The notes under the pieces were generated by a model. It saw nothing but the letters and a program-made list of their open reading frames with translations. It searched no databases and was not told the origin of the DNA. Of a stretch of DNA of 64,000 nt, positions 1-64,000 are shown piece by piece. Each line of letters starts with the position of its first letter. Position 1 is the first letter of the stretch. Made by a program: the position numbers and the translations under genes. The DNA comes from Curtobacterium citreum (GTDB taxonomy: Bacteria; Actinomycetota; Actinomycetes; Actinomycetales; Microbacteriaceae), in assembly GCF_006715175.1 (NCBI RefSeq), contig NZ_VFMQ01000001.1, forward strand, positions 2,914,001-2,978,000, in the 5' to 3' direction.

Positions 1-97
1 TCTGGTGGGAGACGCCCGCGCGCTCGGCGACGTCGAAGATCGTCGGGGCCTTGCGGCGTCTGCCGCCGGCACCACCGAGCGCGGTCGTGGTCGTCAC
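1..97 (-). CDS. LacI-family transcriptional regulator, N-terminus only (cut by window edge)
   Basis: The minus strand from a GTG at 97 reads through the window edge without a stop. After a basic Gly/Arg-rich leader it encodes KAPTIFDVAERAGVSHQ, the start of a LacI-type helix-turn-helix (helix 1 and turn before the recognition helix). Only 32 residues are visible, so the ligand domain is unknown. It is divergent from the chvE sugar-transport operon, whose promoter carries a perfect LacI-type palindrome (188-199), so it is the natural candidate repressor of that operon. Start choice rests on the family pattern of a short basic leader before the helix-turn-helix. Confidence 0.75.
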   Translation of the reverse strand, partial: MTTTTALGGAGGRRRKAPTIFDVAERAGVSHQ

Positions 98-158
98 GGG
101 GCTGAGCGTACCGCGCAGTCCGCCCGACGAGGCAAAGTCCCGAAACGGTCACGACGAG

Positions 159-199
159 TTGACACCCCGTGACGGAACCCTCAGTATGTGAGCGCTCAC
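159..199 (+). promoter_or_regulatory. Promoter of the chvE operon with LacI-type operator
   Basis: A perfect -35 TTGACA (159-164), a 17-nt spacer and a -10 CAGTAT (182-187) are followed at once by the perfect palindrome GTGAGCGCTCAC (188-199). The operator would cover the transcription start, the usual geometry for repression. The same 12-mer recurs at 21421 and 21538. Confidence 0.75.
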
Positions 200-277
200 C
201 CGAGCAATCCCACGGGGCACAGCAGCCCCAGCACCTGAGCGCGTCGAGGACGACGCGAGAGGAACAGAGGTACTTCG

Positions 278-1408
278 ATGATGAAGCGCAGGATCATCGC
301 GGGCGTCGCAGCAGTCGGCATCGCGTTCTCCCTGGCGGCGTGCTCGGCCGGTGGCCGGGCGTCGACCGAGGGCGGCACCAGCAGCGGCGACAACAAGGGC
401 GCGCTCGTGGGCGTCGCCATGCCCACCAAGGTCTCCGAGCGGTGGATCAAGGACGGCGACGCCGTCAAGAGCGACCTCGAGAAGGCCGGCTACAAGGTCG
501 ATCTCGAGTACGGCGACAACAAGGTCCAGCAGCAGGCCCAGCAGGTCAGCAACATGATCACCAAGGGCGCGAAGGTCCTGATCATCGCGTCGATCGACGG
601 TGGGGCGCTCTCCGACCAGCTCGACGCCGCCGCGAAGGCCGGCATCAAGGTCATCTCCTACGACCGCCTGCTCACCGGCAACAAGAACGTCGACTACTAC
701 GTCTCGTTCGACAACTACAAGGTCGGCGTCGACCAGGCCACCTCGCTGCTGACGGGCCTCGGCCTCGTCGACGCGGACGGCAAGAAGACGGACAAGAAGG
801 GTCCGTTCAACATCGAGGTCTTCGCCGGTTCGCTCGACGACAACAACGCCGGCTTCTTCTTCAACGGCGCGATGGACACCCTCAAGCCGTACCTCGCGGA
901 CGGCACGCTGAAGATCCAGTCCGGCCAGGACCAGCTCTCCCAGGCCGCGACGCAGCAGTGGGACCCGGCGACCGCCAAGGCCCGCATGCAGAACCTGATC
1001 GCCAAGTCGTACTCCGGCGGCACCACGCTGAACGGCGTGCTCTCGCCCTACGACGGCATGTCGATCGGCATCATCTCGGCTCTCCAGGGTGCCGGCTACG
1101 GCACCTCGGACCGTCCGCTCCCGATCGTCACCGGCCAGGACGCCGAGGCCGCCTCGGTCAAGTCGATCATCGCCGGCCAGCAGTACTCGACGATCTACAA
1201 GGACACCCGCAAGCTCGCCAAGCAGTCGGTCACCATGGCCGAGGACCTGCTGACGGGCAAGAAGCCCGAGGTGAACGACACCAAGAGCTACGACAACAAG
1301 GTCAAGGTCGTCCCGACCTACCTGTTCCAGCCCACCGTCGTCACGAAGGACAACTACAAGTCCGTCCTGATCGACAGCGGCTACTACACCGAGGCCGACC
1401 TCAAGTGA
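278..1408 (+). CDS. chvE: Multiple-monosaccharide ABC transporter, substrate-binding lipoprotein
   Basis: This is the sugar-binding component of a ChvE-MmsA-MmsB (GguAB) type importer for monosaccharides such as arabinose, xylose, galactose or glucose. The 376-residue protein opens with a lipoprotein signal ([20 protein letters not shown], lipid-attachment Cys22) followed by a Gly/Ser linker and a periplasmic-binding-protein type 1 fold, with the family features [11 protein letters not shown] near the start and VLSPYDGM in the second lobe. Two adjacent ATGs (278 and 281) are possible; GAGG lies 8-11 nt upstream. It leads the operon with the ATPase and permease behind it. A hairpin at 1486-1517 separates it from mmsA and could keep the binding protein in excess. 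The family is clear; the exact sugar is not. Confidence 0.9.
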
Positions 1409-1485
1409 CGATCGTCGACTCCGGCACAGTGCCGGATCCCGGCACCGAGACCGACCTCGAGTAGGTCCCGACCATCTGCCGGACC

Positions 1486-1517
1486 GGAGGCGCGGTGCAC
1501 ATCCGCACCGCGCCTCC
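1486..1517. repeat. Intra-operon palindrome, family A, between chvE and mmsA
   Basis: A perfect 13-bp stem (1486-1498 with 1505-1517) and a 6-nt loop. The right flank continues as CCCGTCCGT, matching other family A copies at 19616, 24914, 30637, 35327, 40985, 53944 and 60036. The position after a binding-protein gene suggests attenuation or 3'-end protection of the chvE transcript. Confidence 0.75.
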
Positions 1518-1569
1518 CGTCCGTCTCCACCCGCGCGCGGAAGCGCGCACGACGGAAAGGCGGTCCCAC

Positions 1570-3109
<1,540 letters not shown>

Positions 3110-3123
<14 letters not shown>

Positions 3124-4291
3124 GTCCGCCGCCGGCTACCTCACCGGGCAGCTCCGACAGATCGGCCTGTTCATCGCGCTGATCGTCATCGTCATCTTCT
3201 TCCAGGTGACGACGAGCGGCATCACCCTGGCCCCGATCAACGTCTCGAACCTGATCGTCCAGAACAGCTACATCCTCATCCTCGCCATCGGCATGGTGAT
3301 GGTCATCATCGCCGGCCACATCGACCTGTCGGTCGGGTCGGTGGTCGCCTTCACGGGTGCCATGGCCGGCGTGATGATCACGCAGTGGGGCATCCCGTGG
3401 CCGATCGCGGTCGTCCTCTGCCTGGTGCTCGGCGGCCTGGTCGGCGCCTGGCAGGGCTTCTGGATCGCCTACTTCGGGATCCCGGCGTTCATCGTGACCC
3501 TGGCGGGCATGCTCGCCTTCCGCGGTGCCGCGCAGATCGTCCTGCAGAACCAGCAGATCTCGCCCTTCCCGGACGGCTTCCGCTCGCTCGGCTCGGGCTT
3601 CCTGCCCTCGTTCGGCACCTCGGGCTACGAGCCGCTGACGATGGTCCTCGGCTTCGCCGCCGCGGCGATCATGATCGTCGTCTCGCTCCGTGGCCGTGCC
3701 ACCCGGCGCAAGTACCAGCTCGAGAGCGAGCCGCTCGTCTGGTTCCTCGTCAAGCTCGCCTTCGGCGTCGCGCTCGTCATCTACGTCGCGCTGCTGCTCG
3801 CCAGCTACAACGGCACGCCGATCGTCCTCGTCGTCCTCGGGCTGCTCGTGGTCGTCTACTCGGTGGTCATGCGGAGCGCGGTGTTCGGTCGCCACGTCTA
3901 CGCGATCGGCGGCAACGCCCTCGCCGCGCAGCTGTCCGGCGTGAAGACGAAGCGTGTCACGTTCCTGCTGTTCGTGAACATGGGCGTCATCGCGGCGCTG
4001 GCGGGCGTGGTCTTCACCGGCCAGCTCAACCTGGCCGCCCCGGGTGCCGGCAACGGCTTCGAGCTCGACGCCATCGCGGCCGTGTTCATCGGTGGCGCAG
4101 CGGTCACCGGCGGCATCGGCACCGTCCCGGGCGCGATCATCGGTGGTCTCATCATCGGCATCCTGAACAACGGCATGTCGATCCTCGGCGTCGGCACCGA
4201 GTACCAGTCGCTCATCAAGGGCCTGGTGCTGCTCGCGGCCGTCGCGTTCGACGTGTTCAACAAGCGTCGGGCTGCGTCCGCGCGCAAGTAG
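3110..4291 (+). CDS. mmsB: Multiple-monosaccharide ABC transporter, permease
   Basis: Membrane component of the same importer (393 residues, BPD_transp_2/AraH-XylH type). About ten hydrophobic segments are visible, with the family motif [28 protein letters not shown] split here as [15 protein letters not shown] then a helix near residues 325-350. An insertion with [10 protein letters not shown] around residue 200 is the cytoplasmic loop typical of the XylH subgroup. It starts inside the end of mmsA (14-nt overlap). It is the last gene of the operon, followed by the strong hairpin at 4339-4393. Confidence 0.93.
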
Positions 4292-4316
4292 GGCGGGTCC
4301 CGCCCCGTTCCCCTTC

Positions 4317-4393
4317 CCCTGGTGGAGGGCCCCTCCCTGGTGGAGCAGAAGACGTCGGGTCGCCGTGTGGCGCCCGACGTCTTCTGCTCCACC
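4317..4393. terminator. Bidirectional terminator, family B hairpin with an upstream direct copy
   Basis: A perfect 21-bp stem (4339-4359 with 4373-4393; arms begin GGTGGAGCAGAAG) with a 13-nt loop sits between convergent genes. The first 11 nt (CCCTGGTGGAG) also occur 18 nt upstream at 4317, so two direct copies face one inverted copy. A related hairpin lies at 30757-30815. Confidence 0.8.
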
Positions 4394-4413
4394 GCTTCGT
4401 TCTGCGGACCGGG

Positions 4414-5757
4414 TCAGGCGGTCAGGACGGCCCACCCACCGGCCGGGAGGCGCAGGGTCCCGTCCCGCAGGTCGCCACCGCCCGCCTCGACCCGCGTCGC
4501 GTCGGCTGCGGGCACCTCGGCTGGGTCGTCGGCAAGGTTCAGGGCGGTCACCACGGCCGCGTCCGCGGTCGCCGTCCGCAGCACCAGTGCCGTGTTCGTC
4601 AGGTGCACGACGTCGGTGTGGGCGCGGTGCAGCCACGGCATCCGCCGGCGGAGGGCGACGAGGGCCTGGTAGGTGCGGGTCAGGTCGGTCGGGCTCGGCG
4701 GCGTCGCGGGCAGCTCCGGACGCACGGCGTCGTCCCCGCCCAGGCGCTCCTCCTTGACGGCCGTCCAGCCGTACTCGTCGCCGGCGTAGACCACGGGGGT
4801 CCCGGCGACCGTGAACAGGACGGCGGCCGCGTGCCCGGCGAAGCGCTCTCCCACCGCGCTGGCGATGCGGGTGACGTCGTGGTTGCCGACGAACGTCGTG
4901 GGGACGAACGTGCCGAGCAGGGCGTCGTGGCGCTCGACCGCGTGCGCCAGCTCGAAGCAGTTCCGGTCGGCGATCCCGTGCCATGTGCCCTGCCAGAGCT
5001 CGTACTGCGTGGTCGAGTCCATCGTCGACGCCGTCACGATCGCGGTCGCGTCGCCGTGGATCACCTCGCCGCTGCACCATGCGTCCGGGAACCGCTCCCG
5101 CACGCGGGGCAGCACCGCCGTCCAGAACGCCGGCGGCACCGCGTACGCCGCGTCGAGCCGCCAGCCGTCGATCCCCCGTGCGAGCCAGTGCGTCATCACC
5201 TCGACCACCAGGTCCTGCACCGCCGGGGAGTCGTGGTCGAGCGCCACGAGGATGTCGTGCCCCTCGAAGTCCCCCACCGGCACCGGGTCGCCCGGCTGCC
5301 AGCCCGTCCAGTCCACCGCGAACAGGTCGGCGGTCGGGGCGTCGGGTCCGTGCTCTTCGAGCGCGCGGAACGCGGGGTGGTCCCGTCCGACGTGGTTGAA
5401 GACCCCGTCGAACAGCACCCGCACGCCGCGGTCGTGCGCCGCCGCGAGCAGGGCGTCGAGGTCGGCGTCGTCGCCGAGGCGCGGGTCGACGCGGAAGTGG
5501 TCGACGACGTCGTAGCCGTGGGTGCTGCTCGCGGACACCGGACCGAGGAGCAGCCCGTTCAGCCCGAGGTCGACCACGTGGTCGAGCCACGGCACGAGCC
5601 GGGACAACCGGTGCTCGACCGGCCGCTCGTCGACCGGCGTCGTCGGACGGATCTCGGCCCCGACGGCTCCGAGCGGGTAGACGTGCCACCACATCGCGTG
5701 CTCGACCCACGCGGGATCCTCCGGGCGGGCGGGGGCTGCTTCGTCGGCGGCGTTCAC
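4414..5757 (-). CDS. Alpha-amylase family glycoside hydrolase (GH13)
   Basis: A cytoplasmic GH13 enzyme of 447 residues acting on alpha-glucosidic bonds, probably short malto-oligosaccharides since there is no signal peptide. All four GH13 signature regions are present: region I VLFDGVFNH (residues 114-122), region II GWRLDAA with nucleophile Asp202, region III CSGEVIH with acid/base Glu231, and region IV FVGNHD with Asp294. A short C-terminal beta domain follows. It is divergent from the DUF2256/DUF3253 gene and convergent with mmsB. The substrate could equally be trehalose-type or sucrose-type sugars; the motifs do not decide. Confidence 0.88.
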   Translation of the reverse strand: MNAADEAAPARPEDPAWVEHAMWWHVYPLGAVGAEIRPTTPVDERPVEHRLSRLVPWLDHVVDLGLNGLLLGPVSASSTHGYDVVDHFRVDPRLGDDADLDALLAAAHDRGVRVLFDGVFNHVGRDHPAFRALEEHGPDAPTADLFAVDWTGWQPGDPVPVGDFEGHDILVALDHDSPAVQDLVVEVMTHWLARGIDGWRLDAAYAVPPAFWTAVLPRVRERFPDAWCSGEVIHGDATAIVTASTMDSTTQYELWQGTWHGIADRNCFELAHAVERHDALLGTFVPTTFVGNHDVTRIASAVGERFAGHAAAVLFTVAGTPVVYAGDEYGWTAVKEERLGGDDAVRPELPATPPSPTDLTRTYQALVALRRRMPWLHRAHTDVVHLTNTALVLRTATADAAVVTALNLADDPAEVPAADATRVEAGGGDLRDGTLRLPAGGWAVLTA

Positions 5758-5816
5758 CGACCCGATGCTGCCAGCCCGAGCCTGGGCTGTGTGCGGGACC
5801 GGACAGCGGGACCAGG

Positions 5817-6224
5817 ATGGTCGGCATGGGACGAGCGATCAGGACCGCTGCGGACGCGTCGGCGTCGGCCGAGGCGCAGGCCGAGCGGACGTGCGCCTCG
5901 TGCGGCCGCCGGATGCCGTCGTCCGCCGCCCCGGACGCGAAGTGGTGCTCCGCCGCGTGCCGGAAGCACGGTGTCGACGCCACCGACCGGGCGCTCGAGC
6001 AGCGGATCGACGAGCTGCTCGCCGCCCGCCCCCGCACGGCGAGCATCTGCCCGTCCGAGGCCGCCCGCTCGCTCGAGCCGGACGACTGGCGCCCGCTCAT
6101 GGAGCCGGCGCGCCGGGCTGCCCGCCGGATGGTGGCGCGGGGCGAGGTCGAGATCACCCAGCACGGCACCGTCGTCGACCCGTCCACCGCCAAGGGACCG
6201 ATCCGGATCCGACGTCCCCGGTAG
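5817..6224 (+). CDS. DUF2256 and DUF3253 domain protein
   Basis: A 135-residue protein of unknown function with two recognisable parts. Residues 25-50 form a small zinc-binding module (CASC...WCSAAC) of the DUF2256 type. Residues 60-133 match DUF3253 (RIDELLAARP, ASICPSEAARSL, DDWRPLMEPAR, GEVEITQ, GPIRI), a winged-helix-like unit often found alone or with DUF2256. An alternative start is the ATG at 5826, better spaced from the CAGG at 5813. It diverges from the GH13 gene with about 60 bp between them. Confidence 0.8.
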   Translation: MVGMGRAIRTAADASASAEAQAERTCASCGRRMPSSAAPDAKWCSAACRKHGVDATDRALEQRIDELLAARPRTASICPSEAARSLEPDDWRPLMEPARRAARRMVARGEVEITQHGTVVDPSTAKGPIRIRRPR

Positions 6225-6259
6225 GGAACACCTGACGCCCGACCGCGTTGCACCCGGGG

Positions 6260-7354
6260 ATGACGACCTCCACCGAAGCGACCCCCGTCCGTCCCGAAGC
6301 CCTCGTCGTGGGCGCCAGCGGCATCACCGGCTCCGCCCTCGTCGACCACCTCCTCTCCCTGGGCTGGCGCGTCACCGCGCTGTCCCGCCGACCGCTCGCC
6401 CGCGACGGCGTCCGGACCGTCGCCGCCGACCTCCGCGACCCGGCGTCCCTCGACGCGGCACTCGCCGGCGAACGCCCGACCCACGTGTTCTTCACCGCGT
6501 GGCAGCGCCAGGAGACCGAGGCGGAGAACATCCGCGTGAACGGCGGCATGGTCCGCGACCTGCTCGCCGCCCTGTCGAACGCGCCGCTCGAGCACGTCGC
6601 GCTCGTCACCGGCCTGAAGCACTACCTCGGACCGTTCGAGGCGTACGCCGCCGGGGTCGTGCCGGACACGCCCTTCCACGAGGAGGAGCCGCGGCTGGAC
6701 GTCCCGAACTTCTACTACGCGCAGGAGGACGAGCTCTTCGCCGCCGCCGAGCGCCAGGGATTCACGTGGTCGGTGCACCGCTCGCACACCGTGATCGGCC
6801 ACGCCGTCGGCAACGCGATGAACATGGGCCTGACGCTCGCCGTGCAGGCCACGCTCGCGAAGGAGCTCGACCTGGACTTCGTGTTCCCGGGGAGCGCCGC
6901 GCAGTGGGACGGGCTCACGGACATGACCGACGCCGGGCTCCTCGCCGAGCACATGGTGTGGGCGGCGACGAGCCCCGAGGGTGCCGACGAGGCGTTCAAC
7001 GTCGTGGACGGCGACGTCTTCCGCTGGCGGTGGATGTGGCCGCGACTCGCCGCGCACCTGGGCGTCGACCCGGCGCGCGTCGTCGGGTACGCCGACGGTC
7101 CGCGCCCGCTCGAGGAGCAGATGGCGCCGCACGAGCACGCCTGGGCCGGCATCGCCGAACGGCACGGCCTGGTCGAACCCGACGTCACGCGGCTCGCCTC
7201 GTGGTGGCACACCGACGCCGACCTCGGCCGCGAGATGGAGGTCGTCACCGACATGGGGAAGAGCCGCGAGGCCGGGTTCACCGGGTACCGGCGCACCGAC
7301 CGCGCGTTCGCCGATCTGTTCGACCGCTACCGGGCGGACCGCCTGGTCCCGTAG
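6260..7354 (+). CDS. PRISE-like SDR-family NAD(P)-dependent reductase
   Basis: A Rossmann-fold oxidoreductase related to progesterone-5-beta-reductase/iridoid-synthase-like (PRISE) enzymes. The N-terminus has the nucleotide-binding GASGITG, then THVFFTAW, the VTGLKHYLG strand, and the PRISE markers NFYYAQED (active-site Tyr region) and WSVHRSHTVIG. It is cytoplasmic at 364 residues. ATG 6260 is preferred; an in-frame TTG at 6248 adds only MHPG. It lies alone on the plus strand and is closed by a short hairpin at 7357-7382. The natural substrate (enone reduction is typical of the family) is not shown. Confidence 0.85.
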   Translation: MTTSTEATPVRPEALVVGASGITGSALVDHLLSLGWRVTALSRRPLARDGVRTVAADLRDPASLDAALAGERPTHVFFTAWQRQETEAENIRVNGGMVRDLLAALSNAPLEHVALVTGLKHYLGPFEAYAAGVVPDTPFHEEEPRLDVPNFYYAQEDELFAAAERQGFTWSVHRSHTVIGHAVGNAMNMGLTLAVQATLAKELDLDFVFPGSAAQWDGLTDMTDAGLLAEHMVWAATSPEGADEAFNVVDGDVFRWRWMWPRLAAHLGVDPARVVGYADGPRPLEEQMAPHEHAWAGIAERHGLVEPDVTRLASWWHTDADLGREMEVVTDMGKSREAGFTGYRRTDRAFADLFDRYRADRLVP

Positions 7355-7356
7355 TC

Positions 7357-7382
7357 GTACCCCGTCGGCGAGATCGGGGTAC
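7357..7382. terminator. Short hairpin after the PRISE-like reductase
   Basis: An 8-bp stem GTACCCCG/CGGGGTAC with a 10-nt loop starts 2 nt after the stop codon. No U-tract follows, as is usual in this GC-rich window. Confidence 0.5.
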
Positions 7383-7485
7383 GTGAACCTCCGGCTGCGC
7401 CGCGAAGGGACGGGAGGCTCGTGGTTCAGTCGGGTGCACAGGCGCCGGGGACCCTCGGCGGGATCCCCGGAGGAAGGACGACACC

Positions 7486-7662
7486 ATGTCGCTCGGAGAC
7501 AAGGCGAAGGACGCCACCCAGAAGATCGTCGGCAAGGTCGAGGAGGCCGTCGGCAAGCACACGGACGACGCCGAACTGACGCACCAGGGCCAGAAGGACC
7601 AGGTCATGGGCGAGGCGCGCCTCGACAAGGAGAAGGCGAAGGACCACCTCGAGGGCAAGTGA
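7486..7662 (+). CDS. CsbD-like stress protein
   Basis: A small (58-residue) hydrophilic, highly charged protein matching the CsbD family: GDKAKDATQKIVGKVEEAVGK, then a central LTHQGQKDQ and a Lys/Glu-rich end. CsbD proteins are general-stress proteins in Gram-positive bacteria; biochemical function is unknown. An excellent ribosome binding site (AGGAAGGA, 7471-7478) fixes the ATG at 7486. It is followed by a strong hairpin at 7679-7710. Confidence 0.88.
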   Translation: MSLGDKAKDATQKIVGKVEEAVGKHTDDAELTHQGQKDQVMGEARLDKEKAKDHLEGK

Positions 7663-7678
7663 GCCTCGAGCACCGCTG

Positions 7679-7710
7679 ACGCCCGCACCGCCACCAGGCG
7701 GTGCGGGCGT
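7679..7710. terminator. Strong hairpin terminator after the CsbD gene
   Basis: A perfect 14-bp GC-rich stem (7679-7692 with 7697-7710) with the 4-nt loop ACCA lies 16 nt after the stop codon. Confidence 0.75.
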
Positions 7711-7732
7711 CCGCCGTTCCGGGGCCCTGCCG

Positions 7733-7780
7733 CTCTGCCGCTCAGCCGCTCAGCCGCTCAGCCGCTCAGCCGCTCAGCCG
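7733..7780. repeat. 8-bp tandem repeat CTCAGCCG
   Basis: Five perfect head-to-tail copies of CTCAGCCG (7741-7780) are preceded by one variant copy CTCTGCCG (7733-7740). The array abuts the stop codon of the convergent radical SAM gene, so a change in copy number would alter only the 3' flank. It looks like a slippage-prone microsatellite. Confidence 0.85.
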
Positions 7781-8854
7781 CTAGAACGCGTAGCGGATGC
7801 GGCAGCTCGGCACGTGCTCCGCCACGAGCTCCCGGAAGCGCTCGACGAGCTGCCCCTTCGTCGCCGCCCGGTAGCGGACGTTGACGGCGCCGTTCTGCGA
7901 CACCTTCTGCTCCTGCAGGTCCGGGCGCCAGAGCAGGTCCTCGGCCTTCGGGTGCCAGCCGAGGTTGACCTCGTGCAGGCCCTGGTTGTGGGTGAGGAAG
8001 ATGACCTCGGCCGCGAGCTGTGCCTTGGCCGCCGGGGAGAGGACGTCGTCCACCTGTCGCAGGAGGTCGGCCCAGTCAGACTCCCACGTCGGCGTCAGGA
8101 TCACCGGCGAGAAGTTCAGGTGGACCTCGTAGCCGGCGTCGACGAAGTCGTTCACCGCGGCGATCCGCTCGGCCACGGGCGAGGTCCGGATGTCCGTGAC
8201 CTTCGCGGTCTCCTGCGGCATGAGCGAGAACCGGATGCGCGTGCGGCCCATCGGGTCCCAGTCGAGCAGGTCCCGGTTGACGTACTTCGTCGCGAAGGAC
8301 GCCTTGGCGGTGGGGCTCATCCGGAACAGATCGCAGAGGTCGCGGACGTTCTCGCTGAGCTGCGCGTCGACCGAGCAGTCGCTGTTCTCGCCGATGTCGT
8401 AGACCCACGCGTCGGGGTCGCACTGGTTCGGTTCGGTCTTCGGCCCCTGCTTCGCGATGTTCCGCGCGACGTGCTTCGTGATCTGCTCGATGTTCGCGAA
8501 GACGGTCACGGGGTTCGAGTAGCCCTTGCGTCGCGGCACGTAGCAGTACGCGCACGCCATCGCGCAGCCGTTCGCGGTCGAGGGGGCGATGAAGTCGGCG
8601 GAGCGGCCGTTCGGCCGGGTGACGAGCGACTTCTTCACGCCGAGGACGAGCGCCTCGGTCTTGATCCGCACCCAGCGGCGGACGTTGCGTTCGTCGCCGT
8701 GGACCTCGGGGATGTTCCAGTGCGAGGCCACGGGGACGATCTCGGCGTCCGGCCACCGCACCACCACGTCCTGTCCGCGCGGCAGGTCGAGCGCGGCGGC
8801 TTCGGCGTAGATGCGCCGGACGTCGAGGAGCGGTCGTTCGGGACGAGTGTTCAC
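7781..8854 (-). CDS. Spore-photoproduct-lyase-family radical SAM protein
   Basis: A 357-residue member of the SPL-like radical SAM family (COG1533). The iron-sulphur motif CAMACAYC (Cys97, Cys101, Cys104; CxxxCxxC as in SPL) follows a FIAPSTANG strand, and conserved CYVPRRKGYSNP and GENSDCSVDAQLSE segments follow. The DNA-repair activity of true SPL on spore photoproduct is known only in spore formers; this organism group does not sporulate, so the substrate here is open. The GTG at 8854 is preferred over the GTG at 8860 because AGGA is then about 8 nt upstream. It diverges from the Ig-repeat gene. Confidence 0.85.
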   Translation of the reverse strand: MNTRPERPLLDVRRIYAEAAALDLPRGQDVVVRWPDAEIVPVASHWNIPEVHGDERNVRRWVRIKTEALVLGVKKSLVTRPNGRSADFIAPSTANGCAMACAYCYVPRRKGYSNPVTVFANIEQITKHVARNIAKQGPKTEPNQCDPDAWVYDIGENSDCSVDAQLSENVRDLCDLFRMSPTAKASFATKYVNRDLLDWDPMGRTRIRFSLMPQETAKVTDIRTSPVAERIAAVNDFVDAGYEVHLNFSPVILTPTWESDWADLLRQVDDVLSPAAKAQLAAEVIFLTHNQGLHEVNLGWHPKAEDLLWRPDLQEQKVSQNGAVNVRYRAATKGQLVERFRELVAEHVPSCRIRYAF

Positions 8855-8989
8855 CGGCACGTTCCTACCAGCACCCACCGACGTGTCCGTGGCCAGAGCA
8901 GCGCACGAGCAATACATCGCATTCTCTATTCCTCCAGTCGGGTCGGCTTGCATGGACCGTCCGCATCCCACACCCAGCAGAGGACTCCC

Positions 8990-10888
8990 GTGCAGAACCC
9001 ATCCCCCACCCGACCGTCCCGGTCCCACCGCAGGAACCGACTCGGCGCCCTCGTCGGCCTCGGCTGCCTCGGCCTCGCATCCGTCGTGTTCGCCGTCGTC
9101 CCTGCGTCGGCGTGGCCGTCCGCCGCCGCTGCATCGGCCGAGATCCGCGACGTCGTCGTGACGAACACGAGCTTCGCCCCCGGCGTGCAGAACCGGTTCA
9201 GCGGGACCGCGACCCCGGGCGCCACCCTGCGGGTCGGGTTCCTGACCGGGTGGCAGCAGTCCCCGGAGGACATCACCGTGCGTGCTGACGGCACGTGGTC
9301 CTTCGACCACACCCCACCCGCAGGCCTCAGCAGCCTGCTGATGCGCTTCACGCAGCAGGTCGGCGGCACCGAGCGGGTCTCGCAGATCTTCACCCTGGCG
9401 CCGGGTGCGGGGACGCCCACCCCCGAGGACCCGACCGCCCCGCGCGACGTCACGCTGCAGAACACGACGTTCATCCCCGGCATGGCGAACCGGTTCAGCG
9501 GGACGGCCACCCCCGGCGCGACGTTGCGCGTCGGGTTCCTGACCGGATGGCAGTCCCACCCCCACGACATCCCCGTCGGCGCGGACGGCACCTGGTCGTT
9601 CGACCACACGCCCCCGGCCGGCTCGGAAAGCCTGCTCATGCGCTTCTCGCAGCGGGTCGACGGCGTCGAACGGGTCTCGCCGGTCTTCACCTTGACCGCC
9701 GGCGCCGGGACGCCCGCGCCCGAGGTCCCCGCCGAACTGGCCGATCCCGCCGTCGTGACCGAGCGCGTGCAGGCCGGCGGGAAGCGCCGCATCGACGGGA
9801 CCGCGACGCCCGGGGCGTACCTCACGGTCCTCGACCCCGACGGACGGACGATGGTCCCGGGTGAGACCCGAGTGGGCGATGACGGTTCCTGGTCTTTCGA
9901 GGTCGACGTCCCCAGCACCGACGACACGTTCGCGTTCCGGCTCGCGCAGGAGCTCGGCGACCGGCGCGCCGTGTCCGGGGTCCTCACCGTGCACGTGGAC
10001 GGCGCCACCCCGCCTGTGGGGCGACCCGAGTTCGTCGCCCCCACGGTGGACGACACGAGCTTCGTCCCCGGTGTGGCCAACCGCTTCACCGGCACGGCCA
10101 CGCCGGGCGCGACACTCCGGGTCGGCTTCACCACCGGCTGGCAGAGCCACCCGTTCGACATCCCGGTGGCGGCCGACGGCACCTGGTCCTTCGACCACAC
10201 GCCACCGGCTGGTGAGACCACGCTGCAGTTCCGCTTCTCCCAGACGCTCGGCGACGAGACCCGCGTCTCGGAGCTCTTCACGCTCGCCGCAGGCCCTGGG
10301 ACGCCCGCGCCGAACGACCCGCAGGAACTCACCGCCCCCACCGTCGTGTCCGGGCCGGTGCGCGCAGGCACGACGGCCCGCATCGCGGGGACGGCGACGC
10401 CGGGTGCCCACGTCCGCATCCTCGACGTCGACGGTCGCCAGGTCGTCCCGGGCGACCTGCGCGTCGGCGACGACGGTACCTGGAGCGCCGAGGTAGCCGT
10501 CCCGACGACCGCCAGCACGTTCGTGTTCCGCGTCGAGCAGTTCCTCGGCGCGCTGCACGGCGTCTCCGACCCGCTGTCCGTCGACGTCGAGGGCGCGACC
10601 CCCGCTGACGGCGAGGCCGGCGTCGTCGCCCCGACACTGGAGAACTCGACGTTCCGTCCCGGCGTCGAGAACCACTTCGCCGGCACCGCGACCCCCGGGG
10701 CAACGATGCACGTCGAGTTCCTCAACGGCTGGCAGAGCCACGACCAGGTCATCCCGGTCGCCGCGGACGGCACGTGGAGCTTCGACCACACGGTCCCCGC
10801 GGACCTGTACTCGTTGCACCTGCGGTTCGTGCAGACCGTCGACGGCCAGGACACGACCTCGAAGGTCTTCTCACTGACCCGCAGCTGA
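8990..10888 (+). CDS. Secreted protein with six Ig-like repeats
   Basis: A 632-residue exported protein. A basic N-terminus and hydrophobic helix (RNRLGALVGLGCLGLASVVF) ending near PASAWP give a signal peptide; no LPxTG motif, anchor helix or lipobox is visible. The rest is six repeats of about 95 residues, each with GTATPGA in the first half and a DGTWS or DGSWS strand. Two repeat types alternate: type A (FxPGVxNRFxGTATPGATLRVGF then TGWQS, FDHTPPAG) and type B (RIxGTATPGA then DxDGR, VPGxxRVGDDG), in the order A-A-B-A-B-A. The fold is bacterial Ig-like as in adhesins and wall-associated proteins. The start GTG 8990 has AGAGGA just upstream. Function unknown; surface adhesion or glycan binding is an inference. 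Confidence 0.82.
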   Translation: MQNPSPTRPSRSHRRNRLGALVGLGCLGLASVVFAVVPASAWPSAAAASAEIRDVVVTNTSFAPGVQNRFSGTATPGATLRVGFLTGWQQSPEDITVRADGTWSFDHTPPAGLSSLLMRFTQQVGGTERVSQIFTLAPGAGTPTPEDPTAPRDVTLQNTTFIPGMANRFSGTATPGATLRVGFLTGWQSHPHDIPVGADGTWSFDHTPPAGSESLLMRFSQRVDGVERVSPVFTLTAGAGTPAPEVPAELADPAVVTERVQAGGKRRIDGTATPGAYLTVLDPDGRTMVPGETRVGDDGSWSFEVDVPSTDDTFAFRLAQELGDRRAVSGVLTVHVDGATPPVGRPEFVAPTVDDTSFVPGVANRFTGTATPGATLRVGFTTGWQSHPFDIPVAADGTWSFDHTPPAGETTLQFRFSQTLGDETRVSELFTLAAGPGTPAPNDPQELTAPTVVSGPVRAGTTARIAGTATPGAHVRILDVDGRQVVPGDLRVGDDGTWSAEVAVPTTASTFVFRVEQFLGALHGVSDPLSVDVEGATPADGEAGVVAPTLENSTFRPGVENHFAGTATPGATMHVEFLNGWQSHDQVIPVAADGTWSFDHTVPADLYSLHLRFVQTVDGQDTTSKVFSLTRS

Positions 10889-10926
10889 CCCGGCGTCACC
10901 GTCCGTCACGGGTGCAGACTCGCAGG

Positions 10927-11241
10927 ATGAGCGAACCCGACGAGCACTTCTTCGTCGTCGACGGTCGACGGTGGCGCCGGACGGACCCGGCGATCCCCGA
11001 GGACGTCGCGGCCGCGCTCCGGTCGCACCTGGGTCGCGGGAGGAATGCCGTCCGCCGGGCGAGGCGCGACGGCGACGACGAGGCCCTGGCGGCGGCGCGG
11101 CGACGGAACGGCCTGGCCAAGCACGGGCTCGGCGAACGCGGACCCGAGTGGTGGACCCGTCCAGAGGCCGACCGGGTCGCGGACGCCGAGCGCGCGCTCG
11201 CCGTGCTCGACGGCGCGCAGTCCGACGAACCGCTACATTGA
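10927..11241 (+). CDS. Conserved hypothetical protein, about 104 residues
   Basis: A small, charged, soluble protein (MSEPDEHFFVVDGRRWRRTD...) with no signal or membrane segment. It is the kind of short actinobacterial protein with a DGRRWRxTDPAIPE start and a basic Arg/Ala-rich centre that some databases label 'biopolymer transporter Tol' without functional support. Start ATG 10927 follows GCAGG directly, so the ribosome binding site is poor and the transcript may be leaderless. It stands 38 nt after the Ig-repeat gene and 31 nt before the lipoprotein gene. Confidence 0.7.
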   Translation: MSEPDEHFFVVDGRRWRRTDPAIPEDVAAALRSHLGRGRNAVRRARRDGDDEALAAARRRNGLAKHGLGERGPEWWTRPEADRVADAERALAVLDGAQSDEPLH

Positions 11242-11272
11242 AATCTTGGACATCACTGCCAGGAGGACCACC

Positions 11273-11806
11273 ATGCCCACGACTCGCCCGCTCGCCGTCA
11301 CCGCCGCCGTCGCGATCGCAACAGTCTCCTCGATCGGTCTGCACGGCTGCGCCGACACCGGATCACCGACCCAGCGACCGTCCTCCTCGTCGTCCCGCAC
11401 TGCCAACGACCTCGGGGCGACGGACCTCGCCCGCCGTTTCGTCACGACCTTCAACGACGGTGATGCCGGGGCACTCGCCGACCTGTTCACCGACGACGCC
11501 GAGTTCGTCAACATCTACGGCATCCGGATGTCCGGTCGGACCGGCATCGAACGTGGTCACGAGGCGGCCTTCGCGAGCCGCCTGGACGGGGCGACCCTCA
11601 GCGCCCACGACGTCGAGCAGCACGCCGCGGCGGACGGTGTCGCGGTGGTGCAGGTCGGATGGCGCCTCGAACGAGCGGCAGACGCCGACCCCGCGCTCGC
11701 CGTCCCGGACAGCGCCGGAGTGCTCACGTTCACGGCGCTGCGCAGCGACGGCGCCTGGCTCTTCGTCGCCGGGGCGAACGTGGTGACGTCGACTCCGCCG
11801 AGCTGA
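11273..11806 (+). CDS. SnoaL/NTF2-like lipoprotein (SgcJ/EcaC type)
   Basis: A 177-residue exported protein. The signal peptide ends in a lipobox (SIGLHGC), then a Ser-rich linker, then an NTF2-like fold: DLARRFVTTFNDGDAGALADLFTDDAEFVN is the typical first helix-strand, followed by GIERGHEAAF and paired strands ending FTALRSDGAWLFVAG. Such domains bind small molecules; enzymatic residues are not conserved enough to assign activity. AGGAGGA (11261-11267) fixes the start at 11273. Confidence 0.8.
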   Translation: MPTTRPLAVTAAVAIATVSSIGLHGCADTGSPTQRPSSSSSRTANDLGATDLARRFVTTFNDGDAGALADLFTDDAEFVNIYGIRMSGRTGIERGHEAAFASRLDGATLSAHDVEQHAAADGVAVVQVGWRLERAADADPALAVPDSAGVLTFTALRSDGAWLFVAGANVVTSTPPS

Positions 11807-11889
11807 TCCGGTCGCGCCGGACCGTCCGTGTGCGCAGGCCTCGACCGGCCGTGTCGGCCCGACCGTACAGCCGGAACTCGACCGGCCGC

Positions 11890-13710
11890 TCAGGCCTCGG
11901 TGTGGCCCAGGTCCGGCTCGGCGAGCAGGCACACCCGACGGGACGCGGCGGCGTGCACCTCGAACACGACGACCTCGTTCCGGCCGGCTCGGAGCACCGG
12001 ACCCGGCACGGCCAGGGTCCGCTGCGGCCCCCGCGACCAGTACCGCCCCAGGCAGAAGCCGTTCACCCAGGCGACGCCCTTCCGGAAGCCGTCGAGCGAC
12101 AGGTACCGGTCCCCCGCCTCAGCGAGCTCGAACGACCCCGCGGCGAAGGCCGGACCGGCGAGCACGTCGCCGTCCGACGGCGCGGTGCCGGCGAGCTGCG
12201 CCAGCGCTGCGGGCGTGATCGGGTCGAGGGCGAGGGGCGTCGCGCTCCAGCGCTCCAGCGGGGTGTCGTCGACCGCGACCGGGCCGATCAGCCCCTTCGG
12301 CTCGCCGATCCGCGGGCCGTAGTCCACCCGGCCCTGGTCCTCGACGAGCAGCTCGAGGGTTCCGGTGACGGGCGGGAGCACGATCGCACGGTCGTGGTGC
12401 TCGCGTTCGAGCACGCCGACGACGACACCGTCCACGGTGACGACCGCGCGGTCGCGGACCTCGTCCCCCACGGTCAGGACGCCGCCGGTCGGCAGGTCGA
12501 CCTCGGTCCGGTAGAGCACGAAACCGCTGGCCGCCCCGAGCGCGTCGAAGGTCGGCGGCTCGTCGTGGGCCGTCCACTCGGTCAGCGTGGGCAGCAGGGA
12601 GCGGAGCGACGCGACCCGGTCGAGCCGGACGGCGACGTCCCTGGCGGGGGCGGGGCGTGCCTCCAGGCCGGACCCGTCCTCGGCCAGCCGACCGGACCCG
12701 CCGGGCTGCATCGACGCGGGTAGCGGCGGGACGGGCGCGTAGCGCTCGATCACCGCGCGGAAGGCGTGGAACTTGTCGGTCGGGCGACCGGCCTCGTCGA
12801 GCGGGGCGTCGTAGTCGTACGACGTCGCGATCGGCCGGTACACGCCCTTGTCGTTCGCGCCGTTCGTGAAGCCGAAGTTCGTACCGCCGTGGAACATGTA
12901 GACGTTGACCGAGCCGCCGGCGGCGAGCAGGACGTCCAGGTCCGCCGCCGACTCGGCCGCCGGGGTGGTGTGGTGGTGCTCGCCCCAGCTGTCGAACCAG
13001 CCGTCCCAGAACTCCGAGCACATCAGCGGACCGGTGGGCTGCGCCTGGCGGAGCCGCTCGAGCCGCGCGGCCGAGCGGGACCCGAACGAGCCGGTCTTGT
13101 GCAGCGACGGCAGCGAGCCGTCCTCGAGCATGGTGCCCATCGGTTGGTCGACGCTCGTGAACGGCACCGTCAGCCCGATGTCCCGGTGCATCTGCTCGAG
13201 CTTCGTCAGGTAGACCGGGTCGGAGCCGTACGCGCCGTACTCGTTCTCGACCTGCACGAGCACGATCGGCCCGCCGTGGTCGATCTGCCGCGGGACGAGC
13301 ACCGGCGCGAGCTGCTCGAGGTAGTCCTGCACGGCGGCGAGGAACCCCGGCTCGTCGCGGCGGACGCCGACGGTGCCGTCGGTGAACAGCCAGTACGGCA
13401 GGCCGCCGTTCGTCCACTCGGCGCAGATGTACGGCCCGGGGCGGACGATGGCGTGCATGCCCTCGGCGGCGACCAGGTCGAGGAAGCGGCCGAGGTCGAG
13501 CCCGCCGGTCAGGTCGAACTCGCCCGGACGGGGTGCGTGCGCGTTCCAGGCGACGTAGGTCTCGACGGTGTTGAGACCCATGAGCTTGGCCTTGCGGATC
13601 CGGTCCTGCCACAGGTCCGGGTGGACGCGGAAGTAGTGGATCGCGCCGGACAGGACCCGGTGCGGCTCGCCGTCGAGCAGGAAGTCGGTGTCGCCGATGG
13701 CGAAGCGCAT
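11890..13710 (-). CDS. Beta-galactosidase (GH35)
   Basis: A cytoplasmic 606-residue GH35 enzyme removing terminal beta-galactose. Diagnostic features are SGAIHYFRVHPDLWQDRI at the N-terminus, NTVETYVAWNAHAP, GPYICAEWTNGGLPYWL, the acid/base motif VQVENEYGAYG (Glu157) and the nucleophile motif CSEFWDGWFD (Glu233), then GGTNFGFTNGA. Two beta-sandwich domains follow, ending with the GH35 pattern KGVAWVNGFCLGRYW. It is the last gene of a minus-strand operon behind a complete ABC sugar importer, so imported galacto-oligosaccharides are the likely substrate. A hairpin at 13731-13762 lies between it and the binding-protein gene. Confidence 0.93.
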   Translation of the reverse strand: MRFAIGDTDFLLDGEPHRVLSGAIHYFRVHPDLWQDRIRKAKLMGLNTVETYVAWNAHAPRPGEFDLTGGLDLGRFLDLVAAEGMHAIVRPGPYICAEWTNGGLPYWLFTDGTVGVRRDEPGFLAAVQDYLEQLAPVLVPRQIDHGGPIVLVQVENEYGAYGSDPVYLTKLEQMHRDIGLTVPFTSVDQPMGTMLEDGSLPSLHKTGSFGSRSAARLERLRQAQPTGPLMCSEFWDGWFDSWGEHHHTTPAAESAADLDVLLAAGGSVNVYMFHGGTNFGFTNGANDKGVYRPIATSYDYDAPLDEAGRPTDKFHAFRAVIERYAPVPPLPASMQPGGSGRLAEDGSGLEARPAPARDVAVRLDRVASLRSLLPTLTEWTAHDEPPTFDALGAASGFVLYRTEVDLPTGGVLTVGDEVRDRAVVTVDGVVVGVLEREHHDRAIVLPPVTGTLELLVEDQGRVDYGPRIGEPKGLIGPVAVDDTPLERWSATPLALDPITPAALAQLAGTAPSDGDVLAGPAFAAGSFELAEAGDRYLSLDGFRKGVAWVNGFCLGRYWSRGPQRTLAVPGPVLRAGRNEVVVFEVHAAASRRVCLLAEPDLGHTEA

Positions 13711-13730
13711 GGTGTGACCCTCTCAGGGAA

Positions 13731-13762
13731 CGGGGCCGTGCGGAAGGATCCGCACGGCCCCG
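13731..13762. terminator. Hairpin between sugar-binding-protein gene and GH35 gene
   Basis: A perfect 14-bp stem (13731-13744 with 13749-13762) with loop AGGA lies 19 nt downstream of the binding-protein stop codon on the minus strand. It probably causes partial termination, lowering GH35 relative to the binding protein. Confidence 0.65.
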
Positions 13763-13781
13763 AGGTGGTGGTGGAACGGTG

Positions 13782-15122
13782 TTACTTCGAGGTGACCTTG
13801 AAGCCCTGCTCGTTGCCGTACTTCACGATCGCCTTCTGCCAGGCCTCGAGCCCGGCGTTCAGGTCGGACTTGTCCTGGTACGCCTGGCCGACGGTGTCCG
13901 CGTAGACGCTGTTCGCGTAGACCTGGAAGGGCAGGTACTGCCAGCCCTCGGCGACGCTGGAGGACGCCTTCGACAGGGTCTCGTTGATCGCCTCGCCACC
14001 GAAGTACTCCGGCTTCTCGGCGGTGAAGGTCGACGAGGTGAGCTGCGCCTTGGTCGACGGGAAGCCGCCCGACTTCAGGAACACGTCGATCGAGTCCTGC
14101 GAGGAGTTCAGCCACTTCAGGAAGCCGGCTGCGAGCGCCGGGTTCTTCGACTGCTTCATGACGACCTCGGCGGAGCCGCCGTTGTTCGCGGTGACGTCGG
14201 AGGAGCCGTCGTAGGTCGGGATCGGGGCAACGCGCCAGTTGCCGCTGCCGTCCTTCACGCTCGACTCGAGCACGCCGGGCATCCAGGCGCCGGTGACCAT
14301 CGTGGCGATCTCACCGTTGCCGAGCTGCTTGTACCAGTCGTCGGTCCAGCCGGGCGTCTGCGAGAGCAGGCCCTTCTCGACGAGCTGGTTCCAGGTCGAG
14401 GTCCACTTCTTGGTGCCCGCGTCCTGCAGGTTCACCGTGACGTCGGTGCCCTTGACCTCGAACGGACGGCCGCCGGCCTGCCAGATCATCGAGGTCGTGA
14501 AGCCCGCGTCACCGCTGTCCGCGGCGATGTAGGCGTTCGGGTTGGACGCGTGGATCTTCTCGGCGTCCGCGACGTACTCGTCCCACGTCTTCGGCGGCGT
14601 GGTGATGCCGGCGTCGTCGAACGTCTTCTTGTTGTAGAACATCGCCATGGGGCCGGAGTCCTGCGGCAGGCCGTAGACCTTGCCGTCGAGGTCGACCGAC
14701 TGCCAGGTGCCCGCACCGTACTTGTCCGCCAGCTTGTCGAAGCCGTACGACTTCAGGTCGACGAGCGAGTCGCTCAGGGCGAACTGCGGCAGCGCGAAGT
14801 ACTCGATCTGCGCGACGTCGGGGGCGCCGGAGCCGGCCTTGATCGTGTTCTGCAGCTTGGTGTACTGGTCGTTGCCGGTGCCGGCGTTGACGAGCTTGAC
14901 CTTGACCTTCGGGTACGCCTTCTCGAAGGCGGCGACCTGGGCCTGGGCGGAGGGGGTCCACGACCAGTAGGTCAGCGACCCACCCTTCTCGAGGGCCTTC
15001 GTGATGTCGTCGGCCGATCCACCGGAGGAGGACGAGCCGCCGGCGGCGCAGGCCGTCATGGCGACGGCTGCGGTGACGCCGATCGCGAGGGCGCTGAGCC
15101 CGCGACGGAGACGCTTGTGCAT
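13782..15122 (-). CDS. ABC transporter extracellular sugar-binding lipoprotein
   Basis: A family-1 solute-binding protein (446 residues) for di- or oligosaccharides. It has a lipoprotein signal (ALAIGVTAAVAMTAC), a Ser/Gly linker and the family strands GGSLTYWSWTPSAQ, PDVAQIEYFALPQF, YGLPQDSGPMAMFYNKKTFDDAGI and GEIATMVTGAWMPG. The start is the ATG at 15122, behind AAAGG; a longer in-frame reading upstream is an artefact that crosses the permease gene. It stands 65 nt downstream of the second permease gene in the same operon and is followed by GH35, so beta-galactosides are plausible ligands. Confidence 0.92.
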   Translation of the reverse strand: MHKRLRRGLSALAIGVTAAVAMTACAAGGSSSSGGSADDITKALEKGGSLTYWSWTPSAQAQVAAFEKAYPKVKVKLVNAGTGNDQYTKLQNTIKAGSGAPDVAQIEYFALPQFALSDSLVDLKSYGFDKLADKYGAGTWQSVDLDGKVYGLPQDSGPMAMFYNKKTFDDAGITTPPKTWDEYVADAEKIHASNPNAYIAADSGDAGFTTSMIWQAGGRPFEVKGTDVTVNLQDAGTKKWTSTWNQLVEKGLLSQTPGWTDDWYKQLGNGEIATMVTGAWMPGVLESSVKDGSGNWRVAPIPTYDGSSDVTANNGGSAEVVMKQSKNPALAAGFLKWLNSSQDSIDVFLKSGGFPSTKAQLTSSTFTAEKPEYFGGEAINETLSKASSSVAEGWQYLPFQVYANSVYADTVGQAYQDKSDLNAGLEAWQKAIVKYGNEQGFKVTSK

Positions 15123-15187
15123 GAGGGTGCCTTTCACTTCATCGTGAAGCAGGTGCTTCGGGTGGTGCTGCTGGGTGGTGCGGGAGG

Positions 15188-16153
15188 TCAGGCCTTGACG
15201 GACCCGGCCGCGAGGCCGGACTGCCAGGAGCGCTGGAGGAAGAGGAACGCGACGACGATCGGGATGATCGTGAGGAGCGATCCGGTGACGACGAGGTTGT
15301 AGATCGGGTGCGCGGAGACGCCCTGCGCCTGCGCGCTCCACTGGTTGAGGCCGACCGTGAGCGGGTAGAGGTTCGGGTCGCTCAGCATGATCAGGGGCAG
15401 GAAGTAGTTGTTCCAGGTCGCGACGACGGCGAACAGCAGGACCGTCACGACGCCGGGGGCGAGCAGGCGGAGGGCGATCGTGAAGAAGATCCGGAACTCG
15501 CCCGCGCCGTCCATCCGCGCCGCCTCGATGACCTCGGTCGGGACCGCGTCGATCGCGTAGGTCCAGATGAGGTACATGCCGAACGGGCTGATGAGCGACG
15601 GCAGGATGATCGCCCACGGGGTGTTCGTCAGGCCGACCGACGAGAACAGCAGGAACGTCGGGACGGCGAGCGCGGTGCCGGGGATCGCGATCGCGCCGAG
15701 CACGACGGCGAACACCGCACGGCGGCCCGGGAACCGGAACTTCGCCATGCCGTAGCCGGCGATCGTCGCGAGGAGCGTCGCCCCGCCGGCGCCGACCACC
15801 ACGTAGAGCACGGTGTTCGCGAGCCAGCGCAGGTAGATGCCGCCGTTGTAGGTCAGCGTCTCGCCGATGTTCTGGAACAGCGAGAAGCCGTTGCCGAACC
15901 AGAGCCCGAAGGTGCTGAGCAGGTCGTCCTGCGACTTCGTCGCGTTGACGACGAGGTAGAAGAGCGGCAGCAGCGAGTAGACGGTGATGACGATCATCAC
16001 CACGAGCAGGAGCGTCGACTTGCGGGCGCGGGGGCCACGGCCCTTCGGGCCGCTCGGACGGGAGGCACGGGTGCGGCCCGCCCCGCTGCGTCCGCGGGTG
16101 GTCACCGCCTCGGTCACGGTGGGCGGCGTCGTGCGGGTGTCCAGGGTGCTCAT
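15188..16153 (-). CDS. Carbohydrate ABC transporter permease (MalG-type)
   Basis: Second inner-membrane subunit (321 residues) of the importer. About six transmembrane segments follow a basic, disordered N-terminus. The EAA loop is visible as EVIEAARMDGAGEFRIFFTI. The protein ends QSGLAAGSVKA, the classic MalG C-terminal pattern. It starts with a 4-nt ATGA overlap with the first permease gene, so the two are translationally coupled. No ATPase gene is in the operon; as in many actinobacteria a shared MsiK-type ATPase elsewhere is expected. Confidence 0.92.
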   Translation of the reverse strand: MSTLDTRTTPPTVTEAVTTRGRSGAGRTRASRPSGPKGRGPRARKSTLLLVVMIVITVYSLLPLFYLVVNATKSQDDLLSTFGLWFGNGFSLFQNIGETLTYNGGIYLRWLANTVLYVVVGAGGATLLATIAGYGMAKFRFPGRRAVFAVVLGAIAIPGTALAVPTFLLFSSVGLTNTPWAIILPSLISPFGMYLIWTYAIDAVPTEVIEAARMDGAGEFRIFFTIALRLLAPGVVTVLLFAVVATWNNYFLPLIMLSDPNLYPLTVGLNQWSAQAQGVSAHPIYNLVVTGSLLTIIPIVVAFLFLQRSWQSGLAAGSVKA

Positions 16154-17085
16154 CGGTTCTCCGCTCGGGTCCCGCGCACCTGCACGACGTAGGCGATCAC
16201 GGCGGTGATGACGCCCATGACGATCGCGACGGTGGCGGAGTAGTTGAACTGCTGGCCGCTGAAGGACAGCGAGTAGGCGTACATGTTCGGCGTGTACGAG
16301 GTGCCGATGACGTTCGGGGCGAGCGTCTTGAGCAGGTTCGGCTCGTTGAAGAGCTGGAAGCTGCCGATGATCGAGAAGATCGTGGCGATGACGATCGAAC
16401 CGCGGAGCGCCGGGATCTTGATCGACCAGATCGTGCGGATCGGGCCGGCACCGTCGATCTCGGCGGCCTCGTAGAGCTCACCGGGCACGACGCGCAGGGC
16501 CGCGTAGAAGATCAGCATGTTGTAGCCGACGAACTCCCACGTGACGATGTTGCCGATGGACGCGAGCATCCAGTCCGGGCTGAACGGCTGCAGCAGGTCG
16601 ATGCCGAGCGCCGAGTTGATCGTGCCGGTGAGACCGAACTGGTTGCCGTAGATGAAGCCCCAGATGAGCGCCGCGACCACGCCGGGCACCGCGTAGGGCA
16701 GGAAGATCGCGATCCGGAAGAAGGACGCCGCCCACAGGCGGGCGCTGTCGAGCGCGAGCGCCGCGATCAGCGCGACGACGAGCATGATCGGCACCTGGAC
16801 GACGAGGAACAGCACGACGCGGCCGAACCCGGTCCAGAACTTGGCGTCCTGGAACAGCTGCACGTAGTTGGCGAACCAGACGAACTGGTTGCCGCCGATC
16901 AGCTGATCGCGGAACAGGCTGAGCCAGAGCGCGTAGCCGATCGGGACGACGAGCATGGCCACGAGGACCACGACGAACGGACCGACGAACATCCAGCCGG
17001 TCCAGCGGCCGCGCTGCCGGTTCCGGCGCCGCGGCGGTGTCGCCGGAGCTGCGGCTCCTGGCGCACGCGCTTCGAGCGTGGTCAT
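16150..17085 (-). CDS. Carbohydrate ABC transporter permease (MalF-type)
   Basis: First inner-membrane subunit (311 residues) of the GH35-linked importer. Six hydrophobic helices begin with GWMFVGPFVVVLVAMLVVPI; the EAA loop reads ELYEAAEIDGAGPIRTIWSI. ATG 17085 is chosen because AGGGAG lies just upstream and the family N-terminus starts there; longer in-frame readings to 19746 run antisense through other genes. It is the first gene of the operon and faces the LacI gene across an operator region. Confidence 0.92.
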   Translation of the reverse strand: MTTLEARAPGAAAPATPPRRRNRQRGRWTGWMFVGPFVVVLVAMLVVPIGYALWLSLFRDQLIGGNQFVWFANYVQLFQDAKFWTGFGRVVLFLVVQVPIMLVVALIAALALDSARLWAASFFRIAIFLPYAVPGVVAALIWGFIYGNQFGLTGTINSALGIDLLQPFSPDWMLASIGNIVTWEFVGYNMLIFYAALRVVPGELYEAAEIDGAGPIRTIWSIKIPALRGSIVIATIFSIIGSFQLFNEPNLLKTLAPNVIGTSYTPNMYAYSLSFSGQQFNYSATVAIVMGVITAVIAYVVQVRGTRAENR

Positions 17086-17118
17086 GTGACTCCCTTGTCG
17101 TGCTGCGTTCGGGTGCGT

Positions 17119-17172
17119 CGATGTTGACGTCAACATCGAACTTGGGAACCGTAGCATGGCAACGTCAACATG
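17119..17172. promoter_or_regulatory. Two LacI-type operators between divergent transporter and regulator genes
   Basis: CGATGTTGAC/GTCAACATCG (17119-17138) is a perfect 20-bp palindrome with the central CG typical of LacI-family sites. A second imperfect copy, CATGGCAACGTCAACATG (17155-17172), is centred 35 bp away. They lie in the 144-bp gap between the permease operon and the regulator at 17230 and probably serve both promoters, including autoregulation. Confidence 0.8.
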
Positions 17173-17229
17173 CGCTACCGTTCGGGGACGGCACCATCGC
17201 GGGAGCCGCCCGAGGGGGAAGGAGCGCTC

Positions 17230-18255
17230 GTGTCGACCGAGATCGCCGCCGCGCGCCGCGCGCCCTCGCTGGCCGCCGTGGCCGAGGCCGCCGGGGTCTC
17301 GATGCAGACCGTCTCCCGCGTGTCCCGCGGGTTCGACAACGTCAGCCCCGACACCCGCGAACGCGTCCAGCGCGCGATGGACACCCTCGGCTACCGCCCC
17401 AACCGCGCCGCCCGGGCACTGCGCTCCGGCCGGTTCCGCACGATCGGCGTGATCATGTTCACGCTCGCGTCCTTCGGCAACATGCGCACGCTCGAGGCGA
17501 TCGCCGACGCCGCCGGCGCCGCGGACTTCACGATCACGCTGCTGCCGATGGCTTCCCGGACCGAAGAGGGCGTGCGGTCGGCGTTCTCCCGGCTGCACGA
17601 GCAGGCCGTCGACGGGGTCGTCATCATCATCGAGTCGCACATCATCGACACGGCCGAGGTCGCCCTGCCGGACGGTGTGCCGATGGTCGTCGTCGACTCG
17701 ACCGGCACCACCGAGCACCCTGCGATCGACACCGACCAGGCCGACGGTGCCCGCCAGGCGACGCAGCACCTGCTCGACCTCGGGCACGAGACCGTCTGGC
17801 ACGTCGCCGGCCCGGAGTCGTCGTACTCCGCCGCACGCCGGCTGGCCGCGTGGCAGGACACCCTCGAGCGCGCCGGACGGACCGTCCCGCCGGTGTTCCA
17901 CGGCGGGTGGACGACCGAGCACGGATACTCCGCCGGGCTCGAGATCGCCGGGCGACCGGAGATCACGGCCGTGTTCGCCGCGAACGACCAGACCGCGCTC
18001 GGGGTCCTGCGCGCGGCGCACGAGTCCGGCCGGAGCGTCCCGGACTCGCTCAGCGTCGTGGGCTTCGACGACTCCCCCGAGTCCGACTCCTTCTGGCCGC
18101 CGTTGACCACCGTGCACCAGTCCTTCGACGAGGTCGGCCGCCGTGCGGTCGCGAACCTGCTCGCGCAGATCGAGGGCGACCCGGTCCACACCGCGACGGA
18201 CCTGGTCCCCGTGCGGCTCGTGGAGCGGGCGAGCACGGCGGCACCACCGGCCTGA
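17230..18255 (+). CDS. LacI-family transcriptional regulator of the GH35/ABC operon
   Basis: A 341-residue repressor. The N-terminal helix-turn-helix reads PSLAAVAEAAGVSMQTVSRVSRGFDNVS, followed by the hinge YRPNRAARALRSGR and a periplasmic-binding-like sensor (TIGVIMFTLASFGN, DGVVIIIESHI, AVFAANDQTALGVLRA, VVGFDDSPESD). GTG 17230 is the start because AAGGAG stands 5 nt before it; an upstream ATG at 17170 lies inside the second operator. It is divergent from the transporter genes and the operator palindromes lie between them. The ligand is likely a galactoside or derived sugar, by context only. Confidence 0.92.
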   Translation: MSTEIAAARRAPSLAAVAEAAGVSMQTVSRVSRGFDNVSPDTRERVQRAMDTLGYRPNRAARALRSGRFRTIGVIMFTLASFGNMRTLEAIADAAGAADFTITLLPMASRTEEGVRSAFSRLHEQAVDGVVIIIESHIIDTAEVALPDGVPMVVVDSTGTTEHPAIDTDQADGARQATQHLLDLGHETVWHVAGPESSYSAARRLAAWQDTLERAGRTVPPVFHGGWTTEHGYSAGLEIAGRPEITAVFAANDQTALGVLRAAHESGRSVPDSLSVVGFDDSPESDSFWPPLTTVHQSFDEVGRRAVANLLAQIEGDPVHTATDLVPVRLVERASTAAPPA

Positions 18256-18315
18256 CCACGCCGGACAGCGCTGCGTGCGCGCCCGGCCGCCCGGCCAGCC
18301 CCTAGGCTCGGCGTG

Positions 18316-19383
18316 ATGGAACTCGTCCCGCCGTCCCACGCCTTCTTCCCCTCGTTCGTCCGCGCCCTCGACGAGTGGGGCGACGCCCACCAGGACGGCG
18401 CCGGTGTCCGGGACGCCGCGGCACTGCGCGACCCGGAGGGCTTCGGCCGCTGGGTCGACCAGCTGCTCGCCGAGGAGACCACGGCCGCGGTCGAGCTCGG
18501 CCACGTGACCTGCACCTACCGATGGGTCGTCGAGGGCGACGAGTACCTCGGCAGCATCGCCCTGCGGCACGAGCTGAACGACTGGCTCCGCGAGTACGGC
18601 GGCCACGTCGGGTACGGCATCCGCCCGTCCGCGCGCGGGCGTGGCCTGGCGTCGGCGGCCCTCGCGGCCACGCTCGACACGGCCGCCGAGCGCGGGATGC
18701 CCGAGGTGCTCCTGACGTGCGACGCCACGAACCCCGCGTCCCGTCGGGTCATCGAACGGAACGGCGGCCGGTACGAGCGGAGCGTCGTCACCCCGGACGG
18801 CCAGACCCTGCTGCGCTTCTGGATCCGCACCGGCGCCCACCGCGCGCCGGATGTCGACACGACCGAGATCGTCGGCGGTCCCGAAGCACTGACCGTCGGG
18901 CTGCACGAGCACGACCCGGCCTGGGCGGAGCGTTTCGCGACGCACCGGGACCGCATCACGACCGCGCTCGCCGGGCAGCACGTCGCGGTCGAGCACATCG
19001 GGTCGACGGCGGTGCCCGGGCTCGCCGCCAAACCGATCGTCGACGTCGCGGTCGCCGTACCGGACGTCACCGACGAGGCCGCGTACCTGGAGCCGCTCCT
19101 GGCAGCCGGCTACGAGCTGCGCGTCCGCGAGCCCGGGCACCGGCTCGTCCGGACCCCGGAGCGGGACGCGCACGTCCACGTGTACGAGCACGGCGCACCG
19201 GCCCTCGACGCGTACCTGCTGCTCCGGGACCACCTCCGCCGGGACGCCGCGGACCGCCAGCGGTACGAGGACGTCAAGCGGGCGCTGATGATCCGGAGCT
19301 GGGACGACATGAACGCGTACGCCGACGCCAAGACCGAGGTGATCGAGGCGATCAAGGACCGCGCGCGCCGCGCCGCCGACTGA
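18316..19383 (+). CDS. GNAT acetyltransferase fused to a GrpB/UPF0157 domain
   Basis: A 355-residue two-domain protein. Residues 1-175 are a GNAT N-acetyltransferase (GYGIRPSARGRGLASAAL is the acetyl-CoA loop; CDATNPASRRVIERNGG is the last conserved helix). Residues 185-350 are a GrpB/UPF0157 nucleotidyltransferase-like domain (HEHDPAWAERF, HIGSTAVPGLAAKPIVDV, then HVHVY and DVKRAL). GrpB proteins are linked to CoA-pathway and nucleotidyltransferase folds but have no firm function. A GTG at 18313 precedes the ATG at 18316; either may be used. TAGGCT at 18303-18308 is a possible -10 box just upstream. Confidence 0.85.
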   Translation: MELVPPSHAFFPSFVRALDEWGDAHQDGAGVRDAAALRDPEGFGRWVDQLLAEETTAAVELGHVTCTYRWVVEGDEYLGSIALRHELNDWLREYGGHVGYGIRPSARGRGLASAALAATLDTAAERGMPEVLLTCDATNPASRRVIERNGGRYERSVVTPDGQTLLRFWIRTGAHRAPDVDTTEIVGGPEALTVGLHEHDPAWAERFATHRDRITTALAGQHVAVEHIGSTAVPGLAAKPIVDVAVAVPDVTDEAAYLEPLLAAGYELRVREPGHRLVRTPERDAHVHVYEHGAPALDAYLLLRDHLRRDAADRQRYEDVKRALMIRSWDDMNAYADAKTEVIEAIKDRARRAAD

Positions 19384-19414
19384 TCCGGCTTGCACTGGTC
19401 GGGCCGGGGCTGGC

Positions 19415-19443
19415 GGTGGTCGCGACCGACGGTCGCGACCACC
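19415..19443. terminator. Hairpin after the GNAT-GrpB gene
   Basis: A perfect 13-bp stem (GGTGGTCGCGACC with its complement) with a 3-nt loop lies 31 nt after the stop codon. A partial direct copy of the arm (CTGGTCG) lies about 21 nt upstream. Confidence 0.65.
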
Positions 19444-19615
19444 GGGTGCCGGCGTGACCCGAACACGTTCCCCGGCACCTGAAGCGCCTCGGGGACCTGA
19501 TCCTCCGCCGCGGCGCTGCCTGCACCGAGGATGCTCTGGCGGACCCGTCGCGGTCAAGCCCGCGGACCGGTCGTCGCGTCCAGCGGACCACCGGCGGTCG
19601 TGTCGGCGCCCAACG

Positions 19616-19661
19616 ACGGACGGGAGGATCGTGGCGGGCCCGCCACGATCCTCCCGTCCGT
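19616..19661. repeat. Family A perfect 46-bp palindrome
   Basis: Two 23-bp arms with no loop, centred between 19638 and 19639. The outer ACGGACGGGAGG matches the other family A elements, while the inner part (ATCGTGGCGGG) is different yet fully paired. Confidence 0.85.
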
Positions 19662-19670
19662 CCGTCCCGT

Positions 19671-19705
19671 GTCGGGTCAGGTCGGGTCGGGTCGGGTCGG
19701 GTCGC
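19671..19705. repeat. GTCGG microsatellite
   Basis: Seven 5-bp units, five of them exactly GTCGG, with one GTCAG and a terminal GTCGC. A slippage-prone tract next to the family A palindrome. Confidence 0.8.
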
Positions 19706-19807
19706 GAGCCGACCACCGGACGGCGGGAGGGCGCCGACCCGCTCACGCGGACCGACGCCCTCCCGTGCTCACTCGACGCTCACCGTGGCGCTCGCCGAGG
19801 CGCTCGA

Positions 19808-19827
19808 CCGCCGGCCGCAGCCGGCGG
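19808..19827 (-). terminator. Terminator of the arabinofuranosidase gene
   Basis: An 8-bp stem CCGCCGGC/GCCGGCGG with a 4-nt loop begins 4 nt after the minus-strand stop codon. Confidence 0.6.
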
Positions 19828-19830
19828 AGC

Positions 19831-21333
<1,503 letters not shown>

Positions 21334-21420
21334 GGATCTCCTTCGATCTGCTGGCGGCGGCGGTGCCGTGTGCGGTTCGTGCGTCGTGCTGCAGGTGGAC
21401 GTGCGCAGCCCGACACGAAA

Positions 21421-21432
21421 GTGAGCGCTCAC
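21421..21432. promoter_or_regulatory. LacI-type operator upstream of the GH51 gene
   Basis: A perfect GTGAGCGCTCAC palindrome, identical to the site at 188-199. On the minus strand a TTGCCG box (21444-21439) lies 6 nt upstream, so the operator would sit in the promoter spacer. Confidence 0.75.
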
Positions 21433-21537
21433 GTCCTTCGGCAACGCTAGCGGGTTCCGGCGCCGTGCGGAAGCGGGGAGGCGCCCTCGTCGTGACGTTC
21501 ACGGAAGGGGTGGCGGGGCTCCCCGAGCACCACTAGT

Positions 21538-21549
21538 GTGAGCGCTCAC
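21538..21549. promoter_or_regulatory. LacI-type operator upstream of the sugar-binding-protein gene
   Basis: The third exact copy of GTGAGCGCTCAC, directly after CACTAGT. The layout resembles the chvE promoter, where the operator also abuts the -10 box. The two operators in this gap are 117 bp apart, compatible with looping. Confidence 0.75.
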
Positions 21550-21597
21550 GGAGCACCGACCCTGCTCCGACTCGGCCTGTCCCGATGGAGTGATGCC

Positions 21598-22965
21598 ATG
21601 CCGATCCGATCCGTTGTCCCCACCCCGCAGTCCCGCGGCGGTGCCTTCACCCGGCGGAGCCTGCTCGCCGGAGCAGCCGCCGGAGCCGCGGTCCTGCCCC
21701 TCGCAGCGTGTTCCAGCCCGCTCGCCGCCGGTGTCGCCGGCGCTCCCCTCAACCCCGAGACGCTCGTCTTCTGGAACCTGTTCGGCGGCGGCGACGGCCT
21801 CCGCATGCAGGCGATGGAGGCGGGCTACGCCAAGCAGCACGGCGGCTCGTCGTCCCTGCAGGCGACCACGTTCGCCTGGGGCAACCCGTACTACTCGAAG
21901 GTCACACTGGCGACCGTCGGGAACAAGCCACCGGACGTCGCCATCGCGCACCTGACCCGGGCGAAGCCGCTCTGGGACGGGGACCTGCTCGACCCGATCT
22001 CCGCGGACGACCTGGCCAGCGTCGGCCTGAGCGCGAGCGACTTCAACCAGAAGGCGTGGACGGCGCAGAAGACCGACGGCAAGAACATCTGCATCCCGCT
22101 CGACACGCACCCCTTCGTCCTTTTCTACAACGTTGACGTGTGCCAGAAGGCGGGCCTGATCGACTCGGACGGCAAGCTCAAGGACCTGAACGGGCTCGAG
22201 AACTTCGAGGCCGCGCTCGCCGCGGTCGCGAAGGTCACCGGCGGCACCGCGCTGAACGTCGCGAACGTCAGCGAGGTCGCGACCCCGTGGCGCTTCTTCT
22301 GGACGATGTACAACCAGATCAACGGCGCGACGCCGTTCATCAGCGACGGCGGCGCGAAGCTCACCGTCAACGAGGACGCCTACATGAAGGTCACCGACAT
22401 GACCCAGAAGTGGGTGAAGAACGGCTGGCTGAACAAGGGCCTCGACTACGCCACCGCCCAGACACTGATGTTCACGGGCAAGGCGGGCTTCTTCATGCAG
22501 GGCGAGTGGGAGATCAGCACCGCCCAGTCGATCAAGGGCCTGAAGTTCGGCATGGTGCCCGTACCGCAGCTGTACGACGAGCCGGCCACCCAGGCGGACT
22601 CGCACACGTTCATCCTGCCACGCAAGGACCGCACGCCCGAGCAGCGCAAGGCCCACATGCTGTTCATCAAGCAGATGCTCGAGCAGAGCCTGACGTGGGC
22701 GCAGGGCGGGCACGTGCCGGCCTACATGCCGACGTTCGACAGCACGGCGTTCAAGGAGCTCACACCGCAGTCGAACTACGCGTCGGCCGCCGAGACCGCC
22801 GTCTTCGACGACCCCGCCTGGTACGGCGGCTCCGGGTCCACCTTCGAGAACACCGTCGGGGCGCAGCTCGCCCTGGTGCAGCAGGGCAGCAGTTCACCGG
22901 CCCAGGCGCTCTCGGCGATCAAGGACCAGCTGTCCACGTACCTCAACACCCCGAGCCCGCTGTGA
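21598..22965 (+). CDS. ABC transporter extracellular sugar-binding protein, Tat-type lipoprotein signal
   Basis: A 455-residue family-1 solute-binding protein. The N-terminus has a twin-arginine motif (FTRRSLLAGAAAGAAVLPL) ending in a lipobox Cys, so export by the Tat route followed by lipidation is likely. Family strands include ETLVFWNLFGGGDG, KPPDVAIAHLTR and GKAGFFMQGEWEIS. ATG 21598 has GGAG (21587-21590) upstream. It is the first of three genes with two permeases and no ATPase. Divergence from the GH51 gene and the shared operators suggest arabino-oligosaccharides as ligand. Confidence 0.9.
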   Translation: MPIRSVVPTPQSRGGAFTRRSLLAGAAAGAAVLPLAACSSPLAAGVAGAPLNPETLVFWNLFGGGDGLRMQAMEAGYAKQHGGSSSLQATTFAWGNPYYSKVTLATVGNKPPDVAIAHLTRAKPLWDGDLLDPISADDLASVGLSASDFNQKAWTAQKTDGKNICIPLDTHPFVLFYNVDVCQKAGLIDSDGKLKDLNGLENFEAALAAVAKVTGGTALNVANVSEVATPWRFFWTMYNQINGATPFISDGGAKLTVNEDAYMKVTDMTQKWVKNGWLNKGLDYATAQTLMFTGKAGFFMQGEWEISTAQSIKGLKFGMVPVPQLYDEPATQADSHTFILPRKDRTPEQRKAHMLFIKQMLEQSLTWAQGGHVPAYMPTFDSTAFKELTPQSNYASAAETAVFDDPAWYGGSGSTFENTVGAQLALVQQGSSSPAQALSAIKDQLSTYLNTPSPL

Positions 22966-23019
22966 TCCGGCGCGCGACCCCTTCGATCCACGTGGACCCC
23001 GCACGAGAGGCACGATGAC

Positions 23020-23985
23020 GTGACCGCTGCACCAGTTCTCACCCGACCCACGGACGCCAGGGCCGTCACCGGCCGCTCGCGTCCCCGCGTCAACGCCATG
23101 AGCCGTGGTCAGGGACGCTCCGGCTGGCTCTTCCTCGCCCCCTTCGGCCTGTTCTACCTGGCCTTCCTGCTCGGCCCGACGGTGTGGATGCTCGTCACGA
23201 GCTTCTTCAACACCTCGACCGTCCGCACCGGACTCGGCAGCTTCGCCGGGTTCGCGAACTACGCCGAGATGCTCGGACGCGCCGACTTCTGGTCGTCGCT
23301 CTGGCACACCCTGCAGTTCACGCTCTACACGACCCCGCCGCTCGTCATCCTGGCGTTCGTGTTCGCCGTGCTGACCAACCGGATGAACCGCGGGCAGTGG
23401 TTCTTCCGCCTGGCGTTCTTCCTGCCGTTCATCCTGCCGTCGGCGACGATCTCGCTGATCTGGGTGTTCATCTTCACCCCGGCCACCGGCCTGTTCGCCT
23501 CGGTCCAGCAGGCGATCGGCCTGACCCCCGGCGCGGGCGTCCTGGCGAGCCCGAACACCGCCATGATCGGCGTCGCGATCGCCACGGTCTGGTGGACGCT
23601 CGGGTTCAACTTCGTGCTGTACCTGGCCGGGCTGCAGGAGATCCCCCGCGAGCTCTACGAGGCCGCAGCCGTCGACGGGGCGTCGAGCTGGCAGCAGATC
23701 AAGTCGATCACGCTGCCGCTGCTCGCCCGCACCACGACGCTCGTCATCCTGCTGCAGATCATCGCGAGCCTGAAGATCTTCGACCAGGTGTACCTGATGA
23801 CGAACGGCGGCCCGGGCATCTCGACCCAGGTCTCGCTGCAGCTCATCACCGGCGTCGGCTTCACGGACAACCGCCTCGGTGCGGCGTCCGCGGCCTCGGT
23901 GCTCCTGTTCATCGTGATCGTCGCGATCGCGGTCATCCGGCAGCTCGTCGAGCGCGCTGCCGCCAAGCGAGAGATCGGTGCCTGA
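23020..23985 (+). CDS. Carbohydrate ABC transporter permease (MalF-type)
   Basis: First inner-membrane subunit (321 residues) of the GH51-linked importer. Helices start with GWLFLAPFGLFYLAFLLGPTVWML; the EAA loop is ELYEAAAVDGASSWQQIKSI. Start GTG 23020 (an ATG 5 nt upstream is closed by a stop after two codons). It lies 54 nt after the binding-protein gene and 1 nt before the next permease. Confidence 0.92.
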   Translation: MTAAPVLTRPTDARAVTGRSRPRVNAMSRGQGRSGWLFLAPFGLFYLAFLLGPTVWMLVTSFFNTSTVRTGLGSFAGFANYAEMLGRADFWSSLWHTLQFTLYTTPPLVILAFVFAVLTNRMNRGQWFFRLAFFLPFILPSATISLIWVFIFTPATGLFASVQQAIGLTPGAGVLASPNTAMIGVAIATVWWTLGFNFVLYLAGLQEIPRELYEAAAVDGASSWQQIKSITLPLLARTTTLVILLQIIASLKIFDQVYLMTNGGPGISTQVSLQLITGVGFTDNRLGAASAASVLLFIVIVAIAVIRQLVERAAAKREIGA

Positions 23986-23986
23986 C

Positions 23987-24901
23987 ATGACCGCCACCGA
24001 GAGCATCACCACCGGCCGCCGGCGCGTCCGCACGGGCGTCTCGGCCGCAGCTCCCGCGAACGCCGCGAAGATCGGCGTCTCCGGCAAGGGCTTCAACATC
24101 ACGGCCGCGATCATCCTGACCGTGTTCGCGATCATCTGGCTCATCCCGAGCCTGTTCGCCCTGAAGACGTCGCTGTCCGACAACGGCGTCGCAGCCCTGG
24201 GCGCGAACGCGATCCTGTCGAACTGGAACCCGACGCTGCACTCCTACGCGTCGCTGTTCCAGGCCGGCGACATCTGGAACTGGTACCTGGCGAGCGGCAT
24301 CACGAGCCTGCTCACCACGGCCCTCACGGTGCTGTTCGCCTCGATGGCGGCGTTCGCACTGTCCCGGCTGGCCTTCCGCGGGCGGAACGTCGCGTTCCTG
24401 CTCATCATCCTGGGCATCATGATCCCGACGCAGGTCCTGATCATCCCGATCTTCCAGGAGCTCAACGCCGTCAACCTGCTGAACACCTACTGGTCGGTGA
24501 TCTTCCCGCAGGTGCCCGCCGTGATCGCGGTGTTCATCTTCAAGCAGTTCTTCGACGGCATCCCGAAGGAGCTCGAGGAGGCCGCGCGCATCGACGGCGC
24601 CGGCATGTGGAAGATCTACTGGTCGGTCATCCTGCCCCTGTCGCGTCCGGTCATCGCCGCGGTGGCGATCCTGACGTTCGTCGGGGTGTGGAACAACCTG
24701 CTGCTGCCCCTGTTCGTGCTGTCGAACCCGGACCTCATGACGATCCCGGTCGGACTCGCCACGGTCCAGGGCAGCTTCGGCCAGCGGTACGCCGACATCC
24801 AGGCCGGGGCGATCCTGGCGGCCCTGCCGCTGATCATCCTGTACCTGGTCTTCCAGCGGCAGATCGTCGAGGGTGTGACCGGCTCCGGTCTCAAGGGCTG
24901 A
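23987..24901 (+). CDS. Carbohydrate ABC transporter permease (MalG-type)
   Basis: Second permease of the GH51-linked importer (304 residues). Six helices; EAA loop ELEEAARIDGAGMWKIYWSV; C-terminus QIVEGVTGSGLKG as in MalG-type proteins. ATG 23987 is 1 nt after the preceding stop codon; a GTG at 23978 overlapping the upstream gene is the alternative. The operon ends with the family A palindrome at 24914-24959. Confidence 0.92.
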   Translation: MTATESITTGRRRVRTGVSAAAPANAAKIGVSGKGFNITAAIILTVFAIIWLIPSLFALKTSLSDNGVAALGANAILSNWNPTLHSYASLFQAGDIWNWYLASGITSLLTTALTVLFASMAAFALSRLAFRGRNVAFLLIILGIMIPTQVLIIPIFQELNAVNLLNTYWSVIFPQVPAVIAVFIFKQFFDGIPKELEEAARIDGAGMWKIYWSVILPLSRPVIAAVAILTFVGVWNNLLLPLFVLSNPDLMTIPVGLATVQGSFGQRYADIQAGAILAALPLIILYLVFQRQIVEGVTGSGLKG

Positions 24902-24913
24902 CGCCACCCCACG

Positions 24914-24959
24914 ACGGACGGGAGGCGCGGTGCCGGCTGGCACCGCGCCTCCCGTCCGT
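24914..24959. repeat. Family A palindrome, terminator of the GH51-linked transporter operon
   Basis: Two perfect 21-bp arms (ACGGACGGGAGGCGCGGTGCC) with loop GGCT, 12 nt after the stop codon. All 46 bp are identical to the copy at 30637-30682. Confidence 0.88.
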
Positions 24960-24995
24960 CCCGGCGCGACCCCGCGCCCACGCTCGCCGGTCGCC

Positions 24996-25106
24996 GATCC
25001 GCGCGTCGGAAGCCGATCCGCGCGTGGGAGGCAGATCCGCGCAAAGGAGACCCGGAGGAACGGCGTTCCGTGCGCGGAACGTCCTCCTACCGCGAGTGCG
25101 ATGGGA
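24996..25106 (+). repeat. Class C element: three 19-bp direct repeats, inverted copy and conserved tail
   Basis: GATCCGCGC recurs at 24996, 25015 and 25034, exactly 19 bp apart. An inverted partial copy TGCGCGGA lies at 25071-25078, followed by TCCTAC and the tail TGCGATGGGA (25097-25106). The same plan appears at 38863 and 41043. Confidence 0.8.
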
Positions 25107-25130
25107 AGGAACGTCCGCGTCGGAGACGAC

Positions 25131-25508
25131 TCAGAGCGGATCGAGGCGGGTCCGGAGGAGACAGAACTCGTTGCCCTCGGGGTCCTGGAGCACGTGCCAC
25201 GACTCCTCCCCGGTCTGCCCGACGTCGGCCGGGCGCGCGCCGAGGGCCAGCAGTCGCTCGAGTTCGGCGTCCTGGTCCTGGTCGACCGGTGAGACGTCGA
25301 GGTGCAGGCGGAGCGGCTGGTGCTTCGGCTGCGGGTTCCTCGACAGGATGATCGTGGGGGTCGCCCCGCCGAAGCCGGACGCCGGGCCGATCTCGATGCC
25401 GTCCTCGTCCTTGCCGAGTTCGACGTAGTCCAGGACGGCGCACCAGAAGCGCGACAGCACCTCGGGGTCGTCGCAGTTCAGCACGAGTTCGCTCAGTCGG
25501 ACGCTCAT
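25131..25508 (-). CDS. VOC-superfamily (glyoxalase-like) protein
   Basis: A 125-residue single-domain vicinal-oxygen-chelate protein. The first beta-alpha-beta unit is RLSELVLNCDDPEVLSRFWCAVLDY; the second has LRLHLDVSPVDQ and ends with VLQDPEGNEFCLL, the usual metal-Glu strand. The N-terminal metal His of true glyoxalases is replaced (LSELVLNC), so catalytic activity is doubtful; binding of a hydrophobic drug or small molecule is possible. It is 9 nt downstream of the siderophore-interacting gene on the same strand. Confidence 0.85.
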   Translation of the reverse strand: MSVRLSELVLNCDDPEVLSRFWCAVLDYVELGKDEDGIEIGPASGFGGATPTIILSRNPQPKHQPLRLHLDVSPVDQDQDAELERLLALGARPADVGQTGEESWHVLQDPEGNEFCLLRTRLDPL

Positions 25509-25517
25509 GCCCGCACG

Positions 25518-26390
25518 CTACCCGGCCGGGGTCAGGCGGGGACGGCCGGGCTCACGCGGGGACGGCCTGCCGGCGTCGTGCTTCCAGAACCCGGAGAACG
25601 TGATCCGGGACTTCGGGACCCCCGCGCGGTGCAGGTGCCGGCGCCCCTCGGTTGCGAGCCGGGACTCCCCCACGACGAAGGCGTACACCCGGTCGTCGCA
25701 CGGCACGTGCCGCTGGAGCTCGGCGAGCGCGGCACGACCGGGGACCTCGTGCGGGTCGAGGTGCTCACGGACGATCCAGGTGATGTCGACGCCGGCCGGG
25801 GCGTCGAGCACGCGGACGTCGGCGGCCGTCGGGACCTCCTGCACGATGCGGCCGACGGTGTCCCGTGGCAGGGACGCGGCGATGCCGACGACCGCAGGCA
25901 GCCCGGTCTCCTCGGCGGCGACCAGGACCTGGCTGACGTCGTCCGGGCAGTCGAAGATGCGCCCCTGGTCGAGCATCGCGAGCTCGTCGCCGGGTCGGGC
26001 CGCGCACGCCCAGATCGCGGCACGACCCTCGAGCGCGCCGTCGGCGTCGGCGTGCACGACGAAGTCGACGTCGAGCTCGGCGGTGCCGTCCGGCAGCCGT
26101 CGGAAGCCCGCGACGGTGTAGTTCGCCAGGTGTGGTCGGGTGTCCTGCGGGATGGCGAGGTACTGCGGGTACCAGCGGTTGCCGTCGATCTCGGGCAGCG
26201 TGAGGTGCTGCTGGTGCGGGAGCGGCAGGAACAGGCGGAACCAGTGGTCGTACCCGGCGAAGGGGAACTCGTGCATGTCGTCCCCGGTGACCGTGACCCG
26301 GTGCATCGACGGCGTGACCCGGGCTGAGCGGAGCACGCGGGCACGGAAGAGCCGGGGGTTCTCGGGCATGAGCCGCGGGATCTTCGCCAT
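25518..26390 (-). CDS. Siderophore-interacting protein (ferric-siderophore reductase)
   Basis: A 290-residue FAD-binding SIP-family protein that reduces ferric siderophores in the cytoplasm. The N-terminal FAD domain has RVLRSARVTPSMHRVTVTGDDM and LANYTVAGFR (the flavin-binding RxYTxR-like strand here is LANYTVAGF). The C-terminal half has VLVAAEETGLPAVVGIAASL and ends with SGFWKHD, typical of SIP. Its start codon lies inside a DtxR-like iron box (26390-26408) shared with the divergent permease gene, so iron repression is expected. Confidence 0.92.
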   Translation of the reverse strand: MAKIPRLMPENPRLFRARVLRSARVTPSMHRVTVTGDDMHEFPFAGYDHWFRLFLPLPHQQHLTLPEIDGNRWYPQYLAIPQDTRPHLANYTVAGFRRLPDGTAELDVDFVVHADADGALEGRAAIWACAARPGDELAMLDQGRIFDCPDDVSQVLVAAEETGLPAVVGIAASLPRDTVGRIVQEVPTAADVRVLDAPAGVDITWIVREHLDPHEVPGRAALAELQRHVPCDDRVYAFVVGESRLATEGRRHLHRAGVPKSRITFSGFWKHDAGRPSPREPGRPRLTPAG

Positions 26391-26408
26391 GAGGCAAGGC
26401 TAACCTAA
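26390..26408. promoter_or_regulatory. DtxR/IdeR iron box between divergent iron genes
   Basis: TGAGGCAAGGCTAACCTAA matches the DtxR/IdeR consensus (TTAGGTTAG-G-CTAACCTAA) at 16 of 19 positions. Only 19 bp separate the two start codons, so both transcripts should be leaderless or nearly so: TAACCT (26401-26406) can act as -10 for the plus-strand gene. Confidence 0.8.
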
Positions 26409-26409
26409 T

Positions 26410-27489
26410 ATGGTCCGCGTGCCATCCCCCGATCTCGTCGTGACCTCCGCGCGACCGCCCGCTCCGCCGAGCGCCACGGGCGTCCACCGCACCGCGGTCC
26501 GCCGTCGGACGACCGTCGTGCTCGGCCTGGTCGCGGTCCTCGCACTCGCCGCCGTCGCCAGCATGCTGTTCGGCAGCAACCGCCTGGGCGTGGACCAGGT
26601 GCTTGCGGGCCTGACGCGCTCGGGATCCGGGACGACCGAGGCCGTGGTGTGGGGCTCACGCATCCCCCGAACGCTCATCGGCGCCGCGGTCGGCGCAGCC
26701 CTCGGCATCGCGGGCCTGCTCATGCAGGGGCACACGCGGAACCCCCTCGCCGACCCGGGCCTGTTCGGCGTCTCGTCGGGAGCCGGACTCGCGGTCGTCC
26801 TCGGCGTCTACGTGTTCGGCGTCACGAGCACCGGCGCGACGGTGTGGTTCGCCCTGGCCGGCGCGGTGGTCGCGAGCGTCGTGGTGTTCTCGGTGACGAT
26901 CGCCGGCAGCGGGACGGCCAGCCCGGTGCCCCTCGCCCTGGCCGGCGCCGCGGTCTCGGCGTTGCTCGGCGCGGTCACGTCCTTCATCGTCCTGACGGAC
27001 CAGCAGTCTCTCGACGCGTACCGGCTCTGGGTGGTCGGCTCCCTGGCGGCACGGCAGCTCGACGTGCTGACGGCCGCGGCACCGTTCCTGCTCGTCGGGC
27101 TGGCGCTCGCGATCTGGAACGTCCGGTCGCTCGACGCGCTCGGCCTCGGCGCGGAGCTCGCGCGCGGCCTGGGTGAGAACGTCCTCGTCGCCCGGCTCGT
27201 GGGCCTCGGCGGCATCACCCTGCTCGCCGCCGGCGCGACCGCGGCCGCCGGTCCGATCGGGTTCGTCGGACTCACGGTGCCGCACGTCGCCCGTGCCCTC
27301 GTCGGGACCGGGCACCGGTGGACCCTGCCCGTCTCGGCCCTCGTCGGCGCGTCGCTCGTGCTCGTCGCGGACGTCGTCGGGCGGCTCGTCGGCGGGTTCT
27401 CCGAGGTCGAGGTCGGCATCGTCCTCGCGGTCATCGGCGGCCCGGTCTTCGTCGCCGTCGCCCGCCGCCGATCGCTGGTGTCCCTGTGA
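26410..27489 (+). CDS. Iron-siderophore ABC transporter permease (FecCD family)
   Basis: First permease (359 residues) of a ferric-siderophore importer. Around nine to ten membrane helices; family motifs are RIPRTLIGAAVGAALGIAGLLMQG and NPLADPGLFGVSSGAGLAVV, and the C-terminal GPIGFVGLTVPHVARALVG. ATG 26410 is 1 nt after the iron box, suggesting a leaderless message; a GTG at 26419 is the alternative. It overlaps the second permease gene by 4 nt (GTGA). Confidence 0.92.
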   Translation: MVRVPSPDLVVTSARPPAPPSATGVHRTAVRRRTTVVLGLVAVLALAAVASMLFGSNRLGVDQVLAGLTRSGSGTTEAVVWGSRIPRTLIGAAVGAALGIAGLLMQGHTRNPLADPGLFGVSSGAGLAVVLGVYVFGVTSTGATVWFALAGAVVASVVVFSVTIAGSGTASPVPLALAGAAVSALLGAVTSFIVLTDQQSLDAYRLWVVGSLAARQLDVLTAAAPFLLVGLALAIWNVRSLDALGLGAELARGLGENVLVARLVGLGGITLLAAGATAAAGPIGFVGLTVPHVARALVGTGHRWTLPVSALVGASLVLVADVVGRLVGGFSEVEVGIVLAVIGGPVFVAVARRRSLVSL

Positions 27490-28589
27490 GCGCCGCCGCA
27501 CCGCGCAGCGCCGCAGCACCCCGCAGCACCGCCGCCCCGGTCCGCCGCGGCGTCCGTGTCGGCCCCGTCGGCCTGGCCTGGCGCCCGCGGGTGCTCGGGT
27601 ACACGGTCGCCGCGCTCGCCCTCGCCGTCGTGCTCGTCGTCCTCGGCGTCGCGGTCGGCAGCACCTGGATCGCACCGGGCACCGTCGTCCGCGCCCTGTT
27701 CGGCGTCGAGGACGGCCCGGAGGGCTTCATCGTCACGACGCTCCGACTCCCCCGGGTGCTGGTCGGCGCGCTCGTCGGGCTCGTCCTCGGCGTCGCGGGC
27801 GCCTTGACCCAGACCGTCACGCGCAACCCGCTCGGCACGCCGGACATCATCGGCGTCACCTCCGGCGCGAGCGTCGGTGCGGTGGCGGCCATCGTCCTCG
27901 GCGGCGGCTCGTACTCGGTGTCGAGCGTCGTCACCAGCGGCGGCATCCCGGTCGCCGCGACGATCGGCGCCCTCGTCGCGGCCGCCGCCGTGTACGGCTT
28001 CGGGTGGCGCGGCGGTGTGCAGAGCTACCGGCTCGTGCTCGTCGGCATCGGCGTCAGCGCGACCCTCGACGCGATGACGAGCTACCTGCTCGTCCGCGCG
28101 AAGATCACCGTGGCGACCGCCGCCTCGCAGTGGCTCGTGGGCAGCCTGTCGAGCACGTCCTGGTCGTCCGTGTGGCCCCTGCTCGTGGTGGCCGCCCTCG
28201 CCGTCCCCCTGGCCCTCGCGACGAGTGCGGCGCTCGGCATCGGGCAGCTCGGTGACGAGGTCGCGACGGGCGTCGGCCTCGGGGTGCAGCGGCACCGGCT
28301 GCTCGTCATCGCGCTGGCCGTGGTCCTGACCGCCGCCGCCGTCGCCGCCGCGGGACCCGTCGGGTTCGTCGCGTTCGTCGTGCCGCAGGTCGCGCTGCGG
28401 CTCGCCGGGACGAACCGGCCGCCGCTGCTGCTCGCCGGCGCCCTCGGGGCCGTGCTCGTGCTCGGTGCCGACCTGCTCGCCCGGTCCGCCTTCCCCTGGC
28501 AGGTCCCCGTCGGCATCGTCACGACCGTCGTCGGCGCCCCATACCTGATCTGGCTCCTCGTCCGGCACCGCAAGGAGATGTCCCGATGA
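27486..28589 (+). CDS. Iron-siderophore ABC transporter permease (FecCD family)
   Basis: Second permease (367 residues) of the importer. After a low-complexity Ala/Arg/Ser start it shows LRLPRVLVGALVGLVLGVAGALTQ, NPLGTPDIIGVTSGASVGAV and GPVGFVAFVVPQVALRLAG, the FecCD signatures. The GTG start at 27486 overlaps the stop codon of the first permease gene. The next gene overlaps by 4 nt (ATGA), so the three subunits are coupled. Confidence 0.92.
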   Translation: MSAAAPRSAAAPRSTAAPVRRGVRVGPVGLAWRPRVLGYTVAALALAVVLVVLGVAVGSTWIAPGTVVRALFGVEDGPEGFIVTTLRLPRVLVGALVGLVLGVAGALTQTVTRNPLGTPDIIGVTSGASVGAVAAIVLGGGSYSVSSVVTSGGIPVAATIGALVAAAAVYGFGWRGGVQSYRLVLVGIGVSATLDAMTSYLLVRAKITVATAASQWLVGSLSSTSWSSVWPLLVVAALAVPLALATSAALGIGQLGDEVATGVGLGVQRHRLLVIALAVVLTAAAVAAAGPVGFVAFVVPQVALRLAGTNRPPLLLAGALGAVLVLGADLLARSAFPWQVPVGIVTTVVGAPYLIWLLVRHRKEMSR

Positions 28590-29512
28590 CCGCACGCACC
28601 GCACCCGCGACCACCGCAGACACCACGGCAGCGACGGCCGCCACGTCCGCCACCACGGACGCAGCCGCGACCACCTCGACGACGCCGGCCGACGGACCGA
28701 CCCGCACCGCGCCTCCAGTCGGAGTGCCCGTGCTGCAGGCCCGCGGCCTGTCCGTCGGCTACGACCGCGAACCGGTGCTCCGCGACCTGGACCTGCGCAT
28801 CGAACGCGGCACCGTGACGACCTTCCTCGGAGCGAACGGCTGCGGGAAGTCGACCCTGCTGAAGGCCTTCGGCCGGGTGCTGCGGCCGCAGGCCGGCGAG
28901 ATCCTGCTCGACGGCACCCCGATCCGACGCGAGCCGAACCGTGCGGTCGCGCGGAAGCTCGCGATCCTGCCCCAGACCCCCGTGGCCCCGGCCGGCACGA
29001 GCGTGCTCGACCTCGTGATGCGGGGCCGGAGCCCGCACCAGTCCTGGGCCCGCCCCTGGACCGCCGAGGACGCCGACGTCGCCGAGCAGGCCATCGCCGC
29101 GACCGGGCTGACCGAGGTGGCGCACCGCGACGTGGCGAGCCTGTCCGGCGGGCAGCGCCAGCGGGCGTGGATCGCGCTCGTGGTCGCGCAGCAGGCCGAG
29201 ACGCTCCTGCTCGACGAACCGACGACGTACCTCGACCTCGCGCACCAGCTCGACGTCCTGCGGCTCGTGCGACGGCTCAACCGGGAGCAGGGCTCCACCG
29301 TCGTGATGGTCCTGCACGACCTGTCGCTCGCCGCGAGGTACTCCGACCGGCTCGTGGTGCTGCACGACGGCGGGGTCGTCGCGGACGGCACCCCGCACGA
29401 GGTCCTGACGCCCGAAGTGCTCGAGCGGGCCTTCGGTCTGCACGCCCGCGTCGTCCCCGACCCGGTGACCGGCGCCCCGATGATCGTCCCCGAGGCGGAC
29501 GAGCAGGACTGA
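28586..29512 (+). CDS. Iron-siderophore ABC transporter ATP-binding protein
   Basis: FecE/FepC-type ATPase (308 residues). Walker A GANGCGKST, Q-loop LPQTPVAPAG, signature LSGGQRQRAWIA, Walker B TLLLDEPTTYLD and switch His in VLHDLSLAARY. The first 45 residues are an unusual Thr/Ala-rich tail (repeated TTAAT-like words) with no family counterpart; it may be disordered, or the true start may be a later codon. Coupled to the permease by a 4-nt overlap. Confidence 0.92.
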   Translation: MTARTAPATTADTTAATAATSATTDAAATTSTTPADGPTRTAPPVGVPVLQARGLSVGYDREPVLRDLDLRIERGTVTTFLGANGCGKSTLLKAFGRVLRPQAGEILLDGTPIRREPNRAVARKLAILPQTPVAPAGTSVLDLVMRGRSPHQSWARPWTAEDADVAEQAIAATGLTEVAHRDVASLSGGQRQRAWIALVVAQQAETLLLDEPTTYLDLAHQLDVLRLVRRLNREQGSTVVMVLHDLSLAARYSDRLVVLHDGGVVADGTPHEVLTPEVLERAFGLHARVVPDPVTGAPMIVPEADEQD

Positions 29513-29565
29513 ACCGGACGAGCAGGACCGGCCTGAACCAGCAGGGGCTGGCAGGCCGTACAGAC

Positions 29566-29584
29566 TTAGGTTAGGCTCTCCTAA
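29566..29584. promoter_or_regulatory. DtxR/IdeR iron box upstream of the siderophore-binding-protein gene
   Basis: TTAGGTTAGGCTCTCCTAA matches the DtxR/IdeR consensus at 17 of 19 positions and ends 1 nt before the GTG start. The binding protein therefore has its own iron-regulated, probably leaderless promoter. Confidence 0.85.
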
Positions 29585-29585
29585 C

Positions 29586-30623
29586 GTGAAGATCCCCCGC
29601 CGCGGCTCCCTGCGCGCCGCCCTCGTGACCTCCGTGGCCCTCTCGGCCCTCCTGCTCGCCGGCTGCACCGGCTCGAACGGCTCCGGCCGCTCCGGCGACG
29701 GCAGCGCCGCCGGCTCCGGCTCGAGCGCCGCCGCGAAGGGACCCTGGTCGTACGAGGACGCCACCGGGAAGACCGTCAAGCTCGACAGCACCCCGAAGCG
29801 CGTCGTGGTCCTCAACGACATCGCCATCTCGTTCATCGAGTACGGCCTCCGCCCGGTCGGCACCTTCGGGCAGCTCACCATGGCGAAGGACCAGCGCTTC
29901 GAGGGCCTGGACACCAAGGGCATCGCGCAGCTCGGCACCGGCTACGGCGACATCGACCTCGAGCAGCTCGCGGCACTCAAGCCGGACCTCGTCGTCACGT
30001 CGGTCTACCCCACCGACGACAAGGGCACGCTCGACACCACGCAGCCGGGCTACGGCTTCAAGGACAAGGAACAGCAGCAGCAGGTCGAGGCCATCGCGCC
30101 CGTCGTCCAGGTCGAGTGGGGCGGGAAGGGCGAGGACGTCATCGAGAAGATCGCCGACCTCGCCGAGTCGCTCGGTGCCCCGGAGTCGACGGTCGAGACC
30201 GCCGAGGACCGCTTCGACAAGGCCGAGGACGAGCTCGAGAAGGCCGCGAAGGCGAGCGACGTCTCGGTCGTCTCGATGTACGCGGACGGCGACGGCGCGT
30301 ACGTCACGCGACCCTCCGACGAGCCCACGCTGCAGATGTACTCGTCGTTCGGCGTCGACTTCGTGACCCCGAAGCCGAAGGGCTTCTACTGGGGCATCTA
30401 CTCGTGGGAGAACGCCGGCCAGATCTCCGGTGACGTGATCCTGCTGTCGCAGCAGGGCTACCAGGTGTCCGACCTCGAGAAGCAGCCGACGTTCGCCGAC
30501 AACGCGGCCCTGCAGGCCGGCCAGGTGCACAGCTGGACCTTCCCGGCCCTCGACTACGCGTCGCAGGCCGACTACATGACGAAGCTCGCGGGCTGGCTGG
30601 GCGAGAGCAAGAAGGTCTCGTAG
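29586..30623 (+). CDS. Iron-siderophore ABC transporter substrate-binding lipoprotein
   Basis: A 345-residue FepB/FhuD-like protein that captures ferric siderophore outside the membrane. Signal peptide VKIPRRGSLRAALVTSVALS then lipobox ALLLAGC (Cys27) and a Gly/Ser linker. Family strands: SYEDATGKTVKLDSTPKRVVVLN, GDIDLEQLAALKPDLVV, and a mid-protein DISVVSMYADGDGAYV-like strand. It is separated from the ATPase gene by 73 nt containing its own iron box and is followed by a family A palindrome. The siderophore type cannot be read from the sequence. Confidence 0.92.
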   Translation: MKIPRRGSLRAALVTSVALSALLLAGCTGSNGSGRSGDGSAAGSGSSAAAKGPWSYEDATGKTVKLDSTPKRVVVLNDIAISFIEYGLRPVGTFGQLTMAKDQRFEGLDTKGIAQLGTGYGDIDLEQLAALKPDLVVTSVYPTDDKGTLDTTQPGYGFKDKEQQQQVEAIAPVVQVEWGGKGEDVIEKIADLAESLGAPESTVETAEDRFDKAEDELEKAAKASDVSVVSMYADGDGAYVTRPSDEPTLQMYSSFGVDFVTPKPKGFYWGIYSWENAGQISGDVILLSQQGYQVSDLEKQPTFADNAALQAGQVHSWTFPALDYASQADYMTKLAGWLGESKKVS

Positions 30624-30636
30624 ACCCCACCACCCC

Positions 30637-30682
30637 ACGGACGGGAGGCGCGGTGCCGGCTGGCACCGCGCCTCCCGTCCGT
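30637..30682. repeat. Family A palindrome after the siderophore-binding-protein gene
   Basis: Identical over 46 bp to the element at 24914-24959 (21-bp arms, loop GGCT), 14 nt after the stop codon. It should act as a terminator. Confidence 0.88.
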
Positions 30683-30756
30683 TCCCGGTCGCGTCCGGAC
30701 GCGACCCGTCCCTGCCCGCCGTCGTCTCGTCCCCGTCCCCGTCCCGTCCCGTCCCG

Positions 30757-30815
30757 TCGATGGAGCAGAAGCCGTCGGGTGTCCGGTGACGACCCGACGT
30801 CTGCTGCTCCATCGA
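30757..30815. terminator. Family B hairpin between convergent genes
   Basis: 24-bp arms (30757-30780 with 30792-30815) with two mismatches and an 11-nt loop. The arm core TGGAGCAGAAG and GTCGGGT match the hairpin at 4339-4393. It is preceded by a CCCGT microsatellite (about 30731-30758) and lies 17 nt from the PBP stop codon. Confidence 0.75.
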
Positions 30816-30831
30816 TGTCGGACGGCGGAGG

Positions 30832-32889
30832 TCAGCCGACGGGCAGGGCGGCGTTGACGGCGGTCTGCGCCTGCCGCCACACGGCTGCGCGGGACCCGGC
30901 GTACGTGCCGCCCTGCCCGTTCGCGGAGTGCCGCAGGTTCGCCTGGCCACCATCGGTGTTGCCCTGCCAGTACGCCGTGACCGCCCGCTCGCTGCCCCCG
31001 ACGAGCCAGATCTGGTCCGCCGAGTCGGTCGTGCCCGTCTTGCCGAACAGGGTCGTGCCGTCCGGCGTCTGCCCGCCGCTCGCGGTGCCGCCGCGGAACG
31101 CGCCCTGCATCACCTGGAAGGCCGTCCGGGCGACCGAGGCGGAGACCGCCCGGGTGCACGCGGCGGGCTGTCCACCGAGCTGCGTGCCGTCGCGGCCGGT
31201 CACCTGGTCGATGACGACCGGCGCGCAGTACACGCCGCCGTTCGCGATCCCGGCGTACGCGGCCGCCATCGTCAGCGGCGCGATGCTCGTCGTCCCGAGC
31301 ACCGCGGCGGGGTTCGCGGGGAGCTCGCCGCCCGTCGCCGGGTGCACGCCGAGGCGGGCGGCGGTGTCGCGGATGTCGCACAGGTCGAGCCTCGACGCCA
31401 TGTCCGCGTAGGCGGCGTTCACCGACTGCGCCGTCGCTGCCCGCACCGAGTACGGCCCGGTCTGGCCCGCCGAGTCGTTCTTCGGGTTCCACGCCTTCGT
31501 CGTGACGCGCTCCCCGCACTGCGTCCAGACGCTGCGGGCCGTGCGGGTGCCGTCGACCACGGCGTCGGGGCTGCGGCCGGACTCGAGCCACTGCAGGAGC
31601 GTGAACATCTTGTACGTCGACCCGACCTGGAACCCCTTCGAGCCGCCGTTCGACTCGTCGGTCGCGTAGTTCAGCGAGGTCGCGGTCGGCGGTGCCGCGG
31701 ACGACCGGTCGTAGTCGGTGTTCTGCGCCATGGTGAGCACGCGCCCGGTGCCGGCCTCGACGGTGTCGAGCGTCGCGCCGAGGGCGAACCGGGTCTCCCC
31801 CGCGCGGTCGTACCGATCGAGCAGGTCCTTCTGCTGCGTGTTCAGGTCGAGGTCGAGCGTCGTCTGGACCCGGTAGCCGCCGGTGCGCCAGGCCTGCTCC
31901 CGCGCGGCGGTGTCGGCGCCGAGCTGCGGGAGGGACTGCGCCACCTGCACGGCGTACGCGCAGAAGAACTCCGCGCCGCGGACGGCCGACTCGCACCCCT
32001 GCCTCGGTGCCGTCAGGCGGACGTAGTCAGCGGGGGTGGATGCCAACGCGGCCTGCAGGTCGGCGTCGCTGAGGTGCCCCTGCTGGTGCATCGAGCGGAG
32101 GATGACGTCTCGGCGCGCCTGGTTGTCGGGGTGGTGCTCCGGCGAGGAGAGGTCGCGTGCGTCCGGCCACTGCACGATCGCGATGAGCGACGCCGCCTCG
32201 GCCGGGGACAGGTCGCCGGCGTCCTTGCCGTAGTACCGCTGCGAGGCCGCCTGCACGCCGTAGGTCTGGTCGCCGAAGTACGCGATGTTCAGGTAGGCGG
32301 CAAGGATCTCGTCCTTCGAGTACTCCTTCGCGAGCCCGATCGCGAGCTTCACCTCGGCGAGCTTCCGGTCGAGCGAACGCTTCGTCGCCTCGGCGGTCGC
32401 GGCCTCGCGCTCCTGCTCGGTCGGCAGCTCGCTCGCCCGCTGGATCTTGATGTTCCGGACGAGCTGCATCGTCAGGGTCGACCCGCCCGTCCCGCCGTCC
32501 CCGCCCGACGCGACGACGCTGACGAGCGAGCGCACGAGACTCGTCGGGTCGACGCCGCCGGTCTCCCGGAAGCGCTTGTCCTCGCCGTCGATCGCGGCGT
32601 GCTCGAGCGTGTCGCTGATCTGGTCCAGCGCGAGCTCCTGGCGGTTCTGGTCCCACACGTCCGCGAGGTGCACCGGCTGCCCGCCCTGGTACGCCCAGAC
32701 CTCGTTCCGGGTCGGCAGGTCGCCGATCTCGATGTACTCCGGCATCGAGTCGAACAGGTCGATCGCCGAGGTCGTCCCCACCCCCGCGACCGCCAGCACG
32801 GGCGTGACCCCGATCCCCACCAGCAGCCCGGCGAGCACGCTGCCGCCCACGAAGCCGGCAGCGGCCCCCGTCACCCGTCGTCCGGTCAT
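30832..32889 (-). CDS. Class A penicillin-binding protein (transglycosylase/transpeptidase)
   Basis: A 685-residue bifunctional peptidoglycan synthase. An N-terminal membrane helix (residues 8-35) anchors it. The GT51 domain has GEDKRFRETGGVDP (catalytic Glu103; the usual His after it is Thr) and GGSTLTMQLVRN (135-146), then KEYSKDEILAAYLNIAYFG. The transpeptidase domain has GSTYK (Ser424, Lys427), SVN (489-491) and KTGT (617-620). No PASTA domain follows. It lies downstream of, and on the same strand as, a beta-lactamase gene, separated by about 170 bp. Confidence 0.93.
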   Translation of the reverse strand: MTGRRVTGAAAGFVGGSVLAGLLVGIGVTPVLAVAGVGTTSAIDLFDSMPEYIEIGDLPTRNEVWAYQGGQPVHLADVWDQNRQELALDQISDTLEHAAIDGEDKRFRETGGVDPTSLVRSLVSVVASGGDGGTGGSTLTMQLVRNIKIQRASELPTEQEREAATAEATKRSLDRKLAEVKLAIGLAKEYSKDEILAAYLNIAYFGDQTYGVQAASQRYYGKDAGDLSPAEAASLIAIVQWPDARDLSSPEHHPDNQARRDVILRSMHQQGHLSDADLQAALASTPADYVRLTAPRQGCESAVRGAEFFCAYAVQVAQSLPQLGADTAAREQAWRTGGYRVQTTLDLDLNTQQKDLLDRYDRAGETRFALGATLDTVEAGTGRVLTMAQNTDYDRSSAAPPTATSLNYATDESNGGSKGFQVGSTYKMFTLLQWLESGRSPDAVVDGTRTARSVWTQCGERVTTKAWNPKNDSAGQTGPYSVRAATAQSVNAAYADMASRLDLCDIRDTAARLGVHPATGGELPANPAAVLGTTSIAPLTMAAAYAGIANGGVYCAPVVIDQVTGRDGTQLGGQPAACTRAVSASVARTAFQVMQGAFRGGTASGGQTPDGTTLFGKTGTTDSADQIWLVGGSERAVTAYWQGNTDGGQANLRHSANGQGGTYAGSRAAVWRQAQTAVNAALPVG

Positions 32890-33061
32890 GATTCCCCCTC
32901 GTCGATCGATGGCGTCCGGGGGGTGACCCTCCCAGCGCTGTTCGGACGTCCGCCCGGGTTTCCCGGGGTGACACCGGCACGCGCGCTGGGAAAGGACCGA
33001 GTCGGTACGGATCGTTACCCCGAGGGGCTCGTCGTGACCCCGTCGTGACCGACGGCGGGTG

Positions 33062-33172
33062 TCAGCCGAGGTGCGCGATCGCGATCCGCGTGGCCTCGGC
33101 GACGAGCGCGTCCGAGGGCTCGGCGTCCGCCGCGCCGTGCGCCGTCATCACGACGAGCACGATCGGGTCCCG
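33062..33172 (-). pseudogene. Untranslated in-frame C-terminal remnant of the beta-lactamase
   Basis: Directly after the TGA at 33175-33173 the same frame continues for 36 codons, RDPIVLVVMTAH...LVAEATRIAIAHLG, and ends at a natural TGA (33064-33062). This is the last strand and helix expected of a class A beta-lactamase, so the TGA is an internal stop rather than the native end. UGA followed by C is a leaky context. Confidence 0.8.
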
Positions 33173-34084
33173 TCACGGCGGGGTCACGACCGCGACGTCG
33201 TTCCGCACGCCGTAGGACGCGGTCCCGGTCTTGTCCGCCACGGTCCAGGACGGGTCGACGCCGGCGCGGATCGTCGACGCCCCGGTCGTCGTGCCGAGCA
33301 TCGAGTCGCGGAGCAGCGATCGGTCGTCGGCGTCGAGCGCGTCCCCGAGCAGCACGGCGCGGAGGTCCGCGGCGGACTGCGCCGCGGTCGTGGTGTCACG
33401 ACGGTCCCCCGGAACGGCGGTGTTGAGGTCCGGTTCGGTGCGCGAGACGTCCGTCGTCGTGTCACCGAGGCCGCGCAGCCACCGCGTCACCCCGGCGACG
33501 CCGCCGACCCGCTCGACGAGCAGGTTCGCCGCGGTGTTGTCGCTCTGCCGGATGGCCGCGTCGACGAGCTGCCGCACGGTCAGGCCGGTGTCGACGGCCG
33601 GGGTCGTCACCGGGGCGTGGGACAGCAGGTCGCCGCGGTCGTAGTGCACGACCTCGTCGAGGTCCGCCGGGGACGAGGCGGCGAGCACCGCGGCGGCGAT
33701 CTGCACCTTGTTCGTCGAGGCGAAGGCGAACCGCTCGTCCGCGCGGTACCCGAGCGACCGGCCGGTGCCGGTGTCCACGGCGACGACCCCGACCCGGGCA
33801 CCGTCCCGACGCTCGAGGTCCGCGAACGCCTGCCGGGTCGTGCCGTCGATGATCGGCACCGTCGCCGTCGGCACGGTGGCGGTCGGCACGGCGGACGGTG
33901 TCGGGGTGGGTGCCGCAGCGGGCGTGGCGGACCCGGCCGGCGACCCCGACCCGCCCGGGCCCCCGCCCGCGGTGCACCCCGTCAGCAGCACCGCCGTCAG
34001 CGCCACCACCCCGACCGCCGCCGCCCGCGCGCCGGCCTTCCGCACGCCCGTCGTCCGCGCGTCCGTCGTCCTCGTCGCTCCCAC
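33173..34084 (-). CDS. Class A beta-lactamase, lipoprotein, truncated by a premature TGA
   Basis: Serine beta-lactamase of 303 residues as read. A signal ending in lipobox LLTGC (Cys37) and a long Gly/Pro/Thr linker precede the catalytic domain. All active-site elements are intact: STNK (Ser123, Lys126), SDN (181-183), EPDLN (Glu217, the omega loop) and KTGT (285-288). The frame stops right after NDVAVVTPP, although the family needs one more beta strand and a C-terminal helix; those 36 codons are present downstream in the same frame (33062-33172). Either this is a recent nonsense mutation, a sequencing error or a readthrough site. GTG 34084 is the likely start; longer readings lack a signal peptide at the front. 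Confidence 0.82.
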   Translation of the reverse strand: MGATRTTDARTTGVRKAGARAAAVGVVALTAVLLTGCTAGGGPGGSGSPAGSATPAAAPTPTPSAVPTATVPTATVPIIDGTTRQAFADLERRDGARVGVVAVDTGTGRSLGYRADERFAFASTNKVQIAAAVLAASSPADLDEVVHYDRGDLLSHAPVTTPAVDTGLTVRQLVDAAIRQSDNTAANLLVERVGGVAGVTRWLRGLGDTTTDVSRTEPDLNTAVPGDRRDTTTAAQSAADLRAVLLGDALDADDRSLLRDSMLGTTTGASTIRAGVDPSWTVADKTGTASYGVRNDVAVVTPP

Positions 34085-34140
34085 GCGTCGGAGCCTGCCG
34101 CACCCGGCCGACGCAGCGCTGGGAACGGTCCGGCTGCGGC

Positions 34141-34518
34141 TCAGGCCGGCCGGCTGAACAGGTTGACGAGGTTCCCCTCCGGGTCCCGGAACAGGGTCGA
34201 GCGGTTGCCCCACGGCATCGTCGTCGGCGGCAGCACGACCTCGCCGAGCACGCCGGACCCCTGCAGCCGGTCGAACGCCGCGTCGACGTCCGGGACCGAG
34301 AACTCCACGACGAGCCCCGGGTTCGGCCCGGGCACCGGCGCCCCCGCACCGAGCCCCGCGACGGTCTCCGGCGCCGCGAGCGCGAGCACGAGCCCGCCGG
34401 CACGGACCTCGGCGAAGACCGGCGCCGGTCCGTGTGCGGTGGTGCCGGTGACCGCCTCGTAGAAGGCGGTCGTGCCCGCCAGGTCGGCGGTGATGATCCT
34501 GATCGACGTGAACTCCAC
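34141..34518 (-). CDS. VOC-superfamily (glyoxalase-like) protein
   Basis: A 125-residue VOC protein. FTSIRIITADLAGTTAFYEAVTG is the first unit, VVEFSVPDVDAAFDRLQ the second, and LFRDPEGNLVNLFSRP the final metal-Glu strand. GTG 34518 is chosen because AGAGGA lies 5-10 nt upstream. It follows the WYL regulator gene on the same strand (91 nt apart), so the two may form an operon and the protein may be a regulated resistance or detoxification factor. Confidence 0.85.
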   Translation of the reverse strand: MEFTSIRIITADLAGTTAFYEAVTGTTAHGPAPVFAEVRAGGLVLALAAPETVAGLGAGAPVPGPNPGLVVEFSVPDVDAAFDRLQGSGVLGEVVLPPTTMPWGNRSTLFRDPEGNLVNLFSRPA

Positions 34519-34609
34519 GCTGTCCTCTCCGGGCGGCCTGCGGTGACCGCCCGGCACCAGGTTCACGCAGCCCCGCGACAGCGTCCTGTCGGTGTTCCGC
34601 CGGATGCGC

Positions 34610-35305
34610 TCAGTCCGCGAGCACGGACCGGAGCACCCCGTGCGGGATGTCGAGCTCCTCGAACCGCACGGCCCGCCGTGGCACACGCTCGTCCGTCGAC
34701 TCGACCCCGAGCACGCGGTCGCCGCGGAAGGCGCGGACCCCGTCGCGCAGCCGGCACCACGCAACGAGGTACCAGTCCTCGCCCTTGCCGACGTACCCGA
34801 GCGGCTCGACCGCCCGGTCGGTCTCGTTCCCCTGCGCGTCCCGGTACCGCAGCCGGACGACCCGGCCGCCGGCCAGGGCGGGCAGGAGCGCGGTCGGTCC
34901 CGGCACCCGGTCACCGGTCTCGAGCAGGTGCACCCGTCGGGCGAGCGAGGCGCTGCGCCGTGCGTCGTCCTCCGCCAGGACCGCCCGCACCTTCTGCGCG
35001 GCACTGCGCGCGGCGTCGCGGAACGGGCTCGTCGCGAGGGCCCCGAGGCCGACGGCGACGGCGAGCGCCTCCTCCGCGGTCAGCCCGAGCGGCGGCAGCG
35101 TCGCGCGGGCGTCGAGCGTGTAGCCGCCGGTCCGGCCGGGTTCCGCCCAGATCGGCACGCCCGCCTCCTGCAGGGAGCGCAGGTCGCGCTCGACGGTCCG
35201 TGCGCTCACGCCGTACCGCGCAGCGAGCGTCCGCGCGCTCCGCAGCGCGGGCGCGGCCGCGCGCAGCTCCTCGACGAGCGCGTAGAGACGATCGGTGCGG
35301 TTCAC
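34610..35305 (-). CDS. HTH/WYL-domain transcriptional regulator
   Basis: A 231-residue DeoR-like regulator. The N-terminal winged helix is RTDRLYALVEELRAA...SARTLAARYGVSARTVERDLRSLQEAGVPI, followed by WAEPGRTGGYTL. The C-terminal WYL domain has the motif DWYLVAWCRLRDGVRAFRGDRV. WYL domains sense small ligands, often nucleic-acid-derived. GTG 35305 has no clear ribosome binding site; TACTGT upstream could be a -10 for a leaderless message. Confidence 0.88.
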   Translation of the reverse strand: MNRTDRLYALVEELRAAAPALRSARTLAARYGVSARTVERDLRSLQEAGVPIWAEPGRTGGYTLDARATLPPLGLTAEEALAVAVGLGALATSPFRDAARSAAQKVRAVLAEDDARRSASLARRVHLLETGDRVPGPTALLPALAGGRVVRLRYRDAQGNETDRAVEPLGYVGKGEDWYLVAWCRLRDGVRAFRGDRVLGVESTDERVPRRAVRFEELDIPHGVLRSVLAD

Positions 35306-35326
35306 GACGCGACCACAGTACGGCCT

Positions 35327-35358
35327 GGAGGCGCGTGGCGGGCCCGCCCCGTGCCTCC
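35327..35358. repeat. Family A palindrome in a divergent promoter region
   Basis: 16-bp arms with two mismatches, no loop, followed by CGTCCGACCG. Unlike the other copies it lies between two divergent start codons, upstream of both genes, so it cannot be a simple terminator. Confidence 0.7.
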
Positions 35359-35461
35359 CGTCCGACCGCCGGTCCGACGTGCACCGCGCGCGACCCGCGC
35401 GCCGCCGTCCCGCTCGTCGTCTCAGGGTCGGGGGACGAAACTGGGCAAGCCCTCGGAGTCG

Positions 35462-35491
35462 TTGCACCGAGTGCATCGATGCACCTAGTGT
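35462..35491 (+). promoter_or_regulatory. Autoregulated promoter and operator of the TetR-MMPL operon
   Basis: A perfect palindrome GTGCATCGATGCAC (35471-35484) is flanked by a further paired CAC (35465-35467) and GTG (35488-35490). A -35-like TTGCAC (35462-35467) and -10-like TAGTGT (35486-35491) enclose it. Binding of the TetR protein would block the promoter. Confidence 0.7.
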
Positions 35492-35499
35492 TCAAACCC

Positions 35500-36138
35500 G
35501 TGACCATCTCGACCGACCGCCGTGCCGCCCTCAAGGCGAAGCACCGTGCGGCGATCCTGCAGGCCGCACGCGACCTGGTCGACGAGCAGGGTGGACGCGG
35601 GTTCAGCGTCGACGACCTCGCCGCCCGGGCGGACATCGCCCGGCGCACCGTGTTCAACCACTTCGCCTCGTTGGACGAGGTCCTGCTCGCGGTGTGCGAG
35701 CAGGAACTGTCGGTGATCATCGACCGGTTCCTGGCGGACATGGCGCGCACGCCGATCGGCGACGGCAGCCGGGCCTCGATGTTCGACGAGCTCGAGTCCG
35801 CCGCGCGCGGTGCCGACCTCGCCCCCGCGATCGCCGGGATGTACAACATCCTGGGCGACCCCGGGAAAGAGGACCCGAAGGCCGCGGTGCTCACGCAGAC
35901 CGCGTTCGGCCGGGTCACCGAGCGCCTGCGCGACGAGGTCGCAAGGCGGCACCCCGGCGCGGACGTCCTCGACACCGCCCTGCTCGTCGACTCCCTGATG
36001 AGCGGCATCGTCGTGATCGCCGAGCACTGGCTCGTCCACCACGGCCCCGAGCTCACCCCGGCGACCCTGCGCGCCTGGGACGAGCTGCTGAGCCGCCTCG
36101 TGCACAGCGTCCGCTCCGGCTACATGCCGGCGCACTGA
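35500..36138 (+). CDS. TetR-family regulator of the MMPL exporter
   Basis: A 212-residue repressor. Helix-turn-helix: KAKHRAAILQAARDLVDEQG, then FSVDDLAARADIARRTVFNHFASLDEVL. The C-terminal ligand domain is all helical. Possible starts in frame are ATG 35479, GTG 35488 and GTG 35500; the first two lie in the operator/promoter, so GTG 35500 with a very short leader is preferred. The MMPL exporter gene begins 75 nt downstream, so the regulator probably senses an exported substrate. Confidence 0.85.
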   Translation: MTISTDRRAALKAKHRAAILQAARDLVDEQGGRGFSVDDLAARADIARRTVFNHFASLDEVLLAVCEQELSVIIDRFLADMARTPIGDGSRASMFDELESAARGADLAPAIAGMYNILGDPGKEDPKAAVLTQTAFGRVTERLRDEVARRHPGADVLDTALLVDSLMSGIVVIAEHWLVHHGPELTPATLRAWDELLSRLVHSVRSGYMPAH

Positions 36139-36213
36139 CACCTCCCTCCCCCGGGGTCCACCGGCGCACCCCGAACCGCAACAGCACCTGACACGAAAGG
36201 ACGGGGCAGCCGC

Positions 36214-38856
36214 ATGGCCGGTCTCCTCTACCGTCTCGGACGGTTCTCCGCACGACGGCACTGGCTGGTGATCATCGCCTGGATCGTCATCATGGGCATC
36301 GCCGGGCTCACCTTCAGCCTGTTCCAGGGGTCGATCTCGTCGTCGATCACGATCCCGAACACCAAGACGAGCCAGGTGCAGGACGAGCTCGCCGACAAGT
36401 TCCCGTCGGCGAACGGCGGCAACGGGACGATCGTGTTCCAGACCACCGACGGCAAGGCCTTCACGGACACCCAGAAGGCCGACGTGAAGTCGTTCCTGGA
36501 CGGGTTGAAGGACCTCGACGGGGTCAAGGGCGTCCGCGACGGGTTCACGACGCAGGACCAGCTCGACGAGCAGCGCCAGAAGATCACCGACGGTCGGAAG
36601 CAGATCGAGGACGGCCGCGCGCAGATCACGAGCGGACAGCAGCAGCTCGACCAGCAGAAGGCGCAGCTGGAGTCCGGCAAGCAGCAGATCGCGACCGCCC
36701 AGCAGGAGCTCGACGCGAAGGAGGCCCAGGCCGCCGCGGCCGGTGGTGCCGCAGCCACCGCGGCCCAGGCGCAGCTCGCCCAGGCGCAGGCGCAGATCGA
36801 CGCCCAGCAGCAGCAGATCACCGCGGGCGAGCAGCAGATCACGCAGGCCCAGCAGCAAATCGACGAGAACACGAAGAAGCTCGACACGAGCGAGCAGGAG
36901 CTCGAGCAGGGCTCCGACCTGCTCGACCTGTCGAAGGACATCCGCTTCGTGTCGTCGAACGGCCAGTCGTCGATCGGCACCGTGCAGTTCACGAAGTCGA
37001 CCTACGAGGTGCCGCAGGAGACCAAGCAGGCGATCTCGGACAAGGCCGAGTCGGCGAAGATCGACGGCGTCGCCGTGTACGTCTCGAACGACATTGCGCA
37101 GGGCGTGCCGTCCATCCTCGGCCCGGGTGAGATCGTCGGCGTCATCATCGCGGCGCTCGTGCTGTTCCTCATGCTCCGCACGATCATCGGCGCCGCGATC
37201 CCGCTGCTCTCCGCCGTGCTCGGCGTCGGGATCGCGTCGCTCGCCTCACTGTCGTTCTCGAGCCTGGTCGAGTTCATCTCGGTCACGCCCGTGCTGGGGG
37301 TGATGCTGGGCCTGGCGGTCGGCATCGACTACTCGTTGTTCATCCTGAACCGGCACCGGACACAGCTGAAGGCCGGCATGGACGTCCACGAGTCCATCGG
37401 GCTCGCGAACGGCACCTCCGGCAACGCCGTGGTGTTCGCGGGCACGACGGTCATCGTCGCCCTGCTCGCGCTGAACATCACCGGGATCCCGTTCCTCGGC
37501 CTGATGGGCACCGTCGGCGCGGTCGCGGTCCTGTTCGCCATCCTCATCGCGACCTCGTTCACCCCGGCGCTGCTCTCGCTGCTCGGCATGCGGATCCTGC
37601 GGAGGAAGGAGCGGCAGCGGATCGGCAACACGGGCTCGATCCGGGTGCCGAACAAGCCGATGTCGACCTGGCGCGCGGTCGTCACGCTCGTCGCCGGCGT
37701 CCTCGTGCTCGGCGTGGTCGCGATCCCGGCGACGCAGATGCGCCTCGGCCTGCCCTCGGGTGCGTCCGAGTCCGTCGACTCGAGCCAGTACAAGGCGTAC
37801 AAGGCGCTCGACCGCGACTTCGGCGCCGGACAGAACGGCCCGCTGCTCGTCGTCGCCGACCTGCCGAAGTCGGTGTCGGAGGACGACGTCACCGCACGTG
37901 AGGTCACCATCGGCCAGGCGATCGCGAAGAACTCCGACGTGCAGGCCGTGCTGCCGATCGGCGCCTCGAAGGACCGCGACATCATCGCGTTCCAGGTGAA
38001 GCCCGCCGGCGGCCCGGACAGCATCTCGACCGAACGGCTCGTCACCGACCTGCGCGAGCAGACGGTGTCGACCGACGACGGCACGGTCACCCTCGGCGTC
38101 GCGGGCAACGCGAGCGCGAACATCGACGTGTCCGAGAAGCTCTCGAACGTGCTGCCGCTGTACCTGGCGGTCGTCGTCGGCCTGTCGCTGATCATCCTGA
38201 TCGTGGTGTTCCGGTCGTTCCTCGTGCCGATCACCGCGACCGCCGGGTTCATCCTGTCCGTGCTCGCCTCGTTCGGCGGCCTGACCGCGATCTACCAGTT
38301 CGGCTGGCTCGGCTCCGTGTTCGGCGTGCACGACCCGGCGCCGATCCTGAGCTTCCTGCCCATCATCGAGATCGGCATCCTGTTCGGCCTGGCGATGGAC
38401 TACCAGCTCTTCCTGGTGTCCGGCATGCGGGAGGCCTACGCCCACGGAGCCTCGGCGAAGGTCGCGGTCCAGCGCGGGCTGCACGCCGGCCGCGCGGTGG
38501 TCACGGCCGCCGCGATCATCATGATCTCGGTGTTCGCGGGCTTCATCTTCTCGGACTCCTCCACCATCAAGCCGATCGGCTTCGGGCTCGCGTTCGGCGT
38601 GCTGATCGATGCCTTCGTGGTCCGGATGCTCCTCATCCCGGCGGTGATGCACCTGCTCGGGAAGAGCGCCTGGTGGATCCCGAAGTGGCTCGACCGGATC
38701 CTGCCGGACGTCGACGTCGAGGGCGCGAGCCTGGAGCGCTCGCACCCGACGGACGGCCGCGGACACGGCGACGCCGAGCACCGCGGGTCGCACGCGGCGG
38801 ACGTCGCCCCGGACGCGAACCCGCACGAGGGACACACGCCGACGCACCGCGCGTAG
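36214..38856 (+). CDS. MMPL-family RND-type transporter with a long coiled-coil insert
   Basis: An 880-residue membrane exporter of the MMPL/RND superfamily. Helix 1 is residues 18-38, then a large extracytoplasmic loop, then two groups of membrane helices (about 305-460 and 640-800). Conserved LAVGIDYSLFILNRHR and LAMDYQLFLVSGMREA carry the Asp residues of the proton relay. Residues 115-240 form a Gln-rich heptad region (repeats like QQQLDQQKAQLESGKQQIATAQ) predicted as a long hairpin coiled coil, seen in YhgE/MmpL-type proteins that bridge the wall. A His/Asp/Gly-rich tail ends the protein. AAAGGACGGGG precedes ATG 36214. Controlled by the adjacent TetR gene. Confidence 0.92.
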   Translation: MAGLLYRLGRFSARRHWLVIIAWIVIMGIAGLTFSLFQGSISSSITIPNTKTSQVQDELADKFPSANGGNGTIVFQTTDGKAFTDTQKADVKSFLDGLKDLDGVKGVRDGFTTQDQLDEQRQKITDGRKQIEDGRAQITSGQQQLDQQKAQLESGKQQIATAQQELDAKEAQAAAAGGAAATAAQAQLAQAQAQIDAQQQQITAGEQQITQAQQQIDENTKKLDTSEQELEQGSDLLDLSKDIRFVSSNGQSSIGTVQFTKSTYEVPQETKQAISDKAESAKIDGVAVYVSNDIAQGVPSILGPGEIVGVIIAALVLFLMLRTIIGAAIPLLSAVLGVGIASLASLSFSSLVEFISVTPVLGVMLGLAVGIDYSLFILNRHRTQLKAGMDVHESIGLANGTSGNAVVFAGTTVIVALLALNITGIPFLGLMGTVGAVAVLFAILIATSFTPALLSLLGMRILRRKERQRIGNTGSIRVPNKPMSTWRAVVTLVAGVLVLGVVAIPATQMRLGLPSGASESVDSSQYKAYKALDRDFGAGQNGPLLVVADLPKSVSEDDVTAREVTIGQAIAKNSDVQAVLPIGASKDRDIIAFQVKPAGGPDSISTERLVTDLREQTVSTDDGTVTLGVAGNASANIDVSEKLSNVLPLYLAVVVGLSLIILIVVFRSFLVPITATAGFILSVLASFGGLTAIYQFGWLGSVFGVHDPAPILSFLPIIEIGILFGLAMDYQLFLVSGMREAYAHGASAKVAVQRGLHAGRAVVTAAAIIMISVFAGFIFSDSSTIKPIGFGLAFGVLIDAFVVRMLLIPAVMHLLGKSAWWIPKWLDRILPDVDVEGASLERSHPTDGRGHGDAEHRGSHAADVAPDANPHEGHTPTHRA

Positions 38857-38862
38857 GGGGCC

Positions 38863-38991
38863 GCGCTGCGCGTGGGTGACCGTTCCGCGCGTGGGTGACC
38901 GTTCCGCGCGTGGGTGACCGATCCGCGCGAGGGAGGCAGGAAGTTCCGGCCTCCCTCGCGCGGTTCGTCATCCCACGTCGGCTGCGATGGG
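38863..38991 (+). repeat. Class C element after the MMPL gene
   Basis: 19-bp units begin at 38882, 38901 and 38920 (GTTCCGCGCGTGGGTGACC twice, then GATCCGCGCGAGGGAGGCA), with a degenerate unit before them. The last unit pairs with an inverted copy: CCGCGCGAGGGAGGC (38923-38937) with 38949-38963, a perfect 15-bp stem. The tail TGCGATGGG is at 38983-38991. Confidence 0.85.
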
Positions 38992-39034
38992 CTCGAACCT
39001 CGCCGACCGTTCGCGCACGAAGTACCGTGGACGC

Positions 39035-39481
39035 ATGACCTCGACCGACGTCGACCCGCTCGCGCTCGACCGCCAACTCTGCTTCGCCCTCACCGCGACG
39101 AGCCGGAGCGTGATCGGGCTCTACCGCGACCTGCTCGACCCGATGGGCCTGACGCACCCGCAGTACCTCGTGATGCTCGCCCTGTGGGAGCACGACCCCC
39201 GCTCGGTGCGCGAGATCGCCGGGGAGCTCCGCCTCGACTCGGCCACCCTCAGCCCGCTGCTCAAGCGGCTCGAGGCCTCCGGGTACGTCCGCCGGGCCCG
39301 GAGCACCGCCGACGAACGACAGCTCGAGGTGTCGCTCACCACCGCCGGCCGTGCCCTCCGGGAACAGGCGCGCGCGGTCCCCCTCGCCGTGGCGGACCGG
39401 CTGGGCTGGCCACTCGAACGGCTCGAGCGCCTGAAGGACGACCTGACCGAGCTGCTCGGTCGGATCGACGCCCTCGACTGA
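39035..39481 (+). CDS. MarR-family regulator, OhrR-like
   Basis: A 148-residue winged-helix regulator. The N-terminus DRQLCFALTATSRSVIGLYRDLLDPMGLTHPQYLVMLALWE closely follows the OhrR pattern, with a Cys at residue 16 in the position of the peroxide-sensing Cys. Recognition part: REIAGELRLDSATLSPLLKRLEASGYVRRARSTADER. OhrR usually controls an ohr peroxidase gene; none is visible here, and instead an inverted repeat (39490-39516), a small zinc-ribbon gene and an old-yellow-enzyme gene follow. TACCGT at 39023-39028 suggests a leaderless transcript. Confidence 0.85.
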   Translation: MTSTDVDPLALDRQLCFALTATSRSVIGLYRDLLDPMGLTHPQYLVMLALWEHDPRSVREIAGELRLDSATLSPLLKRLEASGYVRRARSTADERQLEVSLTTAGRALREQARAVPLAVADRLGWPLERLERLKDDLTELLGRIDALD

Positions 39482-39489
39482 CGAACTCC

Positions 39490-39516
39490 TTCGTGCCACA
39501 ATGGTTGGTGCACGAA
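39490..39516. promoter_or_regulatory. Candidate MarR/OhrR operator
   Basis: Perfect 7-bp arms TTCGTGC (39490-39496) and GCACGAA (39510-39516) separated by 13 nt, in the promoter position of the small gene at 39531. Confidence 0.55.
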
Positions 39517-39530
39517 TGAAAGGACGGACC

Positions 39531-39743
39531 ATGGGTCGCTTCGGCAGCTGGTACGACCGCTGGAACCGTACGCTCATCGAGAAGATGGGTCCGTCGCAGA
39601 TCGGCGCCGGGCACGCCGAAGGCGTCGACGACCGCTCGGTGGACCGTCCGTGCCCGATCTGCCACCAGCCGCTGTCGCAGCACACGGTGATCCGCCCCGA
39701 GGGACAGGTCCGCTCGAGCACGCTCGTGTGCCCCGGTCGCTGA
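39531..39743 (+). CDS. Small Cys-containing hypothetical protein (70 residues)
   Basis: A 70-residue soluble protein, MGRFGSWYDRWNRTLIEK at the start, and a C-terminal CPICHQPLSQH...VCPGR that looks like a small metal-binding knuckle (three Cys plus His). AAAGGAC (39518-39524) is well placed before ATG 39531. It lies between the OhrR-like regulator and the alkene reductase on the same strand. Not recognised as a named family. Confidence 0.7.
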   Translation: MGRFGSWYDRWNRTLIEKMGPSQIGAGHAEGVDDRSVDRPCPICHQPLSQHTVIRPEGQVRSSTLVCPGR

Positions 39744-39796
39744 GCATCTGCCGTGCCCGGGGAATTGCACCCGGCAACACGTGGTTCAACGGAGCC

Positions 39797-40891
39797 GTGA
39801 AGCTCTTCGAACCCGCCGATCTCGGCGCACTCCACCTCCGCAACCGCATCGTCATGGCACCCCTGACCCGGACGCGCGCCGGGGCCCATGGTGTCCCGAA
39901 CGACCTCCTCGTCGAGCACTACGCCCAGCGCGCCTCGCTCGGCATGATCATCACCGAGGGCACCTGGCCCGTGCAGGAGGGCCGCTCCTACCCCGGCCAG
40001 CCCGGCATCGAGACCGACGAGCAGGTCGCCGGCTGGCGTCGCGTCGCCGACGCCGTCCACGAGCGCGGCGGCACCATCGTCATGCAGCTCATGCACGGTG
40101 GCCGTGTGTCGCACACCGACATCTCCGGCACCCCGCGCATCGTCGGCCCGTCCGCGATCGCTGCCCCGGGCCAGACGCACCTGGCCGACGGCTCGAAGGC
40201 CGACATGCCGGTCCCGCACGAGCTCACCACCGACGAGGTCCGCGAGGCTGTGCAGGGCTTCGTCCGCGCCGCCCGCAACGCGATCGCGGCGGGGCTCGAC
40301 GGGGTCGAGGTGCACGGCGCGAACGGGTACCTGGTCCACGAGTTCCTCTCCCCCGTGTCCAACACCCGCACCGACGAGTACGGCGGCTCCCCGGAGAACC
40401 GCGCGCGCTTCGCCGTCGAGGTCACCGCGGCGGTCGCCGAGGCGATCGGCGCGGACCGCGTCGGCATCCGCCTGTCGCCGCAGCACAACATCCAGGGCGT
40501 GCTCGAGGAGGACGACGCCGACGCGCTGGCCACCTACACGGCGGTCGCCGAGGGCCTGGCGCCCCTCGGGCTCGCCTTCGTGGACGTCCTGAACGCGGAG
40601 CCGGGCAGCGAGCTCGTGCAGCACGTCCGCCGCACCGCGGGCGCGCCGTTCATCGCCAACTCGGGCTTCTCCTCCATGACCACCCGCGACGAGGCGATCA
40701 CCCTGCTCGACGGTGGCCTCGCGGACGCCGTCGCCGTGGGCCGTGCCGCGATCGCGAACCCGGACCTCGCCGAGCGCTGGGAGCAGGACGCGGCGCTCAA
40801 CGAGCCACGCCCGGAGCTCTTCTACGGCGCGACCGCCGAGGGGTACACGGACTACCCGACGCTGGCCGAGTCCCAGGAGCAGGCCGCGTAG
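39797..40891 (+). CDS. Alkene reductase (old yellow enzyme family, NemA-like)
   Basis: FMN-dependent NADPH ene-reductase (364 residues) acting on electrophilic alkenes or nitro compounds. Family motifs: LGALHLRNRIVMAPLTRTRA, IITEGTWPVQEGRSYPGQPG, MQLMHGGRVSH, DGVEVHGANGYLVHEFLSP with the His-x-x-Asn substrate pair (HGAN) and DEYGGSPENRARF, then ANSGFSSMTTRDEAI and VAVGRAAIANPDL for the phosphate site. GTG 39797 has GGAG very close (2 nt), so a leaderless start is possible. Context with an OhrR-like regulator suggests a role in electrophile or peroxide stress. Confidence 0.9.
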   Translation: MKLFEPADLGALHLRNRIVMAPLTRTRAGAHGVPNDLLVEHYAQRASLGMIITEGTWPVQEGRSYPGQPGIETDEQVAGWRRVADAVHERGGTIVMQLMHGGRVSHTDISGTPRIVGPSAIAAPGQTHLADGSKADMPVPHELTTDEVREAVQGFVRAARNAIAAGLDGVEVHGANGYLVHEFLSPVSNTRTDEYGGSPENRARFAVEVTAAVAEAIGADRVGIRLSPQHNIQGVLEEDDADALATYTAVAEGLAPLGLAFVDVLNAEPGSELVQHVRRTAGAPFIANSGFSSMTTRDEAITLLDGGLADAVAVGRAAIANPDLAERWEQDAALNEPRPELFYGATAEGYTDYPTLAESQEQAA

Positions 40892-40915
40892 TCGACGCGA
40901 CCACAGCACAGGACG

Positions 40916-40962
40916 GGCGCGCCCCGCTCAGCGGCAACGCGAAGCGTTGCGCGGGGCGCGCC
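40916..40962. terminator. Nested hairpin after the alkene reductase gene
   Basis: Outer 12-bp stem GGCGCGCCCCGC (40916-40927) with 40951-40962, and inner stem GCAACGC/GCGTTGC around GAA. Starts 25 nt after the stop codon. Confidence 0.75.
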
Positions 40963-40984
40963 GACCGAGCCTGCGAGGGAGGAC

Positions 40985-41015
40985 GGTGCCAGCCGGCACC
41001 GCGCCTCCCGTCCGT
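40985..41015. repeat. Family A element with decayed left arm
   Basis: The right arm GGCACCGCGCCTCCCGTCCGT-like 21 bp (40995-41015) is identical to those at 24939 and 30662, but only GGTGCC (40985-40990) of the left arm still pairs, across loop AGCC. Confidence 0.7.
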
Positions 41016-41042
41016 CTCCCGGTCGCTTCCGCCACCCGCCCT

Positions 41043-41156
41043 GCCGAACCGCGCGGAGGAGGACGATCCGCGCATCGGATGCTGATCCGCGCGTTGCAGG
41101 CCGGGAGGAACGACCGACCATGCGCGGTTCGGCTTCCTACGGCAGCTGCGATGGGA
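41043..41156 (+). repeat. Class C element reaching into the 3' end of the MocA-like gene
   Basis: 19-bp units begin at 41046, 41065 and 41084 (GAACCGCGC, GATCCGCGC, GATCCGCGC). GCCGAACCGCGC (41043-41054) pairs perfectly with 41122-41133. TTCCTAC and the tail TGCGATGGGA (41147-41156) follow; the tail supplies the last codons of the convergent gene ending at 41137. Confidence 0.85.
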
Positions 41157-41766
41157 CGGGACACTCGGAACCATCACGGTCCCGGTCCCGGTCCTCGCCG
41201 TCCCACAGGTCGGCGCAGTCGACGCCCGTCACGCCGGCCCGCCGCAGCCAGACGCCCGCGCTCCGGTCCCCCGGGTCCGCCGTGACCGCGGCGAGCAGCG
41301 CTGCGCGGTGGTCCGGACCGACGAGCACCGGGTGACCCGGCCGCTCCCCGAACACCGCCCGCCGCAGGACGTCCCGGTCCGACCCGGGGCCGAGCACGCG
41401 CCGGACGACCGCGGCGGGCAGCGTCGGCAGGTCGACGAGGGTGACGCAGGAGGTGTCCTCGTCGCCGAGGGCACGCAGCCCCGCGGCGAGCGACGCCCCC
41501 GGCCCGGCCGCCCAGTCCTCGGCGACGACGACCCGCACGTCGGGAGCGGTCGGGACGTGCGGCCGTGCACGGTCGGCGGCGGCACCGAGCACCACGACGA
41601 CCTCGGCGCAGCCGCCCGCGCGCAGGGCGTCCACTGCGAGCGTCGGCCACGGCACGCCGTCCGGGCTCCGCACGAGCGCCTTCGGCGTGCCCATCCGGGT
41701 GCCGGCACCCGCGGCGAGGACGACCCCGACCACGCGGCGCCGTTCCGGCACGGGGTCGCCGGTCAC
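41137..41766 (-). CDS. MocA-like molybdenum cofactor nucleotidyltransferase
   Basis: A 209-residue NTP-transferase (GT-A fold) related to MocA, which attaches cytidine to the molybdenum cofactor for xanthine-dehydrogenase-type enzymes. N-terminal VVGVVLAAGAGTRMGTPKALV is the nucleotide-binding loop; TLVDLPTLPAAVVRRVL is the metal-Asp strand; GERPGHPVLVGPDHRAALLA follows. The GTG at 41766 overlaps the uricase stop codon (GTGA). Together with the divergent xanthine dehydrogenase operon this fits cofactor maturation. Its last six codons lie in a repeat tail, so the C-terminus may have been altered by the repeat. Confidence 0.85.
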   Translation of the reverse strand: MTGDPVPERRRVVGVVLAAGAGTRMGTPKALVRSPDGVPWPTLAVDALRAGGCAEVVVVLGAAADRARPHVPTAPDVRVVVAEDWAAGPGASLAAGLRALGDEDTSCVTLVDLPTLPAAVVRRVLGPGSDRDVLRRAVFGERPGHPVLVGPDHRAALLAAVTADPGDRSAGVWLRRAGVTGVDCADLWDGEDRDRDRDGSECPVPSQLP

Positions 41767-42704
41767 ACGAAGGCGGGCACCGACGCCCACGCGGCCGGGG
41801 CCTCGGCGACCCCGTCCCGCACGACCGTGCCGGAGATCAGGCCGTAGGGGCGGTCCGCGGCGAAGAACACCTCGCCCGGGTTCTCGAGGCCGAACGGCGC
41901 GAGGTCGACGAGGAAGTGATGCTTGTTCGGCATCGAGAAGCGCACCTCGGCGATCTCCGGGAACGCCTCGATCGCGGTGCGGCCCATCGCGAACAGGGTC
42001 TGCTGGAGCGCGAGCGAGTGCAGGTCCGCGAAGGTCGCGAGCATCCGGTCGAGGACCCCGGCGTACAGGGCGTCGTAGTCGATGCCGGCGGCGACCGCCT
42101 CGGGCGTGTACCGCCAGCGGGCGGTGACCGAGGTCGCGAGGATCCGGTCGTCGGTCTCGGCCAGGGTCGTGTAGCCGTCGCGGGGGAAGCCGTGGAACTC
42201 GCTGCCGGTCGACTTCAGGACGGTGAGGTCGGTGACACCGGCGAGCACGTGCACGTCGTCGCCGTCGACCTGCACCACGGCGGTGCGGGTGCCCCGACCC
42301 GAGCGGACGAACGAGTGGTCGTGCTCCCGGCCGTCGACCGCGATGCGCTCCCAGGCGTGCTGCTCGGCGGACAGCGTCGAGCCGTCGTACCAGTCGAACG
42401 CCGTCGCGAAGTGCCGACCGAGGCGGAGCAGGAAGTCCTCGGGGGTGCCGACGCCGTGCTCCTTCGCGAAGGCGTAGACGGTGTTCTTCTGCGTGTCCGT
42501 GGCGACGACCTTCGCGTTGTCGCCCTCGGTGTAGGACTCGGCGAGCGCCGCGCCCCGCAGCTGCGTCGTGACGGTGAGGTCCTCGATCTCGTGCCGGTCG
42601 GTGTCGCGGGTCACCCGGACGAGTCGGACCTCGGCCTTGCCGTACTGGTTCGCGCCGAGGCGGACGGAGGTCGTGACGGGGGCTGCGGTGGCGGTGGTGT
42701 CCAT
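41763..42704 (-). CDS. pucL: Urate oxidase (uricase)
   Basis: Cofactor-free urate hydroxylase (313 residues), converting urate to 5-hydroxyisourate. T-fold signatures are complete: ANQYGKAEVRLVRVTRD, VVATDTQKNTVYAFAKEHG (active-site Thr/Lys region), LKSTGSEFHGFPRD, and FSMPNKHHFLVDLAPFG, plus the C-terminal uricase helix FAMGRTAIEAFPEI. It heads a two-gene operon with the MocA-like gene and diverges from the xanthine dehydrogenase genes, giving hypoxanthine to 5-hydroxyisourate in one locus. No PucM/hydrolase or OHCU decarboxylase is in the window. Confidence 0.95.
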   Translation of the reverse strand: MDTTATAAPVTTSVRLGANQYGKAEVRLVRVTRDTDRHEIEDLTVTTQLRGAALAESYTEGDNAKVVATDTQKNTVYAFAKEHGVGTPEDFLLRLGRHFATAFDWYDGSTLSAEQHAWERIAVDGREHDHSFVRSGRGTRTAVVQVDGDDVHVLAGVTDLTVLKSTGSEFHGFPRDGYTTLAETDDRILATSVTARWRYTPEAVAAGIDYDALYAGVLDRMLATFADLHSLALQQTLFAMGRTAIEAFPEIAEVRFSMPNKHHFLVDLAPFGLENPGEVFFAADRPYGLISGTVVRDGVAEAPAAWASVPAFV

Positions 42705-42770
42705 GCGGCGACGATGACACCCGGTTGTTTCGGGGGTGCGTCGATCAGGTCACGGGTTCCGGCACCGGAC

Positions 42771-42824
42771 GTGACCCGGGCGTCGCTGGCCCGTAACGAC
42801 GCTGAAACACCGGTTCCCTAGCGT
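42771..42824 (+). promoter_or_regulatory. Promoter of the xanthine dehydrogenase operon with GlnR-like sites
   Basis: GTGAC (42771), GTAAC (42793) and GAAAC (42804) are spaced by multiples of 11 bp, matching three of the four sites of the actinobacterial GlnR box (gTnAC-n6-GaAAc repeated); the second site (42782) is not conserved. A -10 TAGCGT is at 42819-42824. GAAAC-AC-n6-CCTAG recurs at 52490 and 55652. Confidence 0.65.
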
Positions 42825-42859
42825 TGCCGCCACGAACCGATCCGACCCGAGGAGGCCCC

Positions 42860-43063
42860 GTGGCGCGCACGTCCGCACCCCGAGCGGCGTCCAGGTCTGC
42901 CCATGGGGCGTGGAACCGCGGCATGATCGCGCACGGTCGACGGCCGGCGACGACACCCGACCCGTCGACCGTCACCCTGATCGGACCCCCTCATGGACCT
43001 CGTCTCCGTCCGCACCGTGCGGACACCGTCGCACCGCGACGACCTCGCGCTCGCCCCCGGTGA
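42860..43063 (+). CDS. Possible short ORF in the xanthine dehydrogenase leader
   Basis: A GTG at 42860 has a near-perfect ribosome binding site (GAGGAGG, 42849-42855) and follows the -10 box by 35 nt, as a real start would. The 67-residue product (Arg/Pro-rich) resembles nothing known and its last 71 nt overlap the FAD-subunit gene in another frame. It could be a leader peptide, a remnant of a lost gene or chance. Confidence 0.25.
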
Positions 43064-43878
43064 GCAGCCCCTCGCGGGCGGCACCTGGCTGTACTCCGAG
43101 GAGCAGCCGGGCACGACCGGCCTCGTCGACCTGACGGGCCTCGGCTGGCCGGACGCCGAGCGCACCCCGGACGGGCTGCGGCTCGGCGCGACGTGCACGC
43201 TCGCGGCGCTGCTGCGGCTGACCCCGGAGCAACTGGCGCGCCTGGCCGCTCGTCGACCGGTGTGTGAACGCCCTGCTCGCGTCCTTCAAGGTGTGGAACG
43301 CGGCGACCGTCGGCGGCAACGTCGCGACGGCGCTGCCGGCGGGCGCGGTGACGGCGCTGCTCGTCACGCTCGACGCGACGGCCGTGGTGTGGACGACGGA
43401 CGGCGGGGAGCGCCGGGTGCCGGTCGCCGAGCTCGTGACGGGACCGCGCTCGACCACGCTCGCCCCGGGCGAGGTCGTCCGTGCGTTCGACGTGCCGGCC
43501 GCGGCGCTGCGCCAGGAGACCGGGTTCCGCCGGGTGTCGCTCAGCCCGCACGGCCGGACCGGGACGCTCGTCACCGCACGGTGGAGCAGCACCGACCGCG
43601 ACGCCGACACCGGCACCGGTGCCGGCACAGCCACCGGTGCCGGCTTCGTCCTGGTCGTCACCGGCGGCGTCCCGCGCCCGCTCGTGCTGCGCTGGGACAC
43701 CGTCCCGACTGCGGCCGCGGTGGACGCGGTCCTCGCCGGCCACGACGACTGGTACGACGACCCGCACGGCTCCCCCACCTGGCGACGCGGGGTCTCGCGC
43801 CGCTTCGCCGCGGAGCTCGTCGCCGAGGCCGGCGCGACCGGGCACAGCGGCAACCGTCGAGCCGGGGGCGCCCGATGA
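42993..43878 (+). pseudogene. Xanthine dehydrogenase FAD-binding subunit, frameshifted
   Basis: CoxM/XdhB-type FAD subunit of about 290 residues. The frame from ATG 42993 gives the normal N-terminus ([25 protein letters not shown] for FAD pyrophosphate) up to LTPEQLA near 43236; the continuation [34 protein letters not shown] is in the +1 frame from about 43243. One nucleotide is extra (or two are missing) between about 43228 and 43246. From there the second half runs intact to 43878 and overlaps the next gene by ATGA. The shifted frame happens to stay open into the next gene, so a chimeric protein could be made, but a functional FAD subunit could not. Sequencing error or real inactivation are both possible. 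Confidence 0.82.
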
Positions 43879-46664
43879 GGCTCACCGTCGACGGCACCGC
43901 CCTCGAGACCACCCCGCAGCCCGGCCAGGTCCTCCGCACCCTGCTCCGCGAGCACGGCGTGACCGCGGTGAAGAAGGGCTGCGACGCCGGTGACTGCGGT
44001 GCCTGCTCGGTCCTGCTCGACGGCGTCCCCGTGCACTCCTGCATCACGCCCGCCCACCGGCTCGAGGGCCGCACGGTCACCACCGCCGCTGGCCTCGGCA
44101 CCGCCGCCGACCCGCACCCCGTGCAGCGCGCGTTCGCCGAGGCGCCCGGCTTCCAGTGCGGGTTCTGCACCGCCGGGTACGTCGTCACGGCGTCGACGCT
44201 CGACGACGACCAGCTGACCGACCGGCACCGGGCGCTCAAGGGGAACCTGTGCCGGTGCACGGGGTACCGCGCGATCGAGGACGCCCTCGACGGGGTCCGC
44301 AACACCGCCTGCGCCACGGCCGGGGACGCCGTGGGGACCTCGGTCGCGGCACCCGCGGCGATGCGCATCGTCACCGGCGACGAGGAGTACACGCTCGACG
44401 TCCGCCGGACCGAGGCGCTCCTGCACCTCGCGGTCCTCGGCAGCCCGCACCCGCACGCCCGCGTCACCGCGATCGACACGAGCGCCGCCGAGGCGCTCCC
44501 GGGCGTGCACGCCGTGCTCACCCACCGGGACGACCCCGGTGTGCTGTTCTCCACCGGGCGGCACGACTCCCGGCTCGACGACCCCGACGACACCCGCGTG
44601 TTCGACACCGTCCTGCGGTTCCGCGGACAGCGCGTCGCGGCCGTCGTCGCGGAGAGCATCCGGGTCGCCGAGCAGGCCTGCGCCCTGCTCCGGGTCTCGT
44701 ACGAGGTGCTGCCGAGCGTGCACGACGTCGACGCCGCTCGGCGTCCTGGCGCGCCGCTGCTGCACGGCGACAAGACCACCGCCGAGCACCGCATCGCCGA
44801 GCCCGACCGGAACGTCGTCGCCGCCCTGCACGGCGGGACCGGAGATCTGGATGGCGCGCTCGCCGCGTCCGCGGCGACGGTCGAGGGCACGTGGTCGACG
44901 GGTCGCGTCTCGCACGCCGCGCTCGAGACGCACGCGACCCGCGGGTCGCTGGACCGGGACGGGAGGCTCGTGCTGCGGACCGCCACGCAGGTCCCGTTCC
45001 TGGTGCGGGACGAGATCGCGCACGTCTTCGGTCTCGACCCGGCCCGGGTGCGCGTGGTCGCGGGGCGCGTGGGCGGCGGGTTCGGCGGCAAGCAGGAGAT
45101 GCTCACCGAGGACCTCGTGACGCTCGCGGTGCTCCGCACCGGACGGACCGTGCAGTACGAGTTCAGCCGACGCGACGAGTTCACGATCGCGCCGACGCGG
45201 CACCCGATGCGCGTGCGGGTGCGGCTGGGCGCCGACGCGGACGGCCGGCTCACCGCGATGCACGTCGACCAGACGATGGACACGGGGGCGTACGGCAACC
45301 ACGGCGTCGGCGTGATGTTCCACTCGGTCAGCGAGTCGGTCGCCGTGTACCGCTGCCCGGTCAAGCGGGTCGACGCCGAGTCCGTCTACACGAACAACCT
45401 GCCGTCCGGGGCGTTCCGCGGGTACGGCCTCGGGCAGGTCGTCTTCGCGATCGAGTCGGCGATGGACGAGCTCGCGCGCCGCCTCGACCTGGACCCCTTC
45501 GAGCTGCGCCGCCGGAACGTCGTGGTGCCGGGGGACCCTCTCGTCGTCACCGACCCCGACGAACAGGACGACCTGCGCTGGGAGGGCAGCTACGGCCTCG
45601 ACCAGTGCCTGGACCTGGTCGAGGACGCCCTCCGCGCACCCCTGTCCGAGGTCCCCGCGATGGACGGGCCCGTGCTCGACGACTCCGGCGACTGGGCCCA
45701 CGGGACCGGGATCGCCCTCGCCGCGATCGCCACGATGCCGCCCCGCGGACACCACGCGCACGCGTCCGTCGAGGCCAACGCCGACGGCCGCTACCGGATC
45801 GGGGTCGGCACGGCGGAGTTCGGCAACGGGACCACGACCGTGCACACCCAGCTCGTCGCCACGGCGCTCGGCACCACGCCCGACCGGGTCGACGTGCACC
45901 AGTCCGACACCGACGCCGCACGGTACGACACCGGAGCGTTCGGGTCGGCGGGGGTGGTCGTCGCGGGCAAGGCGCTGTACGCCGCCGCGCTCGACCTGCG
46001 CGAGCAGATGACCGGCAGGGCGCTCACGCTCGTCGCGGCCCGGACGCCGCGCGCCGCCGTCGGTCCGCTCGGCCCCGCGGTCGCCGTGCTGCCCGACGGG
46101 GTGCGGGTCGGCGACGAGTTCGTCGGGCACGCCGAACTGCTCGCCGAGGGACCGCTCGTCGCCCACGGCAGCCACGACGGCACCCCGCGCTCGCTGGCCT
46201 TCACGGTGCACGGCGCCCGGGTGGCGGTGCACCGGCCGACCGGTGAGGTCCGCGTGCTCCACAGCGTGCAGGCCGTCGACGCCGGCACGGTCCTGAACCC
46301 CGAGCAGCTGCGCGGACAGGTCGAGGGTGGTGCCGCGCAGGCCATCGGCTCGACGCTGTACGAGGAGGTCGTGCTCGACGACGACGGTCGGGTGACGACC
46401 GACGCGTTCCGCTCCTACCGGGTGCCGAAGATCTCCGACGTGCCGCGCACCGATGTCCGGTTCGCCGTCACCTCGGACCCGCTCGGACCGCTCGGCGCGA
46501 AGTCCATGAGCGAGGCGCCGTACAACCCCGTCGCGCCGGCGGTCGCGAACGCCGTGCGGGACGCCCTCGGCGTCCGGCCGTACCGCCTGCCGATGACGCG
46601 TGACCGGGTCTGGGCGCTCCTCCAGGACGCGGCCGTGGACCGGACCGACGCCGGGGGTGCGTGA
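43875..46664 (+). CDS. Xanthine dehydrogenase, fused 2Fe-2S and molybdopterin subunit
   Basis: A 929-residue fusion of the small iron-sulphur subunit and the large molybdenum subunit, oxidising hypoxanthine/xanthine to urate. Residues 1-140: plant-type 2Fe-2S site Cys36, Cys41, Cys44, Cys56 and the second cluster Cys95, Cys98, Cys126, Cys128 (GFQCGFC, CRCTGY). Residues about 160 onward: molybdopterin domains with [34 protein letters not shown] and the C-terminal [24 protein letters not shown] containing the catalytic Glu. Start overlaps the FAD-subunit stop (ATGA). Substrate is inferred from uricase and XdhC neighbours. Confidence 0.93.
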
Positions 46665-47653
46665 TGTTCGAACTGGCACCGCGCCTCCTGGCCGTGCTCG
46701 ACGGCGGCGACCCCGTCGTCGTCGCGACGGCCGTCGCGATGTCCGGCAGCGCGCCCAGCGGGGTGGGGACGTCGATGGCCGTCCTGCCGGGCGGCCAGGT
46801 CGTCGGGACGATCTCCGGGGGCTGCGTCGAGGGGTCGCTGTTCGTGACCGCCGAGCAGGTGCTCGCGGACGGCGTGCCCGTGCTGGAGCGCTTCGGCTTC
46901 GACGACGACACGGACGACCCCGACGCGGTGTGGGCGCCGGCGCTCCGCTGCGGGGGCCGGGTCGAGGTCCTGGTGCGCCGGATCGTCCCCGGCGACCCCG
47001 TCGTGGACGTCCTGCGACGGGCGGCGTCGGGCGTGCCGACGTCGCTCACGGTCTCGCTCGAGCCCGACACGCTCGGTGCGGTCGTCACCGCGCCGGACGG
47101 GTGCCGCGGCCGGGTGTTCGTCGAGCGCGCCGACGCCCGGCCGCGGTGCATCGTCGTCGGGGCCGTGGAGTTCGCCGTCGCCGTGACGAACGCGGCGGCG
47201 GTGCTCGGGCACGCCGTGACCGTGGTCGACCCGCGGCCGGTGTTCCTGACCGACGAGCGCTTCCCCGCCGCGGACGAGCGCATCGTGGGGTGGCCGACGC
47301 GAGTGCTCGAGGGGCTGCCGATCGACGCGTCGACGGTGGTCGTGGTCCTCTCGCACGACGAGCGGTTCGACGCCGCGGTGATCGACCTCGCGCTCCGCCG
47401 CGGTGCCGGGTACGTGGGGGCGATGGGCTCCCGTGCGACGCACGAACGGCGGACGGCGGAGCTGCGCGCGCTCGGGACGCCGGACCTCGGGCGGCTGCGG
47501 TCCCCGATCGGGCTCGACATCGGCGCGGAGACCCCGGCCGAGATGGCGGTCGCGATCATGGCCGAGGTGATCGCCGTGCGTCGGGGTGCTCCGGGTGGGG
47601 CGCTCGCCGGCGGGGCGGGGCCGATCCACCGGCGGGCGGTGGCGGCGGGCTGA
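46664..47653 (+). CDS. xdhC: XdhC-family molybdenum cofactor insertion protein
   Basis: XdhC/CoxI-type chaperone (329 residues) that delivers sulphurated molybdenum cofactor to xanthine dehydrogenase. N-terminal XdhC domain: VVVATAVAMSGSAPSGVGTSMAV, GTISGGCVEGSLF with the conserved Cys. C-terminal Rossmann domain: RCIVVGAVEFAVAVTNAAAVLGHAVTVVDPR, TVVVVLSHDERFD, GYVGAMGSRATHERR. ATG 46664 overlaps the previous stop as TGATG; a GTG at 46661 would overlap by 4 nt. Last gene of the xdh operon, followed by a direct/inverted repeat element. Confidence 0.93.
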   Translation: MFELAPRLLAVLDGGDPVVVATAVAMSGSAPSGVGTSMAVLPGGQVVGTISGGCVEGSLFVTAEQVLADGVPVLERFGFDDDTDDPDAVWAPALRCGGRVEVLVRRIVPGDPVVDVLRRAASGVPTSLTVSLEPDTLGAVVTAPDGCRGRVFVERADARPRCIVVGAVEFAVAVTNAAAVLGHAVTVVDPRPVFLTDERFPAADERIVGWPTRVLEGLPIDASTVVVVLSHDERFDAAVIDLALRRGAGYVGAMGSRATHERRTAELRALGTPDLGRLRSPIGLDIGAETPAEMAVAIMAEVIAVRRGAPGGALAGGAGPIHRRAVAAG

Positions 47654-47674
47654 GCGGTGGGACGGGGCCGGTCT

Positions 47675-47731
47675 CGGGCGTGCCTGGTCGTTCCGGGCGT
47701 ACCTGGTCGGACGTCCCGCCCAGGTACGCCC
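47675..47731 (+). repeat. Direct-repeat plus inverted-copy element after xdhC
   Basis: CGGGCGTGCCTGGTCG (47675) recurs 19 bp later as CGGGCGTACCTGGTCG (47694). The second copy pairs with an inverted copy: GGGCGTACCTGG (47695-47706) with CCAGGTACGCCC (47720-47731). Same layout as the class C elements but a different sequence. It lies between convergent genes. Confidence 0.8.
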
Positions 47732-47776
47732 GGTCCCGCTCTCCGTCCCGCCCGCTCTGGCGAGCGCCCGCGGGCG

Positions 47777-48472
47777 TCAGTCGTCGCGCACGTACCCGGT
47801 GTCGGGGTCGATCTCCGCGAGGAAGGAACGGAGGTCGCTGCGCATCCGCTCGTCGTCCGCGCACAGCCGGAGGTTCGTGGCAGCGAGCTCGTCGGGCGCT
47901 GGTCCCGGGGCGGAGGACGAGAGCGTCCCGCCGAAGCCGTAGCCGGGGTTCGGCCCGGTCAGCCACGTGACCTGCGTGCTGCTGCCCCGCACGCTGACGA
48001 GGAAGCGCTCGCCGTCGACCTCGAGCTCCCACTCCGCCGGCACCGAGCGCGAGCCGTCGGGCCAGGTCGTCCGCCCACCGTCGTGCCAGCCGAAGGGTCC
48101 GGCGAGCACGGTGAGCCGGGCGTGCTCCCGCGGGTCGGACAGCTGCCATCCGTAGTTCGTGGGGACGACGTGGCTCACACCGTCGACGTCGAGACGCTCC
48201 CGGCTGTCGCCGAGGCCGTCCGTGTGGACCTCCTCGTCCGTCCAGACCAGGAACTGGCTCACCCAGTCGTCGGCGTCCTCCGGTGGTGCGAACAGCCACC
48301 ACTGGGGCGCACCGGTCGAGGGCAGGCGGACCTCGAGCCGAGCCGAGGGAGCTCCCGAGTGCGAGAAGGTCACGCCGAGGACACCGCCCTCGGCCCGGAC
48401 GTCGGAGCACCGGTAGCCGTCCCGTGGCGGAGCGGCCCGGAGCGCGGCGACGATCGCCTGGTCGGTCAGCAC
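47777..48472 (-). CDS. Hypothetical soluble protein (231 residues)
   Basis: No family recognised. The protein has no signal or membrane segment and is rich in Trp, Asp and Gly in the middle (APQWWLFAPPEDADDWVSQFLVWTDEEVHTDG), suggesting a beta-rich fold. GTG 48472 is chosen because the upstream part is Arg/Pro-rich, overlaps a repeat element and lacks coding character; AGGA lies 8 nt before it. Flanked by repeat elements on both sides. Confidence 0.65.
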   Translation of the reverse strand: MLTDQAIVAALRAAPPRDGYRCSDVRAEGGVLGVTFSHSGAPSARLEVRLPSTGAPQWWLFAPPEDADDWVSQFLVWTDEEVHTDGLGDSRERLDVDGVSHVVPTNYGWQLSDPREHARLTVLAGPFGWHDGGRTTWPDGSRSVPAEWELEVDGERFLVSVRGSSTQVTWLTGPNPGYGFGGTLSSSAPGPAPDELAATNLRLCADDERMRSDLRSFLAEIDPDTGYVRDD

Positions 48473-48540
48473 GCTCCGATCCTGCCAGGGCGGTCGCGGC
48501 GGCGGCGGGCTGCGGGGGCGCGGGGCGTCGCCGTCCCGCC

Positions 48541-48625
48541 GAGACGCCTCCGAGCGCGCGAGGCGCCGCCGAATCCGGGGGCGTCTCGCACACCTGGAGG
48601 CGTCTCGTGCATCCCGGGTGTCCCG
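48541..48625 (-). repeat. Direct-repeat plus inverted-copy element after the amidohydrolase gene
   Basis: Read on the minus strand, CGAGACGCCTCC and CGAGACGCCCCC are 19 bp apart, preceded by a degenerate CGGGACACCC unit, and are followed by the inverted copy GGAGGCGTCTC (minus-strand reading of 48541-48551, pairing with 48596-48606). It follows the 3' end of the gene at 48654-49946 in that gene's orientation. Confidence 0.75.
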
Positions 48626-48653
48626 CATCCGGGCGCGTGACGGCCCGCCGCCG

Positions 48654-49946
48654 TCACACCGGCGTGCGCGCCAGGCGCTCCGCGAGCCGCGCCGCGATCT
48701 CGCGCTCGTCCCCCGTCACGAGCCGGTGGTCCCGGACGACCACGCGCCCGCCGACGACCACGTGCTTCGGCCGCCGCCCCGGGGACGCCCAGAGCAGCCC
48801 GCCGACCGGGTCGGCAACGCCTGCGTCCGCGACGCCCGAGACGTCCCACACGCACAGGTCGCCCGCGGAGCCCGCACCGAGGTGCCCGAGCTCCGGGCGT
48901 CCGAGTCCCGCCGCCGACCCCTCGGTCATCATCCCGAGCACCTGCCGTGCCGGGAGCTGCTGCCCGACGAGCGCCGACACCTGCATTGCCAGCCGGCCGT
49001 CGGCGAGCAGGTGCCCCGCGTCGTTGCTCCCGCCTCCGCTCGTCCCGAGGCCCACCGGGATCCCCGCGTCGGCGAGCGCCGCGACCGGGGCGATCCCCCA
49101 CCCCATCGGCACGTCGCACCCCGGCGCGTGCGTCGCGCTCACCCCGGCGTCCGCGAGCCGGGCGACCTCGTCGGCGGTGACGTCGCACAGGTGCGCGATC
49201 GTCACGTCCGGTGCGAGCCACCCCCACTCCTCGAGCAGGTCGAGCGGCCGCCGCCCGTACCGCTCGAGGGCGATGGCGGTGTCAACCTGCTCGTTCGCCT
49301 GGGTCCGCCGGCGCAACCCGTGCTGCGCCGCGACCTCGCCGAGCGCCCGGAAGGTCGCCTCACCGTCCGAGTGCACCCCGGCCGGCCCCACCGCGACCTG
49401 GAGCCGTCCGTCCGGATCCACCCCGCCGACGGCGCGCTCGTGCAGCAGCCGCCCGGCGATCGCGTCCGCCGACGCGGCGGCATGCTCCGGGTCGTCGCGT
49501 GCCGACCCCCGGACGAACACGAGCCGTCCGCCGAGCCCGCGGACGGCGTCGACCGTCGCGCCCGCAAGCACCACGGTGTCGTCGGTGGTCGCGTCCGCGG
49601 GCCAGTTCAGGTGGTGGTCGGCGATCGTCGTGACGCCGGACAGGAGGCCCTCCGCGGCTCCGGCGGACGCGGCCAGTCCGTACAGCTCGGGATCGTGCCC
49701 CGCCCGGGCGTACGCCGCGGCCATCGTCGGGAGCCAGTCCGCCATCGGGACACCGCGCGTGCCCGGCAGCGTCCGGAACGCGGTCTGCAGCAGGTGGTGG
49801 TGGGCGTTGACGAGGCCGGACGTCACGACGCATCCGGACGCGTCGAGCGTGGTCTCGAGGTCGCTGCCGTCGTCGACGACGACGTCACCGTCCCGTTCGG
49901 TGCGGGGGTCGACGAGGACACGGCGGGCACCGGTGACGGTCAGCAT
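48654..49946 (-). CDS. Amidohydrolase-family protein with two substituted metal ligands
   Basis: A 430-residue member of the TrzN/8-oxoguanine-deaminase-like amidohydrolase branch. The first metal motif NAHHHLLQT (His49, His51) and the later AHLCDV His252 are present, and Glu219 of the HxxE motif is kept. The usual strand HTHLAET is replaced by RTQANEQ (metal His to Gln216), and the usual GxDGxASND Asp is Ser303 in GLGTSGGGSND. A standard mononuclear zinc site therefore cannot form as in its relatives. It may be a pseudoenzyme or have changed chemistry. A GlnR-like half-site lies upstream. The neighbouring purine genes suggest guanine or 8-oxoguanine derivatives. Confidence 0.85.
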   Translation of the reverse strand: MLTVTGARRVLVDPRTERDGDVVVDDGSDLETTLDASGCVVTSGLVNAHHHLLQTAFRTLPGTRGVPMADWLPTMAAAYARAGHDPELYGLAASAGAAEGLLSGVTTIADHHLNWPADATTDDTVVLAGATVDAVRGLGGRLVFVRGSARDDPEHAAASADAIAGRLLHERAVGGVDPDGRLQVAVGPAGVHSDGEATFRALGEVAAQHGLRRRTQANEQVDTAIALERYGRRPLDLLEEWGWLAPDVTIAHLCDVTADEVARLADAGVSATHAPGCDVPMGWGIAPVAALADAGIPVGLGTSGGGSNDAGHLLADGRLAMQVSALVGQQLPARQVLGMMTEGSAAGLGRPELGHLGAGSAGDLCVWDVSGVADAGVADPVGGLLWASPGRRPKHVVVGGRVVVRDHRLVTGDEREIAARLAERLARTPV

Positions 49947-49968
49947 GCGACGGTTCTAGCAGCCGCCT

Positions 49969-49984
49969 GTTTCCGGGGCGTGAC
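49969..49984 (-). promoter_or_regulatory. GlnR-like half-site upstream of the amidohydrolase gene
   Basis: On the minus strand GTCAC (49984-49980), six nt, GAAAC (49973-49969), 23 nt before the ATG. Only one a-b pair is visible. Confidence 0.45.
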
Positions 49985-50028
49985 GGCGGATGCCTCGGGG
50001 GTGCCTGTGTACGCTCGCACCAGGTCGG

Positions 50029-50631
50029 ATGGGGGTGGACGACGTGGGTGGTCTCGGGTCGGACGGTGTCGTGGCGCGGTCGATGCTCGGCATCCTCTCG
50101 AAGCGCATCGGCGCGGCGGTGGTCGTGGCCCTGACGATGTCGCTGTCGACTGCTTGTGCAGGAGGAGAACCCGTGGAGTCCGGCGCATCCCTGCACCGCG
50201 GCGTCTCGTCGGACGCCGCGAGACGGTCGGTCACCGACGTGGTGGACCGCACCGCGGCGATCGTCGACGGGGACTGGAAGGTCCTCAGCGGGCCGCGACT
50301 CGGTCTGTGCCCGGGCTCCGACGGGTCCGGCGATGCCGAGGACCCGGGCGGTGTCACGTGGGTGTACATCGCGCAGCGGCCCGGCTCGGACGACCCGGAG
50401 GACGATCTCCGCAGGGTCGAGGCGTTCTGGCAGCGCCTCGGTATCACGACGAAGCGGTACCGCAGCGGTGGCGACGACCCGGACCTCGGGGTGTCCGGAC
50501 GGGGCGGTCCGCTCACCAGCATCGACTTCCTCTCGTCGGCCGAGGGGGGCTACAGCATCGACGGTGGGTCACCGTGCGCGGACGGCGACTTCGGCGAACT
50601 CGCCACGGGCACGCCCTCGCCGGCCCCCTGA
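50029..50631 (+). CDS. Hypothetical exported protein
   Basis: About 200 residues. The segment MLGILSKRIGAAVVVALTMSLSTAC looks like a signal peptide with a weak lipobox, so the true start may be the ATG at 50083; ATG 50029 and GTG 50044 are alternatives, the last with a GGGGGTGG ahead. The mature part, with TDVVDRTAAIVDGDWKVLSGPRLGLCPG and DDLRRVEAFWQRLGITTKRY, resembles actinobacterial small lipoproteins of unknown role. Its 3' end overlaps the convergent BLUF-TetR gene by 82 nt. Confidence 0.65.
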   Translation: MGVDDVGGLGSDGVVARSMLGILSKRIGAAVVVALTMSLSTACAGGEPVESGASLHRGVSSDAARRSVTDVVDRTAAIVDGDWKVLSGPRLGLCPGSDGSGDAEDPGGVTWVYIAQRPGSDDPEDDLRRVEAFWQRLGITTKRYRSGGDDPDLGVSGRGGPLTSIDFLSSAEGGYSIDGGSPCADGDFGELATGTPSPAP

Positions 50632-51635
50632 CCCGTCGCCCATCCCGTCCGCAACTGCTCGGCAGCGGTCGCGAAGGACGTGGCGATGTCCGGGTCGGGG
50701 TCGAACAGGTTCTGGATCCGCAACCCGTCGAAGAGCGCCAGGAGCTGGTGCGCCCCGCGGACCGGGTCGGTGGTCGACGGTTCCCGTCCGGTCGCGACGT
50801 CGTGCGCCAACGCCTGCTGGATCGAGGATCGGAACGCGCGGTAGCTCACCAGGAACGCCTCACCGGCCGCCTCGCCCGGGTCGGCAGCGGGGGCGAGTGC
50901 GGAGACGATGAGGCGGTCGAGTGCCGGGTCAGCCGAGAACGCCACCACGAGCGCACGCAGCCACGGCACCGTCCCCTCGGTCGCGGCGAGCGGGGCGAGC
51001 GGCGTCGTCACCTGCTCGAGCCACGTCGCGAGCGTCGCAGCGAGCAGGTGCGGCGTGGTCGGGAAGTGCGCCGTCACCGTCTCCTCGGACACGCCGGACC
51101 GCTCGGCGACGAGGCCGGACGTGCAGCGAGACGGCCCCACGTCCCGCAGGACGCCGATCGCCCCCTGCAGCACGCGAGTGCGGACCGGCTCGCTCGACCG
51201 ACGGGTCGAGAGCTGCTCGGGCGGGGTCCTGCGGAACCACTCCAGCAGGGCGTGTGCCCGCGAGGTCTCGGCTGCGGGGTCCGCCGGTCGTTCCGGGTCG
51301 AACAGGTCCACGTAGCCCGGGGTCGCGTGCACCGCGGGGTCGTCGGTCCGGAACGCGATCGTCCAGTCGTCGAACGACCGCTCCTCGACCGGGTCGTCGA
51401 GGAGGACCTGCACGTCGACGTTCGCCGGGTCGGCGGCCACCTCGTGCACGCGCTGCCGGACGATGTCGGCGGGGCCCTCGACGATCCCGAGCACGTTCGC
51501 GTCGTGCAGTGCGAGCACCCCCGTGATGCCGAGCTCGGCGTTCCTCGCCCGCTCGACGGAGACGAGGTGAGCGAGGTCGTCGTGACTCAGTCGGCCGGTG
51601 CGTGCGGTCGTGAAGACGAGGCAGCGGAGGGTCAT
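50550..51635 (-). CDS. BLUF-domain protein fused to a TetR-type DNA-binding domain
   Basis: A 361-residue fusion. Residues 1-95 follow the BLUF (blue-light FAD sensor) fold: LVFTTARTGRLSHDDLAHLV, RNAELGITGVLALHDANVLGIVEG, RSFDDWTIAF. Numbered as in PixD-type BLUF domains, the photoactive Tyr at 8 is Phe8 and the Gln at 50 is Gly50, while Asn32 is kept, so the classic light switch is unlikely. Residues 151-210 are a TetR helix-turn-helix (VLQGAIGVLRDVG, TSGLVAERSGVSEETVTAHFPTTPHLL) and 210-330 a TetR-like helical domain. The start overlaps the stop of the SpoIIE-type phosphatase gene (ATGA). Role: probably a transcriptional regulator sensing flavin state or another ligand. Confidence 0.83.
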   Translation of the reverse strand: MTLRCLVFTTARTGRLSHDDLAHLVSVERARNAELGITGVLALHDANVLGIVEGPADIVRQRVHEVAADPANVDVQVLLDDPVEERSFDDWTIAFRTDDPAVHATPGYVDLFDPERPADPAAETSRAHALLEWFRRTPPEQLSTRRSSEPVRTRVLQGAIGVLRDVGPSRCTSGLVAERSGVSEETVTAHFPTTPHLLAATLATWLEQVTTPLAPLAATEGTVPWLRALVVAFSADPALDRLIVSALAPAADPGEAAGEAFLVSYRAFRSSIQQALAHDVATGREPSTTDPVRGAHQLLALFDGLRIQNLFDPDPDIATSFATAAEQLRTGWATGQGAGEGVPVASSPKSPSAHGDPPSML

Positions 51636-52417
51636 CGGTCGGCTCCGTCAGGATCGGTCGTGGCTGCTGCGGTGGCGGGGTCCACGTCACGTCGGACCGC
51701 GAGCACCGTGAGGTCGTCGCCCACGACTGCGGGCACGTCGTCGAGGAACGCCCGGAGCGTGTCGTCGAGCGCGGGCGCGTCGACGAGCCGCCGGGCGAGC
51801 GCGGTCAGGGTCTCGAAGTCGGCGTCGGGGAGCTCGAGGATCCCGTCGGACGCGACGAGCAGCACGTCGCCCGGCCCGAGCGCGTCGTGCCGCGGCAACC
51901 GCGGGAAGCCCCGGGGCTGCAGCCCGATCGGCAGGTCGGCGGACGGGATGCGCCGGGTCGAGCCGTCCGTGCGGGCGATCGCGGCGAACCCGTGGCCGGC
52001 GTCGACGAACTCGAGTGCGCCGTCGGCCAGGCGGAGTCGGGCGTGGAAGAGCGTGGCGAACGCCGAGGCCCGCTCCAACCGGCCCCGCACGGCACCCTCC
52101 GCCCCCTCCACCGCGACGCCGGGGGTCTCGCGGACCAGGGCGTCGAGCGCGCCGAGCAGGTGGGCGGCCAGCAAGCCCGCCGGGACGCCCTTGCCCATCA
52201 CGTCGCCGACCGTGACCACCAGGCTGCGGCCGTCCGGGGCCGTCGCACACTGTGCGAGGTCGCCGGACACCCCCGCAGCGGCCCGGGCGACGTGTGCCGC
52301 AGACCACCCCGTGCCCGCGCGACCGTCCGGCAGCAGCGCAGCCTGCACGGTCCGGAGACGCGAGGCCTGGTCGAGCCCGGCGTCCTCGTCGTCGTAGACG
52401 TCCTGCAGTGAGACCAC
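51632..52417 (-). CDS. PP2C-type (SpoIIE/RsbU-like) protein phosphatase
   Basis: A 261-residue single-domain SpoIIE-type serine phosphatase, of the kind that controls anti-sigma antagonists in the general stress response. Metal-site motifs: VSGDLAQ, VGDVMGKGVPAGLLAAHLLG, FVDAGHGF, VLLVASDGILEL and DDLTVLAVR, all with their Asp residues. GTG 52417 is preferred: TACATT about 7 nt upstream fits a -10 for a leaderless message; the longer reading to 52453 has no support. No sensor domain is attached; the sensor may be the coupled BLUF-TetR protein. No partner anti-sigma factor lies in the window. Confidence 0.88.
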   Translation of the reverse strand: MVSLQDVYDDEDAGLDQASRLRTVQAALLPDGRAGTGWSAAHVARAAAGVSGDLAQCATAPDGRSLVVTVGDVMGKGVPAGLLAAHLLGALDALVRETPGVAVEGAEGAVRGRLERASAFATLFHARLRLADGALEFVDAGHGFAAIARTDGSTRRIPSADLPIGLQPRGFPRLPRHDALGPGDVLLVASDGILELPDADFETLTALARRLVDAPALDDTLRAFLDDVPAVVGDDLTVLAVRRDVDPATAAATTDPDGADR

Positions 52418-52467
52418 ACCGCAATGTACCGCTCCGCCGTTCCGACGGGGCACCCGGCACGCTCCGG

Positions 52468-52510
52468 GAAACCCCGCGGTGACACCCGCGAAACACGCGC
52501 ACCCTAGGTT
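52468..52510 (+). promoter_or_regulatory. Leaderless promoter with GlnR-like sites
   Basis: GAAAC (52468), GTGAC (52479) and GAAAC (52490) are each 11 bp apart, three perfect sites of a GlnR box. The -10 TAGGTT (52505-52510) ends 7 nt before the ATG at 52517, implying a leaderless transcript. Confidence 0.7.
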
Positions 52511-52516
52511 CGCCCC

Positions 52517-53914
52517 ATGTCACAGACCCTGATCCGCGCCGGCTGGGTGCTGACCGCAGCACCGGACGACGCCGCCACCCCCGCCGCGATCCGCGACGGC
52601 GCCGTCCTGCTCGACGGGGACCGCATCGCCGCCGTGGGCACCTTCGCGGAACTGTCCGCCGCCCACCCGGACGCCCCGGTCCGCGGGGGCGCGTACGACG
52701 TCGTGACCCCGGGGTTCGTGAACACGCACGGGCACTTCAGCGAGGGGCTCATCACCGGCATCGGCTCGCAGTACACCCTGTGGGAGTGGCTCACGGCGCT
52801 GATCGGCCGCGTCAACCCGGTGATGACCCGCGAGAAGGCCTACGCCGGCACCGTGCTGCAGGGCATCCAGCTGCTCCGGAGCGGTGTCACGACCGCGAAC
52901 GACATGTTCTGCGCGGACCCGATGCCCGACGAACCGGCGACCCCCGGGGTCGTCGCGGCACTCGAGGACCTGGGCCTGCGCGGCGTGGTGTCGTTCGGCT
53001 CCGGGGACGTCGACCGGGACTTCGGTGCGACGCCGATCCTCGAGGAGTTCGAGGCCCTGCGCGAGGCCGCCGACGCCAGCCGGTACAGCACGTTCCGGGT
53101 CGGGGTGTCGTCGATCGGGCGGTACACCGACGACACCTGGCAGGAGCACGTCGACTACGCGGTCGCCGGTGGCCACGGCGTGCACGTGCACTTCCACGAG
53201 GTCCGCGAGGAGGTCACCTCAGCCCGGCAGCGCACCGGCCGCACGGCCATCGGGCACGCCGAGGCCACGGGCATGTTCCAGGTGCCGGTGATCGCGGCGC
53301 ACAGCGTCTGGGTCGACCGGGAGGACCGCGAGCGCTACGCGTCGAACGGCGTCGGCGTCGCCCACAACCCGGTCGCGAACGGCATCCTGGCGAGCGGCAT
53401 CGCCCCGGTCGCGGAGCTCCGGGCCCTCGGCGTCCCGGTCGGCATCGGCGTGGACGGGCCGGCGTCCAACGACTCGCAGGACTTCCTGCAGGCGATGAAG
53501 ACGGCGGCGCTCCTGGCGCGCGTCCGGGACCTGCAGGCCACGGCCATGAGTGCGCGCGAGGCGTTCGAGATGGGGACCATCGGCGGCGCCCGCGCGCTGC
53601 GGATGGACGCCGAGATCGGCTCGCTCGAGCCGGGCAAGCGCGCCGACCTGGTCGTGTTCGACGGCGACTCCCCCACGCTGGCGAACGTGCACGACCCGTA
53701 CCAGGCGGTCGTCTTCGTCGCCGGCAGCCGTGAGGTCCGCGACGTCTGGGTCGACGGCGAGCTGAGCGTCGCCGACCACGACGTCACACGGGTGGACGTG
53801 CGCGAGGCGGTCGCCCGCGCCCGCCCCCTCGCCCGTCAGCTGGTCGCCGAGGCGGGGCTGGAGCGCCTCTCGGCGCTCACCGGCGGCGCACTCGACGACA
53901 CCGAGCGTCCGTAG
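52517..53914 (+). CDS. Amidohydrolase (8-oxoguanine/guanine deaminase-like)
   Basis: A 465-residue metal-dependent deaminase/hydrolase, with every active-site residue of the branch: NTHGH (His71, His73), HVHFHE (His225, Glu228), AAHSVWV (His262) and GIGVDGPASND (Asp313). TIM-barrel strands and a C-terminal beta sandwich with KRADLVVFDGDSP are standard. It is transcribed alone from a promoter with GlnR-like sites, which suggests nitrogen release from an aminated heterocycle. The substrate (guanine, 8-oxoguanine, isocytosine-like or S-adenosylhomocysteine-like) cannot be fixed from the sequence. Confidence 0.87.
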   Translation: MSQTLIRAGWVLTAAPDDAATPAAIRDGAVLLDGDRIAAVGTFAELSAAHPDAPVRGGAYDVVTPGFVNTHGHFSEGLITGIGSQYTLWEWLTALIGRVNPVMTREKAYAGTVLQGIQLLRSGVTTANDMFCADPMPDEPATPGVVAALEDLGLRGVVSFGSGDVDRDFGATPILEEFEALREAADASRYSTFRVGVSSIGRYTDDTWQEHVDYAVAGGHGVHVHFHEVREEVTSARQRTGRTAIGHAEATGMFQVPVIAAHSVWVDREDRERYASNGVGVAHNPVANGILASGIAPVAELRALGVPVGIGVDGPASNDSQDFLQAMKTAALLARVRDLQATAMSAREAFEMGTIGGARALRMDAEIGSLEPGKRADLVVFDGDSPTLANVHDPYQAVVFVAGSREVRDVWVDGELSVADHDVTRVDVREAVARARPLARQLVAEAGLERLSALTGGALDDTERP

Positions 53915-53920
53915 GGGCGG

Positions 53921-53994
53921 TCCCCGACCCGGGTCGGGGACGCGGACGGACGGGAGGCGGTGCGCACGTCGTGCGCACCGCCTCCCGTCCGTCC
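53921..53994. terminator. Two consecutive palindromes, the second of family A
   Basis: TCCCCGACCCGGGTCGGGGA (53921-53940) is a perfect palindrome 6 nt after the stop codon. It is followed by a family A element with 24-bp perfect arms (53944-53967 and 53971-53994) and a 3-nt loop. They lie between convergent genes. Confidence 0.85.
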
Positions 53995-54013
53995 GTCCCC
54001 GGCCCCGGCCCCG

Positions 54014-54967
54014 TCAGAGTTCCAGGACCAGGCGCGGACAGCCGCGCCGCGCGCGCGAGACGCAGACCATCATGCTGCGGTCGTCGGCCTGCTCCTCGGG
54101 ACTGAGGACGGTGTCGCGGTGCTCCACCGCACCCTCGAGCACCGGGGTCTCGCACGTGCCGCACGTGCCCTCGCGGCAGGAGGACAGCACGAACGCGCCG
54201 GCCTCCTCGGCGACCTCGAGCAGGGTCCGGTCGGCGGGGACCGTGACGGTGACGCCGGTGACCGCGAGCTCGACCTCGAACGGCTCGCCGGGGGCGTCCA
54301 CGTCGGCGGCCGGCTCGAAGCGCTCGACCCGGAAGCTGCCGGCCGGCCAGTGCGCGGCCGCGGCCTCGACCGCGTCCATGAGGCCGCGAGGGCCGCAGCA
54401 GTACACGACGGCGTCGCGCGGCTCGGCGAGGAGCCCGACCACATCGAGCCGCGGGTGCTCGTCGGCGACCGCGAGGGCGACCCGGTCGGGGTGCGCCGCG
54501 ACGAGGTCGTCGACGAAGGCCATCCGGTCGCGGGTGCGCCCGGCGTAGTGGAGCTCCCACGGCGTCCCGGCACGCTCCGCGGCGGCGATCATCGCGGTGA
54601 TCGGGGTGATCCCGATGCCGCCGGCGACGAAGACCGCGGGGCGGGACGGGTCGAAGCCGAAGTGGTTGCGGGGACCGGCGACCGCGACCTCGGTGCCGAC
54701 CGCCAGGCCGTCGTGCACGGCCGCCGAGCCGCCGCGCCCGTCCGGTTCCCGGAGCACCGCGATCCGCCAGTGCCCCTCGGGGGTCGTGCCGACCAGGGAG
54801 TACTGCCGCTCCGTGCCCGGCGCGACCTCGAGGTCGACGTGCGCGCCCGGCTCCCAGTCCGGCAGCGCGGGGTCGTCGAGGGGCGCGAGGTCGAGCGCGA
54901 CGACGTCGGTCGCGACCGTCCGGCGGGCGGCGACGCGCAGCCGCCGGCGCTCGGGCGCCCCGGTCAC
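54014..54967 (-). CDS. Oxygenase reductase (FAD/NAD and C-terminal 2Fe-2S, VanB/phthalate-dioxygenase-reductase type)
   Basis: A 317-residue electron-transfer protein. Residues 10-100: ferredoxin-reductase flavin domain with GAHVDLEVAPGTERQYSLVG (RQYSL is the flavin motif). Residues 105-220: NAD domain VFVAGGIGITPITAMIAAA and VVYCCGPRGLMDAV. Residues 235-317: plant-type 2Fe-2S with SSCREGTCGTCETPVLEG and a fourth Cys in MMVCVS. Such reductases feed a Rieske or other oxygenase, but no oxygenase gene is visible nearby. GTG 54967 overlaps the regulator stop codon (GTGA). Confidence 0.9.
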   Translation of the reverse strand: MTGAPERRRLRVAARRTVATDVVALDLAPLDDPALPDWEPGAHVDLEVAPGTERQYSLVGTTPEGHWRIAVLREPDGRGGSAAVHDGLAVGTEVAVAGPRNHFGFDPSRPAVFVAGGIGITPITAMIAAAERAGTPWELHYAGRTRDRMAFVDDLVAAHPDRVALAVADEHPRLDVVGLLAEPRDAVVYCCGPRGLMDAVEAAAAHWPAGSFRVERFEPAADVDAPGEPFEVELAVTGVTVTVPADRTLLEVAEEAGAFVLSSCREGTCGTCETPVLEGAVEHRDTVLSPEEQADDRSMMVCVSRARRGCPRLVLEL

Positions 54968-55581
54968 GCGACCACTCCGGCGCGCGGGGTCTCCTTGACC
55001 ACGATCATGTGGAAGCGGCTGCCGTCCGCGCTGCACCACCGGTGGCCGGTGCCGCCGCGGTAGTAGGCGGAGTCGCCCGGCCCCAGGCGGAGCGGCTCCT
55101 GTCCGCGGAGGTCGAGCAGGACGTCGCCGGCGAGCACGGTGAGGAACTCGTCCTCGCGGTGCTCGAAGTACTCGCCGAGGTCGGTGTTGTCCCCGGTCCA
55201 CTCGAGCGGTTCGAAGGCGTGCGGTCCGGCGTGCACGAGCAGCCGCGCTTCGCCGCTCGAGAACGGCCCGCGGGCGCCCTCCCCCGCCCGGATTACCTCG
55301 GGGGCGCGGTCGTCCTGCTCCGGGCGCTCGGGGGCGCCGGCGGCGAGCAGTTCGACCTGGGTGGTGCCGAGCGCGGCGGCGATCTTCTCGAGCGACACCA
55401 TGCTCGCGCGGGAGTGTCCGCGTTCGACCTGGCTGAGGAACGGGTGGGACAGGCCGGTGGTCTCGGCCACCTGCACGAGCGTCAACCGGGCGGCGCGACG
55501 ACGTGCGCGGATGTGCTCGCCGATGCGCTGCGTCTGCTCGTCGACGACGCGGTCGTTCTCGGTGGGGGTCGCGGTGCTCAC
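54964..55581 (-). CDS. XRE-family regulator with cupin domain
   Basis: A 205-residue regulator. Residues 18-75: helix-turn-helix (IGEHIRARRRAARLTLVQVAETTGLSHPFLSQVERGHSRASMVSLEKIAAALG). Residues 110-200: cupin sensor (GEYFEHREDEFLTVLAGDVLLDL, GDSAYYRGGTGHRW). HipB/PuuR-like regulators of this type often control catabolism of amines and small acids. It is divergent from the CodA-like operon, with a palindrome (55678-55696) and GlnR-like sites between, and translationally coupled to the reductase gene. Start GTG 55581. Confidence 0.9.
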   Translation of the reverse strand: MSTATPTENDRVVDEQTQRIGEHIRARRRAARLTLVQVAETTGLSHPFLSQVERGHSRASMVSLEKIAAALGTTQVELLAAGAPERPEQDDRAPEVIRAGEGARGPFSSGEARLLVHAGPHAFEPLEWTGDNTDLGEYFEHREDEFLTVLAGDVLLDLRGQEPLRLGPGDSAYYRGGTGHRWCSADGSRFHMIVVKETPRAGVVA

Positions 55582-55629
55582 GCGGACTCCTCTCGGTGTC
55601 GTTCCGGGTCTGAGCGGGTGTCACACACG

Positions 55630-55696
55630 GCAACCGCCGTGAAACGAGGGGGAAACACACCCGCCCTAGCATCGGAGATGTTGATGCGATCAACAT
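55630..55696 (+). promoter_or_regulatory. Promoter of the CodA-like operon: GlnR-like sites, -10 and repressor palindrome
   Basis: GCAAC (55630), GAAAC (55641) and GAAAC (55652) are 11 bp apart. A -10 TAGCAT (55667-55672) follows. Over the expected start site lies ATGTTGAT-GCG-ATCAACAT (55678-55696), perfect 8-bp arms, likely the site of a pathway repressor such as the divergent XRE-cupin protein. Confidence 0.65.
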
Positions 55697-55720
55697 TCTC
55701 ACACAACCCGGGAGGCCGCC

Positions 55721-57007
55721 ATGGACTCGTCAGCACCGCGTCCGGTCGACCTGCTGCGCGGTGCGCTGCTGCACGACGGACGGCTCGTCGACGTCGCGAT
55801 CTCGGGTGACACCGTGGCCGAGGTCGCCCCGGCCGGCACGCTCCGCGGCTCGGTCGACGGCACACTCGACCTCGCCGGACGACTGCTCCTGACCGCCCCG
55901 GCGGAGCCGCACGCGCACCTCGACAAGGCCCTGAGCGCCGACGCGATCCGCCCGCCGCTCGGCGACCTCGGTGCCGCGATCGCGTCTTGGTCCGCCCACG
56001 CCACGACCATGACCGTCGACGAGATCGCCGACCGCGCCCGCACCGCAGCGCTGACCATGCTCGCCGCCGGCACCACCGCGGTCCGCAGCCACGTCGACGT
56101 CCTGAGCGGTCGCCGCAGTGTCGACGACGCCCCGGCCCCCGTCGAGTCCGCCGTGCGCGGTGCGCAGGCCCTCGTGCGGGTCCGTGACGAGCTCGCCGGG
56201 CTGATGGACCTCGAGCTCGTGGCCCTGGCCGGACCGCTCGCCCCCGACCACCACGTCGAGGCCGTGCTGGCGTGCGGCGTCGACCTGGTCGGCGGCGCCC
56301 CGCACCTGGCCGAGGACCCGCTCGCCGACGTCGACCGGCTGCTGGCCCTGGCCGACCGGCACGGGGTCGGCGTCGACCTGCACACCGACGAGAACCTCGA
56401 CGGACCGGTCACGCTCGACCACTTCGCCCGCGCCGTCAGTGCTCGCCGTGATCCGGGCACGGACGGCCGCACCTGGACCGCCGGGCACTGCGTCCGGCTC
56501 GGCACCCTCGGGCCCGAGCGCCGCGCGGAGGTCGTCGCCGACGTCGCCGCGGCGGACCTCGGCATCGTCACGCTGCCGATCACGAACCTGTACCTGCAGG
56601 GCTGGCAGCACCCGGTGTCCACGCCCCGCGGGCTCACCGCGATCCAGGCGCTCACGGCGGCCGGCGTCCGCGTGGCCGCCGGCGCCGACAACGTCCGCGA
56701 CCCGTTCAACCCGGTCGGCCGCAGCGACGCACTCGAGACCGCGTCCCTGCTCGTGACGGCCGGCCACGTGACGCCGGACCAGGCGTACGCGATGGTGAGC
56801 GACACCGCCCGGAGCGTGATGGGCCTCCCGGCCGCCGGTCCCGTCCCCGGACGGCGAGCCGACCTGCTCGCGATCGCCGCGACCAGCGTCACCGACGCCG
56901 TCGCGAACGCCCCGGCCGACCGCATCGTCCTGTCCCGCGGGCGGCTCGTCGCCCGCACCGAGGTGCGCACCACCGTCGCCGCGACCGCGGCGCCCGTGCC
57001 CGCCTGA
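55721..57007 (+). CDS. CodA-like amidohydrolase (cytosine-deaminase family)
   Basis: A 428-residue cytosine-deaminase/AtzC-type hydrolase. Metal and catalytic residues match the CodA pattern: PHAHLDK (His64, His66), DLHTDEN (His221, Glu224), AGHC (His256) and AGADNVRDPF (Asp323). Substrates in the family include cytosine, isocytosine, creatinine and N-alkylated triazines. GGGAGG (55710-55715) precedes ATG 55721. It opens a plus-strand operon with an ABC transporter, an FAD oxidase, a creatininase-like enzyme and a PNPOx-like protein, so it likely acts on an imported N-heterocycle. Confidence 0.88.
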   Translation: MDSSAPRPVDLLRGALLHDGRLVDVAISGDTVAEVAPAGTLRGSVDGTLDLAGRLLLTAPAEPHAHLDKALSADAIRPPLGDLGAAIASWSAHATTMTVDEIADRARTAALTMLAAGTTAVRSHVDVLSGRRSVDDAPAPVESAVRGAQALVRVRDELAGLMDLELVALAGPLAPDHHVEAVLACGVDLVGGAPHLAEDPLADVDRLLALADRHGVGVDLHTDENLDGPVTLDHFARAVSARRDPGTDGRTWTAGHCVRLGTLGPERRAEVVADVAAADLGIVTLPITNLYLQGWQHPVSTPRGLTAIQALTAAGVRVAAGADNVRDPFNPVGRSDALETASLLVTAGHVTPDQAYAMVSDTARSVMGLPAAGPVPGRRADLLAIAATSVTDAVANAPADRIVLSRGRLVARTEVRTTVAATAAPVPA

Positions 57008-57052
57008 CCCCGACACCCCCGACCCGATCCGCACACCCACCGAGGACCCGAG

Positions 57053-57826
57053 GTGACCGTGACCACCACCGCCCCACCGCCCGTCACCGCGACGGACACC
57101 CTGCTCGACTTCCGCGACGTCGAGATGACCTTCCCGAACGGGACCGTCGCCCTGCAGGGCGTCGACCTGACCGTCGACCGCGGACAGTTCGTGTCCGTCG
57201 TCGGCCCCTCCGGCTGCGGCAAGTCGACCCTGCTCCGCATCGCCTCCGGGCTCGAGTCCGCGTCGCACGGCACCGCCGGGGTCGCGACCGACCGGATCGG
57301 CTACGTGTTCCAGGACGCCACCCTGCTTCCATGGCGCTCGGTGCAGGGCAACGTCGAGCTGCTCGCCGAGCTCGGCCACGTCCCGAAGGCCGAGCGAGCC
57401 GCCGGGGCCGCGCGCGCCATCGACCTCGTCGGGCTGACCGGCTTCGAGACGAACCTGCCGAAGCAGCTCTCCGGCGGCATGCGGATGCGCGTCTCGCTCG
57501 CCCGGTCGCTGACGCTCGACCCGGAGCTGTTCCTGTTCGACGAGCCGTTCGGCGCCCTCGACGAGATCACCCGCGAGCGCCTCAACGACGAACTCCTGCG
57601 CCTGTTCGTCGAGCAGCGCTTCGCCGGCCTGTTCATCACGCACTCGGTGTCCGAGGCCGTGTACCTGTCCACCGAGGTCATCGTGATGTCCGGCCGTCCG
57701 GGCAGCATCGTCGGCCGGTTCGAGGTGCCGTTCCCGATGCCCCGCGACCCCGACATCCGCTTCACCCCCGAGTTCGCCGAACTGGTCGGCGAGGTCTCGC
57801 ACGCACTCCGGGAAGGACACCGCTGA
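57053..57826 (+). CDS. ABC transporter ATP-binding protein (SsuB/TauB/ThiZ type)
   Basis: A 257-residue ATPase of a nitrate/sulphonate/taurine/thiamine-pyrimidine-type importer. Walker A GPSGCGKST, signature LSGGMRMRVSLARSL, Walker B LFLFDEPFGALDE, and the Q-loop YVFQDATLLPW typical of this group. Start GTG 57053 (a GTG at 57059 is an alternative). The permease gene starts at its stop codon (TGATG). Confidence 0.92.
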   Translation: MTVTTTAPPPVTATDTLLDFRDVEMTFPNGTVALQGVDLTVDRGQFVSVVGPSGCGKSTLLRIASGLESASHGTAGVATDRIGYVFQDATLLPWRSVQGNVELLAELGHVPKAERAAGAARAIDLVGLTGFETNLPKQLSGGMRMRVSLARSLTLDPELFLFDEPFGALDEITRERLNDELLRLFVEQRFAGLFITHSVSEAVYLSTEVIVMSGRPGSIVGRFEVPFPMPRDPDIRFTPEFAELVGEVSHALREGHR

Positions 57827-58695
57827 TGGTCACCCTGCAGGAGGTCTCCGAGGCCCGGGCCGTCCGGACCGCCGCGCGCCGCACCGCAGGCCGTCCCCGT
57901 CGTGCCGTCACGTGGTGGCCGCCGCTCGTCGTCCTCGCCGTGCTCGTCGGCATCTGGTACGCGGCGGCGGCGTACTACGACCACGTCCGCGGGCTCGCCT
58001 TCCTGGTGCCGTACCCGCACCTCGTGCTCAAGGCGATCGTCGCGCCGACGATGCCGGACGGGTCGCCCTCCACCTTCGGCACCGACCTGTGGTCCGCCCT
58101 CGGCCGCACCACCGTGGTGTCGCTCGTCGGACTCGCCTTCGCGATCGTGATCGGCGTCGCCTGGGCGATGGCGATGGCGCAGGCGAAGTGGCTCGAGCGC
58201 TCGCTCTACCCGTACGCCGTCGTGCTGCAGTGCGTGCCGATCCTGGCGCTCGTGCCGCTCATCGGCGCCCTGTTCGGCTACGAGTTCGCCAGCCGGGTCA
58301 TCGTCACCGTGATGATCGCCCTGTTCCCGATGGTGTCGAACACCCTGTTCGGCCTGCAGTCCGCGGACCGGGCGCAGCGCGAGCTGTTCCGGCTGCAGCG
58401 GGCGAGCCGGTTCGCCCGGCTCGTGAAGCTGCAGTTCCCCGCCGCCCTGCCGTCGATCTTCGTCGGCCTGCGCACCTCGGCCGGCCTGAGCGTCATCGGC
58501 GCGATCGTCGGCGACCAGTTCTTCCAGCGCGGCAACCCCGGCCTCGGCGTCCTCATCCAGGTCACCGCCTCGCGCCTGATGGGTGCGGAGCTCTACGCGA
58601 CGATCATCATCGCCTCGCTCTACGGCGTCGCCGTCTTCCTCGTGTTCGGACTCGTCGGCCGCCTGGCCGTCGGGCGCTGGCACGACTTCAGCTGA
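57826..58695 (+). CDS. ABC transporter permease (SsuC/TauC/ThiX type)
   Basis: A 289-residue permease with six membrane helices starting at WWPPLVVLAVLVGIWYAAA. The EAA-like loop reads FRLQRASRFARLVKLQFPAALPSIFVGLRTSAGLSVIGAIVGDQF, typical of the taurine/sulphonate/HMP family. ATG 57826 shares one base with the ATPase stop codon. The binding-protein gene follows after a 111-nt spacer rich in C. Confidence 0.92.
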   Translation: MVTLQEVSEARAVRTAARRTAGRPRRAVTWWPPLVVLAVLVGIWYAAAAYYDHVRGLAFLVPYPHLVLKAIVAPTMPDGSPSTFGTDLWSALGRTTVVSLVGLAFAIVIGVAWAMAMAQAKWLERSLYPYAVVLQCVPILALVPLIGALFGYEFASRVIVTVMIALFPMVSNTLFGLQSADRAQRELFRLQRASRFARLVKLQFPAALPSIFVGLRTSAGLSVIGAIVGDQFFQRGNPGLGVLIQVTASRLMGAELYATIIIASLYGVAVFLVFGLVGRLAVGRWHDFS

Positions 58696-58806
58696 CCGGC
58701 CCGCCGGTCCCGCTCCACCCCCACAGCACACCCGTCCCCCACCACCCCTCCCCGCACCACCCCTTCCCGACAGCACCACGAGACCCGCACCACGAACGGA
58801 GCCTCC

Positions 58807-59994
58807 ATGCGCACCACCACCCGACTCGGCGTCGCGACCGCCGCCCTCGCCGCGACCGCGCTCGCCCTCACCGGATGTGCCGCCGGCTCGTCCTCCGGAT
58901 CGAGCACGACCGCCGCGACCGCGCAGTCCGCCTCCGGCCCGAAGGTCGACCTGTCCGGGGTCTGCCCCGCGACCGTCGTCGTCCAGACCGACTGGAACCC
59001 CGAGGGCGAGCACGGCCACCTGTACCAGATGCTCGGGCCGGACCCGCAGATCGACGCCTCGGGCAAGACCGTCACCGGCGACCTGTACGCCAACGGCAAG
59101 AGCACGGGCGTCAAGCTCGAGATCCGCGCCGGCGGCCCCGCGATCGGCTACTCGAAGGTCTCGTCGCAGATGTACCAGGACAAGTCGATCACCCTCGGTT
59201 ACGTCTCCACCGACGAGGCCGTGCAGTTCTCCGGCAACCTGCCGACCACGTCCGTCTTCGCCGAGAACGACACGTCCCCGATGGCGATCATGTGGGACCC
59301 GAAGACCTACCCGAAGGTCGACAGCATCGCGAGCCTCGGCAAGGCCCTGGCGAAGGACGGCGGTGTCGTCCGCTACTTCAACGGCGCCGCGTACATGACC
59401 TACCTCGAGCAGTCCGGCACCCTGCCGAAGAGCGTCCTCGACGGCAGCTACGACGGCACCCCGTCGAAGTTCGTGTCGGCCGGCGGCAAGGACGCGCAGC
59501 AGGGCTTCGCGACCGCCGAGCCGTACATCTACCAGAACCAGGTCGCGGCCTGGGGCAAGAAGGTCGACTACGCGCTCATCTCGAGCACCGGGTGGAACCC
59601 CTACCCCGAGGCGATGTCCGTGCGCAGCGGCGACCTGACGAAGCTCACCCCGTGCCTGCAGAAGCTCGTCCCCGTGATGCAGCAGGCCGACGTCGACTAC
59701 CTGAAGGCACCCCAGGCGACGAACGACCTGATCACGAAGCTCGTGCAGCAGTACAACAACGGCTGGACGTACGACTCGAAGGTCGGTGCGTTCGCCGCCG
59801 CGCAGATGGTGAAGCTCGGCATCGCGAAGGACACCGACGGGTACATCGGTTCCGTCGACGACCAGCGCATGCAGGACTTCATCGAGAAGGCGAAGCCCGT
59901 CTTCGCCGGCTCCGGCGACGTGAAGAGCGACCTCAAGGCCTCGGACCTGTACACGAACGAGTTCCTCGACAAGCAGATCGGGCTCGGCAAGTGA
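58807..59994 (+). CDS. ABC transporter substrate-binding lipoprotein (NMT1/THI5-like fold)
   Basis: A 395-residue binding protein. Lipoprotein signal TTRLGVATAALAATALALTGC, Ser/Ala/Thr linker, then TVVVQTDWNPEGEHGHLYQML, the conserved first strand of the NMT1/SsuA group, and ITLGYVSTDEAVQFS. A Cys near residue 53 and one near 282 could form a disulphide. The family binds small nitrogenous or sulphur compounds such as pyrimidine precursors, riboflavin-like rings or sulphonates; with CodA-like and creatininase-like neighbours a cyclic amide or pyrimidine is plausible. ATG 58807 follows CGGAGCC. Confidence 0.9.
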   Translation: MRTTTRLGVATAALAATALALTGCAAGSSSGSSTTAATAQSASGPKVDLSGVCPATVVVQTDWNPEGEHGHLYQMLGPDPQIDASGKTVTGDLYANGKSTGVKLEIRAGGPAIGYSKVSSQMYQDKSITLGYVSTDEAVQFSGNLPTTSVFAENDTSPMAIMWDPKTYPKVDSIASLGKALAKDGGVVRYFNGAAYMTYLEQSGTLPKSVLDGSYDGTPSKFVSAGGKDAQQGFATAEPYIYQNQVAAWGKKVDYALISSTGWNPYPEAMSVRSGDLTKLTPCLQKLVPVMQQADVDYLKAPQATNDLITKLVQQYNNGWTYDSKVGAFAAAQMVKLGIAKDTDGYIGSVDDQRMQDFIEKAKPVFAGSGDVKSDLKASDLYTNEFLDKQIGLGK

Positions 59995-59998
59995 CCCG

Positions 59999-60015
59999 GG
60001 TCGGCTGAGCCGACC
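59999..60015. terminator. Small hairpin after the binding-protein gene
   Basis: GGTCGGC-TGA-GCCGACC, a perfect 7-bp stem starting 5 nt after the stop codon. Confidence 0.5.
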
Positions 60016-60035
60016 GCACTGAGCCGACCCACCAC

Positions 60036-60079
60036 CGGACGGGAGGCGCGGGGCACGCCCGCCCCGCGCCTCCCGTCCG
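60036..60079. repeat. Family A palindrome inside the N-heterocycle operon
   Basis: 19-bp perfect arms (60036-60054 with 60061-60079), 6-nt loop. It separates the transporter genes from the FAD oxidase gene and may attenuate transcription, as the 1486 element does after chvE. Confidence 0.8.
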
Positions 60080-60113
60080 CCGTTCCCGCACCACCCACCC
60101 CACAGGAGTGAGC

Positions 60114-61499
60114 ATGACCACCGTCACCCCCGCCGCCACCACCGTCACCCCCGCCGCCCTGGCGGCGCTCCGCGCCGATCTCGTCACGCTCCTCGGCGAG
60201 CGCGGGGTGAGCGCCGACGAGCGCACCCGCGCCCGCGCCTCCGTCGACGAGGCGACCATGAGCCCAATCCTCAGCGCGCAGCTGCCCCTCGGCCTCGCCG
60301 ACCTCGTCGCCTACCCCGCGTCGGCCGACGACGTCGCGGCCACCCTGCGCGCCGCCGTCCGGCACGGCGTCCCCGTCACCACGCGGGGGAAGGGCACCGG
60401 CAACTACGGCCAGGGCATCCCGCTGCACGGCGGACTCGTGCTCGACACCTCGCGGGCGCGCGCCGTCGTCGAGGTCGGCGAGGGCTGGGTCACGGCCGAG
60501 GCCGGCGCCTCGATGGTCGCGCTCGAGCAGGCCGCCGCCGCCACCGGCCAGCAGCTCTGGATGTACCCGTCCACCGCGCAGTCCACGATCGGCGGGTTCC
60601 TGTCCGGCGGGTCCGGGGGCACCGGGTCCATCGCGCACGGGTCCAACTGGCAGGGCTTCGTCACGGCGCTCGACGTGGCGCTGCCCGGCGCCGACGGACT
60701 GCTGCACGTCGAGGGCGACGAGGCGCAGCCGTTCGTGCACACCTACGGCACCGCGGGGATCATCGCCCGCGCCACCGTCCGGCTCGAACCGCTGCAGGAG
60801 TGGCGCGCCGTGTACGCGTCGTTCCCGACGTTCGAGGAGGCCCTCGTCGCCGTGCGGACGCTCCGCGGGCTCGACCCCGTGCCCCGGCTCGTCAGCGCCG
60901 ACCGCGCCGAGGTCGCCGCGACGCTGCCCTCGGACGCCGCGATCCCGGACGACCGGGCCAGCCTGCGGGCGATCGTCGACGACGCCGTGCTCGACGAGGC
61001 ACGGGCGCTGATCGAGCAGGCCGGCGGGAGCGTGCTGGACGTCCGCGAGGGCCTGCAGCAGACCACCAAGGTGTCGATGCTGTCCTACAACCACCCGATC
61101 TGGTGGCTCAAGCGGAACACCCCGGACACCGAGTGGTTCCACGTCGAGGTCGGCGGCGAGGCCCTGATCGACCGGATCGCCGAGGTCGAGGCCGTCTACC
61201 CGGGCGGGATGCTGCACATCGAGGCGGCGCACGTCGGCCCGATCGGGATGCTCACCGCGCCGTACACCGGGGCCGAGGACGTCTACGCCGGGTACCCGCT
61301 GCTCCGCGACCTGGGGGTCCGGGTGCACAGTCCGCACCAGTACTACGTCGACCACGGCGTCGAGGAGCTCGTGGCGCTCAAGCAGCGCACCGACCCCGAG
61401 GGGCTGCTCAATCCGGGGCACGTGATCGACCCGTCGCTCGTGGTCAGCGGTGGCTCGACGGCATCGGCGCAGCCGGTCGTCCCGGGGTTCGGCAAGTGA
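60114..61499 (+). CDS. FAD-binding oxidoreductase (VAO/PCMH, glycolate-oxidase-like)
   Basis: A 461-residue flavoprotein. The PCMH FAD domain has VAYPASADDVAATLRAAVRHGVPVTTRGKGTGNYGQGIPLHGGLVLDTSR and QSTIGGFLSGGSGGTGSIAHGS. The C-terminal substrate cap ends RTDPEGLLNPGHV, the usual glycolate-oxidase end. A His-containing SGGSGGTGSIAHGS loop is seen where some members bind FAD covalently. Substrates in the family are hydroxy acids or cyclic amines/alcohols; here an oxidation step in N-heterocycle breakdown is inferred. AGGAG (60104-60108) selects ATG 60114 over the GTG at 60108. Confidence 0.88.
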   Translation: MTTVTPAATTVTPAALAALRADLVTLLGERGVSADERTRARASVDEATMSPILSAQLPLGLADLVAYPASADDVAATLRAAVRHGVPVTTRGKGTGNYGQGIPLHGGLVLDTSRARAVVEVGEGWVTAEAGASMVALEQAAAATGQQLWMYPSTAQSTIGGFLSGGSGGTGSIAHGSNWQGFVTALDVALPGADGLLHVEGDEAQPFVHTYGTAGIIARATVRLEPLQEWRAVYASFPTFEEALVAVRTLRGLDPVPRLVSADRAEVAATLPSDAAIPDDRASLRAIVDDAVLDEARALIEQAGGSVLDVREGLQQTTKVSMLSYNHPIWWLKRNTPDTEWFHVEVGGEALIDRIAEVEAVYPGGMLHIEAAHVGPIGMLTAPYTGAEDVYAGYPLLRDLGVRVHSPHQYYVDHGVEELVALKQRTDPEGLLNPGHVIDPSLVVSGGSTASAQPVVPGFGK

Positions 61500-62383
61500 C
61501 CGGCGGCTCGCGGTTGCTCGCCGAGCTGTCCGGCCCGGCGGTCGCCGCGGGGCTCGGTCCCGACTCGATCGTCGTGCAGCCGACCGGTGCCGTCGAGCAC
61601 CACGGCCCGCACCTGCCGCTCGTCACCGACTTCCTGCTCGCCGACCGGATCGGGGGCGCCGCCGTCGAACGGGCCGCCGCCGAGGGCATGGACGTCTGGC
61701 AGCTCCCCACCATCGCGTTCACGAAGTCCGACGAGCACAGCTGGGCGCCGGGGACCGTGTGGCTCGACGAGTCGACGATGTTCGACACCGCGGTCCAGGT
61801 CGGACGGGCGGTCGCGCTGATGGGCGCCGGCTCGCTCGTGTTCGCGAACGGACACGGCGGGAACGTCGCGCTCCTGCAGGTCGCGCTGCGGGAGATCCGG
61901 AAGCGCTACGGGCTGAAGACGTTCCTCATGCCGACGCTCGCGCGGGTCCCCGGCCCCTCGGGCGAGGACGCCGACGAGCGCGGCCTCGGGATCCACGGCG
62001 GTGCGGCCGAGACGTCGATGATCCTGCACCTGCGGCCGGACCTGGTCGACATGTCGCTCGCCGAGCGGTGGGTGCCCGACCACCTGGCCGAGTTCGAGCG
62101 GATCCGGTTCAACGGCGGGCCGGTGTCGTTCGGCTGGCTGTCGAACGACTTCGGGACGCCCGGGGTCGTCGGCGACGCGAGCCGGGCCACGGCGGCGTAC
62201 GGGCAGGCGCTGTGGGACGTGTCGCTCGACGAGGCGGTGGCGTCGCTGCACGAGATCGCGCGCTTCGACCCGGCGGTGGCGCGGCCGGCGGCCGGCGCCG
62301 GCGCCGTCGCGGGTGGTGCCGGCGCGGGTGGTGCCGTCGGGGTCGGTGGTGCCGCCGTTCCCGCTGTGGTGGCGGTGTCGTGA
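61496..62383 (+). CDS. Creatininase-family amidohydrolase
   Basis: A 295-residue member of the creatininase family (creatinine amidohydrolase, FAPy deformylase, MftE and relatives), dinuclear metal hydrolases of cyclic or formyl amides. Motif GAVEHHGPHLPLVTD gives Glu34, His36 and Asp45; NGHGGNVALL gives the next metal His; GIHGGAAETSMIL has the later Glu. The last 27 residues are a Gly/Ala/Val low-complexity tail (GAGAVAGGAGAGG and similar) absent from relatives. GTG 61496 overlaps the oxidase stop codon (GTGA) and the next gene overlaps its own stop. Confidence 0.88.
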   Translation: MTGGSRLLAELSGPAVAAGLGPDSIVVQPTGAVEHHGPHLPLVTDFLLADRIGGAAVERAAAEGMDVWQLPTIAFTKSDEHSWAPGTVWLDESTMFDTAVQVGRAVALMGAGSLVFANGHGGNVALLQVALREIRKRYGLKTFLMPTLARVPGPSGEDADERGLGIHGGAAETSMILHLRPDLVDMSLAERWVPDHLAEFERIRFNGGPVSFGWLSNDFGTPGVVGDASRATAAYGQALWDVSLDEAVASLHEIARFDPAVARPAAGAGAVAGGAGAGGAVGVGGAAVPAVVAVS

Positions 62384-63018
62384 CCGTGCTGCCGGGGCAG
62401 GCGGCGGCCGCGACCGGCGACGCCGCTGCCCCGGCCGACCCGGCCGCCCTGGTCGACCCGCTCGTCCTGGCGGCGGCCTGGCTGCCGTCGGCCGAGGACG
62501 GCCCGGGTCCGACGATGACGCTGTCGACGGTCGGGCTCGACGGCTACCCCGACGCCCGGACCGTGCTGCTGTCGCGGTTCGACGGGGAGCGCCTGCACTT
62601 CCACACCGACGCGAGGAGCCGGAAGGCGGCCGAGCTCGCCGCGCTCGCCCGTGCGGCGGTGACCCTCGTCTGGCCGGAGGCGGCCCGGCAGCTCGTCGTC
62701 GTCGGCGACGTCGCACCCGTGACGGACGCCGAGGCCCGAGCCGCCTACGCCGCCCGCACGCGGTACCTGCAGGTGCTCGCGTGGGTGAACGACCGCGAGG
62801 CCGCGGAGCGTGACCCCGAGCACCGGCGACGGGCCTGGGCGGACTTCACGGCATCGCGCGGTGGTGCTGCGCTCGACCCGCCGTCGACGTGGGCCGGCTA
62901 CGCGCTGACCCCGCGTCGGATGGTGTTCTGGCGCGGTGCTGTCGACGCCGCGAGCCACCGGACGGCCTACGAGCGGGGCCCGGACGGCTCGTGGTCGCAG
63001 GAGTCCTGGCCGGGCTGA
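62380..63018 (+). CDS. Pyridoxamine-5'-phosphate-oxidase-like flavoprotein
   Basis: A 212-residue split-barrel FMN-binding protein of the PdxH family. TMTLSTVGLDGYPDARTVLLSRFDGERLHFHTDARSRKAAEL is the canonical FMN-binding beta-barrel start; VTLVWPEAARQLVVVGDV follows, then a dimerisation helix and the PNPOx C-terminal strand GYALTPRRMVFWRGAVD. It is shorter in the C-terminal part than PdxH and may not act on pyridoxamine phosphate. GTG 62380 overlaps the creatininase stop by 4 nt. It ends 6 bp from the convergent PucR gene. Confidence 0.85.
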   Translation: MTVLPGQAAAATGDAAAPADPAALVDPLVLAAAWLPSAEDGPGPTMTLSTVGLDGYPDARTVLLSRFDGERLHFHTDARSRKAAELAALARAAVTLVWPEAARQLVVVGDVAPVTDAEARAAYAARTRYLQVLAWVNDREAAERDPEHRRRAWADFTASRGGAALDPPSTWAGYALTPRRMVFWRGAVDAASHRTAYERGPDGSWSQESWPG

Positions 63019-63024
63019 CCGGCG

Positions 63025-64000
63025 CTACGCCCGGCCGAGCGCCCGCGTCGCCAGGTGCAGCGCGAGCCGGGTCTCCGGGTCGCCGAGGTCGACGCCGAGC
63101 AACCGCTGCACCCGGTCGATCCGGTCCGCCACGGTGTTCCGGTGCACCCCGAGCACGGCCGCGGTCTCGGCGACGGACGACTCGGCGTCGAGGTACGCCG
63201 CCAGGGTCGAGCGGAGCGCTCCCCCGCCGCGCTCGAGCGGGGCGAGGAGCTGCTCGGCCGCCGGCAGGAACGTGTCGGTCTGCGTCCACGCGAGCAGCAA
63301 CTGCGCCAGCCCGAGGCGGTCGACGTGCACGAACCACCCCGACTCCGGCCGGGCGGCGGCCAAGCGGACGGCGTCGCCGGCCTCGCCGAGGGTCCGGACG
63401 AGTCCGGCGGGCCCGGCGTGCACGCTCCCGACGCCGGCGTTCGTGTCGACGGCCGAGCGCAGCGCGTTCTGGGCGGACCGGACGGACGCGGCGAGGGCGG
63501 CCACGGCGGCTCGGTCCGGCTCGTGCGGCACGGAGCACCAGAGCGCCCAGCCGTCGGTCTGCTCGACCACGACGACGTCCAGGCCCTCGCCGTCGAAGGC
63601 CATCTCGACCTCGCGGCGCAGGGCGACGGCGTCGACGGGTCCGCGGGCGACCAGCCGGATGCCGACGTGCCACGCGTCGAGCTGCCACCCCGCGGCGATG
63701 GTGCGCTGCACGAGCGGCGGCGCGGGTGCCCCGTCGGCCGTGCGGAGGTCGTCGAGCATCGCCATCCGGTAGCGGGCGTCGCGTTCGTCGTCGAGCCGGG
63801 TGAGCACGAGGCGGTGCCCGGCCGCGACCGCCGCGACCCGCAGCGCCGTGGCGAGCGTGGCCCGCTCGGCGCGGAGCGGCGCGGTCAGCCCGACGGCCAG
63901 CCAGGCGCGCGGCCCGATGCCGGTCGGCACGGGCACGGCGACGACCGTCTCGGCAGCACCGCCCGACGACGCAGCGCCGCCCGACGAGCCAGCACCACCG
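63025..64000 (-). CDS. PucR-family transcriptional regulator, C-terminal part (cut by window edge)
   Basis: At least 325 residues, open through the right edge. The middle carries GGDEF-like PucR regulator strands (WHVGIRLVARGPVDAVALRREVEMAF, VVVVEQTDGWALWCSVP, VGSVHAGPAGLVRTLGEAGDAVRLA) and the end has the PucR helix-turn-helix (LRSTLAAYLDAESSVAETAAVLGVHRNTVADRIDRVQRLLGVDL). PucR-type proteins activate purine or other nitrogen catabolic genes. Convergent with the N-heterocycle operon, so likely its regulator or that of genes to the right. The N-terminal PucR domain is outside the window; the visible N-terminal side is a Gly/Ser/Ala-rich segment. Confidence 0.88.
   Translation of the reverse strand, partial: GGAGSSGGAASSGGAAETVVAVPVPTGIGPRAWLAVGLTAPLRAERATLATALRVAAVAAGHRLVLTRLDDERDARYRMAMLDDLRTADGAPAPPLVQRTIAAGWQLDAWHVGIRLVARGPVDAVALRREVEMAFDGEGLDVVVVEQTDGWALWCSVPHEPDRAAVAALAASVRSAQNALRSAVDTNAGVGSVHAGPAGLVRTLGEAGDAVRLAAARPESGWFVHVDRLGLAQLLLAWTQTDTFLPAAEQLLAPLERGGGALRSTLAAYLDAESSVAETAAVLGVHRNTVADRIDRVQRLLGVDLGDPETRLALHLATRALGRA

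Follow-up and report, generated by a model that had tools for sequence, protein, structure and literature searches.

The Gene Pair

The window analyzed here is a stretch of 64,000 nucleotides of Curtobacterium citreum (contig NZ_VFMQ01000001.1, positions 2,914,001 to 2,978,000 of the forward strand). On its reverse strand it carries a regulator that joins a BLUF domain to a TetR body in a single chain, and, just upstream, a phosphatase of the SpoIIE type (Table 1). An earlier note on this DNA gave the reading frame, strand and coordinates of the regulator gene correctly, and also placed its start within the stop codon of the phosphatase, which is the case: the ATG at 51635 and the stop at 51632 overlap as ATGA. 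All seven orthologous loci, that of the window among them, have the same four-base overlap.

Table 1. Features of the BLUF-TetR/phosphatase locus, in window coordinates
Feature	Coordinates	Strand	Basis
BLUF-TetR single-chain regulator, 361 aa	50550..51635	-	Pfam, alignment, AlphaFold2, Foldseek
TetR C-terminal BetI-type TetR_C_6 dimerization/ligand region, residues 206-333	50637..51020	-	Pfam, Foldseek FadR/TtgR
TetR-type helix-turn-helix, residues 151-200	51036..51185	-	TetR_N below cut-off, predicted helices, motif count
BLUF domain, residues 5-93	51357..51623	-	Pfam, 2hfn/1x0p alignment, family table
ATGA overlap, phosphatase stop and regulator start	51632..51635	-	7/7 orthologous loci
SpoIIE/PP2C-type Ser/Thr phosphatase, bare catalytic domain, ~261 aa from the probable GTG start	51632..52417	-	Pfam, structure matches, metal Asp
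Possible -10 box TACATT, 5 nt upstream of the GTG	52423..52428	-	By-eye alignment, 7 upstream regions

A longer phosphatase frame reaches 52453, but no matching start is found in most orthologues. An alignment of the seven loci by eye shows a TANNNT box upstream of the operons of the clade to which the window protein belongs (the window clade). The GTG at 52417 is probably the true start, given the box just ahead of it and the missing alternative. The closeness of that possible -10 box would also make the transcript of the pair leaderless. The stretch 52418-52720 ahead of the phosphatase extends into a divergently oriented neighbor. The window pair and one other (L042) sit among genes that are absent around the other five, and those five have a common context.

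The BLUF Domain

Pfam BLUF (PF04940) matches residues 5-93 of the window protein with 58.8 bits (cut-off 25), and the domain aligns without gaps to Slr1694/PixD (2hfn, residues 1-94) and to Tll0078 (1x0p, residues 2-93). In this alignment F8, V48 and G50 stand where Tyr8, Phe48 and Gln50 are expected, and A71 and N72 replace Arg71 and His72. N32, D69 and W91 are retained, here and in 7 of 7 members of the window clade. Hence the light switch made by Tyr8 and Gln50 is lost and Asn32 is kept, as the earlier note had read from the sequence. Besides Gln50, the window clade has lost Tyr8, Ser10, Arg71 and His72. By alignment N32 and D69 correspond to Asn30 and Asp67 of OaPAC, which are flavin contacts according to a passage of PMC11533990; a table there adds Lys29, Arg63 and Met92. 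Phe48 may be another flavin contact, although the portions of PMC10799861, PMC11533990, PMC4630285 and PMC9853863 consulted for it held no useful passage.

The AlphaFold2 model of the whole protein, built on a 34-sequence alignment (mean pLDDT 79, pTM 0.53), has a first domain of beta-alpha-beta-beta-alpha-beta-beta order and an all-helical second domain. The BLUF pocket is modeled at moderate confidence, since the pLDDT of the BLUF half is only 65-73 for blocks 11-20, 21-30 and 41-50. Foldseek matches this half to structures of the PixD and AppA type (best E 2.9e-7), with TM by target of 0.65-0.76 against single-domain entries. Structure prediction of this half, on which the earlier note had staked its reading, thus returned a BLUF fold for the window clade. 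With Phe8 and Gly50 in place, the domain is, judged by its residues, a BLUF-fold domain rather than a PixD-type photoreceptor.

The BLUF-TetR Family

A BLUF-TetR single chain had been called unusual, and both halves of it are real by Pfam, by matches to solved structures and by AlphaFold2/Foldseek. Searches for the architecture found at least 63 fusions, from 45 of 66 Curtobacterium genomes, and one on a Frigoribacterium plasmid; the family is confined almost entirely to one genus. At family and phylum level, 398 and 396 genomes were sampled with E limits of 1e-45 and 1e-30 and at most five candidates scored per genome, so that weaker fusions could be missed. Eight plasmid records matched, of which three were opened and one was used for residues. 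The 63 are those with BLUF coverage among the matches listed, two of them incomplete (L091, at a contig end, and L095, whose match extends to residue 232).

Glycine occupies the Gln50 position in 64 of 64 proteins (the 63 Curtobacterium matches listed and the Frigoribacterium copy). Most of the listed proteins (53 of 63) have Cys48 for Phe48 with Tyr8 retained, making a pocket of Tyr8, Cys48 and Gly50, and these also keep Arg71 and His72. Since residues alternate along a beta strand, the Cys48 thiol should face the flavin. All 53 listed proteins of clades B, B' and D retain Tyr8, N32, W91 and M93, and the Frigoribacterium copy likewise combines Cys48 and Gly50 with Tyr8, Asn32 and Trp91. Tyr8 is absent from 10 of the 63 listed, seven in the window clade and three in one other. 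The 34 BLUF domains sampled outside the family are all canonical: four belong to the remaining BLUF genes of the window genome, 29 come from the best-scoring loci and one from genome G151 (36 table rows, two genes being present twice).

The earlier note spoke of a degenerate BLUF domain. The word misleads, because all 63 listed members have Gly in place of Gln50 and because purifying selection acts on the BLUF half. For this half the pooled dN/dS, from 18 hand-picked pairs (two each in A and B, one each in B' and C, 12 in D), is 0.03-0.24 across clades, the window-clade value (2 pairs) being 0.13. With glycine family-wide and the half so constrained, the domain appears to be rewired rather than decaying.

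The TetR Half and DNA Binding

TetR_C_6 matches residues 249-315 with 29.9 bits (cut-off 27), and TetR_N stays under its cut-off of 24 both on the protein (19.6 bits) and in the genome search (23.4 bits). By Foldseek the helical half resembles TetR regulators, FadR for one (TM by target 0.74-0.77), and also TtgR; positions 143-316 of the family profile, helix-turn-helix within, match TtgR as well (E 2.2e-10). AlphaFold2 predicts the helices of the helix-turn-helix at 151-166, 173-180 and 184-190, with pLDDT block means of 88-96 over residues 151-200. An LYxHF-like recognition-helix motif occurs in 0 of the 63 BLUF-TetR proteins listed; of the 30 best-scoring ordinary TetR_N stretches in the window genome (out of 42, of unequal lengths), 19 have it.

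Pooled dN/dS of the helix-turn-helix is 0.14-0.64, which is still purifying selection. In the window clade it is 0.32 against 0.13 for BLUF (2 pairs). Clade C excepted, the helix-turn-helix is the less constrained of the two in each clade (A, B, B', D). A dead helix-turn-helix was considered and is not claimed, as the ratios speak of weaker but real constraint. Identities by region were dropped because insert columns inflated the values for the linker and the helix-turn-helix.

The upstream alignment holds no inverted repeat common to all seven window-clade regions. Perfect inverted repeats with 6-base arms, sought in the 300 bases upstream of the 63 listed BLUF-TetR genes, were common to no more than four loci (maximum of three in 20 shuffles); in clade A this stretch falls within the phosphatase gene. 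Where regulator and phosphatase are divergent, a 31-bp inverted repeat lies between them at 4 of 4 loci, which are close relatives, and repeats with arms of at least 8 arise in 24-30 of 200 shuffles of these intergenic regions. The repeat is a candidate operator only. As the helix-turn-helix is confidently predicted and under purifying selection, the protein may still bind DNA.

The Phosphatase and Its Linkage to the Regulator

The window phosphatase scores 100.5 bits with Pfam SpoIIE (PF07228, cut-off 25) and matches the SpoIIE and Rv1364c structures. Its four metal-site aspartates (610, 628, 746 and 795; such ligands are named in a passage of PMC3517971) are retained in 11 of 11 linked copies. 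The enzyme was said to be without a sensor domain of its own, and indeed it is bare, while other SpoIIE copies have N-terminal regions: the genome has four other matches, and of the three inspected two show, by eye, clear GAF-like or membrane N-terminal regions. Elsewhere on the chromosome, unlinked to the phosphatase, are adjacent STAS and HATPase_c_2 matches (G000:C1:1767136-1767423 and 1767492-1767833), both above curated cut-offs. From its presence in the genome one may guess that this STAS protein is the substrate.

At E up to 1e-25, the 66 genomes yield 11 phosphatase matches above 200 bits, and all others are below 150 bits. All 11 close orthologues adjoin a BLUF-TetR gene, seven upstream on the same strand with the ATGA overlap and four divergently. 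In the phosphatase tree, flagged because its long branches meet, the 11 linked copies make up a clade of their own (support 100/98), and the six core and two membrane-type copies included fall outside it. At 3 of the 4 divergent loci the phosphatase is followed on the same strand by a gene for a sigma-70 family factor; for one plasmid this is borne out by its annotation in PLSDB. Being related by descent, the 11 loci represent only two independent arrangements.

Seen from the regulator, the linkage is much less general. No close phosphatase orthologue lies in the flank, short in a few loci, of 52 of the 63 listed BLUF-TetR genes (clades B', C and D), so the family does not need this phosphatase. 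The coupling proposed earlier therefore stands as a conserved one for the close orthologues, including the window clade, where its absence from homologues would have told against it, and fails as a general pairing. The neighbors in clade D are varied, as seen on clustering 622 selected ORFs around BLUF-TetR genes, and a membrane-type SpoIIE gene lies near two clade-D loci. Two phosphatases near clade-D genes, at L053 and L071, cluster in the tree with a membrane-type core copy and were left out of the linked family.

How the Pair May Work

We infer that BLUF-TetR is the sensory partner of the phosphatase. A TetR body, a dimer if it follows the rest of its family, would bear the N-terminal BLUF domain. 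In the window clade the domain should no longer run a PixD-type photocycle, because Tyr8 and Gln50 are both absent; it would respond instead to the state of the flavin, to a ligand or to nothing, and would set the output of the phosphatase. The phosphatase would then dephosphorylate an RsbV-like STAS protein, and a sigma factor would be freed from its RsbW-like anti-sigma. For the window clade we prefer direct protein control, of the kind RsbT exerts on RsbU or RsbQ on RsbP; a passage of PMC12143880 describes activation of SpoIIE-type phosphatases by partner proteins. Functional coupling as such is fairly probable, and the chances that the two proteins make up one signaling module feeding a sigma partner switch are evenly balanced. 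Direct control of the phosphatase by protein contact, taken as a step by itself, is plausible but falls somewhat short of even. For it we counted the want of a common upstream repeat and of an LYxHF-like motif, and a dN/dS of the helix-turn-helix above that of BLUF; against it, the confident helix-turn-helix and the 31-bp repeat, which argues for transcriptional control in the divergent clade. The two look like a signaling pair peculiar to their lineage, in which the usual light switch has been abandoned.

BLUF-TetR could alternatively be an autoregulating repressor that binds DNA and controls transcription of the phosphatase (of a phosphatase-sigma operon in the divergent clade), the phosphatase being a target gene and not a binding partner. 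This is a tentative reading, yet a serious one. The TetR fold with its confident helix-turn-helix, the TtgR match that spans it, the divergent gene order with a repeat at every such locus and the sigma factor behind the phosphatase at most of them speak for it. They have to be set against the missing repeat in the window clade, the recognition-helix motif absent throughout the listed family, a TetR_N score under the cut-off, the looser constraint on the helix-turn-helix outside clade C, and, for the divergent regions, the repeats that arise in part of the shuffles and the close kinship of the four loci.

An unlikely reading is that the domain remains a photoreceptor of another kind: lacking Gln50 it would form no red-shifted state (the shift in ordinary BLUF domains is about 10-15 nm) but would still photoreduce flavin, and light would act through a flavin radical. 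Slr-BLUF Gln50Ala, by the account in part of PMC4555020, has no red-shifted state and a flavin semiquinone-tyrosyl pair that outlives that of the wild type; LOV receptors without glutamine still signal (PMC9098866); and clades B, B' and D keep Tyr8, N32, W91 and M93 throughout. But with Phe8 in 7 of 7 members of the window clade the usual electron donor is gone, Arg71 and His72 have gone too, and Y7, Q51 and W92 of BlsA are reported in PMC6695109 to be essential for light-regulated motility and solubility. Finally, that BLUF is a vanishing remnant, with the genes linked by chance hitch-hiking, would suit the residues lost besides Gln50 in the window clade but is very improbable given the low dN/dS of BLUF in every clade, the retention of N32, D69 and W91, and a linkage kept at 11 of 11 loci over two gene orders.

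A broader picture is rather speculative. A natural BLUF lineage may have abandoned the glutamine switch, with Cys48 and Gly50 replacing Phe48 and Gln50 jointly in most members; this Cys48/Gly50 pocket may work through cysteine or flavin-radical chemistry, switching in response to light or redox state and handing the signal to the TetR body; and the window clade, with the tyrosine also lost, may have turned into a sensor or adaptor that is blind to light and coupled to a SpoIIE phosphatase.

Relation to Known Systems

Literature searches found no paper on the BLUF-TetR/phosphatase system. The window protein resembles PixD/Slr1694 and AppA in its predicted fold, in the ungapped alignment to residues 1-94 of Slr1694 and in Asn32, Asp69 and Trp91, and differs from them by Phe8, Val48, Gly50 and output through a TetR body; the positions of Arg71 and His72, lost in it, are Arg84 and His85 in AppA. 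With BetI-type members of the TetR family it has in common TetR_C_6 above cut-off and a FadR/TtgR-like fold, but it carries an N-terminal BLUF domain, and its TetR_N score and recognition helix depart from theirs as described above. RsbT is a GHKL protein, and we know of no BLUF or TetR partner of such phosphatases. RsbQ is an alpha/beta-hydrolase, according to a passage of PMC12143880. Like RsbU-RsbT and RsbP-RsbQ of Bacillus, the window pair consists of a SpoIIE-type phosphatase and a separate partner protein, in a genome with a STAS/HATPase_c_2 pair; unlike them, its phosphatase has no N-terminal sensor domain.

The BLUF glutamine is regarded as central to the photocycle, and its mechanism remains a matter of debate. 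Slr1694 Gln50Ala (Fudim 2015, as cited in part of PMC4555020) is likewise a BLUF domain without the central glutamine, but an engineered one, whereas BLUF-TetR lacks this residue naturally and in all members listed; most of these also have Cys48, and the window clade is without the tyrosine as well. Glutamine-deficient LOV receptors (PMC9098866) are also natural members of a flavin-photoreceptor family without a glutamine long held essential. They have the LOV fold and thioadduct chemistry and are reported as likely photoreceptors, whereas BLUF-TetR is at most a putative one.

In closing, Curtobacterium and a Frigoribacterium plasmid hold a natural family with 64 listed members without Gln50, alongside ordinary BLUF proteins in the same genomes. 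The family offers material for testing BLUF signaling without the glutamine, without the tyrosine, or with a cysteine in the pocket. If the coupling is true, a sensor fold of flavin type would here be wired in a new way to a phosphatase that acts on sigma-factor control.

The gene pair and its fold

The earlier note had described a single chain that joins a BLUF domain to a TetR regulator and whose gene overlaps that of a SpoIIE-type phosphatase. This arrangement is confirmed, Pfam, AlphaFold2 and Foldseek supporting the folds, and it is now enlarged to a family with 63 members read in Curtobacterium and one in Frigoribacterium. By Pfam, the window protein carries BLUF at residues 5-93 (58.8 bits, cut-off 25) and TetR_C_6 at residues 249-315 (29.9 bits, cut-off 27), with TetR_N at residues 156-200 under its cut-off (19.6 bits vs. 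24); the SpoIIE match of the phosphatase scores 100.5 bits. In a sequence search against solved structures, the one chain matches both BLUF proteins and TetR regulators. Both domains are also predicted by AlphaFold2 (34 sequences, mean pLDDT 79, pTM 0.53), the BLUF half being moderate in parts (pLDDT block means 65-73 at residues 11-30 and 41-50) and the placement of one domain against the other not trustworthy at this pTM. Foldseek matches to the predicted model begin with PixD-type structures (best E 2.9e-7), TetR proteins first appearing at ranks 20-24.

Next to the pair, a small lipoprotein-like gene with no Pfam match is convergent with the BLUF-TetR gene; the cluster to which it belongs counts 17 members in the vicinity of 8 BLUF-TetR genes, some of them arranged in tandem. 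Judged from the ORF sequences, the flanks (42993-49946 and 52517-57007) resemble a purine or pyrimidine catabolism region, with putative xanthine dehydrogenase-like and several amidohydrolase-like ORFs.

Taken singly, the BLUF fold, the TetR body and the SpoIIE phosphatase are all known components. Among BLUF proteins, 64% are short and 34% carry EAL domains, according to a review (PMC4844311). Among the papers listed, judged by title and start of abstract and with most subscription papers outside the search, none describes a BLUF-TetR protein, a SpoIIE phosphatase linked to BLUF, or a BLUF domain that naturally lacks Gln.

Positions of the BLUF-TetR genes and their neighbors (window positions unless another molecule is named)
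Feature	Position	Strand	Remark
SpoIIE-type phosphatase	51632-52417	minus	GTG start backed by orthologues; mechanical ORF extends to 52453
BLUF-TetR protein, 361 residues	50550-51635	minus	ATG overlaps phosphatase stop as ATGA
Lipoprotein-like gene	49990-50631	plus	
Second BLUF-TetR gene of the window genome (L043)	G000:C1:3238258-3239265		
BLUF-TetR gene of Frigoribacterium sp. NBH87 (L258)	about 5007-6065, plasmid NZ_CP043651.1		outside Curtobacterium

Distribution of the family

Among the matches listed in a search with the window protein, 63 cover the BLUF half; they come from 45 of 66 Curtobacterium genomes, and two are incomplete. In a tree they fall into five clades: the window clade A (7) and clades B (4), B' (3), C (3) and D (46). 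The second gene of the window genome encodes a protein 44% identical to the window protein, with Tyr8, Cys48 and Gly50 (PixD numbering), and has no relative of the window phosphatase within the fetched 5-kb flanks. Fusion-covering matches came from Curtobacterium only in a family-level search of 398 genomes (E up to 1e-45, 85 genera, no more than five candidates scored per genome) and from the window genome only at the phylum level (396 genomes, E up to 1e-30). Plasmids yielded eight records with family members, seven from Curtobacterium and one from Frigoribacterium; the family therefore extends beyond Curtobacterium, on a plasmid. The BLUF domain of the Frigoribacterium copy was missed in annotation because the annotated CDS (5277-6065) covers the C-terminal part only and much of the BLUF half lies antisense to an annotated hypothetical protein.

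Linkage to the phosphatase

In the 66 genomes, 11 matches to the window phosphatase exceed 200 bits, all others listed staying below 150 bits, and every one of the 11 adjoins a BLUF-TetR gene. In clade A the phosphatase gene precedes the BLUF-TetR gene on one strand and overlaps it as ATGA (7/7); in clade B it is divergent (4/4). The other 52 BLUF-TetR genes (B', C and D) have no such neighbor within the fetched flank. In a tree flagged for long branches, the linked phosphatases form one clade (100/98) that leaves out the core copies sampled. All 11 retain the aspartates matching SpoIIE Asp610, 628, 746 and 795. The window phosphatase has the catalytic domain and a short lead only; two of the other SpoIIE copies of the genome have long N-terminal regions, GAF-like or membrane by eye. 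The idea of a system in which the regulator replaces a sensor domain on the phosphatase is partly supported.

At three of the four clade B loci the phosphatase is followed by a sigma-70 family factor (Sigma70_r2, 60.9 bits), none being seen in the fetched stretch of the fourth, and the PLSDB annotation of plasmid NZ_CP126261.1 lists a sigma-70 factor, a PP2C phosphatase and a BLUF protein. STAS and HATPase_c_2 proteins, with which a phosphatase of this kind usually works, are encoded next to each other in the window genome.

A further, looser TetR-SpoIIE neighborhood is found where stand-alone TetR relatives, resembling the C-terminal half of the fusion, are arranged tail-to-tail with SpoIIE phosphatases whose N-terminal regions are long and membrane-like (L182, L194, L179, L180 and L181 of genomes G003, G006, G007, G015 and G056; in G055 judged from coordinates only). 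Sigma factors of the clade B type are also present at two loci, each roughly 4 kb or less from a stand-alone TetR relative (L187, 1-429, 51% identity; L167, 902-1381, 42%).

Partner protein or transcriptional regulator

According to one study, RsbT activates RsbU by ordering a linker through which the phosphatase domains dimerise, and RsbP is activated by its partner RsbQ in a way that the authors predict to be similar (PMC12143880). By analogy, BLUF-TetR would be an RsbT- or RsbQ-like partner for the sensor-less window phosphatase. Alternatively, it may control transcription, which fits clade B better: a 31-bp inverted repeat, the candidate operator CCGGGATGGTG-9-CACCATCCCGG, lies between the divergent genes at all four loci (L085, L086, L089 and L090), which are close relatives, with one arm mismatch in L086. 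Clade A fits less well, since no common palindrome was found upstream of its seven loci, and a TANNNT box a few bases before the phosphatase GTG (by eye in six of the seven: window 52423-52428 and L037-L041) suggests a leaderless transcript.

The helix-turn-helix also bears on DNA binding. Of 30 ordinary TetR_N stretches from the window genome (the best-scoring 30 of 42), 19 contain an LYxHF-like recognition motif, which none of the 63 BLUF-TetR proteins or eight stand-alone relatives has; mean net charge is -1.2 in the ordinary set vs. -2.65 in the fusion set, the stretches being unequal in length. These differences indicate that the TetR part derives from a subfamily with an unusual helix-turn-helix, which makes DNA binding less likely. 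Constraint on the helix-turn-helix is weaker than on BLUF in A, B, B' and D, and slightly stronger in C. Control as a partner protein and control of transcription could both hold.

Pooled dN/dS by clade (18 author-chosen pairs; one or two pairs each for A, B, B' and C)
Region	A	B	B'	C	D
BLUF	0.13	0.03	0.24	0.20	0.12
Helix-turn-helix	0.32	0.14	0.64	0.18	0.17
TetR C-terminal domain	0.22	0.11	0.15	0.12	0.10

Flavin and switch residues

By these values the BLUF half is not in decay. In the window protein it aligns with Slr1694 (2hfn) ungapped across residues 1-94, so the earlier assignment of Phe8 to Tyr8 and Gly50 to Gln50, with Asn32 retained, is correct. The flavin contacts Asn30 and Asp67 in the hydrogen-bond table of OaPAC (PMC11533990) correspond to Asn32 and Asp69, both kept in all seven clade A orthologues. 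The proposed relay Arg84 and His85 of AppA (PMC10278134) corresponds to residues 71 and 72, where all seven have Ala or Gly and Asn, respectively. With Asn32 and Asp69 kept and residues 8, 50, 71 and 72 changed, flavin binding is possible and the known photocycle is not to be expected in this clade.

Gly50 is present in all 63 BLUF-TetR proteins and in the Frigoribacterium copy. Tyr8 is retained in 53, Phe8 being found in clades A (7) and C (3), and clades B, B' and D (53) carry Cys at position 48, clade A carrying Val and clade C Ala. Outside the fusion family, 34 of 34 BLUF domains (33 from Curtobacterium and one from a different genus of Microbacteriaceae, mostly best-scoring) have Tyr8, Phe48, Gln50 and Met93, and the nearest non-fusion BLUF protein met (in genome G043) is canonical. 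Most likely, then, a single loss of Gln50 coincided with or followed the fusion, and Tyr8 disappeared later, in two separate losses if the position of clade C, a long branch grouped with B and B' at support 94/83, is correct.

Engineered Gln50Ala BLUF forms flavin radicals and no red-shifted state (PMC4555020), and LOV receptors that naturally lack their glutamine are considered likely to work as photoreceptors (PMC9098866). Apart from 48 and 50, clades B, B' and D retain most positions that do not vary among the 34 control domains; the exceptions are 46 and 55, with conservative or partial changes at 52 and a few others. The pairing of Phe48 to Cys with Gln50 to Gly looks like a rewired pocket rather than wear. 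This natural Gln-less BLUF family with Cys48, mostly beyond the window, is the most interesting part of the finding.
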